A stretch of 64,000 nt of DNA from Scilla litardierei. Its lineage: Eukaryota > Streptophyta > Magnoliopsida > Asparagales > Asparagaceae. The position numbers and the translations under genes were made by a program. The stretch's first letter is position 1, and each line of letters begins with the position of its first letter. Below, in pieces: positions 1 through 64,000 of the stretch. Under the pieces are notes generated by a model. That model was given only the letters and a program-made list of their open reading frames with translations, did no database searches and was not told where the DNA came from. The stretch lies in contig CM061139.1 of NCBI GenBank assembly GCA_030789695.1, positions 5,781,878-5,845,877 on the forward strand, in the 5' to 3' direction.

Positions 1-2109
1 CAACGAGGTCCCCGGGCTCAGGATCTAACATGTGTCACCCAAAAGAGTAAAGGGGCACATGTCAGCAAGTCTAAAAAGACTTGGGCAAGGAAACTGAAAG
101 TGAGGCATCTAGCAACCTAGCAGTTTAGTATGCATGACATGGCAGTTATCACATGAGTGCACAATTAAAACATGGCAAGACAATTTGTACAAGAGAACAA
201 TCATCGGGACAAGACAAGAGTAGCCAAGCTACTATCAATTCAATACATTCACATTTTGTAGGTGTTTACGCCATTCGCTGAATGGCATAGCATTTCAGAC
301 CGATCGGCACTAAACACTACCCAATATTCACACGATATGGAGCCTGGGGTCCCCGCACATTGAGCTCAGCTAGTGAGCCTGAGGTTGCCCCGCACATTGA
401 GCTCGCATTCTTAGTTCACAATTCAATACATCGAGCGTTGGGGTTTCCAACTTATTATGCTCGCTTCTGGTCACGAGCCAGGAACACAAGTATGGCGTAG
501 GGAACACCTAGCCGGAACACGCAATTCGGGCATTGGCTATCAACCAACACATGGCCCGCTTCTGGAACACGAGCCAGGAACACAACATTGTAGCGAAGCT
601 ACGCAATCACAGCAATACCTAAAGAATGCGAGGTCATGACAATTTATTTGCGTACAGTTAATTAAATTAAACGTGACAGGCGAAATGCAATGACATGAAC
701 ATATTCGCGTATCGTTAATCGAAAGTAAACATGACATGGAAATTGTGCAACATGCTAAATGTCGGAACTAGCTTCGTTGTCAAGCTAGTTCCCCAATTTG
801 CGCCTAGGCGAGTATCATTTCGTCGCCTAGCCTCTTTTACGCCTACAACTAGCAAATGGCCTAAAACATGGACTAAACCCTAAGTGGCAAGTTTCACTTG
901 CCTAGCACCGGGGATGACGACCACTTCGTCACACGGATGCTATCTACGGGGAAATCGCTGTTATGGGGGAAACAAACACCAAACACATGAAATTAATTAG
1001 GGTTTTCATAAAATTATAAATAAGCTATGAAAACAACGGTAGATCGATTTCTTACCGAGAGAAGACGGAAGGAACACTCCGGGGAACCCTAGGATCAAAT
1101 CTGGAGAAGATTGGAGAAGTTTGGGGAAACTAGGGTTTTGGGGGATTTGGGGGTTTTGATGGGTTTTGATGGAGATTTGGGGAAGATGAGGGGTAGATAG
1201 AGTGAATGGATGGTTTGGATGATGGATTTAGGGCTTGGAATGAAGGAATGGAGCTTGGAGGAAGATGGGGGCTGAAGGGGGAAGATTTTAGGGTTTTAGG
1301 TCGTGTTGGAGAAGAAGAAGTCGTTTGGGTTGGGTTTAAATAGGTTGAGCTGGCGGCTGCCCAGAAATTAGGGGTTTAACACTGGTTAGTCGGTCAAAGA
1401 GCAACCACTGACCGACTAGTTTGGCAACTAGTCGATCGGTCGACCAACGCAGACCGACTAAGTGCAAACAGTAACTCCTGAACGAAAATAGGATTTTAGA
1501 GTTAGTCGGTCCATGAACAAATACTGACCGACTAGTTTGGCATCTAGTCGGTCGATGAACGTTCTTAGACCGACTAAGAGTAAACAGTAACTGATACAAA
1601 AATAATTTGATGAGTTAGTCGGTTCAAGAAGCATTGCTGACCGACTAGTTTGCAACCTAGTCGGTCAACCAACGTTCTTAGACCGGCTAACGATAAACAG
1701 TAACTCCTGAGAAATTTAGAAAGATAACTAGTCGGTCCAAGAAGGATTGCCGACCGACTGGATCGTCATCTAGTCTGTCGGTGGCCCTTCTTACACCGGC
1801 TAATGAGCACAGAAAAGTACCGATACGGAGCGCGGGGCCCCGGGATCGATTCCTAAGACTCCTAGGCTTGATCTAACAGTTAGATACGACCGTTATGAAG
1901 TCCGTCACGAGTGACATACTTCGAAATCGACAATCCTAAGGAAGAAGCGAGAAAAGACGACGAATCGATCGAAAATGAAACTACGAATATTATATTATAT
2001 TATTGAGGGCAATGTCGTTACAACTAAAACATATAAAATGGCGGAGCGTTACAACTAAAACATATATTATATTATATTAAATCCAGATTCATGAAAAGCA
2101 GTCGTTACA
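1..2109 (-). mobile_element. Left-truncated LTR, subfamily L2, reverse orientation
   Basis: The sequence resembles the outer part of the complete LTRs at 32958-35777 and 39338-42155: the block at about 27-130 matches about 33395-33490, including the segment reading cacccaaaagag. It also resembles the solo LTR at 27141-29804, sharing the same GTCGGTC tandem array and the same terminal cgttaca. It carries no reading frame with a recognisable domain. The + strand right end is CGTTACA at 2103-2109, which is the LTR 5' end (TGTAACG) read on the minus strand. The rest lies left of the window, so solo LTR versus full element cannot be decided. It interrupts the Athila pol region that resumes at 2110. 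The last 100 bp is rearranged. Confidence 0.75.
1384..1805. repeat. Tandem array of about 115-bp units with paired GTCGGTC/GACCGAC hairpins
   Basis: Four units start near 1384, 1501, 1615 and 1729. Each holds AGTCGGTC, then about 15 bases, then GACCGACTAG, then a second CTAGTCGGTC and GACCGACTAA, followed by a spacer resembling gtaaacagtaactc. Each unit can therefore fold into two stem-loops. The same array, with five units, is in the solo LTR at 29107-29643, so it is a fixed part of this LTR subfamily. Confidence 0.85.
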
Positions 2110-2112
2110 ACT
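2005..2112. repeat. Rearranged LTR end with copied flanking pieces
   Basis: The LTR terminus cgttacaact occurs three times (2016, 2047, 2103). The segment gagggcaatgtc at 2005-2016 matches the flank at 2116-2127, and aaaatggcggagcgt at 2035-2049 matches the flank at 2162-2176. Pieces of the adjacent Athila sequence thus appear interleaved with LTR ends, as expected for filler DNA made by template switching. I take 2109 as the true LTR end because its context best matches the solo LTR end at 29804. Confidence 0.6.
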
Positions 2113-5100
2113 ATCGAGGGCAATGTCAGAGTTGATGTGAGGTACGACAAGTAATATTTTGAAAATGGCGGAGCGTGTATCGAAGAGTACTACACTTCGG
2201 AGGAATCCACTGGGCATGCCGAGATTTAGGGAAGTACACTCTACAACCCTCACTCTTATATTTATGAACCCACTGACACATATCTTGATCTCAGGTTTAG
2301 ACCGGAGCACAGTGGTAGTCTCTTCGATGCATGCGCAGAGCTATGCAGCGTCTATTCCGATGCACCGTCCTCACCGAGAAGTGAATCCGAGTCGGCATGG
2401 GGAAGCCCACTCGAAGAGCAGGAACTAAACCCATATGTTGCGAAAGAGATCAAGCTTTCATAAGGAGAGGAAGTAGAGAGTACAGCGCCACCTGAGGTAG
2501 AGCTTAAACAATTACCACCTAATCTAAGGTACGCTTTCTTGGGTAATAAATTGACCTATCCGGTTATTGTTAATGCCCACCTCAACCATGATCAACTAGA
2601 AAGACTCTTAGATGTCCTTAAGAGTCACAAGGATGTGCTTGGCTACACCATCTCTGATCTTAAGGGAATAAGCCCTAGGCTCTGCATGCATAGAATCCAC
2701 TTGGAAAACACTGAAGCCACCTCCATAGAGCCTCAAAGGTGGTTGAACCCTAACATGAAGGAGGTGGTTAAGAAAGAGATTCTTAAATTACTTGAAGCCG
2801 GCATTATCTATCCTATCCCTGACAGCCGTTGGGTTAGCCCCGTCCATGTCGTCCCTAAAAAGGGGGGATGACCGTTGTAAAAAACGAAAAAGAAAAACCC
2901 ATTTCTACGTGTACTGTCACGGGATGGCGAATGTGTATTGATTATAGGAAATTAAATAAAGCCACCCGGAAAGACCATTACCCATTGCCCTTTATTGATC
3001 AAATGCTTGAGCGTCTCGCTAAACATAAATACTTCTGTTATTTGGATGGGTATTCGGGATTCTTTCAAATCCCCTTGCATGAAGACGACCAAGAAAAGAC
3101 CACTTTCACAAGTCCCTATGGTACATATGCCCATCGTAGAATGCCCTTTGGACTTTGAAATGCTCCCGCCACTTTTCAAAGGTGCATGACATCAATCTTT
3201 TTTGATTACATTGAAAATATTATGGAAGTCTTCATGGATGATTTTTCTGTGTATGGAAGTGAGTTTGATTCTTGTTTGGCTAATATTACTAAAGTCCTCA
3301 AACGATGCCAACAAAATAACCTCACTCTTAATTGGGAAAAATGTCATTTTATGTTCACCGAGGGGATAGTACTTGGGCATCTTGTTTCTTCTAGGGGGAT
3401 CGAGGTCGATAAGGCGAAAATTGAGGTAATCGAAAAAATCCCTCCTCCTATTAATGTTAAAGGCATTAGAGGCTTTCTTGGTCATGCGGGGTTTTACCGC
3501 CGCTTTATCAAAGACTTTTCCCTAATTGGCCGACCCCTTACTGCCTTACTTGCTAAAGATGCCCCGTTTGTCTTTTAAGGAGAGTGCTTGCAAGCATTTA
3601 ATACGTTGAAGGAAGCGCTCATTTCCGCCCCCATTATACAACCGCCTGATTGGAGTCTCCCCTTTAAGCTCATGTGTGATGCAAGTGACCAAATAATAGG
3701 AGCAGTGCTAGGTCAAAGGAAGGAAAAAAGGCTTCACGCAATATTCTATGCGAGCAAAACATTGGACAAGGCACAGAAAAACTACACCACAACCAAAAAA
3801 GAGCTTTTGGCGGTTGTCTACTCCATCGCAAAGTTTTGGTCCTACCTCCTTGGATCCAAAGTTATTGTCCACACCGACCATGCGGCATTGAAGTATCTTC
3901 TAAGCAAAAAAGAGGCAAAACCAAGATTGATAAGAAGGATACTTTTGTTGCAAGAATTTGACTTGGAGATTAGAGACAAGAAGGGAACAGACAACGTTGT
4001 GGAGGACCACTTGTCTAGGCTTGTTCGCGACAAGGAGGATGAAAGCTTGCCAATCGATGACATCTTTGTCGACGAGAGGCTATTCGCCGTAAGACGAGAG
4101 GTGCCTTGGTATGTGGATTTCGTTAATTATTTGGCTTGTGGGATAAAACCATGCGGGATGCCCATGCAACAAAAGAGGATATTTATGCACGAAGTTCGAA
4201 ACTATTTCTGGGAAGATCCATATCTCTTCAAGATATGCAAGGACGGAGTTATACGGAGGTGTGTTTCCAAGGAGGAGGCCACGTCGATCGTTTTGCATTG
4301 TCATAGTATGCCATGCGGGGGACATCATGCAGCCTCTAAAACCACCGCTAAGATATTACAGTGCGGGTTCTTTTGGCCAACCATGTTCAAGGACACGCAT
4401 GACCTCGTCAAGGGATGCGATAGATGCCAACGGACCGGAAATATATCAAAGCGAAACGAGATGCAAATGAAGCCCATTCTAGAAATTGAGCTATTTGATT
4501 GTTGGGGAGTGGACTTCATGGGACCTTGTCCGTCAGGCAAGGGAAACGAGTACATCTTACTAGCCGTAGATTACGTCTCTAAATGGGTGGAAGCCATTGC
4601 GACCCCTACTAATGATGCGAGGGTGGTGTCCAAATTTTTCAAGCAAAACATCTTCCCATGCTTTGGAGTACCTCGTACTTTGATAAACGATGGGGGAAGT
4701 CACTTTATAGAAAACAAATTTGAAGCCATGTTGAAAAGGTATGGGGTGAATCATAGAGTTGGCATGGCATACCACCCTCAGACAAGTGGCCAAGTGGAGG
4801 TGTCGAACCGAGAAATCAAGCAAATTCTAGAAAAGACCGTCGATAGATCTAGAAAAGATTAGTCGATGAAATTGAACGATGCACTATGGGCTTATCGTAC
4901 GGCCTTTCACACTCCCATTGGCACTACACCGTACCGACTTGTTTATGGGAAAGCTTGTCACTTGCCGGTAGAGTTGGAGCACCGCGCATATTAGGCTATT
5001 AAGACCTTCAATTATGACTACAAGAGTGCGGCGGTGAGGCGACTTTTAGACATTAATGAGCTTGATGAGATTAGACGTGATGCTTATGAGAGCTCAAGAA

Positions 5101-5735
5101 TTTACAAAGAAAGGACTAGAATCCTCCACGACGCACGCATCACCGTTACGGACTTCAAGGTCAGAGATAAAGTCCTCCTATTCAATTCCCGGCTCCGACT
5201 CTTTCCCGGAAAGTTGAGATCGCGATGGTCCAGACCTTTCACCATTAAGCACATACAACCGGGGGGGGCTTTTGAATTAGAAGGGAAAGACGGAGCCACA
5301 TTCAAGGTAAATGGACAACAGCTCAAGCATTATTCTGAAGGAGTCCCCTCCGGTGAAGTGAATCGCGTATATCTACTCAAGGGACACCCCCATGATCTTT
5401 CATACCTCATTGATGAGGTAATTGACGAGGCCATTCCTTACTCTATTGGCACTCTCCATGATGACGGCCTTGAAGAAGGCCAAGCTTCGAGTATTGAAGA
5501 GAAGTTGGAGGACCCTCCGGATAGCTCCATGGCTGATGATGAAGGCGACGCTGATGTCACAAGGATAAGGGAGCTTTGCAAGCTCTCAATGGCCAAGAAT
5601 CCAAAGAAAGCTCCACCGAATAGAAGATCGGCATCACTGGTGAGAAGGAAGATGGGTGCTAGCTCAAGCTTGGGTGACTTATCCCCCAACACTACCCATG
5701 ATGAGGGGGCACCGAGGAAGGCCGACGAGCACTAA
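2110..5735 (+). pseudogene. Athila pol: RT, RNase H and integrase, broken
   Basis: This is the reverse transcriptase, RNase H and integrase polyprotein that copies element RNA and inserts the cDNA. An acidic linker (about 2174-2480) leads into the RT, in the frame of 2485. RT motifs include CIDYRKLN, LDGYSGFFQIP, MPFGL and FMDD (3231-3242). RNase H follows at about 3640-4020. The integrase has an HHCC zinc finger (about 4300-4430), catalytic VDFMGP and NDGGSHF, and the final Glu in GQVEVSNRE. The C-terminal tail runs to the stop at 5733-5735. Damage: a frameshift in a G run near 2868; in-frame stops at about 3156, 3576, 4861 and 4992. The last two read TAG where Trp (TGG) is usual, consistent with C-to-T decay on the other strand. 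The product would be non-functional. Confidence 0.92.
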
Positions 5736-5942
5736 CAACCAAATCCAAGTGACCTTCCCGGCAAATTTGACGGGCGTATCTCATATGCGCCCAACATCAC
5801 GCGCTAAACGAAAATCTTAAGGGGTCGATCTCATGTCCTTAAACGAGCGCTTGTCGGGAGGCAACCCGATGGTTTTACATTGTTTTTATTTGAATCTTGT
5901 TTATTTTTTAGATTTTTCTTAGTGTTTAGAGTCTAGTGTCTA
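5736..5942 (+). other. Athila conserved noncoding segment after pol
   Basis: There is no coding signal. The string gcgcttgtcgggaggcaacc (5847-5866), with its surroundings, is a motif I know from sequence just downstream of pol in many Athila/Calypso elements. It supports the lineage call independently of the protein. A T-rich stretch follows. Confidence 0.6.
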
Positions 5943-6477
5943 TGAAAATCGTGACAACGGGTCCTTATTTTCATGACAGGAGATGGAGAAAGAGGGATCA
6001 CTCATATGGAGGATGTCTAAGGAAAGGGAGAGCGCTTCAGAACGTGCTCAGGCCCCAGGATGAGGAAGGAACTGACTGGAGGAAGAAAAACAGAGAATGG
6101 AGCGAAAACAGAGAGCCGTTGCAGAAAATAGGAAGCCACTCGGCTGAGTAACATATGTCACTCGGCCGAGCAAAGATTCCACTCGGCCGAGTGGAGTACC
6201 AATCAGGGAAGTTTTTGCAGATCAACTCTCTGTCATTTTTTGTGAATTTTAGTCTTAATTGCAACTCATCCGAGTGCCTTATCACTCGACCGAGTGAAAC
6301 AGATACCCTCCCATCTCAAAAATTGCTGAGTGGCCGAGCCACTCGGCCGAGTGAGACATTCTTACTCGGCCGAGGGAATCAAAGTCACTCGGCCGAGTCG
6401 TAAGTCACGCAGACCAATTTGAAATCTTCTTCACTCGGCCGAGCGACCTAGTCCTCGACCGAGTCGTAACTATTCTT
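5943..6477 (+). promoter_or_regulatory. LTR-like upstream module between pol and the env-position ORF
   Basis: A purine-rich segment (about 5975-6125) is followed by an array of CTCGGCCGAG palindromes (6134-6465) and a TATA-like box (6478-6485). The element's LTR has the same order: purine-rich 11095-11180, array 11196-11560, TATA 11640. The two modules are recognisably similar but well diverged. It may be an internal promoter for the downstream ORF or an old partial copy of U3. Confidence 0.5.
6134..6465. repeat. CACTCGGCCGAGTG palindrome array (internal copy)
   Basis: About nine occurrences of the palindrome ACTCGGCCGAGT or one-base variants (CTCGACCGAG, CTCGGCTGAG) are irregularly spaced, with otherwise unrelated sequence between them. 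The same motif fills 11196-11560 in the LTR. Confidence 0.85.
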
Positions 6478-6485
6478 TATATAAG
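6478..6485 (+). promoter_or_regulatory. Candidate TATA box TATATAAG
   Basis: TATATAAG lies 13 bases after the last palindrome and upstream of a C-rich leader (6510-6700) and the ORF starting at 7005. The arrangement parallels the LTR promoter at 11640. Confidence 0.4.
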
Positions 6486-6817
6486 GCACTCGACAGTTCG
6501 AATTTCGAAACCACATTTTCCCCAAACCCGCCCGACCCACTGCGCCCCTTCGTCTCCCAGCGACCGATTCCGATCCCTCCGACGCCCGAGCCGACGCCGA
6601 CGCCGACGACCGACGTTCGCCGTCGGTCGCCGCCACCGCTGCTCGCCGGCGCCGCCCTCCCCCGCTGCCGATTACCCCATTTCGCCCCAAATTCTCATTT
6701 CTCCCAATTTCTTCCGATTTGTACACCCGTTGCGCCCCAAATTCAAATTAAATCCTATATATATCTGTTACCCCTTATCTTCCCCATACATATTGATTAT
6801 TATTGATTGATTTTATC

Positions 6818-6830
6818 GTTTACTTTTCAG
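6818..6830 (+). other. Candidate splice acceptor for a subgenomic mRNA
   Basis: The T-rich run tttacttttcag ends in AG at 6829-6830, directly before gctagcttggggg and 174 bases before the first Met of the env-position ORF. Expression of the 3' ORF by splicing is known for some plant elements of this type; no donor was identified here. Confidence 0.35.
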
Positions 6831-7004
6831 GCTAGCTTGGGGGAGCTTTGGGGAGCTTAGGAGCTTTTTGACGCGTACAGAGCCTTGCGGAGGAGGCGTA
6901 TTTTTGCACACATTGCTGATTGCTCTCGCGGCATGCTTAGGTATACTCGTATCATTATTTAGCGTGTCGCATTTCATTTTGGGTGGCCACGTTTCGCGGC
7001 ACAT

Positions 7005-9005
7005 ATGCCGCCATGCCGCAGTTCACGCACCCGGGTGCCCACTTCCAAGCGGAAGAGACCAGATAACCCTGGTCCCTCTTCTGCTAGGGAGGAGTCCTCG
7101 CCACCTAGTCCACCCCCACCTACACAGTCGCCTCCTACCGATCACATCCCGACACAGGCACCACCCGCTCCTGCCGTCGGGCCGATGGGGATTATGTTTT
7201 GAGATGACGCACACCGCACCAGATTCGAGCGTATCTGCCATCGCTCTATAGTACCCTCTAGGTTTGCACACCTAGCCGACCTAGATCGCCTAGGGGTACT
7301 TGAGGGGCTTCTGACGTTGTACGACAACGTGGGATAGCGCGACTTTCTGTCGGTGTCGACGGATACTTATATCCGTCTGACACTAGAGGTCCTTAGTTCC
7401 ATTGACCGGACCCTTGGAGGATGCTCCTTTCGTTTGATGGATCGAGAGTGCGAGATCACTCTCGACATTCTTAGAGCATTTTTCCAGTGGCCCACTGTCC
7501 CGGTCCCAGACCGCGCTTACGCTCCCACGCACATTCCACCCCCGTCGTTCGACACTCACGCCTTATGGACACGGATCACGGGATCCCCACTCACCTTTGA
7601 CCCTAGTAGGGCCAAGGCATCAGCTATTGTCCACCCCTACCTTCGCATTGCTCAGCGCCTTATGGCGACTACTTTTCTTGCGAGGTACAAGCCTGGGACG
7701 CTATCTACGCCAGAGCTCTACATGCTCTATGCGATGACACGCCCTAGGGTTCTAGACAGGGGTAGTGACGTTTTGGTCCCCGTCGTCGAGATCGACATTG
7801 CAAGTTGGTTTTTGGACTGTATCATTATTTCTGTGAGTGCTCGCTCACCTATCTGTTGCAGCGGTCTGATCACCCTCTTGGCCCTTATGACCGACGTTGA
7901 CCTTCCTGATGACCTGCATCGACCTCCAGGCCCCACTACACTTTCTATAGATGTTATGGCCTGGATGAAGATGCTTCGTCCCCATGGTCGCCAGCACTGG
8001 GTTTGGCTGCACGGTCCCTTCAGCGCTGATTACATGGTTCTCCCGAGCCCTGCTCGGACACATATTGGACCAGACGACGGAGACTGGATTCCAACGATGG
8101 ATCTCCTTATCCCCTTCGCCTACGTGTTGAGCCCGAGGATGCTCAACAGGAGCCCCTCATTCCACCCATCGACCCCGTGATCCCTCAGCCTGCTCCTGCC
8201 CTGTCTGCACCTCCCGACACCTCTGTCCACCCGTCTGTTAGTGTCGGGAGCACTTTAGCTGAGCCGTCCACCACCACCACCACCACCACCACCACTGTGC
8301 ATGTTTCTACCGAGCCCATTACCACTCTGAGTCCCGAGCGTCCCCCTACCATTATTGAGAGCGGCGAGTCCTCTTTCACCTCCGCAGTAGAGACCCTATC
8401 CCGATTGTTGTCCTCGACTCCTGGGGAGTCATCTTTTATGCCCTTCACAGCCTCCCCAGCAGCCGACTTCTCGTTCTCCACTGCCGCAGTCTTTTTTGAG
8501 AGTGTCGTGACATCTGTCCCCACGTCTGCGTCACTGACCTCTCACACCGCCTCGTCGTCTGTTTTCACTTCCACTTCCGCTGCTGCTTCCAATTCGAACT
8601 TTCCTGCGTCCCAGCCTCTCACAGAGGCTGGGCATCACATAGAGAGCACAGCACCACTACCCCACTTCCCTTATGGACCCATCCACTACACTACCCGTGT
8701 GAGACCGCCCCGCACTTCACCAGTTAGACCTGTGCATCCCTCTGCTCCACCACCCCTGACACTCTAATTCAGAGCATTCGCGCTCTTGAGGGGGCTGTTA
8801 GCGGACTTAGAGGGGATTTTAGGGTTCTCTCTGCCACAGTTAGTTCTATGCAGACCCACGTCGCCTTTCTTCCCAGTATTCAGGCTTGCCTGAATCAGAT
8901 TCTGGCGCGTCTGCCTTCACCACCGACACCCACCCAGCAGCTACCACGCCCACCACCTCTACCACCACCTCCACAGGACGGTGCTGGTGCACCACCACCA
9001 GCCTA
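7005..9005 (+). pseudogene. ATHILA-ORF1/env-position protein, broken
   Basis: The frame opens with a short basic segment and a Pro/Ser-rich region (7005-7200). Next comes a conserved core: PSRFAHLADLDRLGVL, YIRLTLEVLSS, then an Arg-rich helical domain to about 8125. This pattern matches the ATHILA ORF-1 family, whose function is unknown. A Ser/Thr/Pro-rich linker follows (8130-8760), including a nine-Thr run, then a likely coiled coil (about 8765-8890) and a Pro-rich tail ending at the TAG at 9003-9005. Damage: TGA near 7200, TAG near 7335, and frameshifts near 8125 and 8755. I see no signal peptide or clear transmembrane helix, so an envelope role is not supported. Position downstream of pol fits the Athila layout. 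Confidence 0.75.
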
Positions 9006-10889
9006 GGCACACACTGGATGCCTTCTATATTTCTGTTGTTTTGCTGGTTGTTTTTTAGCCTGGTGATTTTTGCGCCCCTCCTCCACACACTGTTTTGGTA
9101 TCTTTTGGTCATATCTGTTTATATCTCTTTAGGAGTGAGGGATCTTATTTTTGGGGACACTGATATTCTGCACCATTTTGACCTCTACATGCATCACCTG
9201 CATTAGCATATCATTTCCTTTTCTTTTATTTTCATCATGCATGCACCCTCACCCAGTACCCCCACCCATTTCACGTCTCTCGGTGTGCCACACTTCGCAC
9301 ATTGAGGACACTGTGCACTTTATCTTAGGGAGTGAGTTGTCACGATTTTTCTTTTTGTCACCCTTTTATTTTTGCTTTTCTCACATTTTCCACTTTTACA
9401 CTCATTTTCACCCACTTTTTCGTTTTTTTATCATGCATCACGTTTTCTTACCTTTTTTAGTGTGCTACATTTCATAGTAGTTTCTATTTTCTTTTATCCT
9501 TATTTCTTTCATCTTTTGCTAGAGATGACTTTTCTGTGATGATGATGACGTAGTGATTAGCTTATCTCTGTTTGCATACTACTTTGTTGTGCCATGGTTT
9601 TTATTTCAGATATCATATACTTTGTCATGCTATGCATTTGAGATAGTAACCCACCTTTTCGTATATGAATATGGATGAAATTCTGTTATTAGCTGAAGTC
9701 TGATAATTCATATGTATGCTCTTAGTAGAAAACACACCAAGCTTCACACATTGATTGCTTATATCTGGAGTACTGCTTTCCTTTCTTATATCACTTCTTA
9801 TTGCATGAAAATTGTACGTCTCACTTTCAGGTTGAAAAATGTATGTTAGGTTGATATAACTGGACTAGTTTACTTTCTGAGATCAAACTGAGTAGATTAC
9901 ATTACTCTGCTGAAAGTTGTTGTGCACGTCTTATAGAGTGAACTGAGTGTTACATTATTTCTTTCTCCACATATCTTGAGCATTAATTCTCTATTTATAT
10001 TCATTGGTGAATCTCCCTTTGGCGGATCCTATATTGGCAATTCCCCCGCTTTATAAAGTTCATGCTCCACTACCTCCAAAATCAAAAAGAAAAAAAATAC
10101 ATGTATATCTTTCTATCTTTTGATTTGGGATCACAGTTGTACATATGAATCTTAAAAAAAAGAAAAAAAATGAGGTAAAGAAAAGAAAGGAGAAAAGAAG
10201 TTTATACATGATCCCATCTCATACTCTTTCTCTCTTTCTTCCCTCTTTTGTTTTTATTCTATCATGGAGCTTCAAAAATGGGGAATATATATTTCGATTT
10301 ATCTTATGCCACCACGCTTATAGATAAGCTTGGGGGAGAGGAACCAATGATGTGTGTGAGAGTGACTACCTGACAGTGCATGACAACCTAAGCTAGGTAA
10401 TTTTCTATACTTGGTGAGATCACTGAAAGTTTTACGAAATCCAGGAATTGACACTTGGCATACATTTCATGAAAATCATACTTTTCTATTCTTACTGCTC
10501 CATATTGTGTGATATCACTTATACTCCAGGTAGAAAGCATTCAATTGAAAAGTGTGGGATCTATGATTATGTATACCGCTTTAGATGCTTCAGACAATGT
10601 TAGTTCTAGAATGAATCCATATTTCATATTATTTTGGTATTCTTGGGTTTTCTGTTTTGAATGCACGCACATACTATGGTATCGAGATAAAAATCTTTGG
10701 CATGAGTTTTATAATCACAGTGTGCTACATGAGTAAGCAAAACCCACGTCCTGAGAAAAATGTTCTAGCATTTCCTTCTTCGCTTTCTATTCTATTTTTC
10801 ATTTTTCTTTCTTTTTATTACTTTTCCCGTCGGGTTCGCCTTTTACTTATCTTCCTCGAGGACGAGTAAGAGGTAAGCTTGGGTTATTT
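9006..10889 (+). other. Athila 3' noncoding region with polypurine-like tract
   Basis: No protein-coding signal. The stretch is T-rich, with A-rich patches at 10080-10200. The motif aagcttgggggag at 10326 resembles agcttgggggag at 6836. The end, aagaggtaagcttggg (10868-10883), is the best candidate plus-strand primer, lying six bases before the LTR. Confidence 0.55.
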
Positions 10890-11195
10890 TGATCACTCTA
10901 TATTTTACACCTTTTTTCTGCATGTTTGCATGCCATTTTGATCGCCCATATCGCGTTTTTCATGATTATTTGACAATACTGCGACTGCTTTTCACTATTT
11001 CTTGTTTTTGTCGTATTTCAGGAAATATGGAGCGATTTAGAGCGATTTTGAGATCAATGGGTTTGCAAGCGGTAAGGAGTGTCACACACGGCTCTTTTGA
11101 GAGCCATTCAGCGATGGAAGATGAGTGGAAGAAGAAGGAACTTCGTAGGAGCGACGAGGAGGAGAAACGGAGAAGATTGGGCATTTACAGTATGC

Positions 11196-11560
11196 CACTC
11201 GGCCGAGTGGAGCACTCACTCGGCCGAGCAAGAACCCACTCGGCCGACCAAAACGGACACGCACAAAAGAAGTGAATCAGCGTGTACTCGGCCGAGTGAC
11301 GAAAGCCCACTCGGCCGAGTAGGAGAGTTCACTCGCCCGAGTGGCACAAGAAATTCGTCCAGAAAGAGGCAGAGTTACTGGAATCTGTCAGACAATCTGA
11401 GAGGCCCCACTCGGCCGAGTATGAATGCCACTCGGCCGAGTGCATAAAGCCCCTCGGTCGAGTCACCTCCAAAGGCAGACCCTGAGACCCCTTGACTTAC
11501 TGTTTTCTTAAAGGGTTTGTCACTCGGCCGAGTGACAATACCACTCGACCGAGTGAGCCG
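11196..11560. repeat. CACTCGGCCGAGTG palindrome array (LTR copy)
   Basis: About eleven copies of CACTCGGCCGAGTG or near variants (at 11196, 11218, 11238, 11285, 11308, 11330, 11408, 11429, 11452, 11521 and 11541) are irregularly spaced. They sit upstream of the TATA-like box at 11640. Confidence 0.88.
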
Positions 11561-11639
11561 CTCCGCCTGCTGCGAGAGTTGCGATTTCTGGGCTGCGCAG
11601 GGGCAGTTTGGTCACGATTTTCTGGGCGATTTTAGGGGG

Positions 11640-11647
11640 TATTTAAA
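11640..11647 (+). promoter_or_regulatory. Candidate LTR TATA box TATTTAAA
   Basis: TATTTAAA lies 80 bases after the last palindrome, in the position expected for the U3/R promoter of the LTR. Confidence 0.45.
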
Positions 11648-12702
11648 CCCAGTTTTTGCCCTAGTTAAAAGAGCTTTTTGGGCAGCCTTTTTTAGAACTT
11701 TTTAGAACTTTTTTGATTATTAGATTTAGACGTTCTTTTTGAAGAATTGAAGGCTACTTTTATTGGATACTCTTGGGAAATCATTGGATCTACATTGGTT
11801 TGGCTATTTTCTATCAAAAACTCAATTTTTATTAGCTATTTCTCTATTGCAATGAATTCTCTTGATATTATTATTGATTTTTTTTAGAATTGCATGATGA
11901 ATATTGAGTAGTGCCATCGTCTTAGGGCGTAGGGTTGAACCTTGTGGACCATATTTCTAAATTGTGATGAAATTGTGGAATTGTTGCTAGAATCGATTAG
12001 GGTTAGGTTGAGATTGATTAATTACGGATAGCTAGGAATTCATATCGATTGGGATTTGCAAGAGATTGGATCCCAATTGATAGGAAGGCCTAGATATTCG
12101 ATTTAGATTGACAACTGGATTTCTTTAGACTTTGTTTGCAAGAGATTGGACCAAAGCTAGGATTTTTAATTGTGAATCTATACCAATATTCGTTTGCAAG
12201 AGATTGGACGAATAGGAACTATCACAACCTAGGTCGTAGCCCGAGTTTGCACGAGAGTGGGCTCGAGATACGATTGAACAATGATGTCGTTCTTCACGCT
12301 AGCTGCTTAGGCTAGGGTTTGCACGAGAGTGGGCCATATCCCAGGTTTACTATAGACCGGCAATATCATGAGAGCGTGAGCTTGGTTCTACATTTAGTTG
12401 CGACTAGTTCACCTATATTCAAGTTTAGCAACAATGAAACTTACGAATCACAATGATGAGAGAAGGTCCGTAGTGGGGATTCCCTACCCCTAGACGTTTT
12501 ATTAAATTGATATTTCTCTTTATACTTGAACGATTGTGACTATTACACAAAACTATTCTCGATTCTCTTGATGGCTAGGTGATTGAAAGAGACACGGTCA
12601 TTTGTCCTCCCTGAGTTCGATACCCGCTCGCTGCTACATCGTGCGCTTGCGGTAAAACTACAAGTCGTTTTTCGGGTGTACACTCGGACGCGATCAAGTT
12701 TT

Positions 12703-12720
12703 TGGCGCCGTTTCCGGGGA
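12703..12720 (+). other. Primer-binding site, tRNA-Asp type
   Basis: TGGCGCCGTTTCCGGGGA differs by one base from the TGGCGCCGTTGCCGGGGA known as the tRNA-Asp primer site of Athila elements. It begins six bases after the LTR end. The 62 bases that follow are the only leader left before the junction at 12783. Confidence 0.8.
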
Positions 12721-12782
12721 TTTATCTCCGTGTAAATTGCTCCATAGCTGGGTCTCTCTAGGGTTACATTTTCGATAGATCA

Positions 12783-14638
12783 CTTAACACCTACAATTTA
12801 TCCGTGTTTCCCCCAAACCCCCATCCGGAGTCTCACCCATTTCAAAATGGAACGAGTACTCCCAATTTCATACTCTCATTCTCACTCACAAATTTTCTTT
12901 TGATACAACATTTCTTTATTTGACAACATGTCAATTAACGGTCTCAAATACCGCATTCATTACAACTTACATGAATTACTCATCCTCACCATTATCTCCA
13001 AAATGAAACATATCATGAAGCATCCACATAATTAATAGCATATTAATAAGAACATGATTAGTATAAACAAAATTTACTTGAAATAAAAATACACAATGGT
13101 AACTACTAAGCAAAATTAGCACATAAATCTGACTAAACTGTCAGTCCAGAAAGAACGGGTCTGGTACCCCATCTACAGTCAGAATTAGCTTTTAGTCTCT
13201 CTTCAAAGTTGTAGATATGGTAGTTTTGCATTGCCATACCAAATTTTAGAAAATAATATGATATGGATGATTTATTGTGATCAGTTTAGTAACAGATGAC
13301 AATACTAAAAAAACAAAAACATTGCATCAACTTCATCAGTGCTTTTCTCCCATTTACAAGCAGATCTAGGTGTAATAATGGGTATTGTGCATCTTGAAGA
13401 GAAGTTGTCCAAAATGTCCTAGAACATCTAATTTCCATAAGAGTTGTGGCCGAAATCTTGGTTTTAGTACAGAGTGTCAAAACTGCCAAAAATTGGACAA
13501 GTTGCGGAAAAAGTCCTATTTCTCCTACATTTTGAATTGCACATATATCATATGTTATATGATGTTGGGGTAGGACTTTGAGATCTCAATGAATATTTTT
13601 TTTTTCAGATTTTACTTTCATCTACGTTGGGAGATATTCTCAGTTTAACAGAAAATAAAAATACTGGAATTTCAGAACAGATTTGATTGGAACCTGACCA
13701 GTATGCATATCCGAATTTTTATAAAATCATACAGTTAGAATTTGGGAAAATGATCTGAATAAAAGTTGTTCATAACAATGAGATACCCAACATATAAAAT
13801 TTCCAAAGTATTCCCATTAGCCAATTAAGCCCAGTACTTAGTCAAAGTTTCGGTTTTTCTGGATAAAATTTTAGCATCATGAACAAAAGTGTTTCATGAA
13901 AATTAATTTAATTCTCCTTGTCCTAAAACTAAATTCTACCTAGGTGAAAGGAATTTCTACCTTACTAGTCCTCCAATTATTTCTTTAGCTCTTCTTAGTC
14001 CTTGATGGAGAGCCTCCTAGCATCCGTCTTCAAGCTCCAAATTGGTATCTAAAGTTTGGATTTTTGAGGTGATTTGGGGTTAATTTTTGGAGTTAGGATG
14101 ATAATGGAAAGTGGGGAAGCTTGGTGGTGGAATGGGAGGTGCAAGAGGTGGTGATGGGAGGTGCAAGGAGGAGCAAATGAGATAGAAGGGGAGAGGAGAG
14201 AATTTTGGCTAGGTTGGGGGAGGTGAGGGTGAGAGAGTTTTTCATATTTTTTCTTTTTAGTTTTTGTTTTTCTCTTGCATAAACTTTTGAACCCCCAAAA
14301 TCCTCTCATCCCTTCATTATGTCAAGATGAGAGACATGTGTTTTCTCTTTAATTCTTAGGATGACACCTCACTTAATGAGTGGTCATGGTAAAAGATTTT
14401 TGGAATTTGTATTTTGAAAAATAAAAATACATGTTGAAATACCATATACACATTAAATACAAGTATTCATCCAAATACTCCTATTTACTAAATTCAAAAG
14501 ATGAGTTTAAAATATTTTAAAATTAATTCCTACACCAAATAATTAAAAGAAAAATACAAGCATACTCACAAAAATATACGTACGCCTTTACGCCAAAATA
14601 CGTACAAGTACACGTACATTGAAATTGGGGTCATTACA
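12783..14638 (-). repeat. Tekay 3' LTR, truncated
   Basis: It matches 20429-22286 over its whole length with scattered substitutions and small indels. The part equivalent to 19489-20428 is missing; homology starts abruptly at cttaacacctac, directly after Athila leader sequence. The + strand end tcattaca at 14638 is the LTR 5' terminus TGTAATGA on the minus strand. Confidence 0.88.
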
Positions 14639-14653
14639 TCCTACCTCCCTTAA
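14639..14653 (-). other. Polypurine tract of the Tekay element
   Basis: On the minus strand taagggaggtagga abuts the LTR start TGTAATGACC. It is preceded by ccgaggacgaaatttatttt, the usual Tekay/Del context. Confidence 0.8.
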
Positions 14654-14732
14654 AATAAATTTCGTCCTCGGAATTTCAAAATAAGACGGAAAAACTTTCT
14701 ATACATTATATTACATACATAACAAAATTACA

Positions 14733-17700
14733 TTAGTCAAACAAGTGAGGGTAATTTTCTATCATCTCATCCTTGAGTTCCCAGGTAGACTCTCCCGGTG
14801 ACTCTTGGTGCCACATAAGCCTCACTAGGTTGATCGAATTTTTCCTCAGCATCTTCTGCCTTCGGTCTAAAATGGCCATAGCTGCTGATCATAGGTCAAG
14901 TCTGGTCGCACTTCGATCTCAGAGAAGTCAACGACATGATCAGGATTCCCAACACACCTCTTGAGTTGCGATATGTGAAACACATTATGCACTCCCTCAA
15001 GAGAAGCTGGCAAGGCAATCCTATAAGCCACTTCTCCAACACGAGCTAAGACTTCGAAAGGTTCAATATATCTTGGGCTCAGCTTTCCACGTCTTCCAAA
15101 ACAAATCAGCCCCCGTGTTGGCGAGATCTTCAAAAACACTAATTCTCCTCGCTGAATCTCCAAGTGTCGCCTCTTTGCATCCGCCCAGTGCTTATAACAA
15201 ACTTGAGCTATGCGAAGATTATCTCTGACGACTCTCACAGCATCCACGGTTTCAGCGATCATATCCGGGACCAACAATTCACGATCTCCAACATCATCCC
15301 AACTGAAAGGAGATCGGCACTTCCTTCCATACAAAGATGCAAATGGCGCCATGCCTATGTTGGCTTGAAAATTTTTATTGTAGGCGAACTCTACCAGCTG
15401 GTGTAGATGTTCGTCCCAAGAACCCTTAAAATCTAGCATGCACGCCCTCAGCATATCTTCCAAAATCTTAATTGTCCTCTCCGACTGACCGTCTGTCTGA
15501 GGATGGTATGCAGTGATGAAACTTATTTGAGTTCCCAAGCTAGCATGCAAACTTCTCCAAAAGTGAGACATAAACCTAGTGTCACGGTCGGAGACTATGC
15601 ATACATGCACTCTGTGAAGCCTCATGATTTCCTATATACATGACTAATTCAGAATCCAAACCAACAATAAACAAACAGATATAAAATAAGGAATCTCACC
15701 TCCATATATCTCTTGGTAAGATGGTATGTCGAGTGGCCCACTCGAAATGGTATGAAATGAACTGATTTGGTCAATCGATCTACGATTACCCAAATAGCAT
15801 CATTTCCTCGAGGAGTGCGAGATAAGCCAGTTACGAAATCCATCGTCACATGCTGCCACTTCCACTCAGGAATCGAAAGAGGCTACAATAAACATGTCGT
15901 TCTCTGATGCTCGGCCTTGACTTGCTGATAGGTCAAACATGAAGCTACACTTCTAGCCACACTACGCTTCTTACCGTGCCACCAAAAATGCTGCCGCAGA
16001 TCATGATACATCTTAGTACCTCCAGGATGGATAGAATAAGATGAGCTATGAGCTTCTCTCAACAGTTCATCCCAAATATCACCTGATGGCACACAAATCC
16101 TGCTCCCAAAATGCAGAGACCCATCTTCATGAATATAGAAATCATTACGAAGTCCGGCCTCTGTCTGCTCTCGAATCTTCTTCAACTTCTCATCTCCAGA
16201 CTGAGCTGCCTTAATCCTTTCAACTAAATCAGATTGAACCTGCAAATTCATCATCATCGCTGATGCACCAAGTAAGACAACCTCAATCTCCATATGCTGA
16301 ATATCACCCAAAATTTCTCTCTGAGCTGTTAACATCATCACTGCCGGCATGCGACTAAGAGCATCAGGTACCACGTTGACTTTCCCAGGGTGATATTGGA
16401 GGTCAACATCATAATCAGCCATCAACCCAAGCCATCTGCGCTGCCGCATATTCAACTCTTTCTGAGTGAACACGTACTTCAAACTCTTGTGATCTGCGTA
16501 TATCTTTACACGTTCAACCAGGAGAAAATGTCTCAATAACTTCAATGCAAACACCACTGCTGCTAACTCCAAGTCATGCATAGGATAGTTCCTCTCATGA
16601 GTCTTTAACAATCTAGAAGCATAAGCTACTACCCTACCATGCTGATGTAGAACACATCCCAATCCTCTGCCTGATGCATCACAATAAATCTCATATCCAC
16701 CTGAACGGTCTGGAATCGTTAGGATAGGAGCAGTGATCAATCTATGCTTCAGTTCATCAAATGCTCACTGACATTCCTCTGACCAACTGTAACCAACATT
16801 CTTCTTGGTTAGATGAGTCATCGGTGTAGCAATCTTAGAAAAATCCTTGATGAACTTCCTGTAGTACCCAGCCAATCCCAACTTATGATATCTATGACTA
16901 ACTTAGGAACCGGCCACTTCTCTATTGCAACAACCTTCTCTGGATCTACAGCTATCCCATCTCCAGATACAACATGTCCCAGAAAAGCAATTTGGTCAGC
17001 CAAAACTGACATTTGATATACTTAGCATATAACTGGTGTTGCCTCAGAGTCTCCAGGACTATCCTCAGATGCTCAGCATGATCTTCCTCCGACATTGAGT
17101 ACACTAAGATATCATCTATGAAGACGACCACAAACTTATCCAAGTATTCATAGAAGACTTGGTTCATCAACCTCATGAATGTGGCTGGTGCATTAGTAAC
17201 ACTGAAAGGAATCACTAAGAACTCATAATAACCACACCGGGTTCTAAATGCAGTCTCCGGAATATCTGATTCTCTGACCTTCACTTGATGATACATGCTT
17301 CTCAAATCCAGCTTGGAATACACTCGCGATCCACCCAAATGATCGAAGATGTCATCAATCCTAGGAAGAGGGTACGTGTTCTTCACAGTAACCTTATTCA
17401 ACTCCCAGTAGTCGATGCACATCCTTCGAGATCCATCCTTCTTATTCACTAGAAGCACTGGTGCACTACATGGTGAAACACTTGGCTGAATCAAACCACT
17501 CTCTGACAAATCCTTAACTGATTACGAAGCTCTGCTAACTCGGGAGGAGTCATACGGTATGGAGCCTTCGCAATCGGTTGAGTGCCTGTAATCAGATCAA
17601 TGGTGAACTCCAATGATCTATCCGAAGGAAGTCCATAGATATCGTCTGGAAAGACATCGAGAAAATCCCAGACTACGCTCGGCAATATAGGTTCAGCATC

Positions 17701-18116
17701 CATCTCCATCATCATCTCTACTGGGTTGGCCTTATACTTCAATTGGTCAAGGGAACTACTACCACTAAGAAATTCAAATTCTGGATGATCGGGAATCTGG
17801 AATACTATCTTCCTGAGCCTACAATCTATAGTGGCATAGAACATCCCTTACCAGTCCATCCCAAACTCTGCTTCAAAATGAGGCATCTCCATCACAAAGA
17901 AATCTGCATACAGCCTATGTCCACAAATCTCAACAGGACACTGTTGGTATCCCGAAGAACTGCGGATCACTCCACTCCCTGTATGGATATTCCAATTAGA
18001 AGCAAGTGGGTCTACCACTAAGGTATTCCTAGTCACAAACTACTGAGACAGGAAGCAATGTGATGCTCCTAAATCAAATAGTGATAAGGCAAGGAAAGAT
18101 GCAACTCTAATAACAC
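14733..18116 (-). pseudogene. Tekay pol: protease, RT, RNase H, integrase, chromodomain; broken
   Basis: Minus strand. The protease loop reads LFDLGAS (18064-18081), where DSGAS or DTGAS is usual, so one active-site residue is lost. The RT has [22 protein letters not shown] and FIDD (about 17105-17126). RNase H lies at about 16400-16740 (YCDASGRGLG, YADHKSLKYVF). The integrase has MDFVTGL, VSDRDTRF and the Glu in YHPQTDGQSER. A chromodomain-type tail with ILDRRQKMLR and ESTWELKDEM ends at the stop 14733-14735; it would tether integration to heterochromatin. Damage: frameshifts near 17510, 17012, 16880 and 14895, and stops near 16770 and 15885 (the latter TAG for an expected Gln). A 68-bp intron-like interruption sits in the integrase at 15632-15699. 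Confidence 0.9.
15632..15699 (-). other. Intron-like interruption in the Tekay integrase (68 bp)
   Basis: On the minus strand the segment starts GTGAGATT, ends TATATAG, is AT-rich and contains stops. Removing it joins TATATGGAG to GAAATCATG in phase 0 and restores the integrase reading YMEEIMRLH, the normal family spacing with no residue gained or lost. Its length is not a multiple of three. Confidence 0.65.
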
Positions 18117-18230
18117 CTAAGAGAAATAATATAAACTAACATAAGAGTCTAATCATCATAATCACAGCAAAAAATATAACACACTATCATAGGAATAAGA
18201 AAGCATTCAATTCTAAAAAGAAATAGGTAC
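18117..18230 (-). other. Intron-like interruption between Tekay gag and protease (114 bp)
   Basis: The minus strand starts GTACCTATTT and ends CTCTTAG, is AT-rich and includes in-frame stops. Removing it in phase 1 joins VITG to VIRVASFLALSLFDLG, giving thirteen residues between ITG and the active-site Asp. From memory of the family this is the usual spacing. Confidence 0.55.
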
Positions 18231-19361
18231 CAGTGATCACTCGACCGGTGTCCTCTACCTCAACAGCCGTCATGGTAAAAGCCTGACGCCTCGACGCTAC
18301 TCTCCTGGGGGTCTGCTATTGCTGCTGCAGAGGCCTAGGTGGTCCCCTTGGAGTCACTGTACCAGGTGGTGGAAGCCTCTGTGGAGCCGGCAGAAGGGTC
18401 CTCTACTGCTGCACAGGCCGGACTGCCACTGGTGCCCCAGAACCTAAAGTCTGCCCCTACTGAGGACACTGCCTACTGATGTGTCCTGACTGACCACAGG
18501 TAAAACACCGCCCATGCCTAAACTTGCAATCCTGCTGCTCATGCCAAGTCTTCCCACAAAATCCACAAGGTAACCGCTGTTGTTGCGCAGGTGGAGCTCC
18601 AGGCCTTCGAAACTGTGTGGTCTGAGTAGGCCTCGGGAAACTCCTCTGCTGACCCGCAGGGCGCCTCTCCGCTGTTGCTACTGGACCCTACCCACACTCT
18701 TCAGATGTGTCTCATACACCCTGCCTGCCTCTAGCACGGCATTATATGTAAGCAACACCTAGGTCGACATCGCTGCTCTGAACTCAGGGTCCAACCCCAT
18801 CCTGAATCGTCTAGCTCTGGTGGCCTCTGACTGCACCAACTCTGGAGCAAACTTGCTCAATAGAGAGAAATCTACATCATTAGCATCCATGCTCCGTCGT
18901 CCCTGAGTTAGGTGCTCGAACCTCAACCGCAGCTCATCCTTCTTCGTCTCTGGCAGGAACTAAGCCTCAAACAGCTCCCTAAACTTCTCCTACAGGATCG
19001 TCTTGGTCAAATTCATCTCCTGGGCATCCCACCAATCTCGTTCCTGATGAGTCAGCTGCCTCTTTGCGGCATCCACCCCATCTATCTCTCGGGTATCCAA
19101 TAGCCTCCAGATCATCCTCAGAATGCCTAATCCACTCGTCCACCTCCAGCGGACTCTCCTTACCCGAAAAGGACTTCGGGTGCAAGCTCTAAACTGCCTG
19201 ATACCCACTGGCATCAGTGGCACACCCCTAGCCGCACAATCCTCCACCTGTTGCATACGCTCTATGATCCCTATCAGAATCTTCCCCATCAGGGAAGCCT
19301 CAGATGAAGCAGCATCAGAAGCAGGGGTCCTGTTCTCGGACGATCCATTCCCCAGATCCAT
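18231..19361 (-). pseudogene. Tekay gag (capsid/nucleocapsid), broken
   Basis: Gag builds the virus-like particle and packages the RNA. The likely start is the Met at 19361 (MDLGNGSSENR). Gag-core signatures include SPLEVDEWIRHSEDDL and RDWWDAQEM; the RFEHLTQG-like segment follows. The nucleocapsid zinc knuckle CFTCGQSGHISRQC (18466-18507) has the complete CX2CX4HX4C pattern, and the tail is rich in Gln and Pro. Damage: a frameshift near 19180 and several in-frame stops (near 18990, 18960, 18770, 18690 and 18460). It reads into the protease across the intron-like segment at 18117-18230. Confidence 0.82.
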
Positions 19362-19459
19362 TCTTCAAGAATGAACAGGGAAACATTGTTCAGTACCAAA
19401 ATTGCGAATTATAATGTTGAAGCTTTACTTGTACTATTCTTACATGTATCGCAGTGTGA

Positions 19460-19488
19460 GCAGACCTGCATGGGCCACCACAAAAACA
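19460..19488 (-). other. Primer-site region of the Tekay element
   Basis: Read on the minus strand after the LTR: tgtttttgtggtggcccatg, then caggtctg. I cannot name the primer tRNA. Nearly the same string follows the 5' LTR of both noncoding L elements (39312-39337 and 51063-51088), which is the main link between the families. Confidence 0.55.
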
Positions 19489-22286
19489 TGTCATGCCCCG
19501 CTCTCCCAAGTACGGGGAGCATAGCTAACGAGGCCGCTGTAGTATTCAGACACAGGCTTCGAGCCCTCTTATCTAAATACTACTAGGCATTTTTTTGGTT
19601 TAATATTAAATAAGAAGCAGGCTACTCAATTCACCGGAATAATACATAGAAATGAAAGTACACCAATAGAAAATAAAACGCAGTACTGAAAGAAAAAACA
19701 ACAACGCAGAACATTCATTACACAAGTTCATATAGATACATACATCAGCTGTACAAGGGGGGATACAAAAGTGGGTACAACAACAGTAGCAACCCCCAAC
19801 CCAAAAGTAAAAAGGTCCACCCGGTACAACGCACCCACTAGTCTAAACCCAGGAAGTCTAACTGAACGAGGTCGTCTGTAGGCTCAACCTTTGCTGAACT
19901 GGCACCGGTCTTTGGCTCTGGGACACCCGAAGACTGCTCTGGTCTCACACTTGAAAACCAGTGGATGGGACACGTCAACGCGTGACCCTATAGAAACTCC
20001 TAACACCCTAGTAGAACCCAGTTTTAGAACTGGTCTTCCTAACTAACTAACTACAAGTGTCACATCATCACATATTTATGCATAAATTAAGAATAGAACA
20101 TAAATACTGAAAGTAAATAGCAGGCAGCTGACCAGAAATAAATTTACTGATTAAATTAATTAAAATTAATCGTTGTTCTGTTTTTGGAACCCGGGTAAAC
20201 CGTAGACTGCTAAGGAAGCAGACTTCACCCAGGAGGGGCCTCTCGTAACTCCGTACTCGACTGAACAAGGTACCGGAGTGAGACTCATCTAGGTTTTTCT
20301 ATCGGAAAAACAGAGAAAACCATCATTTACCGACATGGTGTGACACGAGCACACCACCGGCCTCTCCAACTCTAGTCAACTCCCTCTTACGAGAATGACT
20401 GAGTGAGAAATCATACTACGGTCCGTCCCTTAACACCTACAATTTATCCGTGTTTCCCCCAAATCCACATCCGAAGTCTCACCCATTTCAAAATGGAACG
20501 AGTACTCCCGATGTCATACTCTCATTCTCACTCACAATTTTTCTTTTGATACAACATTTCTTTATTTGACAACATGTCAATTAGCGGTCTCAAATACCGC
20601 ATTCGTTACAACTTACATGAATTACTCATCCTCACCATTATCTCCAAAATGAAACATATCATGAAACATCCACATAATTAATAGCATATTAATGAGAACA
20701 TGATTAGTATAAACAAAGTTTACTTGAAACAAAAATACACAATGGTAACTACTAAGCAAAATTAGCACATAAATCTGTCTAAACTGTCAGTCCAGAAAGA
20801 ACGGCTCTGTTACCCTATCTACAGTCAGAATTAGCTTTTAGTCCCTCTTCAAAGTTGTAGATATGGCAGGTTTGCATTGCCATACCAAATTTTAGAAAAT
20901 AATAAGAGATGGATGATTTTTTGTGATCAGTCTAGTAATAGATAACAATACTAAAAAACAGAAACATTGCATCAACTTCATCAATGCCTTTCTCCTATTT
21001 ACAAGCAGATCTGGGTGAAATAAAAAATTGGGCATTGTGCATCTTGAAGAGAAGTTATCCAAAATGTCCTAGAACATCTAATTTCGATAATAATTGTGGC
21101 CAAAATCTTGGTTTTAATACAGAGTGTCAAAACTGGCAGAAATTGGACAAGTTGCGGAAAAAGTCCTATTTCTCCTACATTTTGAATTGAACATATATCA
21201 TATGTTATATGATATTGGGGTAGGACTTCGAGATATACATGAATATTTTTTTTTCAGATTTTACTTTCATCTAGATTGGGAGATATTCTCAGTTTAACAG
21301 AGAATAAAAATACTGGAATTTCAGAACAGATTTGATTGGAACCAGACCAGTATGCATATCCGAATTTTTATAAAATCATACAGTTAGAATTTGGGAAAAT
21401 GATCCAAATGAAAGTTGTTCATAACAATGCGATACCCAACATATAAAATTTCCAAAGTATTCCCACTAGCCAATTAAGCCCAGCACTCAGTCAAAGTTTC
21501 AGTTTTTCTGAATAAAATTTTAGCATCATGAACAAAAGTGTTTCATGAAAATTAATTTAATTCTCCTTGTCCTAAAACTAAATTCTACCTCGGTGAAAGG
21601 AATTTCTACCTTACTAGTCCTCTAATTATTTCTTTAGCCCTTCTTAGTCCTTGATGGAGAGCCTCCTAGCCTCCTTCTTCAAGCTCCAAATTGGTCTCTA
21701 AAGTTTGGATTTTTGAGGTGATTTGGGGTTAATTTTTGGAGTTAGGATGATAATGGAAAGTGAGGGAGCTTGGTGGTGGAATGGGAGGTGCAAGAGGTGG
21801 TGATGGGAGGTGCAAGGAGGAGCAAATAAGATGGAAGGGGAGATGAGAGAATTTTGGCCAGGTTGGGGGAGGTGAGGGTGAGAGTTTTTCATATATTTTT
21901 CTTTTTAGTTTTTGTTTCTCTCTTGCATAAACTTTTGAACCCCCAAAATCCTCTCATCCCTTCATCCAGTCAAGATGAGAGACATGTGTTTTCTCTTTAA
22001 TTCTTAGGATGACACCTCACTTAATGAGTTGTCGTGGAAAAAAATTTTGGAATTTGTATTTTGCAAAAATAAAAATACATGTTGAAATACCATATACACC
22101 TTAAATACAAGTATTCTTCCAAATACTCATATTTACTAAATTCAAAAGATGAGTTTAAAATCTTTTAAAATTAATTCCTACACCAAACAATTAAAAGAGA
22201 AATACAAGCATACTCCCAAAAATATACATACGCCTTTACGCCAAAATACGTACAAGTATGTGTACATTGAAATTGGGGTCATTACA
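19489..22286 (-). repeat. Tekay 5' LTR (2,798 bp)
   Basis: The + strand starts TGTCATGCCCCGC and ends CATTACA; on the sense (minus) strand it is TGTAATGACC...GGGGCATGACA. The inner 1.86 kb matches 12783-14638. It carries no domain-bearing frame; minus-strand frames such as that at 21698-21892 are Pro/His-rich and recur only because the LTRs are copies. Confidence 0.88.
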
Positions 22287-23307
22287 ATTTATAGCCAAAA
22301 GGTAGTTTTTGAACGTTTGACAACTGCCTAATTTTTCAAAAAAATTCTGGAAAACTTTGTTTAATTAGTCGACTAATGTTATGTATTGGTGGTTGACTAA
22401 TAGGGCTGCTGACTAGGATTTTGGCTATTGAGGTGTCCTTTCAGAAAGTAACTTCTTAAAACCGAAAGTAACTTCCGAAAAGTGAAAGTAACTTCAGTAA
22501 AAGGATATAAACTGTCAGAAACTAGCCGTTTGTGGCAGTTCTAACTTCCAACAATAAAATATACTATTTAAATGATAAATCATTTAAAATATTTGAATCT
22601 TTAAAAATGTCTGGTAGACTAACAAAATCTATTGGTCGACTACAAATTTGAAATTTAGAAATTTGTAGGAAAATGATCCTAGAGACTTTAAGATAGGTCT
22701 GACAAAGTTTTAGGATTAAAATATTTTATTATTTAAATTAATCGACTAGCACTACGGATCGGTCGACTAATTGGATTTTTGACTTGATTTTTTGAAGACG
22801 GATCCTAAATGACTAAGAGAGATCATCATCAACTCTTTTACATTCTAAGTGTATGCAAGAGAAAAAATAAAGATTACATCTCTTTTTACAAGATACAAAA
22901 TATCATCGATGTGCTTCGTCTTGTAGTGGATGCTTTTTGCAACTTGCATACTTGATGATTATCTTAGTTGTTTGTGCTATAATATCTGCATAAAAAAAGT
23001 TAGTACATATAAACTAATAAGTTTGTATCATCAAAAACATATGAGGAGTTGTGAGTTTCCAACATGCATATGTATGTGTGTGTTTTTTTGATCTGCGGTT
23101 TTAGAATCTAGAAAAAAAAATTAAATCAAGTTTTCAAGCTCTCTTGTGCTCAATATTTCCAAAAGCTAAAACCTCCTTCTTGGCCTAAGATTTCAAAGCT
23201 TTTAAGCAATTTTCTTGGCCACTCTTATTTGATCCCTCGAACCTTTCATCTTAGTTATATTTGAGATCAAAGAATTCTCCTTAGTAACACTTTCAAACTA
23301 AAGCTTC
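22287..23307. other. AT-rich segment with ATTAGTCGACTAAT palindromes; no gene seen
   Basis: No protein signal. It holds a perfect 14-bp palindrome ATTAGTCGACTAAT (22364-22377), further GTCGACTA motifs (22635, 22760), a triplet of gaaagtaactt repeats (22445-22495) and a TATAAA (22505). Similar ATCGACTA motifs occur at 45090-45230 in the decayed copia to the right, so this could be that element's LTR or leader, separated by the Tat insertion. Weak evidence. Confidence 0.35.
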
Positions 23308-24249
23308 TGATACGACCATTTGGAGACGGCCCAAGAACGAGCGGCCCAGGCCCACGCTTGAAGCTGGAGGCCCACAGAGGGAATTCGGCCCGACCGTCGG
23401 AGCCCGCACAAGGACTCGGAATTGAGTCGACCACGACCTGAACGTGCGCCCTGTTGGCCCACATCAGCGGGAGCTAACCACTCCCCAAAGCACGCCCCCT
23501 TAATGACCATTAAGGGGCCCTATTAACCCACCCCCACGGTGCATGCTGGTGCCTTGAAGGAGGCGGATCATGGGGGCAGAGAGTGGGGGACGTGGAGGGG
23601 GAGTGATTGTGGGACAATCCCTATAAAGTAACTCGGGATGCATCGGAGGGAGGGAGCTCACCCTAGATACCAAGAGGCATAGGATTCTATTCAAAGACCT
23701 TGTTTTCCATTCTAAATTGCTTCCTATAGCTCGGTCCGAGGACTCGTGTATTGGCCTCCCCGTGAGCCGTATCGATCCCACCGAGCATTCCTCAGGTCCG
23801 TTCTGACTTAGGCATCGGAGGGGACTTGGTTGGAACCAAGGTCCGGCCCCACTGACAAGTTTCTTCGTCCGTCCAGGTTAAGCAGACCCCGCGGTGCCGC
23901 AATCACATCATCGACTGAGGCTGAGCGTTCCTGGCAGAGAGTCAGCCCGCCCCCAACGAGGCCGCTCGCTCCTGACGAGCGCCTTCATCGGTCCAGGTTA
24001 AGCTGGCCTCGCGGTGCCGAGGCTACCCCTCAGCACCTCATCAACCAAGGCCGAGCGCTCCCGTCAACGAGCACGCTCGCCCGCAACCTGTCAAGGCTAC
24101 CCTTTGGAGGGCCGACGTAAGGATCCGAGCTATGCCCGTCGGGCAAATCATACACCTGAAGAAACCAATGGGTCCCACACGTCCCCTTGACTACGTTGAC
24201 GCATCACCCAGCAGTCAACGAATCAGCAGTGAGAAAACACCCGTAAACA
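23308..24249 (+). repeat. Tat 5' LTR (942 bp)
   Basis: It starts TGATACGACC and ends GTAAACA two bases before the primer site. Its first 160 bp match the truncated 3' copy at 43717-43898. Frames inside it have no domain. Confidence 0.8.
23870..24105. repeat. Two diverged about 118-bp direct repeats inside the Tat LTR
   Basis: gtccaggttaagc recurs at 23872 and 23991, each followed by cgcggtgccg, an atca(t/c)(c/a)a(a/t)c-like stretch and gccgagcg(c/t)tcc. Confidence 0.6.
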
Positions 24250-24251
24250 TC

Positions 24252-24270
24252 TGGCGTCATCTGTGGGAAC
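24252..24270 (+). other. Primer-binding site of the Tat element
   Basis: TGGCGTCATCTGTGGGAAC, two bases after the LTR end, is one change from the TGGCGCCGTCTGTGGGAA-type site I associate with Tat elements. Confidence 0.65.
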
Positions 24271-24343
24271 CAGAACAAACACCCACGTCAGACAACCACG
24301 CCAACGATGACACGACCGTACCCCCCTCCGATGCAGAAGAACC

Positions 24344-27135
24344 GTGGCATCAACATCAGAACCGAGGCCGTTCTACGATCACCTGGGAAAAACCTTGAAT
24401 GCTAGACACTCCCCTCGTGCCGAGGGGCCAGGAGAACCCCGGTCTGGACCTGCAAGGGTGAATGACGGGAACTCCGGAACCTCTCCCATACCCCTTTACT
24501 TTTCTGGGGAGGACGCGGAAAAGGTGAAGCCTCCGCACGACGAAGCACTGGTTGTCTCCGTCGTTATCGATACCACTGTTGTCAGACGGTTACTCGTTGA
24601 TACAGGCAGCTCGTACGACATCCTCTTCATGTCGACTCTTGAAAGGATGGGGCTGCGGGTCGATGACCTGGATCCGTGTTTTGGGCCCGTGATAGGATTC
24701 ACGGGTCATTCCACACCCTTCATAGGGGCAATTCGCCTCCCCGTCACGCTCGGGGAGCCACCCAGCTCGATCACTTTGACGATAGAGTTCGTAGCGCTGA
24801 GGATTGGGTCGGCGTATAATGGGATCATCGGTCGCCCACTCCTCAATGCGACCGGAGGTGTGGTCTCGACCCTCCATCGGGCAAGGATTGGGTCAGTGTA
24901 TAATGGGATCATCGGTCGCCCACTCCTCAACTCGGCCAGAGCTGTGGTCTCGACCCTCCATCGGACGATCAGATTCTAGACCCTGGGAGGAATTGGGTTG
25001 GTCAGAGGCGACTCGACGAAACCAAAGATCTGCTACCAGCTGGTCGACACGGAACAAGTCGAGGAGCACATTTACCCGATGGACCTACTCGACTAGAGGT
25101 ATGGCCCAAGACCCACTCCGTGGGAAGAGCCGGAATTAATTCCTATCACGGATGTTGACGGAAGATTCGTCGCCATTGGGTCTGGGCTGGACCCGATCCT
25201 GAGAGGTGAATTAATCGGGTGCTTGGAGGCCAACTTGGACGTCTTCGCTTGGTCGCCCGACGATATGCTAGGCGTGGATCCCGGGGTGATCACTCACCAT
25301 CTGAACGTCAACCCCAATTTCAAACCAGTCAGGTAGAAGAACAAACACCTAGGTGGTGAAAAGAGGAGGGCTGCGTCTGAGAAGTCTGGTACCCGAAGTG
25401 GCTATCCAATGTCGTGATGGTGAAAAAGTCCAGCAGCAAATGGCAGATGTGCGTGGACGTCAACGATCTCAATAAAGCCTGTCCCAAAGATAGCTACCCA
25501 CTGCCCCGCATCGACCATCTCGTGGATAGCGCATCCGGCTATGAGATGCTCAGCTTCATGGACGCCTACTCCGGGTACAACCACGTCCAAATGGACCCAC
25601 ATGACAAAGGGAAGACGTCCTTTACCACCGACTGATGGACCTTTTGCTATAAGAAGATGCCCTTCGGCCTGAAGAACATGGGGGCGACCTACCAAAGGAT
25701 GGTTAACAAGGTGTTCGATTCCCAGATAGGAAGGAACCTTGAGGTCTATGTGGACGATATGTTGGTCAAGTCCAGAGACCCTGCGGACCACATCGCGGAC
25801 CTCCGGGAGACTTTCGAGCGGCTAAGGAGGTACAACATCAGACTCAATCTCACGAAGTGCACATTCGGGGTGAGATCCGACAAATTTTTGGGCTTCATGA
25901 TCACTAATCACGGCATCGAGGCGAACCCCGACAAGGTCGAGGCTTTGGTTAACATGTGGGAGCCAACGACGATCAAGGAGCCGCAAAGGCTAAATGGGCG
26001 AATCGCCGCTCTGGGGTGCTTCTTGTCCAAATCAGCGAAAGATCCCTTCCTTTCTTCCGGACTCTAAGGAGAGCCCTCCGCCGAGCCCACTGATAAGAGG
26101 AAGGCCGTGCAATGGGACAAGAGCTACACCCAGGCATTCGCTGACCTGAAGGAGTAGCTCTGCAGCCCCCCACTCCTCTCCAAAACCAAGGAAGGGGAAC
26201 CACTGAGCCTCTACTTGGCCTGCACAGGGGAAGCGGTAAGCTCGGTGCCGATTAAAATAGACGACGGGATACAGCGGCTGGTGTACTACACCAGCCAAGT
26301 CCTGAGAGACGCGGAGGGAAGGTACAGCCCCATGGAGAAACTCGCATATGCCCTCGTGCTTTTGACGTGGAAACTTCAACCCTACTTCCAAGCCCACATG
26401 ATCCTGGTCTTAACCGATTCCCAACTCGAACAGAATCTCAAGAGGTTCTACCGGATGGGGAGAATGCTGAATTGGGGGGATAGAGTAGAGAGAGTTCAAC
26501 CTTCGATTCAAGCTACGGACAGCCATCAAGGAGCAAGCCCTGGCAGACTTCATCGCCAAATGCACCGTGAATGGAGGAAGTCCTCCCGAGGAGACAGCCC
26601 GGGCATGGTAACTCCTCAAACTTTGTCTTTCCTTTCGACTGACATCGCTCTTGTCGATCGTCCAGGGGACCAGGACACGTGGGTAATCCATGTAGATGGA
26701 TCAGCCACCCGGGCAGGGAACATGGCCGACATAGTTAACCGATCGCCCGACGGAAACGTCGTCGAGTACGCGCTCCGATTCGGATTCCCGACCACCAACA
26801 ACATGGCCGAGTACGAGGCCACCATTAATGGTCTGAGGCTCACTCGAGTGCTCGGAGCAGATTCTGTATGCCTCCTCAGTGATTCCAAGCTCATCATCCA
26901 CCAGCTACAGGGAGATTATGAGGCACGCAAAGAGGCAATTTAGCATTACCTATCCTCAGCCAGAACTGAGTTGTCCAAATTCAAACACGCCGAGACCTTC
27001 CACTTACCGCGATCGGAGAATGCTCACGCGGACGCCCTATCAAAGTTGGCCTCCTCCTCTCCCGCAGAGTTAGTTCGCACCATCTACATAGAGAACTTCA
27101 TGTCCCCTAGTACAGAGGTAAAGGAAGTTATGGCC
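24344..27135 (+). pseudogene. Tat pol part 1: protease, RT, RNase H and second RNase H; broken
   Basis: The protease has LLVDTGSSYDILF (DTGSS at 24599-24613) with its second half duplicated in frame (24800-24967). A linker with LDVFAWSPDDM and HHLNVNP follows. The RT has CVDVNDLNKACPKDSYPLPR, MDAYSGYN, MPFGLKN and YVDD (25747-25758); a segment between about 25340 and 25400, where the RT N-terminus lies, is shortened. RNase H spans about 26130-26480. A second, archaeal-like RNase H, WVIHVDGSATRAG through NMAEYEA and LLSDSKLIIHQLQG (26680-26940), is the Tat-lineage extra domain. Damage: stops near 24978, 25097, 25336, 25635, 26067, 26156 and 26941, and a frame excursion at about 26470-26620. 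Gag is absent: the frame starts about 70 bases after the primer site and goes almost straight into protease. Confidence 0.9.
24800..24967 (+). repeat. 84-bp in-frame tandem duplication in the Tat protease
   Basis: Units 24800-24883 and 24884-24967 each encode RIGS-YNGIIGRPLLN plus about twelve residues ending in VVSTLHR. The unit is exactly 28 codons, so the frame is kept. GRPLLN is the conserved C-terminal protease motif and should occur once. Confidence 0.85.
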
Positions 27136-27936
27136 ATTAATGTCACGCCCCGCTTCCCAGAGAAACGGAGGCGAAGCGTGACTAGGCCCACTTAGGACAG
27201 AGCTACGAAGCACTGACCCAATAAGCGTCTGTGTGGTACCAAGGCAAAGGTACAGGTCCCTGCATGTTAGTACAGAACAATAAAAGTACAAGAAGGAAAG
27301 AACATCACAAATTTTATTCCAACATATCAAGAGTACCAAGTCTCAACGCCTGAAGGGCTACAACAGCAGAAAAGGTAAATCTAATGGTGCAAGCACCCAA
27401 CCTAGACAAAGAATCATAAAAGGTGCCACGCACCCAACAAGATAGTATCGCCTCTGGAATCTGCTACTAAAAAGTCTCTAACTCTGATCCTCCTCGGGGT
27501 CGTACTCGGGATCGACGCCCTCTGGCTCCACGTCGACAGGCAGGTCAGCCTCCTCCACGTACTATGGCTCAATCCCTGACGTACAGCACCAAAAGAAGGA
27601 ACTGTACGTCAGGCAAGGTCTACAAGAAAAGGTTAGACCAAGCTACAAGTGTACCATTTACTTACACCGTTTTACTGGTTGATTTACATGCTGAGGTTTT
27701 AACAACAGAAAGAAACACAACAGGAAAGTAAACAAGACAAGTAGTAGTCATAGCGAGTGCTATGGACTACGTGACTAGCCTATAGGTGTCAAGACAAGAC
27801 GGAACACGGGAAGCCAGACAAGACAAGACAAGACAAGACACGAAAGGGTTCACGCATGTTCGGTTCGAGAGGGATCAGTCCCTCTAGCCGCTTGCACGCT
27901 CAACCCTACCCCATAACCCCAAGAATCGTGACAAGA

Positions 27937-28113
27937 CATGGGATCACTTGCTCTAGCTTGACAAGTGCCCAATTGCTCTCTGAGCTGTGTATCAGTACAT
28001 GGGATCACCTGCTCTAGCTTGACAGGTGCCCAATTGTCCATCGGGCTGTGAACTAGTACAAGGGATCACTCGCTCTGGCTTGGCGAGTGCCCTATTGCCC
28101 AGCGGGCTGTGCA
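27937..28113. repeat. Three 61-bp tandem units in the solo LTR
   Basis: Starts at 27937, 27998 and 28059; each opens with (c)a(t/a)gggatcac, then gctct(a/g)gctt and gtgccc(a/t)attg, with ctgtg near its end. Confidence 0.85.
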
Positions 28114-29106
28114 GACAGAAAGGAACAAGACACGACAAAACAGGAGGGGTTGTACTAGGGTGTCCATAACTCACGCACACGCATGTCAATCCTATGATGT
28201 CAAATTGTTGTTGTTGGACTCAGATTTCGTTGTCAAATCTGAGCCACCAAAGGCGTCCCGGACGCTATCATTTCACGTCCGGTTCTCAATGATCAAGACT
28301 AACAGTTCTAGCAAAATTTAGGCCTAAACACGGCCAAGAACGCAAGTGATACACTTGCTTGTGGTGGCGAGTGCATCGTCTCCCTGGTACGCCTCGTCCA
28401 AAAGTCTCGTTGGCGAATGAGCGTCTGAAAATCGTGACACGGCGATGATGTCAGATCACGATTCATTAATTCCTATTAAGGTTGTGTCTAGGTCATCGGG
28501 ACTATCCTATTCAGTTAAAAATCACATTTTTAATGAATTGACCTAATCGACGATCTATCCTATGTGCACATGCATAAAGTCCATTCGTCGATTTCTACGG
28601 TTTGCACAACGTTTTAAAGATCAGTGGAAAATAAATTTAGTTTGATTAGGTTGCTGATTTTAATTAGGGTTTGATCATCTAGTGTGGGGGTTACTACGAA
28701 TTTAAAGCACCAACCTGGAATTGACGGTTGCACGAAGATCCGGCGTCAAATCTGAAAAGGGTGGAAGCTTTACGTCGTCCAGAAATTCCCAAGCCGCAGG
28801 TAGCGCAGCGAGAAGCGTTGATCGCCGGTGGTGGTGAAGATTTCAGCGTCTCCCGGCGTCGTTGCTGCTGGATCTGAGACGAGAACTCCGTGCTAGGGCA
28901 AAAGAAAGGGAAATGAGAGGAGAGGGAGAGCTTTGGGGAAGATGGAAGGCGCAAGGATGGAGGAACGAGCAAGGGGAGGACGTGAGAGGTATGGAAATGG
29001 GTTTGGGGAAGATGGAGACTGAAATCTATCAGGAGAAATGAAGAAGAAAACCCCGTTTAAATAAGAAAATGAAACGGCGGCAAGTACAGAATTTAGGGTT
29101 TCGGGG

Positions 29107-29643
29107 TCAACTAGTCGGTCAGAGAAGGGCGGTCGACTGACTAGTTTGGAAACTAGTCGGTCGGTCGTATAACTGTGACCGACTAAAACCCAAACCGTGA
29201 ATAGGGGTGTTGTAGAATTTATAGAGTTAGTCGGTCTGTGAAGGCTCGTCAACCGACTAGTTTGCAACCTAGTTGGTCGGCCAGTGTTCATAGACCGACT
29301 AAAGGGTGGAAATGGTCAACAAGATATTTTGAAGATTAGTCAGTCAGAGAAAGATACTTAACCGACTAGTTCATCAACTAGTCGGTCGGTATTCGTTCTT
29401 TGACCGACTAACGGTAAACAGTAACCTGATGCGAAAAATGATCTCTGTACGTAGTCGGTCTGCGAAGAAGTGTTGACCGACTAGTCCGATAACTAGTCGG
29501 TCGGTGGTTGAACTTAGACCGACTAATCGTAAACAGTAACTCAAGGGAAAAAGCCTGACAAAAACTAGTCGGTCCATGAGGATTTGTTGACCGACTAGAT
29601 GGACATCTAGTCGGTCGGTTCCTCAACGTGAACCGGCTAACTT
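29107..29643. repeat. Five-unit GTCGGTC/GACCGAC array in the solo LTR
   Basis: Units start near 29107, 29225, 29334, 29452 and 29562 (about 110-118 bp each). Each carries two GTCGGTC...GACCGAC stem-loops separated by actagt-type palindromes and a gtaaacagtaac-like spacer. It is homologous to 1384-1805. Confidence 0.88.
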
Positions 29644-29809
29644 GCACAGGGAGTCACAAAATGAAGCGGGAAGCTTCGGGATGATTCTAATGAGTTCCAA
29701 GAGTGATCCTATGCTAAGATGTGAGTGCGGAGAAGTAAAGAAAGAAGACGAATAATCGCATATATATATAAATAATATTCATCATACAAAAACCAGCCGT
29801 TACAATTAA

Positions 29810-31069
29810 CACGGAGCCGACTTGGATAGATCCGATTGTTCGATATATCTCTAATGGAGAAGTACCAACGGACCTAGACGAGCGTCGATCCCTGGAGCAA
29901 AAGGCACTCTGGTACGTACACCATGAGGGAGAGCTGTACAGAAGGTGCTGGACGAAAACAGACATCCTTCCCTACCTCAAAGGCCTCGGGCCGTAGGAGA
30001 CTGACTACGTCGTTCGGGAGATACATGAGGGGATCTGTGGAAACCACCATGGAGGCAAGACAGTCGCCCAGAAAATCCTGAGGCAAGGATACTACTGGCC
30101 AAACCTAGCCAACGATGCCACCAAGTATGTCCAAAGGTGTCTGGAATGCCGGAAGTTCGCCAAGCTCGGCTCATCTCCTCCGTCGAAGCTTGTTCCAATA
30201 ATCAGCCATGTCCCCTTTGCAAAGTGGGGTCTGGACATCCTCGAACCCTTCACTTCCAGGAGGGGGTAGAGGAGGTACCTGATTGTCATGGTGGATTACT
30301 TCACCAAGTGGATTGAGGCAGAACCACTGGCTTCCATAACCTGAAAGAAGGCGAAGAGCTTCGTGTGGAATTTCATCATCTCCAGATTCGAAATCCCCCG
30401 GTCCATCGTGACAGACAACGGGAAGTAGTTCGATTCAGCGGGATTTAAATACTTCTGCGCAGATTGGAAGATCAAACTCTTGTTTGCATCCTTGGCACAT
30501 CCTCAGTCCAATGGGATGGCTGAAGCCGGCAACAAATGCGTCATCGAGCCGCTACGCAAGAAAGTAACAGAAGCCGAAGGGAGATGGCCAGAAGAGCTTC
30601 CTGGGATACTTTGGTCATACCGGACGACCCACAAGCAAGCCACGGGCGAAACCCCCTTCATGCTCGCTTACAATGCCAAAGCGGTGGTGCCCGTTGAAGT
30701 GGGCAAGGAGTCTCTTCGCCTCAAGCATTTCGATGAAGAGAAAAACTCAGAGGGCCTGGAACTCTATCTGGAGCTCGTGGACGAACGACGAGAATGAGCA
30801 TTGGCCACCATCATCCTGCAGAAGCAAAAGGTGGACCGTTACTAGAACTCCTGGGTTAGGGGAAGAAGCTTCCACCAGGGGGATCTGGTCCTTAGAAAGG
30901 CAATCTTCAACTCAGAGGTCACTGCAAAGGGAAGCTCGCTGCTAAATGGGAAGGGCCATACAAGATCACCAAGGTCCTCGGCCCTGCAACCGACTGGCTT
31001 GCCAATCTGGGAGGGAAGATGCTGACTCACACTTGGAACACCGAGCACCTGCGCAAGTACTACCAGTGA
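29810..31069 (+). pseudogene. Tat pol part 2: integrase, broken
   Basis: This continues the pol frame cut by the solo LTR. An N-terminal linker has WIDPIVRYISNGEVP. The HHCC finger (about 30020-30160) runs EIHEGICGNHHGG to RCLECRKFA. Catalytic positions: LDILEPF, IVTDNGK and the Glu in SNGMAEAGNK (about 30510-30530). The C-terminal part has TPFMLAYNAKAVVPVE, and a different frame carries the end to TGA at 31067-31069. Damage: stops near 29995, 30268, 30341 and 30427, and frame changes after about 30795. The enzyme would have inserted Tat cDNA. Confidence 0.88.
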
Positions 31070-31274
31070 GGTCGGTAACAAATGTATATTTCCCCTCCCC
31101 TTATCTAAGAGAATGTATTGAAAAGAGAAAGCATCCATGAATGAAGAACTCTTTCTACCTCAAATTCGCCTCACGGACCTATCCGGGGTGGGGTAAAACC
31201 CTACTAATTGAGAATCTCGTGACCGATCGCAAGACCGTGGGATGACCCCCTCAGCGGACCGGCCACGAGACTGA

Positions 31275-31790
31275 CTGGGAGGTTAGGGGCAACTTCCCCC
31301 AACTAAAATCAGACATCAGATTGACCATAAGGCTGGGGGCAGCTCCCCCAGCATGTCGATCCATCGTTCAGTCATAAGAATGGGGGTAGCTTCCCCAGCA
31401 GGCTGATCGACTTAAACCGACCATAAGGCTGGGGGCAGCTCCCCTAGCGGGCCGGATAAACCGACCGACCGTAAGGCTGGGGTAACTCCCCCAGTTGGCC
31501 GATCATCGGGCCGAACGTGAGGCTGGAGGCAACTTGCCCAGTAGACTGGCCCATTGATCAGCTGTAAGACCGGGGGTAGCTTCCCCGGCAGATTGACCGA
31601 CCCGACCGATTGTAAGGCTGGAGGCAACTCCCCCAGCTGGTCAGAATATCGGTCGACTGTAAGCCTGATGGGTAGCCCCCCCAACGGGCAGACCGACCTA
31701 ATCTGCCGTAAGGCTGGGGGCATCTCCCCCAGTAGGCCGATCACCCGATCGCCTATAGGACCCGGGGCAAGCCACCCTGCATGGCGATCG
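31275..31790 (+). repeat. About 48-bp tandem array with CTGGGGG/CCCCCAG hairpins
   Basis: About eleven units have starts spaced 46-51 bp apart (near 31279, 31328, 31375, 31422, 31471, 31518, 31565, 31612, 31659, 31708 and 31756). The core is taaggctgggggcagctccc followed by ccag and a cgatc/gaccg-rich spacer. The arms CTGGGGG and CCCCCAG can form a stem with a five-base loop in the best units. The array lies between integrase and the antisense ORF; tandem repeats here are known for some Tat elements. Confidence 0.88.
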
Positions 31791-32035
31791 GTCCCTAATA
31801 TCAAGGGCGGTGCTCTGAAGTCCCGTGCAGTAGAGCACCCTAGGGAACCAACCTGGCGGCCAGATCTCCAAGCAAGTCGAGGAGACTCTACCGACTCAGT
31901 CAGCTCGAGTGGCACATCCAGGGTTAGAAAAGGGGGTATACAACCACAAACAAAAAGGAACCTCGTTACAAATGAGAAGAGTGTATTACACAAAATCAGT
32001 GTACGGGACCACAAAAGAATGGTGAGGCTAACGGG
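31791..32035. other. Spacer between the hairpin array and the antisense ORF
   Basis: No coding or repeat signal that I can support; it is part of the Tat 3' untranslated region. Confidence 0.4.
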
Positions 32036-32957
32036 CTAAACCCCACCTCCCGCATGAGCATCCGGAGCATCATCGGGGGGCCTGGCTAGCTGCTCAACAC
32101 CGACAACGTGTACATCCCTTGTCGCCTCCTCTCCCTCAGAATCCAGCTGGAGCTCTTCGAATCGGATCCTGAAAAGTGGGAACCTTCGTTGGATCTCGGA
32201 CCGGCACCGTGCGAATCCCTTCTTAAAAGCCTCGTACATCGCCGCGACGACAAAAGAGGTGGCATACTCGTCTATGGCCTTCCGGGCAATCCGCTCAGGA
32301 TCCAACGTTCCCAGCTCCTGGATCTGCCCCTCGAGGATGGCAACTTGGCGCTGGTGCTCCGCCCGCTCTTTTTCGGCCTCCCGGGCACTCGCATTGAGTT
32401 TATCCAGGAGAACTCTCTCTCCTCCTCCACCGCCTACAGGAGCCTGGCGAGCTCCGTGGTGTCGGCTTCCACTGCTGGGCCACCATACCCTCTCACCTCA
32501 GTGGCCCTCATCAGCTCGGCTATCTGATCCTCGACCTTAGCCTTCTCGGCAAGGGCAAGAGCTCTCTCCAGATCCGACTCCAGGTGACTTGGCGCGTGCC
32601 TCAGTAACTTGGGTCACCTCGTCTCCACCCTCCTCGGCTTCAGGCTTCTGGGCCTGACCTACCTGACCTCCGAGAGCGCCACGAATTGGCATCTCATTGA
32701 AAGGCCGACCGAGCACAACTGCATCAGGAGGAAGAGGTGAGCTGAAGGCCCGTGCAAGTGACGGAACGAACGAACGAAAAGACCTCACCTATTGGCCGGC
32801 CTGTTTCACAAAAGCCGCAAGCCGATCACCCTTCACTCCGTCCAGCATGGATTTTTCCGAAGAGAGGCAGCAGTTTTCAGCCAGCCGAGCTGCCACCCTG
32901 CAATTGGAGAAGACGAACTCCTTCACCCCCACTGGAAAGCGTGGCCTGAGAAAACCT
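32036..32957 (-). pseudogene. Antisense ORF of the Tat element, C-terminal half
   Basis: Minus-strand reading frame, Ala/Glu/Arg-rich and probably helical. The end is clear (IARKAIDEYATSFVVAAMYE, then RCRSEIQRRFPLF, stop at 32036). The piece from 32788 down is Glu/Ala-rich and lies in another frame from its neighbours. It is separated from the N-terminal half (42156-43371) by L-A, with AACCT at both edges. Stops and frameshifts between 32310 and 32540 show it is dead. Confidence 0.6.
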
Positions 32958-35777
32958 TGTCACGCCCCGCTTCCCAAAAATATGGAGGCGAAGCGGGAGA
33001 AGGTCCGCTCAGACTTGAAGCTACAAAGCTGCAAGTCCGATAAGCGTCAATCAAATTTAAAACTGCAGGTCCTTGCAATGCGAGCGAAACAAGATAATAA
33101 TAATGAAATGAGACCAAAGAATAATCTTAGAATATCCATAAATATAAATTCCAACATCGCAGAAAAGCCACCAGGCTGAAATAAAAGAGAGTCTAAAGGC
33201 CCAACATGGCCAACAAAAGGTACAACGTACAAAACAACGGTGCTACGCACCGACAACTAACAACAAACCTAAAGCAAAAGCAACTCAACAGTCTCTAAGA
33301 CTGGTCTCCGGTGTCCTCGTACTCCTCGACGAACGTAGGCTCAGGCTCAGCGTCAGTAAACACCTCGTCCTCAACAACGGTCTCTGGCTCAGTGTCTAAC
33401 ATGTGACACCCAAAAGAGCAAGGGGCACATGTCAGCAAGTCTGGAAGACTTGTGCAAGGAAACTGAAAGTAAAGCAACCTAGCAGTTCTAGCATGATGCA
33501 ATGACATGGCAGTTAAAGTATGAGTGCAACAAGTAAGGTAAAGTAAAGTAAAGTATGAGCATGGCATGACATTCACAAGACAAGTACAAGACAAGAAAAG
33601 TAAGCACCTCGTGCACAGAGTTCACGCCTTACAGCTGAAGAGGCTGTACGGGCACACTTCTACGCTGAGTGGTCGCTCAACCCTACCCCTCCACGTGTAT
33701 CGAGCCAGGGCCTTACCCCCGAACGGTTATGCTCGCTTCTGGATCACGAGCCAGGAAGTGTTTTTAACAAGTATGGCGTAGGGGTGCACCTAGCCCGGGA
33801 CAAGCAAGTATAAGTATGTAGCGTGTGCTACGAATGCGACATTCAATGCATGGATGTCATGACATGACAAGTAGTAAAGCGTACAGGTAAGGAAAGTAAA
33901 CGTGACAGTTTAGTATGCATGATCAACAAGTTTAAAGAGTTGGATCTAGCTTCGTTGTCAAGCTAGATCATTTAGGTGACGGATCTAGTTTCGTTGTCAA
34001 ACTAGATCAAGTAGGCATCTAGCCAGCTATCATTTCACTGACTAGTCTCTTTTACGCTGAAAGCAAGGAAGTGGCCTAAAAACATGGCCCTACACAAGAG
34101 TTGGCAAGTTTCACTTGCCTGCAAGTACGACGTCTGAGCACACCGTCCAATGAGTCCAAAAATCACAATAATCCTACGTGCACAAGTCCACCGGCCTAAA
34201 GTCCATATTATTAATCTTGATTAGTGAATTTAAAACATTTAAAATACTTTAAAAATACTGATTTTAGTCTTGATTAGCATGCATTGGGTTTGGGGTCCTA
34301 GGGGTGCAAAGCGTTACCTCAACACGACGTGAAAGCTACACCGGCGTCGGGTAGCGACGCCGGGGTTTGGAATAAGAGAACGCGCTCCAAGTCCTGATTC
34401 CAATATAGTTTCCTCGCTGGAAAGTTCAGAGCAATCAACCGGGGCGACGATTCCAGATTCCAAAGCTAGCACGTGCGACGACGGGCTACGACGTGCGACG
34501 AAGTCGTACGCGGCAAGTCGTCAAAGAGAACACACCTAGGTGGGGCCCACAGTAGTCCTATGGACCTTTGGGGGACCCACAATACCTCTGGAGAACTTGG
34601 GGGGCCCACGGAGGCAAGTGGTACGACGGATGCGGGGTTGCGACGAATGACTCTCGGTCGTACAGCCTCGGTGCGGGGAGATCTCTCGGTCGCTGCGGGG
34701 GAACGGGGCTGTGCGGCGCTTGGGGGTGTGCAGCAGTGCGGGTGCGGGGGCCTCCTTCGGTCAGATCGGTAGGGAGGGTCGGTTGTGCGCTTGGATGCGA
34801 GCGGCTGCGACGTTGCAACGTTGTAGCGTTGCAAACGTCGGTCGGTGCAGGCGGCCCGATCGGTCAGGCGCTGTGCGGAGCGGGGCGACAAGGCGGGGTC
34901 GATGCGGAGCGCTGTGCGGAGCGGGGATGCGAAGCGGATGCGAGCGGGTGCGGGCCAAGCCCTCGGTCAGACCGAGGGAACGGAGCGGGGCGGTGCGCTG
35001 CGATGCGAGCGGCGATGGATGCGGGGGCGGCTAGCGGTCGGAGCGGGGAAAATTGGTTGGTTTTCTCGGTCAGAGCGGTGGCTGAACGTCGCAACGTTGC
35101 GGCGAATCGTCGCAACGTCCAATTTGGGTTTTGGAAGAGGCTAGGGCTAATTTCTTGCGAAAATAGGTCTTCCTAGGGGTTGCTTATATAGTATAGATGG
35201 GTTGACTTGGTCTAGGGCTAAATCAAATAGGATTAGAAGTTTAAAATAATTTAAAATTTGAAATTCAACTTCTCCAACTCACCCAAGGATTTGACTTGGT
35301 CCAAATGAGCTGGAAATTGGCTCAAAAATTCTTTAAAACGTTTAAAACTCAAATAAATTTTATTTGGTCGAAAATAATTTAAAAATTAATTATTAAAAAT
35401 ATTTTAAAGCTTGCTAAAAATGTAAAAGTGGTCAAATGAACTCCAAAAATTATAAAATAAATATCGGGGTGATCGTGGTGACGAAAGTGAGCTAACTAAG
35501 ATGACGGATCTCAATTTCGACGTCGGACGACGAAACCAAAAATAGAAACGTCTCCCGTCAAAAGTGAGAATCGCCACGTCTCATCGGGTAAGATTAAATT
35601 GTGGGAAAACGACTCGAGAAACGTCGTTCCAAAATAGTGCCACTATTTAATACTCTCAGAGACGTTCACAACGGCATATCACACGAAAGTGTTCACGAAC
35701 AAACAAAGTCTAAAACAAACACGTGCACGGTCAAAAGCACGTGCACGAACAACGTACCCCGAAAAGTGGTCGTTACA
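32958..35777 (-). repeat. L-A 3' LTR (2,820 bp)
   Basis: The + strand starts TGTCACGCCCCGC and ends GGTCGTTACA. A GC-rich island (about 34470-35110) sits downstream (sense strand) of the TATATAAG box read from 35190 to 35183. Long frames in the island (for example 34568-35176) are Arg/Cys/Gly-rich low-complexity translations, not genes. Confidence 0.93.
35183..35190 (-). promoter_or_regulatory. Candidate TATA box in the L-A 3' LTR
   Basis: TATATAAG on the minus strand, upstream of the GC-rich island; conserved at 41561-41568 and, as TATAAA, in L-B. Confidence 0.45.
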
Positions 35778-38700
35778 TCCTCCCCACCTTAGAATAAAGT
35801 CCGTCCTCGGACTTTCTAGTATAGCTAAGCACTCTAGTAACTACCCCAATCAAGTCATATTATAATTCAACCAGGTATAGTCATTACAAGTGCTTATATA
35901 TGCACTAGGTAGTCAAACATTAATACTACCAACACGTATATATATTTATATATATTCACGTACGTTATACATTTATACCCATTATAGCCAGTCAATTTCA
36001 TACATGTATTTCAATCATATATATAAGCATACATTCCTTATATCGCTACTACTTACCTAAACACAAAACAATATTTCAGATACTCATATAGGATAGTCTC
36101 ACACTTAGCAAATACAATCATTGCTCTACCTATAGGTACCTATGCACAAACATCAAGGGTATACTACCCTCTAATATTTCCTAGTATTCACCAAACACAT
36201 CAACACATGCAGTCACACCATACCATTATTAAATCAAATTCACTATATCTAATATACATTCACTATAGTTTCACAATATATATATAGTCATTCAATGCAT
36301 TCAAATATTTCACCATACATTCACATTACGTACGGTCCTATTAGTGTATTTACAACACGCCACCTATACCATAGTCATTAATACCTATAACTAAGCACAT
36401 ACTTACCCGTGCATGGTGCACACCCATACACGCTAACATTTCATTTACGCATACCAATCATACCATTATATTACAAGTACATCTACACACCTAGTTTAGC
36501 TAGTACACATTTGTTCACACAAGCAAGTCCTTAGTAAATAATTATACCACAAGACCAACACCTACAACTATATACTGGCGTAGCGACCCACAATCATGTG
36601 CGTAGCACAACCAGGCACAAACGCTCCTATCACTATACATACATCAAACATTGCTATATTCAACTACAAACATACATTCAATATACTTAGAGTATACCCA
36701 CTCAAGCTTGAGTGAGACTCAATACATATATCAGAATATTCTATATACGTAACACGGCATTCATACATATACCAATACCACTCCAACATATATATAGATA
36801 TATGTATATATATATATCTACCAATACAACCATATGCATACCATAGGTCAATCACACTCAATATTTGGTCGGGTAATACTTACATAGTTCAATCACTCTA
36901 TATACCATAATAATAACATTACAGACATCAGTACCCACATATAATTATAATATACTCTCTAATACATGCATACGTACTCATCGTATAGTCACACACACAT
37001 GTAACATATATATGTATATTCACACCATAGCCTACTACCTATAATTAGTATACTAACACATCTATACATACATAATTAAGATGTGCAATAGTCGTGTATA
37101 CCTCACGGTATGCACGCATGCAACATCCCACAAAGCAAGCAATACCAATCAAAATTATAATTCTACTATCATATGCATATCACCTATATACTCAGGCAAC
37201 AAAACATAACGACTTACGTCTAAGTATAATACATACCTACATACGAGCACATACACATACGTACTAATATATAGGTCACTCAATAGGCCTACTTACTTAT
37301 CTATATGTACACCTATTATCATCACACCTAGCATATACACTGCTTTACCAATCATTTTATTTCAACCATTATAAGTATCTCTTACTACATACACAACTTA
37401 GATTTTTCAACGCTAACTCTTATATACACAGGCATCTCTAGTATAGTATAGCTATCCACACAACAATCTATAACTACTAACACACAACAAATTCCTACTA
37501 TCACGAATAACTCCGAGTATATATATATGTATACCACACAATAGGCAAGCATCAATATACTATGGGGGGTACACTCATTCAAGCCCACGTACACAAGTTA
37601 GGTACGTGCACAACGACACCTCACAAAGGTCCAAGAGTCTACTAACAATTAAGGGTTGACACAGACATTGACGGACACTTAAGCCTAATCAATAGAGGGA
37701 GGTCGAAAGCGTGACGAGAGAAGGATCGATAAGCACGAATTCAGATAGGATGAATACAAGGAGGCAGCTTGGTTAGACGAAACATTAACTCAATGGTAAT
37801 GTTTAGGTTGAGGAAAAAGGGAGATGTAATGATGCTTAAATAGGATACAAAAAAGAAAATAGGGTGAATAGCATATGCTAAAATACGTGGATTTTGAAAA
37901 CTGTCGTTCTTCAAAAGTTGAAATCCCAGTCTGAAAAGAAATATTGGAGGTCGATAAAACGAGTTGTTCAAAATAAATTTGAGTCGAACATTCATAATAA
38001 AAGAAAATGGTCTATTGGTTTTAAAATTTTTAAAAGGAAGTAAAATCATTTACACGAATATTAAGGACATGGTTTAGAAAATTCTTTCCGTCAGTAATTT
38101 AATATAATGTTGGCAAAAAGTTTTGGAAAGTCAAGAATGAAATCAAGTAACGGAAGAATTTAAACTCATGTTGAATGCATTCAAAACTCTAGGCTATGGA
38201 AAATTTAAAATGATCGATTTGAAACTACTTTTAGAGAACCAGGGTTTGCCAAAAATGAAAAACCGATTTACACAAGGTTCTTAATATACGAGCACAACAA
38301 GTCTGGTACGGATATAAAAATAGTTGAAAGTATGTATGGTGCATGGAAAAATAATATTAACTTATTAGTAGAATTATCGAAATCGAATAGCAAGTCTTTA
38401 AAATCAAATCATGGAGGGTCTTAAATCAGGAAGTGGTTATGAAAATAGTAATTTTGCAAAAAAAATCTGAAGTAGCGAAAACGACGAGCAAAAAAAACCA
38501 ACTTGCTGAAAGCTGAAACTCCATGTGCCTTGAAAGTATATGAATGGCATAAATCAGGAGGGAAAATTACAAGTTGAATAAAAGTACGATTCAGAATAAA
38601 ATTAATATATGAAGGGACGACGCATTTGCATAAGTACGAAAAACATAGGCTGGGAAAATACTATAAGCTAGTATTCAAAAATTCCGACAAACGTTTTTTT

Positions 38701-39337
38701 TTAAAAAATTAAATCAATGAAGGAGTATGAAGTATAAGTATATTAAAATTTTGAACAAAGTTAAACTTAGTGGAAGAGAATACTTTCAGAAGGTTCAAGT
38801 TTTGCAATGGCGATGTTTGTAAATTGACGACGATCGTCATGAGGCGATCTCGTGAATCGAGGCAAGGAAATTGGTCAGGTGATCAAAGCATACATACGCC
38901 TAGGATATGAATCAGGAAAGTCTACGGAAACTCCTACGGTCGACCAACTAAAGATTAGGAACTAGGCGCTAAGACCTTCTAAGGGGCTGGACGGAAACGA
39001 AATGCGTTCAGCTTGGTCCGAAATCGATGAACCCAAGCGAACGACAAAAGGAAATTTTAGAGGTCTAATATGGTCAGGGTTATGCAATAACCACTAAGGT
39101 AACTCCTACGACGATTAAATCAATTGCTAGAAGGGGGTCTAACTACAATTAGGGCCTCTAACTAGCAAGCACAGACGTCTAACTAAGCCTTCTTATCACC
39201 TAGTGTCATAAGAAAACGACTAGACTCAGGGCTTCTGACTCGGATGTTGCAATTTATTTAATGGACATTCTGTTATCATCGTTGTTTCGTTAATTCGCAA
39301 TTGCAAGACCGGACCTGCATGGGCCACCAACAAAACC
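35778..39337 (-). other. L-A noncoding interior with polypurine tract and primer-site region
   Basis: No domain-bearing frame on either strand. On the sense (minus) strand the primer-site region ggttttgttggtggcccatg abuts the 5' LTR at 39337, and taaggtggggagga (35791-35778) abuts the 3' LTR. The segment 35800-37600 is strikingly G-poor on the + strand (C-poor on the sense strand) and full of TATA/GTATGT-like strings. The remainder (37650-39300) is A-rich on the + strand. Confidence 0.8.
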
Positions 39338-42155
39338 TGTCACGCCCCGCTTCCCAAAAATATGGAGGCGAAGCGTGAGAAGGTCCGCTCAGACTTGAAG
39401 CTACAAAGCTGCAAGTCCGATAAGCGTCAATCAAATTTAAAACTGCAGGTCCTTGCAATGCGAGCGAAACAAGATAATAATAATGAAATGAGACCAAAGA
39501 ATAATCTCAGAATATCCATAAATATAAATTCCAACATCGCAGAAAAGCCACCAGGCTGAAATAAAAGAGAGTCTAAAGGCCCAACATGTCCAACAAAAGG
39601 TACAACGTACAAAACAACAGTGCTACGCACCGACAACTAACAACAAACCTAAAGCAAAAGCAACTCAACAGTCTCTAAGACTGGTCTCCGGTGTCCTCGT
39701 ACTCCTCGACGAACGTAGGCTCAGGCTCAGCGTCAGCAAACACCTCGTCCTCAACAACGGTCTCTGGCTCAGTGTCTAACATGTGACACCCAAAAGAGCA
39801 AGGGGCACATGTCAGCAAGTCTGGAAGACTTGTGCAAGGAAACTGAAAGTAAAGCAACCTAGCAGTTCTAGCATGATGCAATGACATGACAGTTAAAGTA
39901 TGAGTGCAACAAGTAAGGTAAAGTAAAGTAAAGTATGAGCATGGCATGACATTCACAAGACAAGTACAAGACAAGAAAAGTAAGCACCTCGTGCACAGAG
40001 TTCACGCCTTACAGCTGAAGAGGCTGTACGGGCACACTTCTACGCTGAGTGGAGCTCAACCCTACCCCTCCACGTGTATCGAGCCAGGGCCTTACCCCCG
40101 AACGGGAATGCTCGCTTCTGGATCACGAGCCAGGAAGTGTTTTTAACAAGTATGGCGTAGGGGTGCACCTAGCCCGGGACAAGCAAGTACAAGTATGTAG
40201 CGTGTGCTACGAATGCGACATTCAATGCATAGATGTCATGACATGGCAAGTAGTAAAGCGTACAGGTAAGGAAAGTAAACATGACAGTTTAGTATGCATG
40301 ATCAACAAGTTTAAAGAGTTAGATCTAGCTTCGTTGTCAAGCTAGATCATTTAGGTGACGGATCTAGTTTCGTTGTCAAACTAGATCAAGTAGGCGTCTA
40401 GCCAGCTATCATTTCACTGACTAGTCTCTTTTACGCTGAAAGCAAGGAAGTGGCCTAAAAACATGGCCCTACACAAGAGTTGGCAAGTTTCACTTGCCTG
40501 CAAGTACGACGTCTGAGCACACCGTCCAATGAGTCCAAAAATCACAATAATCCTACGTGCACAAGTCCACCGGCCTAAAGTCCATATTATTAATCTTGAT
40601 TAATGAATTTAAAACATTTAAAATACTTTAAAAATACTGATTTTAGTCTTGATTAGCATGCATTGGGTTTGGGGTCCTAGGGGTGCAAAGCGTTACCTCA
40701 ACACGACGCGAAAGCTACACCGGCGTCGGGTAGCGACGCCAGGGTTTGGAATAAGAGAACACGCTCCAAGTCCTGATTCCAATATAGTTTCCTCGCTGGA
40801 AAGTTCAGAGCAATCAACCGGGGCGACGATTCCAGATTCCAAAGCTAGCACGTGCGACGACGGGCTACGACGTGCGACGAAGTCGTACGCGACAAGTCGT
40901 CAAAGAGAACACACCTAGGTGGGGCCCACAGTAGTCCTAGGGACCTTTGGGGGACCCACAATACCTCTGGAGAACTTGGGGGCCCACGGAGGCAAGTGGT
41001 GCGACGGATGCGGGGTTGCGACGAATGACTCTCGGTCGTACAGCCTCGGTGCGGGGAGATCTCTCGGTCGCTGCGGGAGAACGGGGCTGTGCGGCGCTTG
41101 GGGGTGTGCAGCAGTGCGGGTGCGGGGGCCTCCTTTGGTCAGATCGGTAGGGAGGGTCGGTCGTGCGCTTGGATGCGAGCGGCTGCGACGTTGCAACGTT
41201 GTAGCGTTGCAAACGTCGGTCGGTGCGAGCGGCCCGATCGGTCAGGCGCTGTGCGGAGCGGGGCGACAAGGCGGGGTCGATGCGGAGCGCTGTGCGGAGC
41301 GGGGATGCGAAGCGGATGCGAGCGGGTGCGGGCCAAGCCCTCGGTCAGACCGAGGGAACGGAGCGGGGCGGTGCGCTGCGATGCGAGCGGCGATGGATGC
41401 GGGGGAAGCTAGCGGTCGGAGCGGGGAAAATTGGTTGGTTTTCTCGGTCAGAGCGGTGGCTGACCGTCGCAACATTGCGGCGAATCGTCGCAAAGTCCAA
41501 TTTGGGTTTTGGAAGAGGCTAGGGCTAATTTCTTGCAAAAATAGGTCTTCCTAGGGGTTGCTTATATAGTATAGATGGGTTGACTTGGTCTAGGGCTAAA
41601 TCAAATAGGATTAGAAGTTTAAAATAATTAAAATTTTGAAATTCAACTTCTCCAACTCACCCAAGGATTTGACTTGGTCCAAATGAGCTGAAAATTGGCT
41701 CAAAAATTCTTTAAAACGTTTAAAACTCAAATAAATTTTATTTGGTCGAAAATAATTTAAAAATTAATTATTAAAAATATTTTAAAGCTTGTTAAAAATG
41801 TAAAAGTGGTCAAATGAACTCCAAAAATTATAAAATAAATATCGGGGTGATCGTGGTGACGAAAGTGAGCTAACTAAGATGACGGATCTCAATTTTGACG
41901 TCGGACGACGAAACCAAAAATAGAAACGTCTCCCTTCAAAAGTGAGAATCGCCACGTCTCATCGGGTAAGATTAAATTGTGGGAAAACGATTCGAGAAAC
42001 GTCATTCCAAAATAGTGCCACTATTTAATACTCTCAGAGACGTTCACAACGGCATATCACACGAAAGTGTTCACGAACAAACAAAGTCTAAAACAAACAC
42101 GTGCACGGTCAAAAGCACGTGCACGAACAACGTACCCCGAAAAGTGGTCGTTACA
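39338..42155 (-). repeat. L-A 5' LTR (2,818 bp)
   Basis: Near-identical to 32958-35777; differences are scattered single bases and small indels (for example near 40051). It holds the same TATATAAG box (41561-41568) and GC-rich island (40850-41490). Confidence 0.93.
41561..41568 (-). promoter_or_regulatory. Candidate TATA box in the L-A 5' LTR
   Basis: TATATAAG on the minus strand at the position equivalent to 35183-35190; this would drive the genomic RNA of L-A. Confidence 0.45.
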
Positions 42156-43371
42156 AACCTTCTCCAGATTGCAATAGTTCGGCCTCGGCTGACCGAAACA
42201 CACCTAAAGACCGCTCGAAAACTTCAGGGAGTGGTCCTGACGAGGAAGGCAAGCGGCCGACCCAGGGCCACGTGTCCTTCGTCGGGGAGGGCGGGCGAGA
42301 TCCTTGGGTGGTGGGACGTTTTCGACAGTAGCAGAGGCCCATGACTTCTTCTGCGCGTCCTCCCTCAGAGCTGGCAGAGCTTGCCCCCTCGCTCTCTTTG
42401 AGCCCGCTCCAGAGAACCCAACCCGCGGTTTCTTCCGTACTTCCAGCACATGGTCCGGTCGTCGTGGGTCGAAATCTGGGACGGTAGCTGGAATAGGTGG
42501 TTGCGAAGAAACTTGGCCGAACCCACCTGCACAAGAGGACAAGATGAAGAAACGTTCTCGCTTGGGCAGATTGCGGACGGCACCTCCCCTAAAGTCAGGA
42601 CTTCAACAAGAGACTCACTGATGGGCCACACTGTCTTCCACAGGTTTAGGTCGAAAAAGAGGACATCGATCTTCCGGTCAGCGATAGGGACCGCCAGCAA
42701 AGTTTCGATCGCTTTGAGCTCGGCATCGGTAGGGCTTCCTAGCTCAAGGGCCAGCGAGCTCGCCGCCCCCCATCGGTCTGGGAAGTTCACTTCTGATGGG
42801 AAGCCAATGAATACGTACTCTCCTTTCTAGTGCTTTAAAGAACTCGGCAGCCCCAGCACCAAGCTCTTCTTTGGCTGGGCACTGATGTAAAGCCAGGCTC
42901 CAGACCGATGATGGCACAGGCGGAAGAATTGGGCAAAGAGTCGGAGGGATGGCTCTATCCTCTTCAGCACGTAAAGAACGACAAACTCCACTAGAGACCC
43001 GATAACATTGGGGCAGAATTGACATAAGGCAAGCCTACAAGCTAGCAGAAACACGACAACAACGGGGTGGAGAGGGAATCGGAGCCTGAACCGGAAGCTC
43101 TGTTCGTACACTTTGACTTCGCGAGGGCCGGGGAAGCAGATCCGCTCGTCCTTCTCAGGGGCCCAGACGGAATAGTGGGGAGAAGGTAGTTGCAGCGCAA
43201 CGCTCCAATCGAAGTGGCGCAAATAGAAGACTGCCACCCCATTACCTCAGGGGGCACACTGAAGAGGTCACCACAATGGCGACACACCGCGGTGATGGAC
43301 CCTCGAGCTTGGCCTGGATTGGTGGCGGCTGTCGGGCGCCCTGAACAAGCGGTCGAAGAGGAAGACGACAT
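42156..43371 (-). pseudogene. Antisense ORF of the Tat element, N-terminal half (Transposase_28-like)
   Basis: The likely start is the Met at 43371. The core includes ICFPGPREVKVYEQSFRFRL, RFPLHPVVVVFL, FCPNVIGSLVEFVVL and EPSLRLFAQFFRL, then GAWLYISAQPKK. This order matches the plant family annotated as putative gypsy-type transposon (Transposase_28), which I know from antisense ORFs of Tat/Grande elements; its role is unknown. Frame changes near 43045 and 42830 break it. It runs into L-A at 42160 and continues at 32957. Confidence 0.65.
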
Positions 43372-43716
43372 GAGGCAGCACCTGAGGAATATCCAGGATA
43401 ACTGTGAGGGATGGGGAGAAAGGGGACGAATGGAAGAGCGAAACCCTCATACGTCGGACAACGACCTCCCTTTATACCGCCCCCTCAAATCCTCTCACCC
43501 CGTCGTGGGTCGACCACCTATGCACACGCATCGACATCCCGTAAGGCACAGCATCTCGAATTCGACACCCAGGGGCGAGAGAAGTTCAACCAGGCAGCGT
43601 CATGATGGATCCCATTCAATGGCATTTTCTCGACTGACGCGCCTGTGAAGATCCACACAAGTCTGATCGCCCGAACCGAACCGGTAGAATCAAAACAGCA
43701 CAAGCGATGGGGCAAT
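43372..43716 (+). other. Tat sequence upstream of the 3' LTR
   Basis: It contains the promoter side of the antisense ORF (a TATAAAGG reading on the minus strand near 43470) and, at its end, the weak purine tract agcgatggggcaa directly before the 3' LTR. Confidence 0.4.
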
Positions 43717-43898
43717 TGATACAACCATTTGGAGACGGCCCAAGAATGAGCGGCCCAGGCCCATACTTGAAGCTGGAGGGCTACGCTTGAAGCTGGAGGC
43801 CCACAGAGGGAATTTAGCCTGACCGTCGAAGCCCGCACATGGACTCGGAATTTGGTCGACCACGACCTGAACGTGCGCCCCGTTGGCCCACATCAGCG
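43717..43898 (+). repeat. Tat 3' LTR, truncated after 182 bp
   Basis: It starts TGATACAACC and follows the 5' LTR up to catcagcg, then switches to copia-like sequence. It carries a small internal duplication (cttgaagctggagg twice) absent from the 5' copy. The missing 0.77 kb and the lack of a matching duplication indicate deletion at this edge. Confidence 0.8.
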
Positions 43899-46709
43899 AA
43901 TAGAAGCCTACTCAATCAATCAAGAGATAATGAACATTCTTTATGCTGGTATTACTGATGATGTATTTAGTGATGTTTTGGATGCTACTTCCGCCAACAA
44001 AATTTGGTGAATATTAGAGGAAAAGTATAGATAGCAAACAAGTGGGACACATACACATGTGGTTAACAACCAAGAGAGAAACGACAATGAATTGTGATTG
44101 ATGACACATCTTGATGTTGATGTAAATGATTCTGACTCAGATATCTCTGACGATGGAGATAATGATAGAAAGTTAGAAGTGGTTCTTAAAAGTTTGTATA
44201 ACAAGCATAAGAAACTTTTAGTTGAGCATTCAAAACATAAAAGCACTCATAAAATGCTCCATAAATAACTCTTGAAAATGAGAACCTAAAATTAGTTGAA
44301 GAACATGATAGGTTACAATTGGAATTAACTTCACTAAAAGTGGTAAAAACCCAAAATAATTCAACCTTAATTATTAAAAGTCTTGAAGAAGATAACCTAA
44401 AACTAAAAGTTGTTAATAAAAATATATAATATGCTGACACCCAATTAACTAAAGATTGTAAGAACTTGACCAATAGGTTAATTAAACTTAGAAAGAAAAT
44501 TGAATCAATTAAAATTAAATATGAAGAATTATCTAAAAATGTAAACACGTTTAACAAAGGTAAAGAAAATCTTAATCACTCACTAGCTTCACAAAAATTA
44601 AGAAATAATAAACATGGTTTAGGTTATAACAATATCAAAGAAAAACCTAATGAAAAAGTAATAACTAATCATGCTTTAATCTATATTAAATTTACTAAGC
44701 AAGACAAACCTAAGAAACCCAACACATCTAACATAACTCAAGTTAAAACTAAGATTAATACACTAACTAAAACAATAAGAATATAGGAATGAAAAATTAG
44801 AACATCTAAAATGGTAAATGTTTATGTCAAAAACTTAATTGAAACCATACACCATTCAAGATTACAACTACATTAACAATGTGAAATCTAAACCCAAATG
44901 GTTCTGGTTACACGAAAAATAATTTTTTAATAACCCTAAGTAAGGTATCACAAACCCTAACCACAAAACCTAAGATATATTACATGAAAATTAAAGATAA
45001 AACATGCTAATATTGACTAACTAAGCCGTAATCACTAAGAATGATCATCCTATACATTTTATTAAATTTAATTACTTTAGCATTCTGTGATAATTAATCG
45101 ACTAACTACAATCAACTAGTTTCTGATACCGTCACAAATCATTCTGTATCATGCCTATTTATTGACCACTATAGTTTACACATTGAATAACTCACCATTA
45201 ATCAACTAATAAAGCTTCTGTAGTCGATGAATTTAGGATTTTCTTGATAGTTTTCAGGTTTGATTCTGTTATGCATATATTTCATTTTTATATTTATTTT
45301 GAGTATTTTGTCATTTTAGTAGCTCTGAAATTTGAAGAACTTATTGGGCTAATTCCACGGACCCGACTTTTATGGGTGCCAAGTGCACACGCTTTTTTCG
45401 TTCAGGTTCCTATGAAAAAAACATGAGTTTTGGATAGTGGTTATTCCAAACATATGGCCGACGACCATAAGCTATTAAATTCCATTCAAATGAAGAATGA
45501 GGGAACCATGACATTTGGGATTAAAAGAGTGGAAAGATTATCAGTATGGGGAATGTATGTGACATATTTAAACCTTTCATAGAAAATGTTAATTTAGCAA
45601 GTGGTTTAAAGTACAATTTAACATTAATCAGCAGTGTGATAGAGGATATAAAGTAATATTTAATAAAGATGCATGTTTACTACATGAAAGTTTAATGGAA
45701 AATATTTTGAGTAAAGGTAATAGAAAAATTGATATATACACTTCATCTAGTACTTTTCTTTAATGAACCTCTTTTTTGGCTTATAAGATTTGGTCATGTT
45801 AACATTAAAATATAAATAAATTTTCTAGAAAAGATTTGGTATATGGTTTGCTTAAAATTAATTTCAAATTAAAAAACTTTGTGATTATTGTCATCAAGGC
45901 AATAAAAGTTCTGTGAGGATATGTGATCATATTTCTAGTAGGCCATTAGAACTCCTTCATATGGATTTATTTGGTCGTACTAGAGGAGTATCTCTTAATG
46001 ATAGTAGACATGTAGATGTTATAGTTGATGATTTTTCATGTTTTACTTAGGTATTATTTTTAGTCAATAAAAATGATGCTCCAAGTGAATTTGAAATATT
46101 TTCAAAAGGATTCAAAAATATATTTATTAGAAATAGTTTCCATCAGGACAAACGTACCATGGTGGAGAATTTGACGATGATATTTTTCAAACTTTTATGA
46201 AAATTATGGTATCACACATAACTTTGCTTTTCTTAGAGCTGCTCCATAGAGTGGAGTAGTTGAGAGGAAAAAAAAAGAACTCTTTAGAAATGTGCATGTA
46301 ATATGCTTTGCAAAAGCAACCTCCCAAAAGTACTTTTGGGTACATGCAGTTTCCACTGTGGGTTATGTTCAAAAAAGTGTTCTTCTTAGATCACATTTTA
46401 ACGAAACTCCTTTTTGAACTTGTTTATCAAAAAGTTCTTGTAGTATGTTATTTTAGAGTCTTTGGTTGTAAATTAATTCTATATCTTGAACACTAATGAT
46501 AACCTAAATAAATTTGATTCAAAATCTGATGAAGAGATATTTATTGGTTATTCCTTAAAATAAAGAATATATGGTTTATAACAAAAGAACTTTTAATATT
46601 AAGAAAAATATGCATGTTACTTTTGGTGAATCATTGGCTAAAGTTCCTCATATCATTAATGAAGAAGTAATTGATTTAATAATTCTTTAGTAAATCTTAA
46701 TGTTAAATT
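43899..46709 (+). pseudogene. Decayed Ty1/copia element: gag to integrase
   Basis: Gag-like text at the left (IMNILYAGITDDVF, then SDVLDATSANKIW) is followed by a Lys/Asn-rich coiled region (44100-44770). Protease-like VLDSGYSKHMADDHK lies near 45435; a GAG-pre-integrase-like segment, LELLHMDLFG (about 45950) and VVERKKKEL (about 46255) mark the integrase. FNIKKNMHVTF near 46595 marks the integrase-RT linker. Many stops and frameshifts in all domains and the AT bias show great age. The lineage looks SIRE/Maximus-like but is uncertain. It is interrupted at 46710 by the Tork-like element. Confidence 0.75.
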
Positions 46710-46754
46710 TGTTGTTTTCTGTGATTCAAATCCCGTGGATCAGTTTTCCAAGGT

Positions 46755-47105
46755 GACTCAGTCGAGTAGAAGGCTACTCGGTCGAGCAGCAAGCTCCTCG
46801 ACCGAGCAGCATGAAGACCCTGATAGACCGAGCAGTCAGAGAGCTTGGAAAGTTTTCCCCTTTGACTCGGGTGACTACTACTAGGTCGAGTAGGTGGCTA
46901 CTCGGTCAAGCAACAAGCTGCTCGACCGAGCAACATGAAGGCTTTATTTGCCCAAGCAGCCCGAGGGCATTTCACTTGAAGAGGGACACTGACACTCGGG
47001 CCGAGTAGCTAGTCTACTCGACCGAGTCGACTTGAATCCACCTAGGGCATTTCAGCTCGATCAAGCAGATATCCGACTCAGGCCGACTCAGGCCGAGTCG
47101 GTGCG
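46755..47105. repeat. CTCGGTCGAG / GCTCGACCGAGC palindrome array in the copia LTR
   Basis: Repeated blocks resembling gtcgagtagaaggctactcg, then gtcgagcagcaagctnctcg and accgagcagcatgaag, occur twice about 150 bp apart and then decay. The same array is at 61105-61440. Adjacent inverted copies can form hairpins. Confidence 0.85.
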
Positions 47106-47161
47106 GGCCCATGTGCCGAAACCGACGGCTGGATGCATTTTTCCCCATTGTTTTGGGTTTG

Positions 47162-47169
47162 TATTTAAA
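47162..47169 (+). promoter_or_regulatory. Candidate TATA box of the copia 5' LTR
   Basis: TATTTAAA, about 57 bases after the array; the 3' LTR has TATTAAAA at the same place (61502). Confidence 0.45.
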
Positions 47170-47672
47170 CCTAACTATTGTTTTAGATTATATGAAGCCT
47201 CTTTTCAGATTGAGAGAGTTTTGGAGAGCCTCTAGCTACCCCATTGGAGATTGGAGAGAGTTTTTGGGTTTGTGTTCTTGAGAGAAAGGTTTGGTTTTTT
47301 CCTTCTCTTCTTCTTCCATTGATTTCTTCCTCTTGAGTGGATTCGTGAGGGCTTGTTCCGTTGACAAGTTATTACTTACGCATGAGGGAGAGTTTTGTAA
47401 CCCTAATTGTTTGGATATCTAAACTAGTGGAATCGTCTCGGATTGGATTACTGGATGTAGGTTGTTTACAACCGAACCAGGGTAAATTCTCTTGTGTCTG
47501 CGATCAATTTATTTGTTGCTGTGATTTGTTTGCTACTTTCTATTGCAAGGTCATTTAATATTTTTGTTGGGTCTTCGAGATAAGATTTTTGCTAGCCCTA
47601 TATTCCTGATCAGTTTATTAGGGTTGGTTTTCCCATTGATCTCAAGGGGATTTGGATTTCACCTCCAACAAG

Positions 47673-47685
47673 TGGTATCAGAGCT
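47673..47685 (+). other. Primer-binding site, initiator tRNA-Met
   Basis: TGGTATCAGAGCT, two bases after the LTR end; this is the standard site of plant copia elements. Confidence 0.93.
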
Positions 47686-47724
47686 TGTGGTTTTATTGCA
47701 AAGGAAGTTAGTGGAAAAAGAAAG

Positions 47725-48220
47725 ATGGTGTCTTTGGCAACTTTGAACATTAAGAAGTTCATTGGTCAGAATGACTTTCGGATCTGGCAGACGGAGGTGA
47801 AGAATGTTCTTATGCAGACGGGGTGTTACCAGATCGTATTCGATGTCTCGAATATCAATAAAGATGTGATTACATCCGCTAGGGCGGAGATGGAGAGGAA
47901 GGCGTACATCGCGATTCAGTTGTCATTATTAGATAATGTTCTAAGTGAAGTCCTGGATAAGGTGACATCATCTGATATGTGGAAGAAGCTTGAGGGACTA
48001 TACATGAAGAAATCCTTCACGAGTCACCTATATTTGCTTCAGCAGCGGTATACTCTCAAGATGAAGGCTGGTTCAGTGGTAAAGGACACATGGAAGAATT
48101 GAACAGGATTGTGCTAGAGTTGCGTGGTATGTATGTGAAGATTGAAGTTGAGCAGCAAGCGATTATCTTGTTGTGCTCATTCCCTGAAGAGTATAATCAG
48201 TTTGTTCGATCGATGATTTA
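47725..48220 (+). pseudogene. Copia gag, 5' part (interrupted by L-B)
   Basis: The start Met at 47725 lies 40 bases after the primer site. The text KKFIGQNDFRIWQTEVKNVL, followed by DMWKKLEGLYM and a leucine-rich segment, is the copia Gag (UBN2/gag-polypeptide) pattern. A one-base loss near 48090 shifts the frame. At 48220 the frame stops at the ATTTA duplication and the L-B LTR. The remainder, from a VEEVKAAL segment, resumes at 57425. Confidence 0.88.
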
Positions 48221-51062
48221 TGTAACGACCACTTTTCGTCGTACTTTGTTCGTGCACGTGCTTTTGACCGTGCACGTGTTTATTTTAGACTTCGTTTGTT
48301 TGTGAACACTTTCGTGTGATATGCCGTTGTGAACGTCCCCGAGAGTATTAAATAGTGGCACTAATTTTGAACGACGTTTCTCGAGTCGTTTTCCCACAAT
48401 TTAATCTTATTTGATGAGACGTCGCGATTTTCACTTTTGACGGGAGACGTTTCTATTTTTTGTTTCGTCGTCCTACGTTGAAATTGAGATCCGTCTTCTT
48501 AGTTAGTTCACTTTCGTCATCACGATCACCCCGATATTTATTTTATAATTTTTGGAGTTTATTTGACCACTTTTATATTTTTAACAAGGTTTATAATATT
48601 TTTAATAATTAATTTTTAAATTATTTTCGGCCAAATAAAATTTATTTGAGTTTTAAACGTTTTAAAGAATTTTTGAGCCAATTTCCAGCTCATTTGGATC
48701 GCATCAAATCCTTGTGTGAGTTGGAGAAGTTGAGACTCAAATTTTAAATATTTTTGAACTTCTATTCCTATTAGATTTAGCCCTAGACCAAGTCAACCCA
48801 TCTACACTATAAACAACCTTTAGGAAGACCTATTTTCTCAAGAAAATAACCCTAGCCGCTTCCAAAACTCAAATTTGACGTTGCGACGAATCGTTGCAAC
48901 GTTGCGACGAACTTCTACCGCACGACCGGGGAAAACAGCTCCGTTCCCCCGCTCATACCGGTAGCCGCCCCCGCACCAAGCCCTCGCCCGCACCCCGCTG
49001 CAGCCGCTGCATCGCAACCCCGCACCAAGGCCGCTCAGACCGAGAGCTCAGCCCGTATCCCCGCTCCGCACCGTGCCCGCTCTGTCGCCCCGCTCCGCAC
49101 CGTGCCCGACCGAAGGCCCCGCCCGCACCGACCGCTCTCCGCAACGTTGCAACGTTGCAACGTTGCAACCCCGCATCCGCAGCGCCCGACCGAGACCCTC
49201 CTCCGCACCAACCGAGAGGAAGCCCCGCACCCCGCAGCTGCGACCGACCCGCACCGCTGCACAGCCGTCCCCCTGTGTCTGACCGAGCCAAGTCCCCGCA
49301 CCGAGGCTGTACGACCGAGAGCCATTCGTCGCAACCCCGCACCCGTCGCACCACTTACCACCGTGGGCCCCCCAAGTTCTCCAGAGGTATTGTGGGTCCC
49401 CCATAGGTCCCTAGGACTACTGTGGGCCCCACCTAGGTGCTTTCTCTTCGAGGATTCATCGCGTACGACGTTGCGACACGTCGTAGGCCGTTGTCACACG
49501 TGCTAGCTTTGTTATCTGGATTCGATGCTCCGGTTGATTGCTCTGAAATTTCCAGCGAGGAATCTAATTGGAATCTGGACTTGGAGCGCGATCTTTTATT
49601 CTAACCCCCGGCGTCTCTACCCGATGCCGGTGTAGCTTTCGCGTCGTGTTGAGGTAACGCTTTGCACCCCTAGGACCCCCAACCCAATGCATGCTAATCA
49701 AGACTAAAATCAGTATTTTTAAAGTATTTTAAATGTTTTAGAATTGACTAATCAAGATTAATAAAACGGATGTAGGCCGGTGGACTTGTGCACGTAGGGT
49801 TATTGTGATTTTGGACTCGTTGGACGGTGTTGCTCAGACGTGATACTTGCAGGCAAGTGAAACTTGCCAACCCTTGTGTAGGGCCATGTTTTTAGGCCAC
49901 TTCCTTGCTTTTAGCGTAAAAGAGACTAGTCAGTGAAATGATAGCTGGCTAGACGCCTACTTGATCTAGTTTGACAACGAAACTAGATCCGTCACCTAAA
50001 TGATCTAGCTTGACAACGAAGCTAGAGCCAACTCTTTAAACTTGTTGATTATGCATACTAAACTGTCATGTTTACTTTCCTTACCTGTACGCTTTACTAC
50101 TTGCCATGTCATGACATCCATGCATTGAATGTCGCATTCGTAGCACACGCTACATACTTGTACTTGCTTGTCCCGGGCTAGGTGCACCCCTACGCCATAC
50201 TTGTTAAAAACACTTCCTGGCTCGTGATCCAGAAGCGAGCATTCCCGTTCGGGGGTAAGGCCCTGGCTCGATACACGTGGAGGGGTAGGGTTGAGCGACC
50301 ACTCAGCGTAGAAGTGTGCCCGTACAGCCTCTTCAGCTGTAAGGCGTGAACTCTGTGCACGAGGTGCTTACTTTACTTGTCTTGTACTAGTGAGTGTTAC
50401 TTGTATAACTTGTCATCCATGCCATGTTTAAATGACATGCTCGTACTTTACCTTACTTTACCTTACTTGTTGCACTCATACTTTAACTGTCATGTCATTG
50501 CATTCATGCTAGAACTGCTAGGTTGCTTTAATTTTGCCTACTTTCAGTTTCCTTGCACAAGTCTCTTATAGACTTGCTGACATGTGCCCCTTGCTCTTTT
50601 GGGTGTCATATGTTAGACCCTGAGCCGGAGACCGTTGCTGTGTACGTAATGTTTTACTGACGCTGAGTCTGAGTCCATGATTGCCCAAGTGGAGTTTTGT
50701 GGACACCAGAGACCCTTCTTGGTGACTTGCTGAGTTCCTTTTGTTTTAGGCTTTGTTGTTAGTTGTCGGTGCGTGGCACCTTTGTTTTGTACGTTGTACT
50801 TTTGTTGGCCATGTTTGGGCCTTTAGACTCTTTTTCTTTCTAGCCTGGTGGCTTTTTCTGTGATGTTGAAACTTATTTTATGGATATTCTGAGATATCTC
50901 TTTTGTCTCATTTCATTATTATTATCTTTGTTTCGTTCGCGTTGCAAGGACCTGCAGTTTTAAATTTGATTGACGCTTATCGGACTTGCAGCTTTGTAGC
51001 TTTAAGTCTGAGCGGATCTTCTCACGCTTCGCCTCCATATTTTTGGGAAGCGGGGCGTGACA
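48221..51062 (+). repeat. L-B 5' LTR (2,842 bp)
   Basis: It runs TGTAACGACC to GGGGCGTGACA. The TATAAA box is at 48808-48813 and the GC island at about 48885-49420. It is 29 bp longer than its partner because of a 29-bp tandem duplication starting at 49059 and 49088. GCAACGTTGC repeats lie at 48895-48910 and 49140-49170. Confidence 0.93.
48808..48813 (+). promoter_or_regulatory. Candidate TATA box of the L-B 5' LTR
   Basis: TATAAA in ctacactataaacaac, conserved at 55194-55199 in the 3' LTR and as TATATAAG in L-A; about 75 bases upstream of the GC island. Confidence 0.45.
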
Positions 51063-54000
51063 GGTTTTATTGGTGGCCCATACAGGTCCAGTCTTGCAAT
51101 TGCGAATTGACGGAACAACGATAATAACGGAATGTCCATTAAATAAATTGCAACATCTGAGTCATAAGCCCTGAGTCTAGTCGTTTTCTTAGGACACTAG
51201 GTGATAAGAAGACTTAGCTAGACGTCTGTGCTTGCTAGTTAGAGGCCTCTGTTTGTTAGTTAGACTCCCTGCCAGAAATTGATTAAATCGTCATAGGAGT
51301 TACCTTGGTGGTTCTTGTCTAACTCTAATCATAGTAGACTTCGAGAATTTCCTTTAGTCGTTCGCTTGGTTTCATCGATTTCGGACCAAGCTGAACGCAT
51401 TTCATTACCGTCTAGCTCCTTAGAAAGTCTTAACGCTTAGTTCTTAATCTTTAGTTGGTCGACCGTAGGAGTTTCCCCTAGATTCTCCTGATTCATATCC
51501 TAGGTGTATGTATGTTCTGATCATCTGACCAATTTCCTTGCCTCGATTCATGAGATCGCCTCATGACGATCGTCGTCAATTTTCGACCCTCTCCATTACA
51601 AACCTGAATCTTCTGAAAGTATTTTTTGATTTCCTCTTTCCCTAAGTTTAAATTTGTTCAAAAATTTTATATAAATATACTTATCTTTGTACTCCTCGTT
51701 GATTTAATTCTTTTTAAATTTTTGTCGAAATTTTTGAATAATAGTTTATAATACTTTTTCATCCTACACTTTTGTACCTATGAAAATACATATTTCCTTT
51801 CATATATTAATTTAATTCTGAACGGTACTTTTATATTGCCCAATTCGATTTATAATTTTTCCTTACTGATTTATGCCATTCATATACTTTTCAAGTCACT
51901 TGGGATTTCAGCTTCCCGCAAGTCGATGTTATGCTCATCGTTTTCTTTATTTCAGATTTTGTAAAAAATTACTATTTCATAACCATTTCCTAATCTGGAC
52001 CTTCCATAGTTTGGTTTTAAAGCTTTGCTATCGATTTCGATAATTCTACTACTAAGTTATTTTTCCGTGCACCATACATACTTTCAATTATTTTTATATC
52101 TGTACCAGACTTGTTGTGCTCGTATATTAAGAACCTTGTGTAAATCAGTTTCTCAATTTTTGGCAAACCTTGGTTCTCTAAAAGTAGTTTCAAAATTGAT
52201 TATTTTAAATTTTCCATAGCCTAAAAGTTTTGAAAGCATTTAACCTGAGTTTAAATTCTTCCGTTACTTGATTTCATTCTTTGACTTTCAAAAACTTTTG
52301 CCAACATTATATTAAATTACGGCCGTATAATATTTTCTAAAAAAAATTACGTCTTTAATGTCCGTGCGAATGATTTACTTTCTTTTCTTAATGATTTGCA
52401 ATAAGCCAATAAAACATTTTCTCTTATTATGAATATTCGACTCAAACTTATTTTGAACAACTCGTTTTATCGACCTCCAAATGTTTTTATACAAGACGAG
52501 GATTCCAACATTTGAAGTACAACAGTTTTCAATTTCACGTATTTTAGTTTATGTTATTTTCGCCATTTCCTTCCTCTATCCTATATAAGTATCACTACAT
52601 CTCCCTTCCCCTACCTAAACATTCACCAGTGAATCACATTTTTCCCTAACCAAGCTGTCTCCTTGTATACATCCTATCTGGATTCGTGCTTATCAATCCT
52701 ACCCTCGTCACGCTCTCGACCTCGACCTCCCTTATTGCTTAGGCTTTAGTGCCCGCCAATGTCTGTGTCAACTCTAAGTTGTTAGTAGACCTTGGACCTT
52801 GTGAGGTAGTCGTAGTGCACGTACCTAGGTTGTGTCCGTGGGTTGAATGAGGGTACTCCCCCATAGTATAATGATGCTTGCCTATTGTGTACGTATATAT
52901 ATATATATACGCGGAGTTACTCGTGATATTATGAAGTTGTTTGTGTGTTATTATTTATAGATTTGTAAGTGGTTAGCTATACCATAATAGGGATGCCGGT
53001 GTATATAAGAGTTAGTGTTGGAATATCTAATGGAGTGTATGTAGTTAGAGATACTTGTAATGGTTGAAATAAAATGATTGGTAAAGCTATGTGTATGTTA
53101 GGTGTGATAATAATAAGTGTATGTATGGTTAAGTGAGTAGGCCTATTTTATGAACTATATACTAGTACGTGTGAGTATGTGCACATAGGTAGATATATAT
53201 AGTGTTTAGACGTAAGTAGTTATGTTTTGTTTCCTGAGTATAAATGTGATATACATATGGTAGTAGGATTATAATTTTGTTTGGTATTGCTTGCTTTTAC
53301 GGGATGTTGCATGCGTGCATACCGTAAGGTATACACGACTATTGCACATCTTAATTATGTATGTATAGATGTGTTAGTATACTAATTATAGGTAGTAGAC
53401 TATGGTGTGAATATATATGTTGCATGTGTGTGACTATACGATGAACGCGTACGTATTAGGGAGTGTATTATAGTTATACGGATGCGGATGTCTGTATTAT
53501 TATTATGGAATATAGAGTGATTGAACTATGTGAGTATTGCCTGACTAAATATTAAGTGTGATTGACTTATGGTATGTATATAGACCTATATATATTGGAA
53601 GTGGTATTGGTATAGGTATGAATGCCGTGTTACGTATATAGAATATTCTGATATGTGTACTGAGTCTCACTCAAGCTTGAGTGGGTATACTCTAAGTATA
53701 TTGAATGTATGTTTGTAGTTTGAATATAGCAATGTTTGATGTATGTATAGTGATAGAAGTGTTTGTGCCTGGTTGTGTTACACACATGATTGTGGGTCGC
53801 TACACCAGTATATAGTTATAGGTGTTGGTCTTGTGGTATAGTTAATTACTAAGGACTTGCTCGTGTGAACGTATGTGTACTAGCTAAACTAGGTGTGTAG
53901 ATGTGCTAGTTATATAATGATGTGATTGGTATATGTGAATGAAAAGTTAGCGTGCGTGGGTATGCACCATGCACGGGTAAGTATGTGCTTAGTTATAGTT

Positions 54001-54606
54001 ATTGGTGACTATGGTATATGTGGCGTGTCGTAAATACAGTTATAGGACCGTATGTGAGGTGAATACGTGGTGAACTATTTGCATGCATTTGAATGACTAT
54101 ATATATTATGAAACTATAGTAGTGGTGAATGTATATTAAATACAGTAAAGTTTGATTTAAAATGGTATGGTGTGACTACATGTGTCGAGATGTTTGGTAT
54201 TGGATGAATATTAGGGAGTTGTATACCCATGTTCTCTTACGCATAGGTAGTTATCTATACGTAGAACAACGATTGTATTTGCTAAGTGTGAGACCATACT
54301 TATATGAGTAACTGAAATATTGTTGTGTTTAGGTAAGTAGTAGTTATATAAGGGATGCATGCTTATATATATGATTGAAATACATGCATGAAATTGACTG
54401 ACTATAATAGGTATAAGTATATGACGTGCGTGAATGTATATATATACGTGTTGGTAGTGATAATGTTTGACTACCTAGTGCGTATATAAGCACTTGTAAT
54501 GGTTATACCTGGTTTGAATTATAATGTGACACGATCGGGGTAGTTACTAGAGCGACTAGATATATTAGAAATTCTGAGGACGGACTTTATTCTAAGGTGG
54601 GGAGGA
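51063..54606 (+). other. L-B noncoding interior
   Basis: No recognisable protein. The left part (51120-52700) is T-rich. The part at 52860-54590 is C-poor and full of GTATGT/TATATA strings, mirroring the G-poor segment of L-A. The last 14 bases form the polypurine tract. Confidence 0.8.
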
Positions 54607-57419
54607 TGTAACGACCACTTTTCGTCGTACTTTGTTCGTGCACGTGCTTTTGACCGTGCACGTGTTTATTTTAGACTTCGTTTGTTTGTGAACACTTTCA
54701 TGTGATATGCCGTTGTGAACGTCCCCGATAGTATTAAATAGTGGCACTAATTTGGAACGACGTTTCTCGAGTCGTTTTCCCACAATTTAATCTTATTTGA
54801 TGAGACGTCGCGATTTTCACTTTTGACGGGAGACGTTTCTATTTTTAGTTTCGTCGTCCGACGTTGAAATTGAGATCTGTCTTCTTAGTTAGTTCACTTT
54901 CATCATCACGATCACCCCGATATTTATTTTATAATTTTTGGAGTTTATTTGACCACTTTTATATTTTTAACAAGGTTTATAATATTTTTAATAATTAATT
55001 TTTAAATTATTTTCGGCCAAATAAAATTTATTTGAGTTTTAAACGTTTTAAAGAATTTTTGAGTCAATTTCCAGCTCATTTGGATCGCATCAAATACTTG
55101 TGTGAGTTGGAGAAGTTGAGACTCAAATTTTAAATATTTTTGAACTTCTAATCGTATTAGATTTAGCCCTAGACCAAGTCAACCCATCTACACTATAAAC
55201 AACCTTTAGGAAGACCTATTTTCGCAAGACAATAACCCTAGCCGCTTCCAAAAATCAAATTTGACGTTGCGACAAATCGTCGCAACGTTGCGACGAACTT
55301 CTGCCGCACGACCGGGGAAAACAGCTCCGTTCCCCCGCTCAGACCGGTAGCCGCCCCCGCACCAAGCCCTCGCCCGCACCCCGCTGCAGCCGCTGCATCG
55401 CAACCCCGCACCAAGGCCGCTCAGACCGAGAGCTCAGCCCGTATCCCCGCTCCGCACCGTGCCCGACCGAAGGCCACGCCCGCACCGACCGCTCTCCGCA
55501 ACGTTGCAACGTTGCAACGTTGCAACCCCGCATCCGCAGCGCTCGACCGAGACCCTCCTCCGCACCGACCGAGAGGAAGCCCCACACCCCGCAGCTGCGA
55601 CCGACCCGCACCGCTGCACAGCCGTCCCCCTGTGTCTGACCGAGCCAAGTCCCCGCACCGAGGCTGTACGACCGAGAGCCATTCGTCGCAACCCCGCACC
55701 CGTCGCACCACTTACCACCATGGGCCCCCCAAGTTCTCCAGAGGTATTGTGGGTCCCCCATAGGTCCCTAGGACAACTGTGGGCCCCACCTAGGTGCTTT
55801 CTCTTCGAGGATTCGTCGCGTACGACGTTGCGACACGTCGTAGGCCGTTGTCGCACGTGCTAGCTTTGGAATCTGGATTCGTTGCTCCGGTTGATTGCTC
55901 TGAAATTTCCAGCGAGGAATCTAATTGGAATCTGGACTTGGAGCGCGATCTTTTATTCCAACCCCCGGTGTCGCTACCCAACGCCGGTGTAGCTTTCGCG
56001 TCGTGTTGAGGTAACGCTTTGCACCCCTAGGACCCCCAACCCAATGCATGCTAATCAAGACTAAAATCAGTATTTTTAAAGTATTTTAAATGTTTTAGAA
56101 TTCACTAATCAAGATTAATAAAACGGATGTAGGCCGGTGGACTTGTGCACGTAGGGTTATTGTGATTTTGGACTCGTTGGACGGTGTTGCTCAGACGTGA
56201 TACTTGCAGGCAAGTGAAACTTGCCAACCCTTGTGTAGGGCCATGTTTTTAGGCCACTTCCTTGCTTTTAGCGTAAAAGAGACTAGTCAGTGAAATGATA
56301 GCTGGCTAGACGCCTACTTGATCTAGTTTGACAACGAAACTAGATCCGTCACCTAAATGATCTAGCTTGACAACGAAGCTAGAGCCAACTCTTTAAACTT
56401 GTTGATCATGCATACTAAACTGTCATGTTTACTTTCCTTACATGTACGCTTTACTACTTGCATGTCATGACATCCATGCATTGAATGTCGCATTCGTAGC
56501 ACACGCTACATACTTGTACTTGCTTGTCCCGGGCTAGGTGCACCCCTACGCCATACTTGTTAAAAACACTTCCTGCCTCATGATCCAGAAGCGACCATTC
56601 CCGTTCGGGGGTAAGGCCCTGGCTCGATACACGTGGAGGGGTAGGGTTGAGCGACCAATCAGCGTAGAAGTGTGCCCGTACAGCCTCTTCAGCTGTAAGG
56701 CGTGAACTCTGTGCACGAGGTGCTTACTTTACTTGTCTTGTACTAGTGAGTGTTACTTGTATAACTTGTCATCCATGCCATGTTTAAATGACATGCTCGT
56801 ACTTTACCTTACTTTACCTTACTTGTTGCACTCATACTTTAACTGTCATGTCATTGCATTCATGCTAGAACTGCTAGGTTGCTTTACTTTTGCCTACTTT
56901 CAGTTTCCTTGCACAAGTCTCTTGTAGACTTGCTGACATGTGCCCCTTGCTCTTTTGGGTGTCAAATGTTAGACCCTGAGCCGGAGACCGTTGCTGTGTA
57001 CGTGATGTTTTACTGACGCTGAGTCTGAGTCCATGATTGTCCAGGAGGAGTTTTGTGGACACCGGAGACCCTTCTTGGTGACTTTGCTGAGTTCCTTTTG
57101 TTTTAGGCTTTATTGTTAGTTGTCGGTGCGTGGCACCTTTGTTTTGTACGTTGTACTTTTGTTGGCCATGTTTGGGCCTTTAGACTCTTTTTCTTTCTAG
57201 CCTGGTGGCTTTTTCTGTGATGTTGAAACTTATTTTATGGATATTCTGAGATATCTCTTTTGTCTCATTTCATTATTATTATCTTTGTTTCGTTCGCGTT
57301 GCAAGGACCTGCAGTTTTAAATTTGATTGACGCTTATCGGACTTGCAGCTTTGTAGCTTTAAGTCTGAGCGGACCTTCTCACGCTTCGCCTCCATATTTT
57401 TGGGAAGCGGGGCGTGACA
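54607..57419 (+). repeat. L-B 3' LTR (2,813 bp)
   Basis: Near-identical to 48221-51062, lacking the 29-bp duplication. TATAAA at 55194-55199. Confidence 0.93.
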
Positions 57420-57424
57420 ATTTA

Positions 57425-60400
57425 CAACCGGACTACTCTCACTGTGGAGGAGGTGAAGGCGGCGCTTCACACGGAGAAACTATGCGGCAAGGTTCAAGGT
57501 AGAGATCATGTGAGTAACCGCGAGGAGGCATTGCATGTGAGGGGTCGACATGAAAGGAGAGGAGGCTTTAGGAAGAATAATGACCACTCTAAGTCGAGTC
57601 ACTCGCAGGATAGGTTTACGAACATCACATGCTACAATTGCCACAAGAAGGGTCATTATTCGAATCATTGTCCTATCAAGAATAGGAAGAAACGAAAGGA
57701 AACCGAGAAGGATTCTGGTTCGGCATATTTAGGGATTGATGATGAGCAGGTTCATGATGAAGGTAGAGATATCGAGATTTTTGCTACCAGGATTGCAGGT
57801 GATGCAAACATGGCATGGCTCATGGACAGTGGATGCTCGTATCATATGACTCCTCATAGGAGTTGGTTTGCAACATACCGTTCCAAGAAAGCTGGAGGCT
57901 CAATCCTCATGGGGAAAATGCAGTGTGTAGAACTACGGGTATTGGAACCATTCAGATAAAGATGCATGACGGCATAGTGCGTACACTTGCTGATGTGAGG
58001 CATGTCCCAGATTTGCGGATGAGCCTAATCTCCAAAGGCGTGTTGGATAATGCCGGATGTAAGTCGATTTTAGAAAAAAGACCAACTTCGAGTTTTGAAA
58101 GTAGCCATGGTTGTGATGAAGGGAAAGAAGGTCTGAAAATTATATGCCCTTCAAGGTACCACAGTGTAAGGTGAAGCAGACGTAAGCACTACGAGCGTAG
58201 TTTCTGGAGATTCAGCCAAGTTATGGCATTATCGTTTGGGTCATCCGTGTAACACAATGCTTGATGTACTCTGAAGAAGAAAACTAATTGAAGCATCGAA
58301 TAAGAGTGTAGAATTCTGTGAATCCTATGTGTACGGTAATAAAACAAAGCTGCAGTTTAACCCGGGAAAGCATACTAGCAAAGGACCACTTGACTATGTG
58401 CACACAGATGTGTGGGGACCGTGCCCAGAACCGTCAAGGGGGGAGCTAATTATTTTGTCTTGTTCATGGATGACTACTCTCGCAAAGTCTGGATGTACTT
58501 AATGAAGTCAAAGGACCCGACTTTTGATATGTTTCAAGAGTGGAAGACCATGGTGGAGAAGCAAACCGAAAGGCACATGAAGGTGCTTAGATATGACAAT
58601 GTAGGTGAGTTTACCTCGAGGGAGTTTAGAAATTTCTGCAAATTCCATTGGATCCGCATACACTTTAGCACACCCGGTGATCCGCAGTCTAATGGTGTGT
58701 TGGATCGGATGAATAGGACATTGTTGGAGAGAGTGCAGTGTTTGAGGCACTCAGCCAGTTTGGGGAAGGAATTCTGGGGAGAGATACTCTCGACTGCTGT
58801 GCACATTGTGAACATAGTTCCTTCAGTAGCGATTGGCTACAAGATCCCTGAGGAGATGTGGAGTGTGAAGCTGATGATTATTCATACTTGCTCATTGTGG
58901 GTTGCCCGGCATACGTGCACAAGAAGGGCGACAAGTTGGATCCAAGAGCAAAGAAGTGTGTCTTTCTTGGATATGGCCACGGCGTCAAGGGATATCATTT
59001 ATGGGATCCAGAGGGTAAGAAAGTGACAGTGAGCTGACATGTCACTTTTGATGAGGATGCAATGCTCAGGGCAGAGCATTCTCACTCAAAAGATGACACG
59101 TCCGCAAAGGAATTTCACCGGAGATGGTTAATCTTCTGGTCCAGCCCACTCAGCGACCAGGCAAAGAGTTGATGATCGATACTCCAGTTGAGGGAGATGA
59201 TAAGGTCCATGCTGAGGACCATGTGTAGACACCCGATACATCTCAGGTACGTGTTGACACCTATGCATGTGATGATGGAACGCGTAGATCAAAGAGGGTA
59301 AAGAAAGCGCCAGAAAGATTAGGAGCATGGGATTATGCAAGTTATTCTTTCGATGATATGGCGTCTTATGCACTCAACATAGAGCACGAGAAACCAGCGG
59401 CATATGGTGGAGCCATAATCTTGGGAGATACCGCTCAGTGGCAAGGAGCTATAGAGGAGGAGATGGAGTCCCTTCACCGGAACGACACTTGGGATTTGGT
59501 ACCGTTACCTAGCGAGAAGCGTGCTATTGGTTGTCGCAGGATATACAAGGTCAAGGAAAGTTCAACTCAAAATGGGAACAATGTCAGGTACAAGGCAAGG
59601 TTGGTTGCCAAGGGATTTGCACAACAGAAGGGTGAAGACTACAAGGAGATATTCTCACCGGTTGTACGACACACGTACATTCGTGTGTTATTGGCGCTAG
59701 TTGCTGGCATGGACATGGAGTTGGAGCAACTCGATGTAAAGACCACCTTTCTGCATGGAGACCTTGATGAGGAAATCTATATGCAGCAGCCTGAAGGGTT
59801 CAGAGTTGAAGGGAAACAGACTTTGGTGTGCAGGTTGAAGAAATCATTGTACGGTTTGAAGCAGTTACCCAGGTAGTGGTACAAACGATTCAATAGCTTC
59901 ATGATGGGAGTAGGCTTCGAGAGGAGTATCAAGGATCAATGTGTGTATGTTCGCACACTTAAGAATGGCTTGAAGATTTATTTGCTGCTCTATGTGGATG
60001 ACAAGCTAATTACTTCTAATAGCATGTCGGAGGTGAAGAAGCTGAAGGAGAATCTAGGGCAAGAAGTTGACATGAAGGATTTGGGGCCCGCTAAGAAGAT
60101 TCTCGGAATGAGATTGTTCGAGATCGAAAGAAGCATGAGCTTAGCTTGTCACGGAAGGGGTATATTCAGAAGGTACTAGCCCAGTTTGGGATGGATAGTG
60201 CAAAGCCGTGACGACACCTTTGGAAGCTCATTTTCAGCTGTCAGTGAGTCAGTAGCTAAGCACCGATGATGAGAAGACTTACATGTCTCAGGTTCCATAT
60301 GTGAGTGAAATAGGAAGCTTGATGCAAGCAATGGTTTGCACACGTCCAGATATTGCACAAGCCATCGAAGTGGTTAGCAGGTATATGGCTAATACTGGCA

Positions 60401-60947
60401 AGGAGCATTGGGAAGCCGTCAAGTGGATACTGAGATATCTGCGAGGCACAGCGAGTGTCGGGATCCTTTATGGGAGAGGAGACGGAAAGGTGCTGACAGG
60501 TTACTGCGATAGCGACTACGTAGGTGATAGAGATAGGCGGTGATCCACCACGGGGTATGTGTTCAATTTTTGTACTGTCGCGGTATGGTGGAGGTCGGTC
60601 TTACAGTCTGTGGTTGCGCTATCGACCATAGAAGCCGAATTGATTGTAGTGGTGGAAGCTGTGAAGGAGGCCAAGTATTTGAGGAGTCTGCTGAGAGATT
60701 TGGGGTGCCACAGAGTTCATCACATGTGCATTGTGATAGCCAGAGTGCCATTCATCTGGTGAAGCACCAGGCATACAGATCGAGGACGAAGCATATTAAG
60801 GTGCGTGATTCCTTCCTTGAGTTAGAGAAGTAGGAGATAGAGCTTCAGAAGATCCCAACTGATTTGAACCCCGCAGAAATGTTTACCAAGCCAGTTCCCA
60901 CCGTCAAGCTCCAGGTTTGCATGGAGCTACTTTCTTTGTTGGCTTAG
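57425..60947 (+). pseudogene. Copia gag 3' part, protease, integrase, RT, RNase H; broken
   Basis: Zinc knuckle CYNCHKKGHYSNHC (about 57631-57672). Protease WLMDSGCSYHMTPH (about 57816). The integrase finger has LWHYRLGHP, but its final CxxC reads CESY, so one zinc ligand is lost. The core has VHTDVWGP and RYDN, but the catalytic Glu is Asp in NGVLDRMNRT (about 58690-58720). The RT contains WDLVPLPSEKRAIG, LEQLDVKTTFLHGDL and YVDD (about 59993-60004). RNase H: GYCDSDYVGD and ALSTIEAEL, then HCDSQSAIHLVK in another frame; end at TAG 60945-60947. Damage: frameshifts near 57915, 58880 and 60150, stops near 58274, 59875 (TAG for Gln) and 60541. Non-functional. Confidence 0.9.
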
Positions 60948-61059
60948 GTGGCGCCAAAGGGCGCGCTTTCTGAGACGATGATGATTCTAGAGAGTGGGTC
61001 ATGGTGTATAGTGTGGAGCATCAGGAGTCATTGGTGATGAGATTTAAATCAAGGTAGAG
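60948..61059 (+). other. Copia 3' leader and weak polypurine tract
   Basis: Noncoding; aaatcaaggtagag ends directly at the 3' LTR start. Confidence 0.5.
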
Positions 61060-61676
61060 TATTGCTTTCTGTGATTCAAATCCCATGGAGCAGTTTTTCC
61101 AGGTGACTCGGTCGAGTAGAAGGCTACTCGGTCAAGCAGCAAGCTCTCGACCGAGCAACATGAAGACATTGACAGACCGAGCAGGCAGAGAGCTTGGGAA
61201 GTTTTCCCCTTTGACTCGAGTGACTCCTACTCGGTCGAGTAGGAGGCTACTCGGTCGAGCAGTAAGCTGCTCGACCGAGCAGCATGAAGGCTTTATTTGC
61301 CCGAGAAGCCCGAGGGCATTTCGCTTGAAGATGGATACTGACACTCGGGCCGAGTAGCTAGGCTACCTGACCGAGTCGACTTGACTCCACCTAGGGCATA
61401 TCAGCTCGACCGAGCTGACAGCCGACTCGGGCCGCGTCGGCACGGGCCCATGCGCAGAAACCGATGGCTGGATGTGTTTTATTCCCTTTGTTTTGGGTTT
61501 GTATTAAAACCTAACTATTGTTTTAGATTAGGTGAAGCCTCTTTTCAGATTGAGAGAGTTTTGGAGAGCCTCTAGCTACCCCATTGGAGATTGAGAGAGT
61601 TTTAGGGTTTGTGTTCTTGAGACAAAGGTTTGGGTTTTTCTTCTCTTCTTCTTCTATTGATTTCTTCCTCTTGAGT
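61060..61676 (+). repeat. Copia 3' LTR, interrupted after 617 bp
   Basis: It starts TATTGCTTTCTG (second base changed from the canonical TG) and follows the 5' LTR including the palindrome array (61105-61440). At ttgagt it meets the L3 terminus TGTAACGG. Confidence 0.88.
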
Positions 61677-62253
61677 TGTAACGGCCGCTTTCCGACCGTT
61701 CGTAGTTTCTGTGTGCACGTGCTTTATCGTGCACGTATTTTATTTGGGTTTTCCTGTGCTCCGGCATCAGTAATGCGATATGTCGTTGTGATAGTTTCGG
61801 GGTGTTGGCTTTTATGGAAATTTTGGGAACGTCGTTTCACGGCTCGTTTCATCGCAAAACGACTTTAAACGATAGGGGCGTTTTAGTCATTTGACTCTAA
61901 ACACCGTTTCCAATTTTACGTAAATTCTTGGTAGGCGTTACGCACGATCAGGCTCCATAGATCTATTGTCTCGTCTCCACGATCGCCCCGGTATTTTCGG
62001 ATTATTTTTCTGACGCCCGGATTGAGAGATATCGCCCAGAATAACCTCGACCGTCGATTTTTTCCCCAATCAAATTCAATTTCGAAATTTGTTAGCCAAA
62101 TCTGGCTAAATATCTTATTTAAAATCGTTTTAAAATCCTTCCTAAACTGTTTCCTATTCGTCCCCTTGACTTACCCCTAACTGTACACCCCTATCCCTTG
62201 CCCCTCACCCATTTAACCCTTAATTTAGGTCTTTTTAGCTAGCTAATACCCTA

Positions 62254-62261
62254 TTTATAAT
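62254..62261 (+). promoter_or_regulatory. Candidate TATA element of L3
   Basis: TTTATAAT upstream of the GC-rich zone, in the relative position of the L-family TATA box. Confidence 0.3.
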
Positions 62262-62924
62262 ATCTAACCCTAACCCTAATCCAACCCTAACCCAAATCGC
62301 TCAGCCGCCGGCCCCAAAACGCAAAACCCCCGATCTCTCCCTCAGCTCTCTCTCTCCCCCTCACGGCACAGCCGCAACCCCCCTCTGTGACAGCACTTAC
62401 GGCCAACCCGCCGCCCGCCGCAAGCCGCCTTAGCCCTCACAGCACGCCACCCCCGATCTCCATCTCTGACATTTCCCCTCTCGCATCCACAGCGAGCGCT
62501 GCCGTGAACCTCAGTGAAGCTGCCGCCTGCAGCATCTTCCGCCGCCGCTGCTGTGCTCCGCCACGGCCTCTCGCCGTCGCCGCTGACCCCGACCCCCCGT
62601 GCAGCGCCCCCGATCGCTGCCGCGATTCACGGTGAGGCCGCCGTCACCGCTGACCGATCGCCGCCGCGATCCCTGTGCAGCAGCGCCTCACCTGCGCTCT
62701 CTCCGCCTCCCCTCCATCTCCCTTCGATCACCGCCGCTACGCGATCCCCAAGCGCCGCCTTCCCCCTCGCTCAGCGATCCGCAGCCCGCACCACCCCGTG
62801 TCGCTCCTCTCCCCTCTCAGTCGCCTGATCCCGCCGCCACTCTGTAGAGCGCCACCGCTGCGATCTGAGGCCGTCGCCGCCGCCGAGGCCGTTCTGCCGC
62901 CTCCCCCGCGAGACCCCAATCGCC

Positions 62925-63419
62925 GTTCTCGATTCTCTAAGGGAATGCTCTGTGCTCAGTGACGATGTTGTGAACTCGCTTGCCTCGAGCTCGATTGTGT
63001 CAGCTCGGTCCAGGATTGCTGATGTTTTGGTGAAGAATAGTACATTGTTGAGGTCGGAGCTTATGTTGAGAGTATTTTAGGGACGTTCGACAGATCTTTA
63101 TCCTTTGGTGAGAGAGTCAGCGGCTAATGGAGTTACTGAGTTATTGGGGAGAGATGAACTTTGGGTCGATGGAGCTCAAGAATGATGATGTAGCAGCTGT
63201 TCGGTTGCAAATTTGGCAAACATTGTTTGAATGGCTGAACATGATCACCTATAAGTGCAGGAGTAATACATGCAAATGTTTCTTGGTGTGTTAGCTGATA
63301 CTAGTCGGGTGGTCAGACATACTGCAAGAGAGGTGCTCCGGTCGATGAAGCTCCACTTACCTGAGATGTTTAAATCTTCAGTTGATGGTCTTATCACAAA
63401 TTTGGTTACCCACCCCGAG
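62925..63419 (+). pseudogene. Captured host gene fragment: HEAT/ARM-repeat protein, SIEL/INTS4-like
   Basis: Three segments read as a plant HEAT-repeat protein. In the frame of 62952: SDDVVNSLASSSIVSARSR to DLYPLVRESAANGVTELLG, with one TAG at 63078-63080 where Leu is expected. In the frame of 63169: NDDVAAVRLQIWQTLFEWLN. From 63267: YMQMFLGVLADTSRVVRHTA to HLPEMFKSSVDGLITNLVTH. From memory these resemble consecutive repeats of the SIEL (SHORT-ROOT-interacting, Integrator subunit 4-related) protein, with a stretch missing between the first and second segments. It has no start, is out of frame twice and lies within L3. Host origin is firm on style; the family name is tentative. Confidence 0.55.
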
Positions 63420-64000
63420 AGACCGTCACGCTTTCTGTCCGATTAGGTGGACACTGAGGATCAGTGACGAGACGTTCCAAAAATTGGAGTCGCAACGCGA
63501 GCACCGCCACCGTTTCCAGACCCGACGTCAGATCTACGTGCGATCGTTATAAAAGGTAAGTACCCTAAATGCATAGTAAAAACCCACACCGTAGCAAACT
63601 GAAAACCTAATCTAAAATCTGTCAACGTGAACTAAATTTACTTTCTGCATCTGTAAAACGTTGCCCACTGTAGAAATCGACCATCGGACGACCTTTCTGT
63701 GCACATAGGGTAGTGGTCAATCTAGGTTGAACAAAACATCAAAATGTGACTTTTGACTAATAGGGTAGTCCCGACAACCTAGAAACAAACCTAAATAGGA
63801 CTTATTGAAAATGCGACCTGACACCGTCGCCGTGACACTGTTTCAGACGGACTACCGCGGACGCGACGACTGGACGAGGCGCTCCGGGAGGACGACACTC
63901 TCGCCACCGCATGCAAGTGTATCCTACTTGCACTTTTGGCCGTGCTTAGGCCTTAGTTGGTTAGAACGGATAACTGTGAACAAATAGAACCGGACGTGAA

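Follow-up and report, generated by a model that had tools for sequence, protein, structure and literature searches.

Uptake of host gene fragments by plant LTR retrotransposons is known, as are LTR changes made when templates are switched from one retrotransposon to another; the examples include Bs1, TRIMs and 425 maize elements for the former and BARE-2 for the latter (PMC13317346, PMC4717578, PMC2774510, PMC1950507, PMC3726574, PMC3414828, PMC12477314). The 425 maize LTR elements with gene fragments are described in PMC2774510. Bs1 of maize and similar elements contain host gene segments inside an LTR element, as does the locus described here, and those of Bs1 are exon-only (PMC13317346, PMC4717578, PMC2774510). 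TRIMs, such as GmaRetroS15 of soybean, also share features with it, being non-coding elements with exon-only fragments and 5-bp target-site duplications (TSDs) (PMC4717578). BARE-2 and VejuL acquired foreign sequence through template switching, that of BARE-2 entering its LTR from Wis-2 (PMC13317346, PMC1950507). Gene capture by a retrotransposon is thus familiar; capture within the end repeat itself, traceable step by step, is unusual.

We analysed a 64-kb stretch of DNA (the window; G000:C10:5781878-5845877, from a genome of 3.68 Gb), in which an LTR contains spliced exons of a host gene. The features referred to below are these:

61677 to 64000, plus strand: solo LTR of a LARD-like element, ending at 65124 (3,448 bp in total), recognised by its TG..CA ends, TSD and empty-site counterpart.
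61672 to 61676, no strand: target-site duplication TGAGT, with its second copy beyond the window at 65125-65129.
46712 to 47639, plus strand: second, uninterrupted copy of the invaded copia-type LTR (the empty-site counterpart), identified by alignment over the joined flanks.
62920 to 63175, plus strand, sense to the LTR: part of donor exon 1 (CDS 302-557), 243/256 identities, E 1e-119.
63168 to 63175, plus strand: GATGGAGC, an 8-bp microhomology where exon 1 (CDS 557) jumps to exon 4 (CDS 1032).
63168 to 63278, plus strand: part of donor exon 4 (CDS 1032-1143), 103/112 identities, E 2e-40.
63279 to 63419, plus strand: the complete donor exon 5 (CDS 1144-1284), to which exon 4 is fused exactly at the former GT..AG intron 4; 136/142 identities over 63278-63419, E 7e-66.
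63420 to 63500, plus strand: LTR sequence after the capture, common to the C7_120 LTRs and partly to the capture-free C4_72 LTR.
27141 to 28700, minus strand: distant LTR relative (about 76%) without donor sequence, in the inspected region 27101-31500.

The LTR starts at 61677 with TGTAACGGCC and ends at 65124 with GGCGTGACA, 1,124 bp of its length lying past the window end. Its joined flanks aligned without a break to the empty-site copy at 46712-47639 (835/929 identical, 15 gap positions) and, together with the flanking TGAGT copies, this identifies a 3,448-bp solo LTR. The preliminary description had placed a gene fragment inside an LTR at 62925 to 63419; the location within the LTR and the right end hold, and the left end moves to 62920. 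An origin of the segment as genomic DNA outside the LTR was ruled out by the empty-site counterpart and by the presence of the capture in both LTRs elsewhere. The LTR had also been described as about 0.5 kb longer than its relatives. This holds in part: from LTR start to a right-hand anchor it exceeds two capture-free LTRs by about 260 and about 360 bp, both rough figures, with one start set by motif only and the other LTR containing unrelated AT-rich DNA.

Two elements of about 9.2 kb were also seen in the window (32951-42155, minus strand, and 48220-57419, plus strand). Their LTRs measure 2.83 kb, and the last 50 bp or so are common with the capture LTR family; the plus-strand element has a non-coding interior and PBS-side and PPT-side sequences very similar to those of the capture family. 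These elements and the capture family form a clan with common ends and different LTR bodies.

We found that 62920-63419 matches exons of the SIEL/INTS4 gene of the same genome (C13:585.05 Mb, minus strand) at 92-96% identity, as expected of the SIEL/INTS4-like HEAT-repeat fragment that had been proposed. In the PDB the donor product matched Integrator subunit 4 (E 1.5e-24); HEAT repeats are present, and annotated plant SIEL proteins were among its matches (top, Cinnamomum, 44%), which marks it by homology as a SIEL/INTS4 relative. Our model of the donor gene covers exons 1-6, with five exons bordered internally by GT..AG and exon 6 following past the 54-kb intron 5. This intron spans C13:584998455-585052426. 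Chance similarity to the donor was ruled out by the E value of 1e-119 and the exact splice junction.

At the join of exons 4 and 5 the LTR reads ..CAAATG/TTTCTTGG.., where the donor reads ..CAAATG/gtaaac...tttgcag/TTTCTTGG.. The 299-bp GT..AG intron 4 is gone at its exact borders, and the source was therefore spliced RNA; RNA-mediated capture had already been suspected from segments that abut without introns and skip a stretch. The skipped donor stretch is CDS 558-1031 and, since it holds introns 1-3, these are uninformative on splicing. The switch from exon 1 to exon 4 falls inside both exons, at the common GATGGAGC; by a rough reckoning, a shared run of at least 8 would be found at a random junction about once in 10,000. 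Both in the window LTR and in those of C7_120 the capture runs to the final base of exon 5 and lacks exon 6 (GAAGAAGAAGATATA). Exon 6 was also considered as the origin of 63420-63500 and rejected, as it was located and its sequence differs. On both sides the host sequence is flanked by element-specific sequence in the LTR alignment.

The captured piece contains stops and frameshifts, and its differences from the donor are spread about equally over the three codon positions; it is therefore not kept as coding sequence, and coding use was ruled out. It drifts as neutral filler, free of coding constraint. An Rfam search gave nothing useful. The LTRs of the window and of C7_120 have a good 5' splice-site match, AAAGGTAAGT, 3' of the capture (window 63552-63561); the other aligned LTRs read CAGGTTGGT or CAAGTTGGT at the equivalent position.

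A whole-genome search with 62900-63430 as query returned 27 first-look candidates, which resolved into 28 matches. Ten loci contributed 18 LTR pieces, each exceeding 250 bp; the rest comprise the three donor exons, a single piece of 73 bp and six of 53 bp. All ten loci show the exon 1-exon 4 junction, which was seen in 17 of these 18 LTR pieces. The remaining one, in the third C13_272 LTR, ends at CDS 555 within the stretch fetched, and the 73-bp match 9.7 kb beyond that LTR may be its continuation, split by an insertion. With the same junction inside LTRs at other loci, the capture is therefore neither a later insertion private to the window copy nor flanking DNA. It is inherited and eroding at ten insertion loci, an extent beyond the window copy alone. 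At least two LTRs carry it at seven of these loci (C13_272 counted as a three-LTR complex), in agreement with the earlier suggestion that both LTRs of related elements would do so. At C4_110 it is limited to the 3' LTR because the 5' LTR lost 1,430 bp, and at C11_85 one capture-bearing LTR was seen, the locus being examined for that LTR alone. The C13_272 complex (L014/L015, C13:272301717-272314925) has two interiors and is like complexes described for template switching or recombination.

Identical 5-bp TSDs were found at six of the ten capture loci (window, TGAGT; C7_120, AGAAT; C12_287, GTAGA; C11_44, TCGAC; C13_422, GTAGC; C4_110, TCGGG); the assessment covered seven loci (all but C13_272, C3_84 and C11_85), and at the seventh, C7_60, one of five bases differs. 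C13_500 also has an identical 5-bp TSD. LTR pairs are spaced 5.9-15.5 kb apart, and LTRs with a located end have TG..CA termini, the exception being C13_272_2, which ends ..GAAA; for C7_60_5 and C13_500_5 the end was an arbitrary choice. Apart from the window LTR, complete LTRs with the capture (C7_60_5 set aside) measure 3,209-3,736 bp. Interiors were surveyed in seven elements, a set formed without C11_44, C7_60 and C13_500. All seven are non-coding and 2.70-2.78 kb long; stop-free frames of at least 90 codons occur in C12_287 (105 and 110) and C13_272 (90) only, none of them in common. Nearly constant sequences, GGTTTTAGTGGTGGCCCATG 3' of the 5' LTR and AAGGTGGGTAGAA 5' of the 3' LTR, are candidate PBS and PPT positions by constancy alone. 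LARD elements have long LTRs and a non-coding interior, as here, and the present elements, likened to them by definition and not by sequence comparison with a named family, are LARD-like and non-autonomous. With their non-coding interior they are presumably trans-mobilised and would need the enzymes of another element for movement.

The capture was found in successively shorter forms. The longest, C7_120, spans CDS 207-557 and 1032-1284, and its first part is identical to the donor at 341/351 positions (97%) in each LTR. The window form lacks the left 95 bp (CDS 302-557 and 1032-1284), and at the remaining capture loci the right part is also gone (CDS 299 or 302-557 and 1032 to about 1107). 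All that remains of the donor in C13_500 and C1_71 (L026, L027, L028) is CDS 1053-1107, a 55-bp stretch with 85-89% identity. We compared 15 LTRs, the 55-bp type and C11_85 set aside: a non-donor base is common to all 15 at CDS 540, 542 and 1058, and to all except C7_120 at nine further sites. Several independent captures were ruled out by the same jump and these shared differences.

In a donor-rooted tree C7_120 falls outside a clade of the window and 12 others (100/99). The window is the first branch within this 13-member clade (80/74, under the level starred by the tool), followed by C13_272, with the other ten together (97/93). The window LTR is thus likely an intermediate in the trimming series, as judged from a branch supported at 80/74; we had at first taken it to result from recombination between two capture forms, now our second choice in view of the rooted tree. 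A trimming order of left end, then right end, agrees with the order of the tree and is moderately supported by it.

Nine representative capture-bearing LTRs (36 pairs) were used to compare divergence along the LTR. Between elements the mean was 5.9% for the capture, 16.7% for the left flank, 18.0% for the near right flank and 11.1% for the far right, and the capture was lower than each flank region in 36/36 pairs. Within single elements (six 5'/3' LTR pairs) the capture diverged by 1.7%, the left flank by 3.1% and the near right flank by 2.4% (the far-right value, 8.3%, is spoiled by the arbitrary C7_60_5 end). Since the capture is less diverged within elements too, part of the contrast may reflect a lower mutation rate; this within-element slowdown is smaller than the threefold contrast between elements. 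These values suggest, without proving, that the capture moved between LTR lineages by recombination. Tree tests, run on groups chosen once the identities were known, gave mixed results. For a group of the window and C13_272 the right flank gave rejection (p-AU 0.025), the left did not (0.111); for the window with C7_120 neither flank did (0.401, 0.221). Seven rows grouped by right-flank identities were rejected as a group in the capture (0.0003) and are no clade in the right-flank tree either.

Querying the genome with the right flank gave 8,574 first-look candidates; scores were obtained for 40. All but one of these 40 (86-92%) lie outside the ten capture loci, and donor sequence was absent from the two that were inspected, so that within this very large family the capture seems to be uncommon and, from 40 scored of 8,574, near relatives of the window LTR right flank appear to lack it. 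Most simply, the piece was taken up once and later exchanged among LTR lineages; some of the pattern can be put down to slower change, to constraint or to its loss from many lineages.

We consider it probable (roughly 0.8) that a template switch to spliced SIEL/INTS4 mRNA occurred within an LTR, was copied into both LTRs, and passed from a single founding event through trimming and exchange. While a LARD-like element was being reverse transcribed, a spliced SIEL/INTS4 mRNA packaged with it would have served the growing cDNA as template for a time, before synthesis returned to the element RNA; on this mRNA the cDNA would have passed between exon 4 and exon 1 by way of the 8-nt microhomology. 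A switch inside LTR sequence would be copied into both LTRs. According to PMC1950507, each round makes the two LTRs anew from one set of RNA segments, and hence alike; a switch inside the LTR should therefore show in both, as seen. The single event would have founded a lineage whose longest known form is that of C7_120 and in which trimming led to the window form, to that of the other loci and to the 55-bp group. The capture is found today in diverged LTR backgrounds, which it may most simply have reached through template switching between co-packaged element RNAs, and LTR-LTR recombination would have reduced the window copy to a solo LTR.

5'-transduction would also account for a capture that, as in the window and C7_120, stops exactly with exon 5 and lacks exon 6. 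A family element in donor intron 5 would then have received, by splicing of a donor-promoter transcript, exon 5 at an LTR acceptor, and the chimeric RNA would have been reverse transcribed, template switching being required for the left junction only. The 54-kb intron offers room for many insertions; yet no LTR of the capture family was found in it, just one unrelated 390-bp match, twice, and the exact exon end could arise by chance in, at a rough guess, a few per cent of cases. An acceptor AG could not be demonstrated because C4_72, the only tail-bearing capture-free LTR examined, carries other DNA before the tail. According to the review PMC13317346, no plant example of 5'-transduction is reported. 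We regard this route as unlikely, and find similarly doubtful the broader picture in which a host-mRNA cassette in an LTR acts as an exchangeable module, taken up once, possibly by such splicing, and then passed between lineages by recombination.

The missing intron would also be explained by a LINE-made processed SIEL pseudogene that entered the LTR at the DNA level, by insertion or gene conversion. We hold this to be very improbable: no intronless SIEL copy outside LTRs was recognised among the 28 matches, three short pieces (the 73-bp piece, C12_203 and C1868) set aside, and donor sequence runs straight into LTR sequence, as judged from the alignment alone. Were the captured piece under constraint, it could look as if it had spread recently, and the low divergence between elements (5.9% vs 17-18%) would fit selection for a promoter, packaging or RNA role that keeps the capture in the element. 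Erosion from both ends to 55 bp, the numbers of first-look candidates (27 with the capture as query, 8,574 with the right flank), and differences distributed over codon positions all speak against such selection, which we think quite unlikely.

Under the template-switch reading, a single event can be traced from a long form, 97% identical to the donor in its first part, to a 55-bp remnant, an ordered record of uptake and of erosion by reverse transcription. A fragment captured within an LTR is duplicated with every transposition and brings host sequence into the regulatory end of the element. Its transcripts might silence the donor, as the preliminary description had suggested; the copies offer a natural test of whether such sequences direct small RNAs at an Integrator gene. 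Open-access literature, searched with narrow phrases and including few subscription papers, gave no account of plant LTRs that contain exons of a host gene, the position of fragments often being unstated there; the arrangement may be new. LARDs form a row in a table of PMC1950507. In Bs1-type elements the fragment is given as lying in the element or its interior, or its position is unstated in the accounts cited, whereas here it lies inside the LTR and occurs twice per element. The host-gene matches of TRIMs are in internal regions, and TRIMs, at 1.2-1.4 kb, are far smaller than the present elements (PMC4717578). Finally, the foreign sequence of BARE-2 and VejuL, as described in the sources above, came from another retrotransposon or from unknown DNA, whereas here it came from spliced host mRNA.
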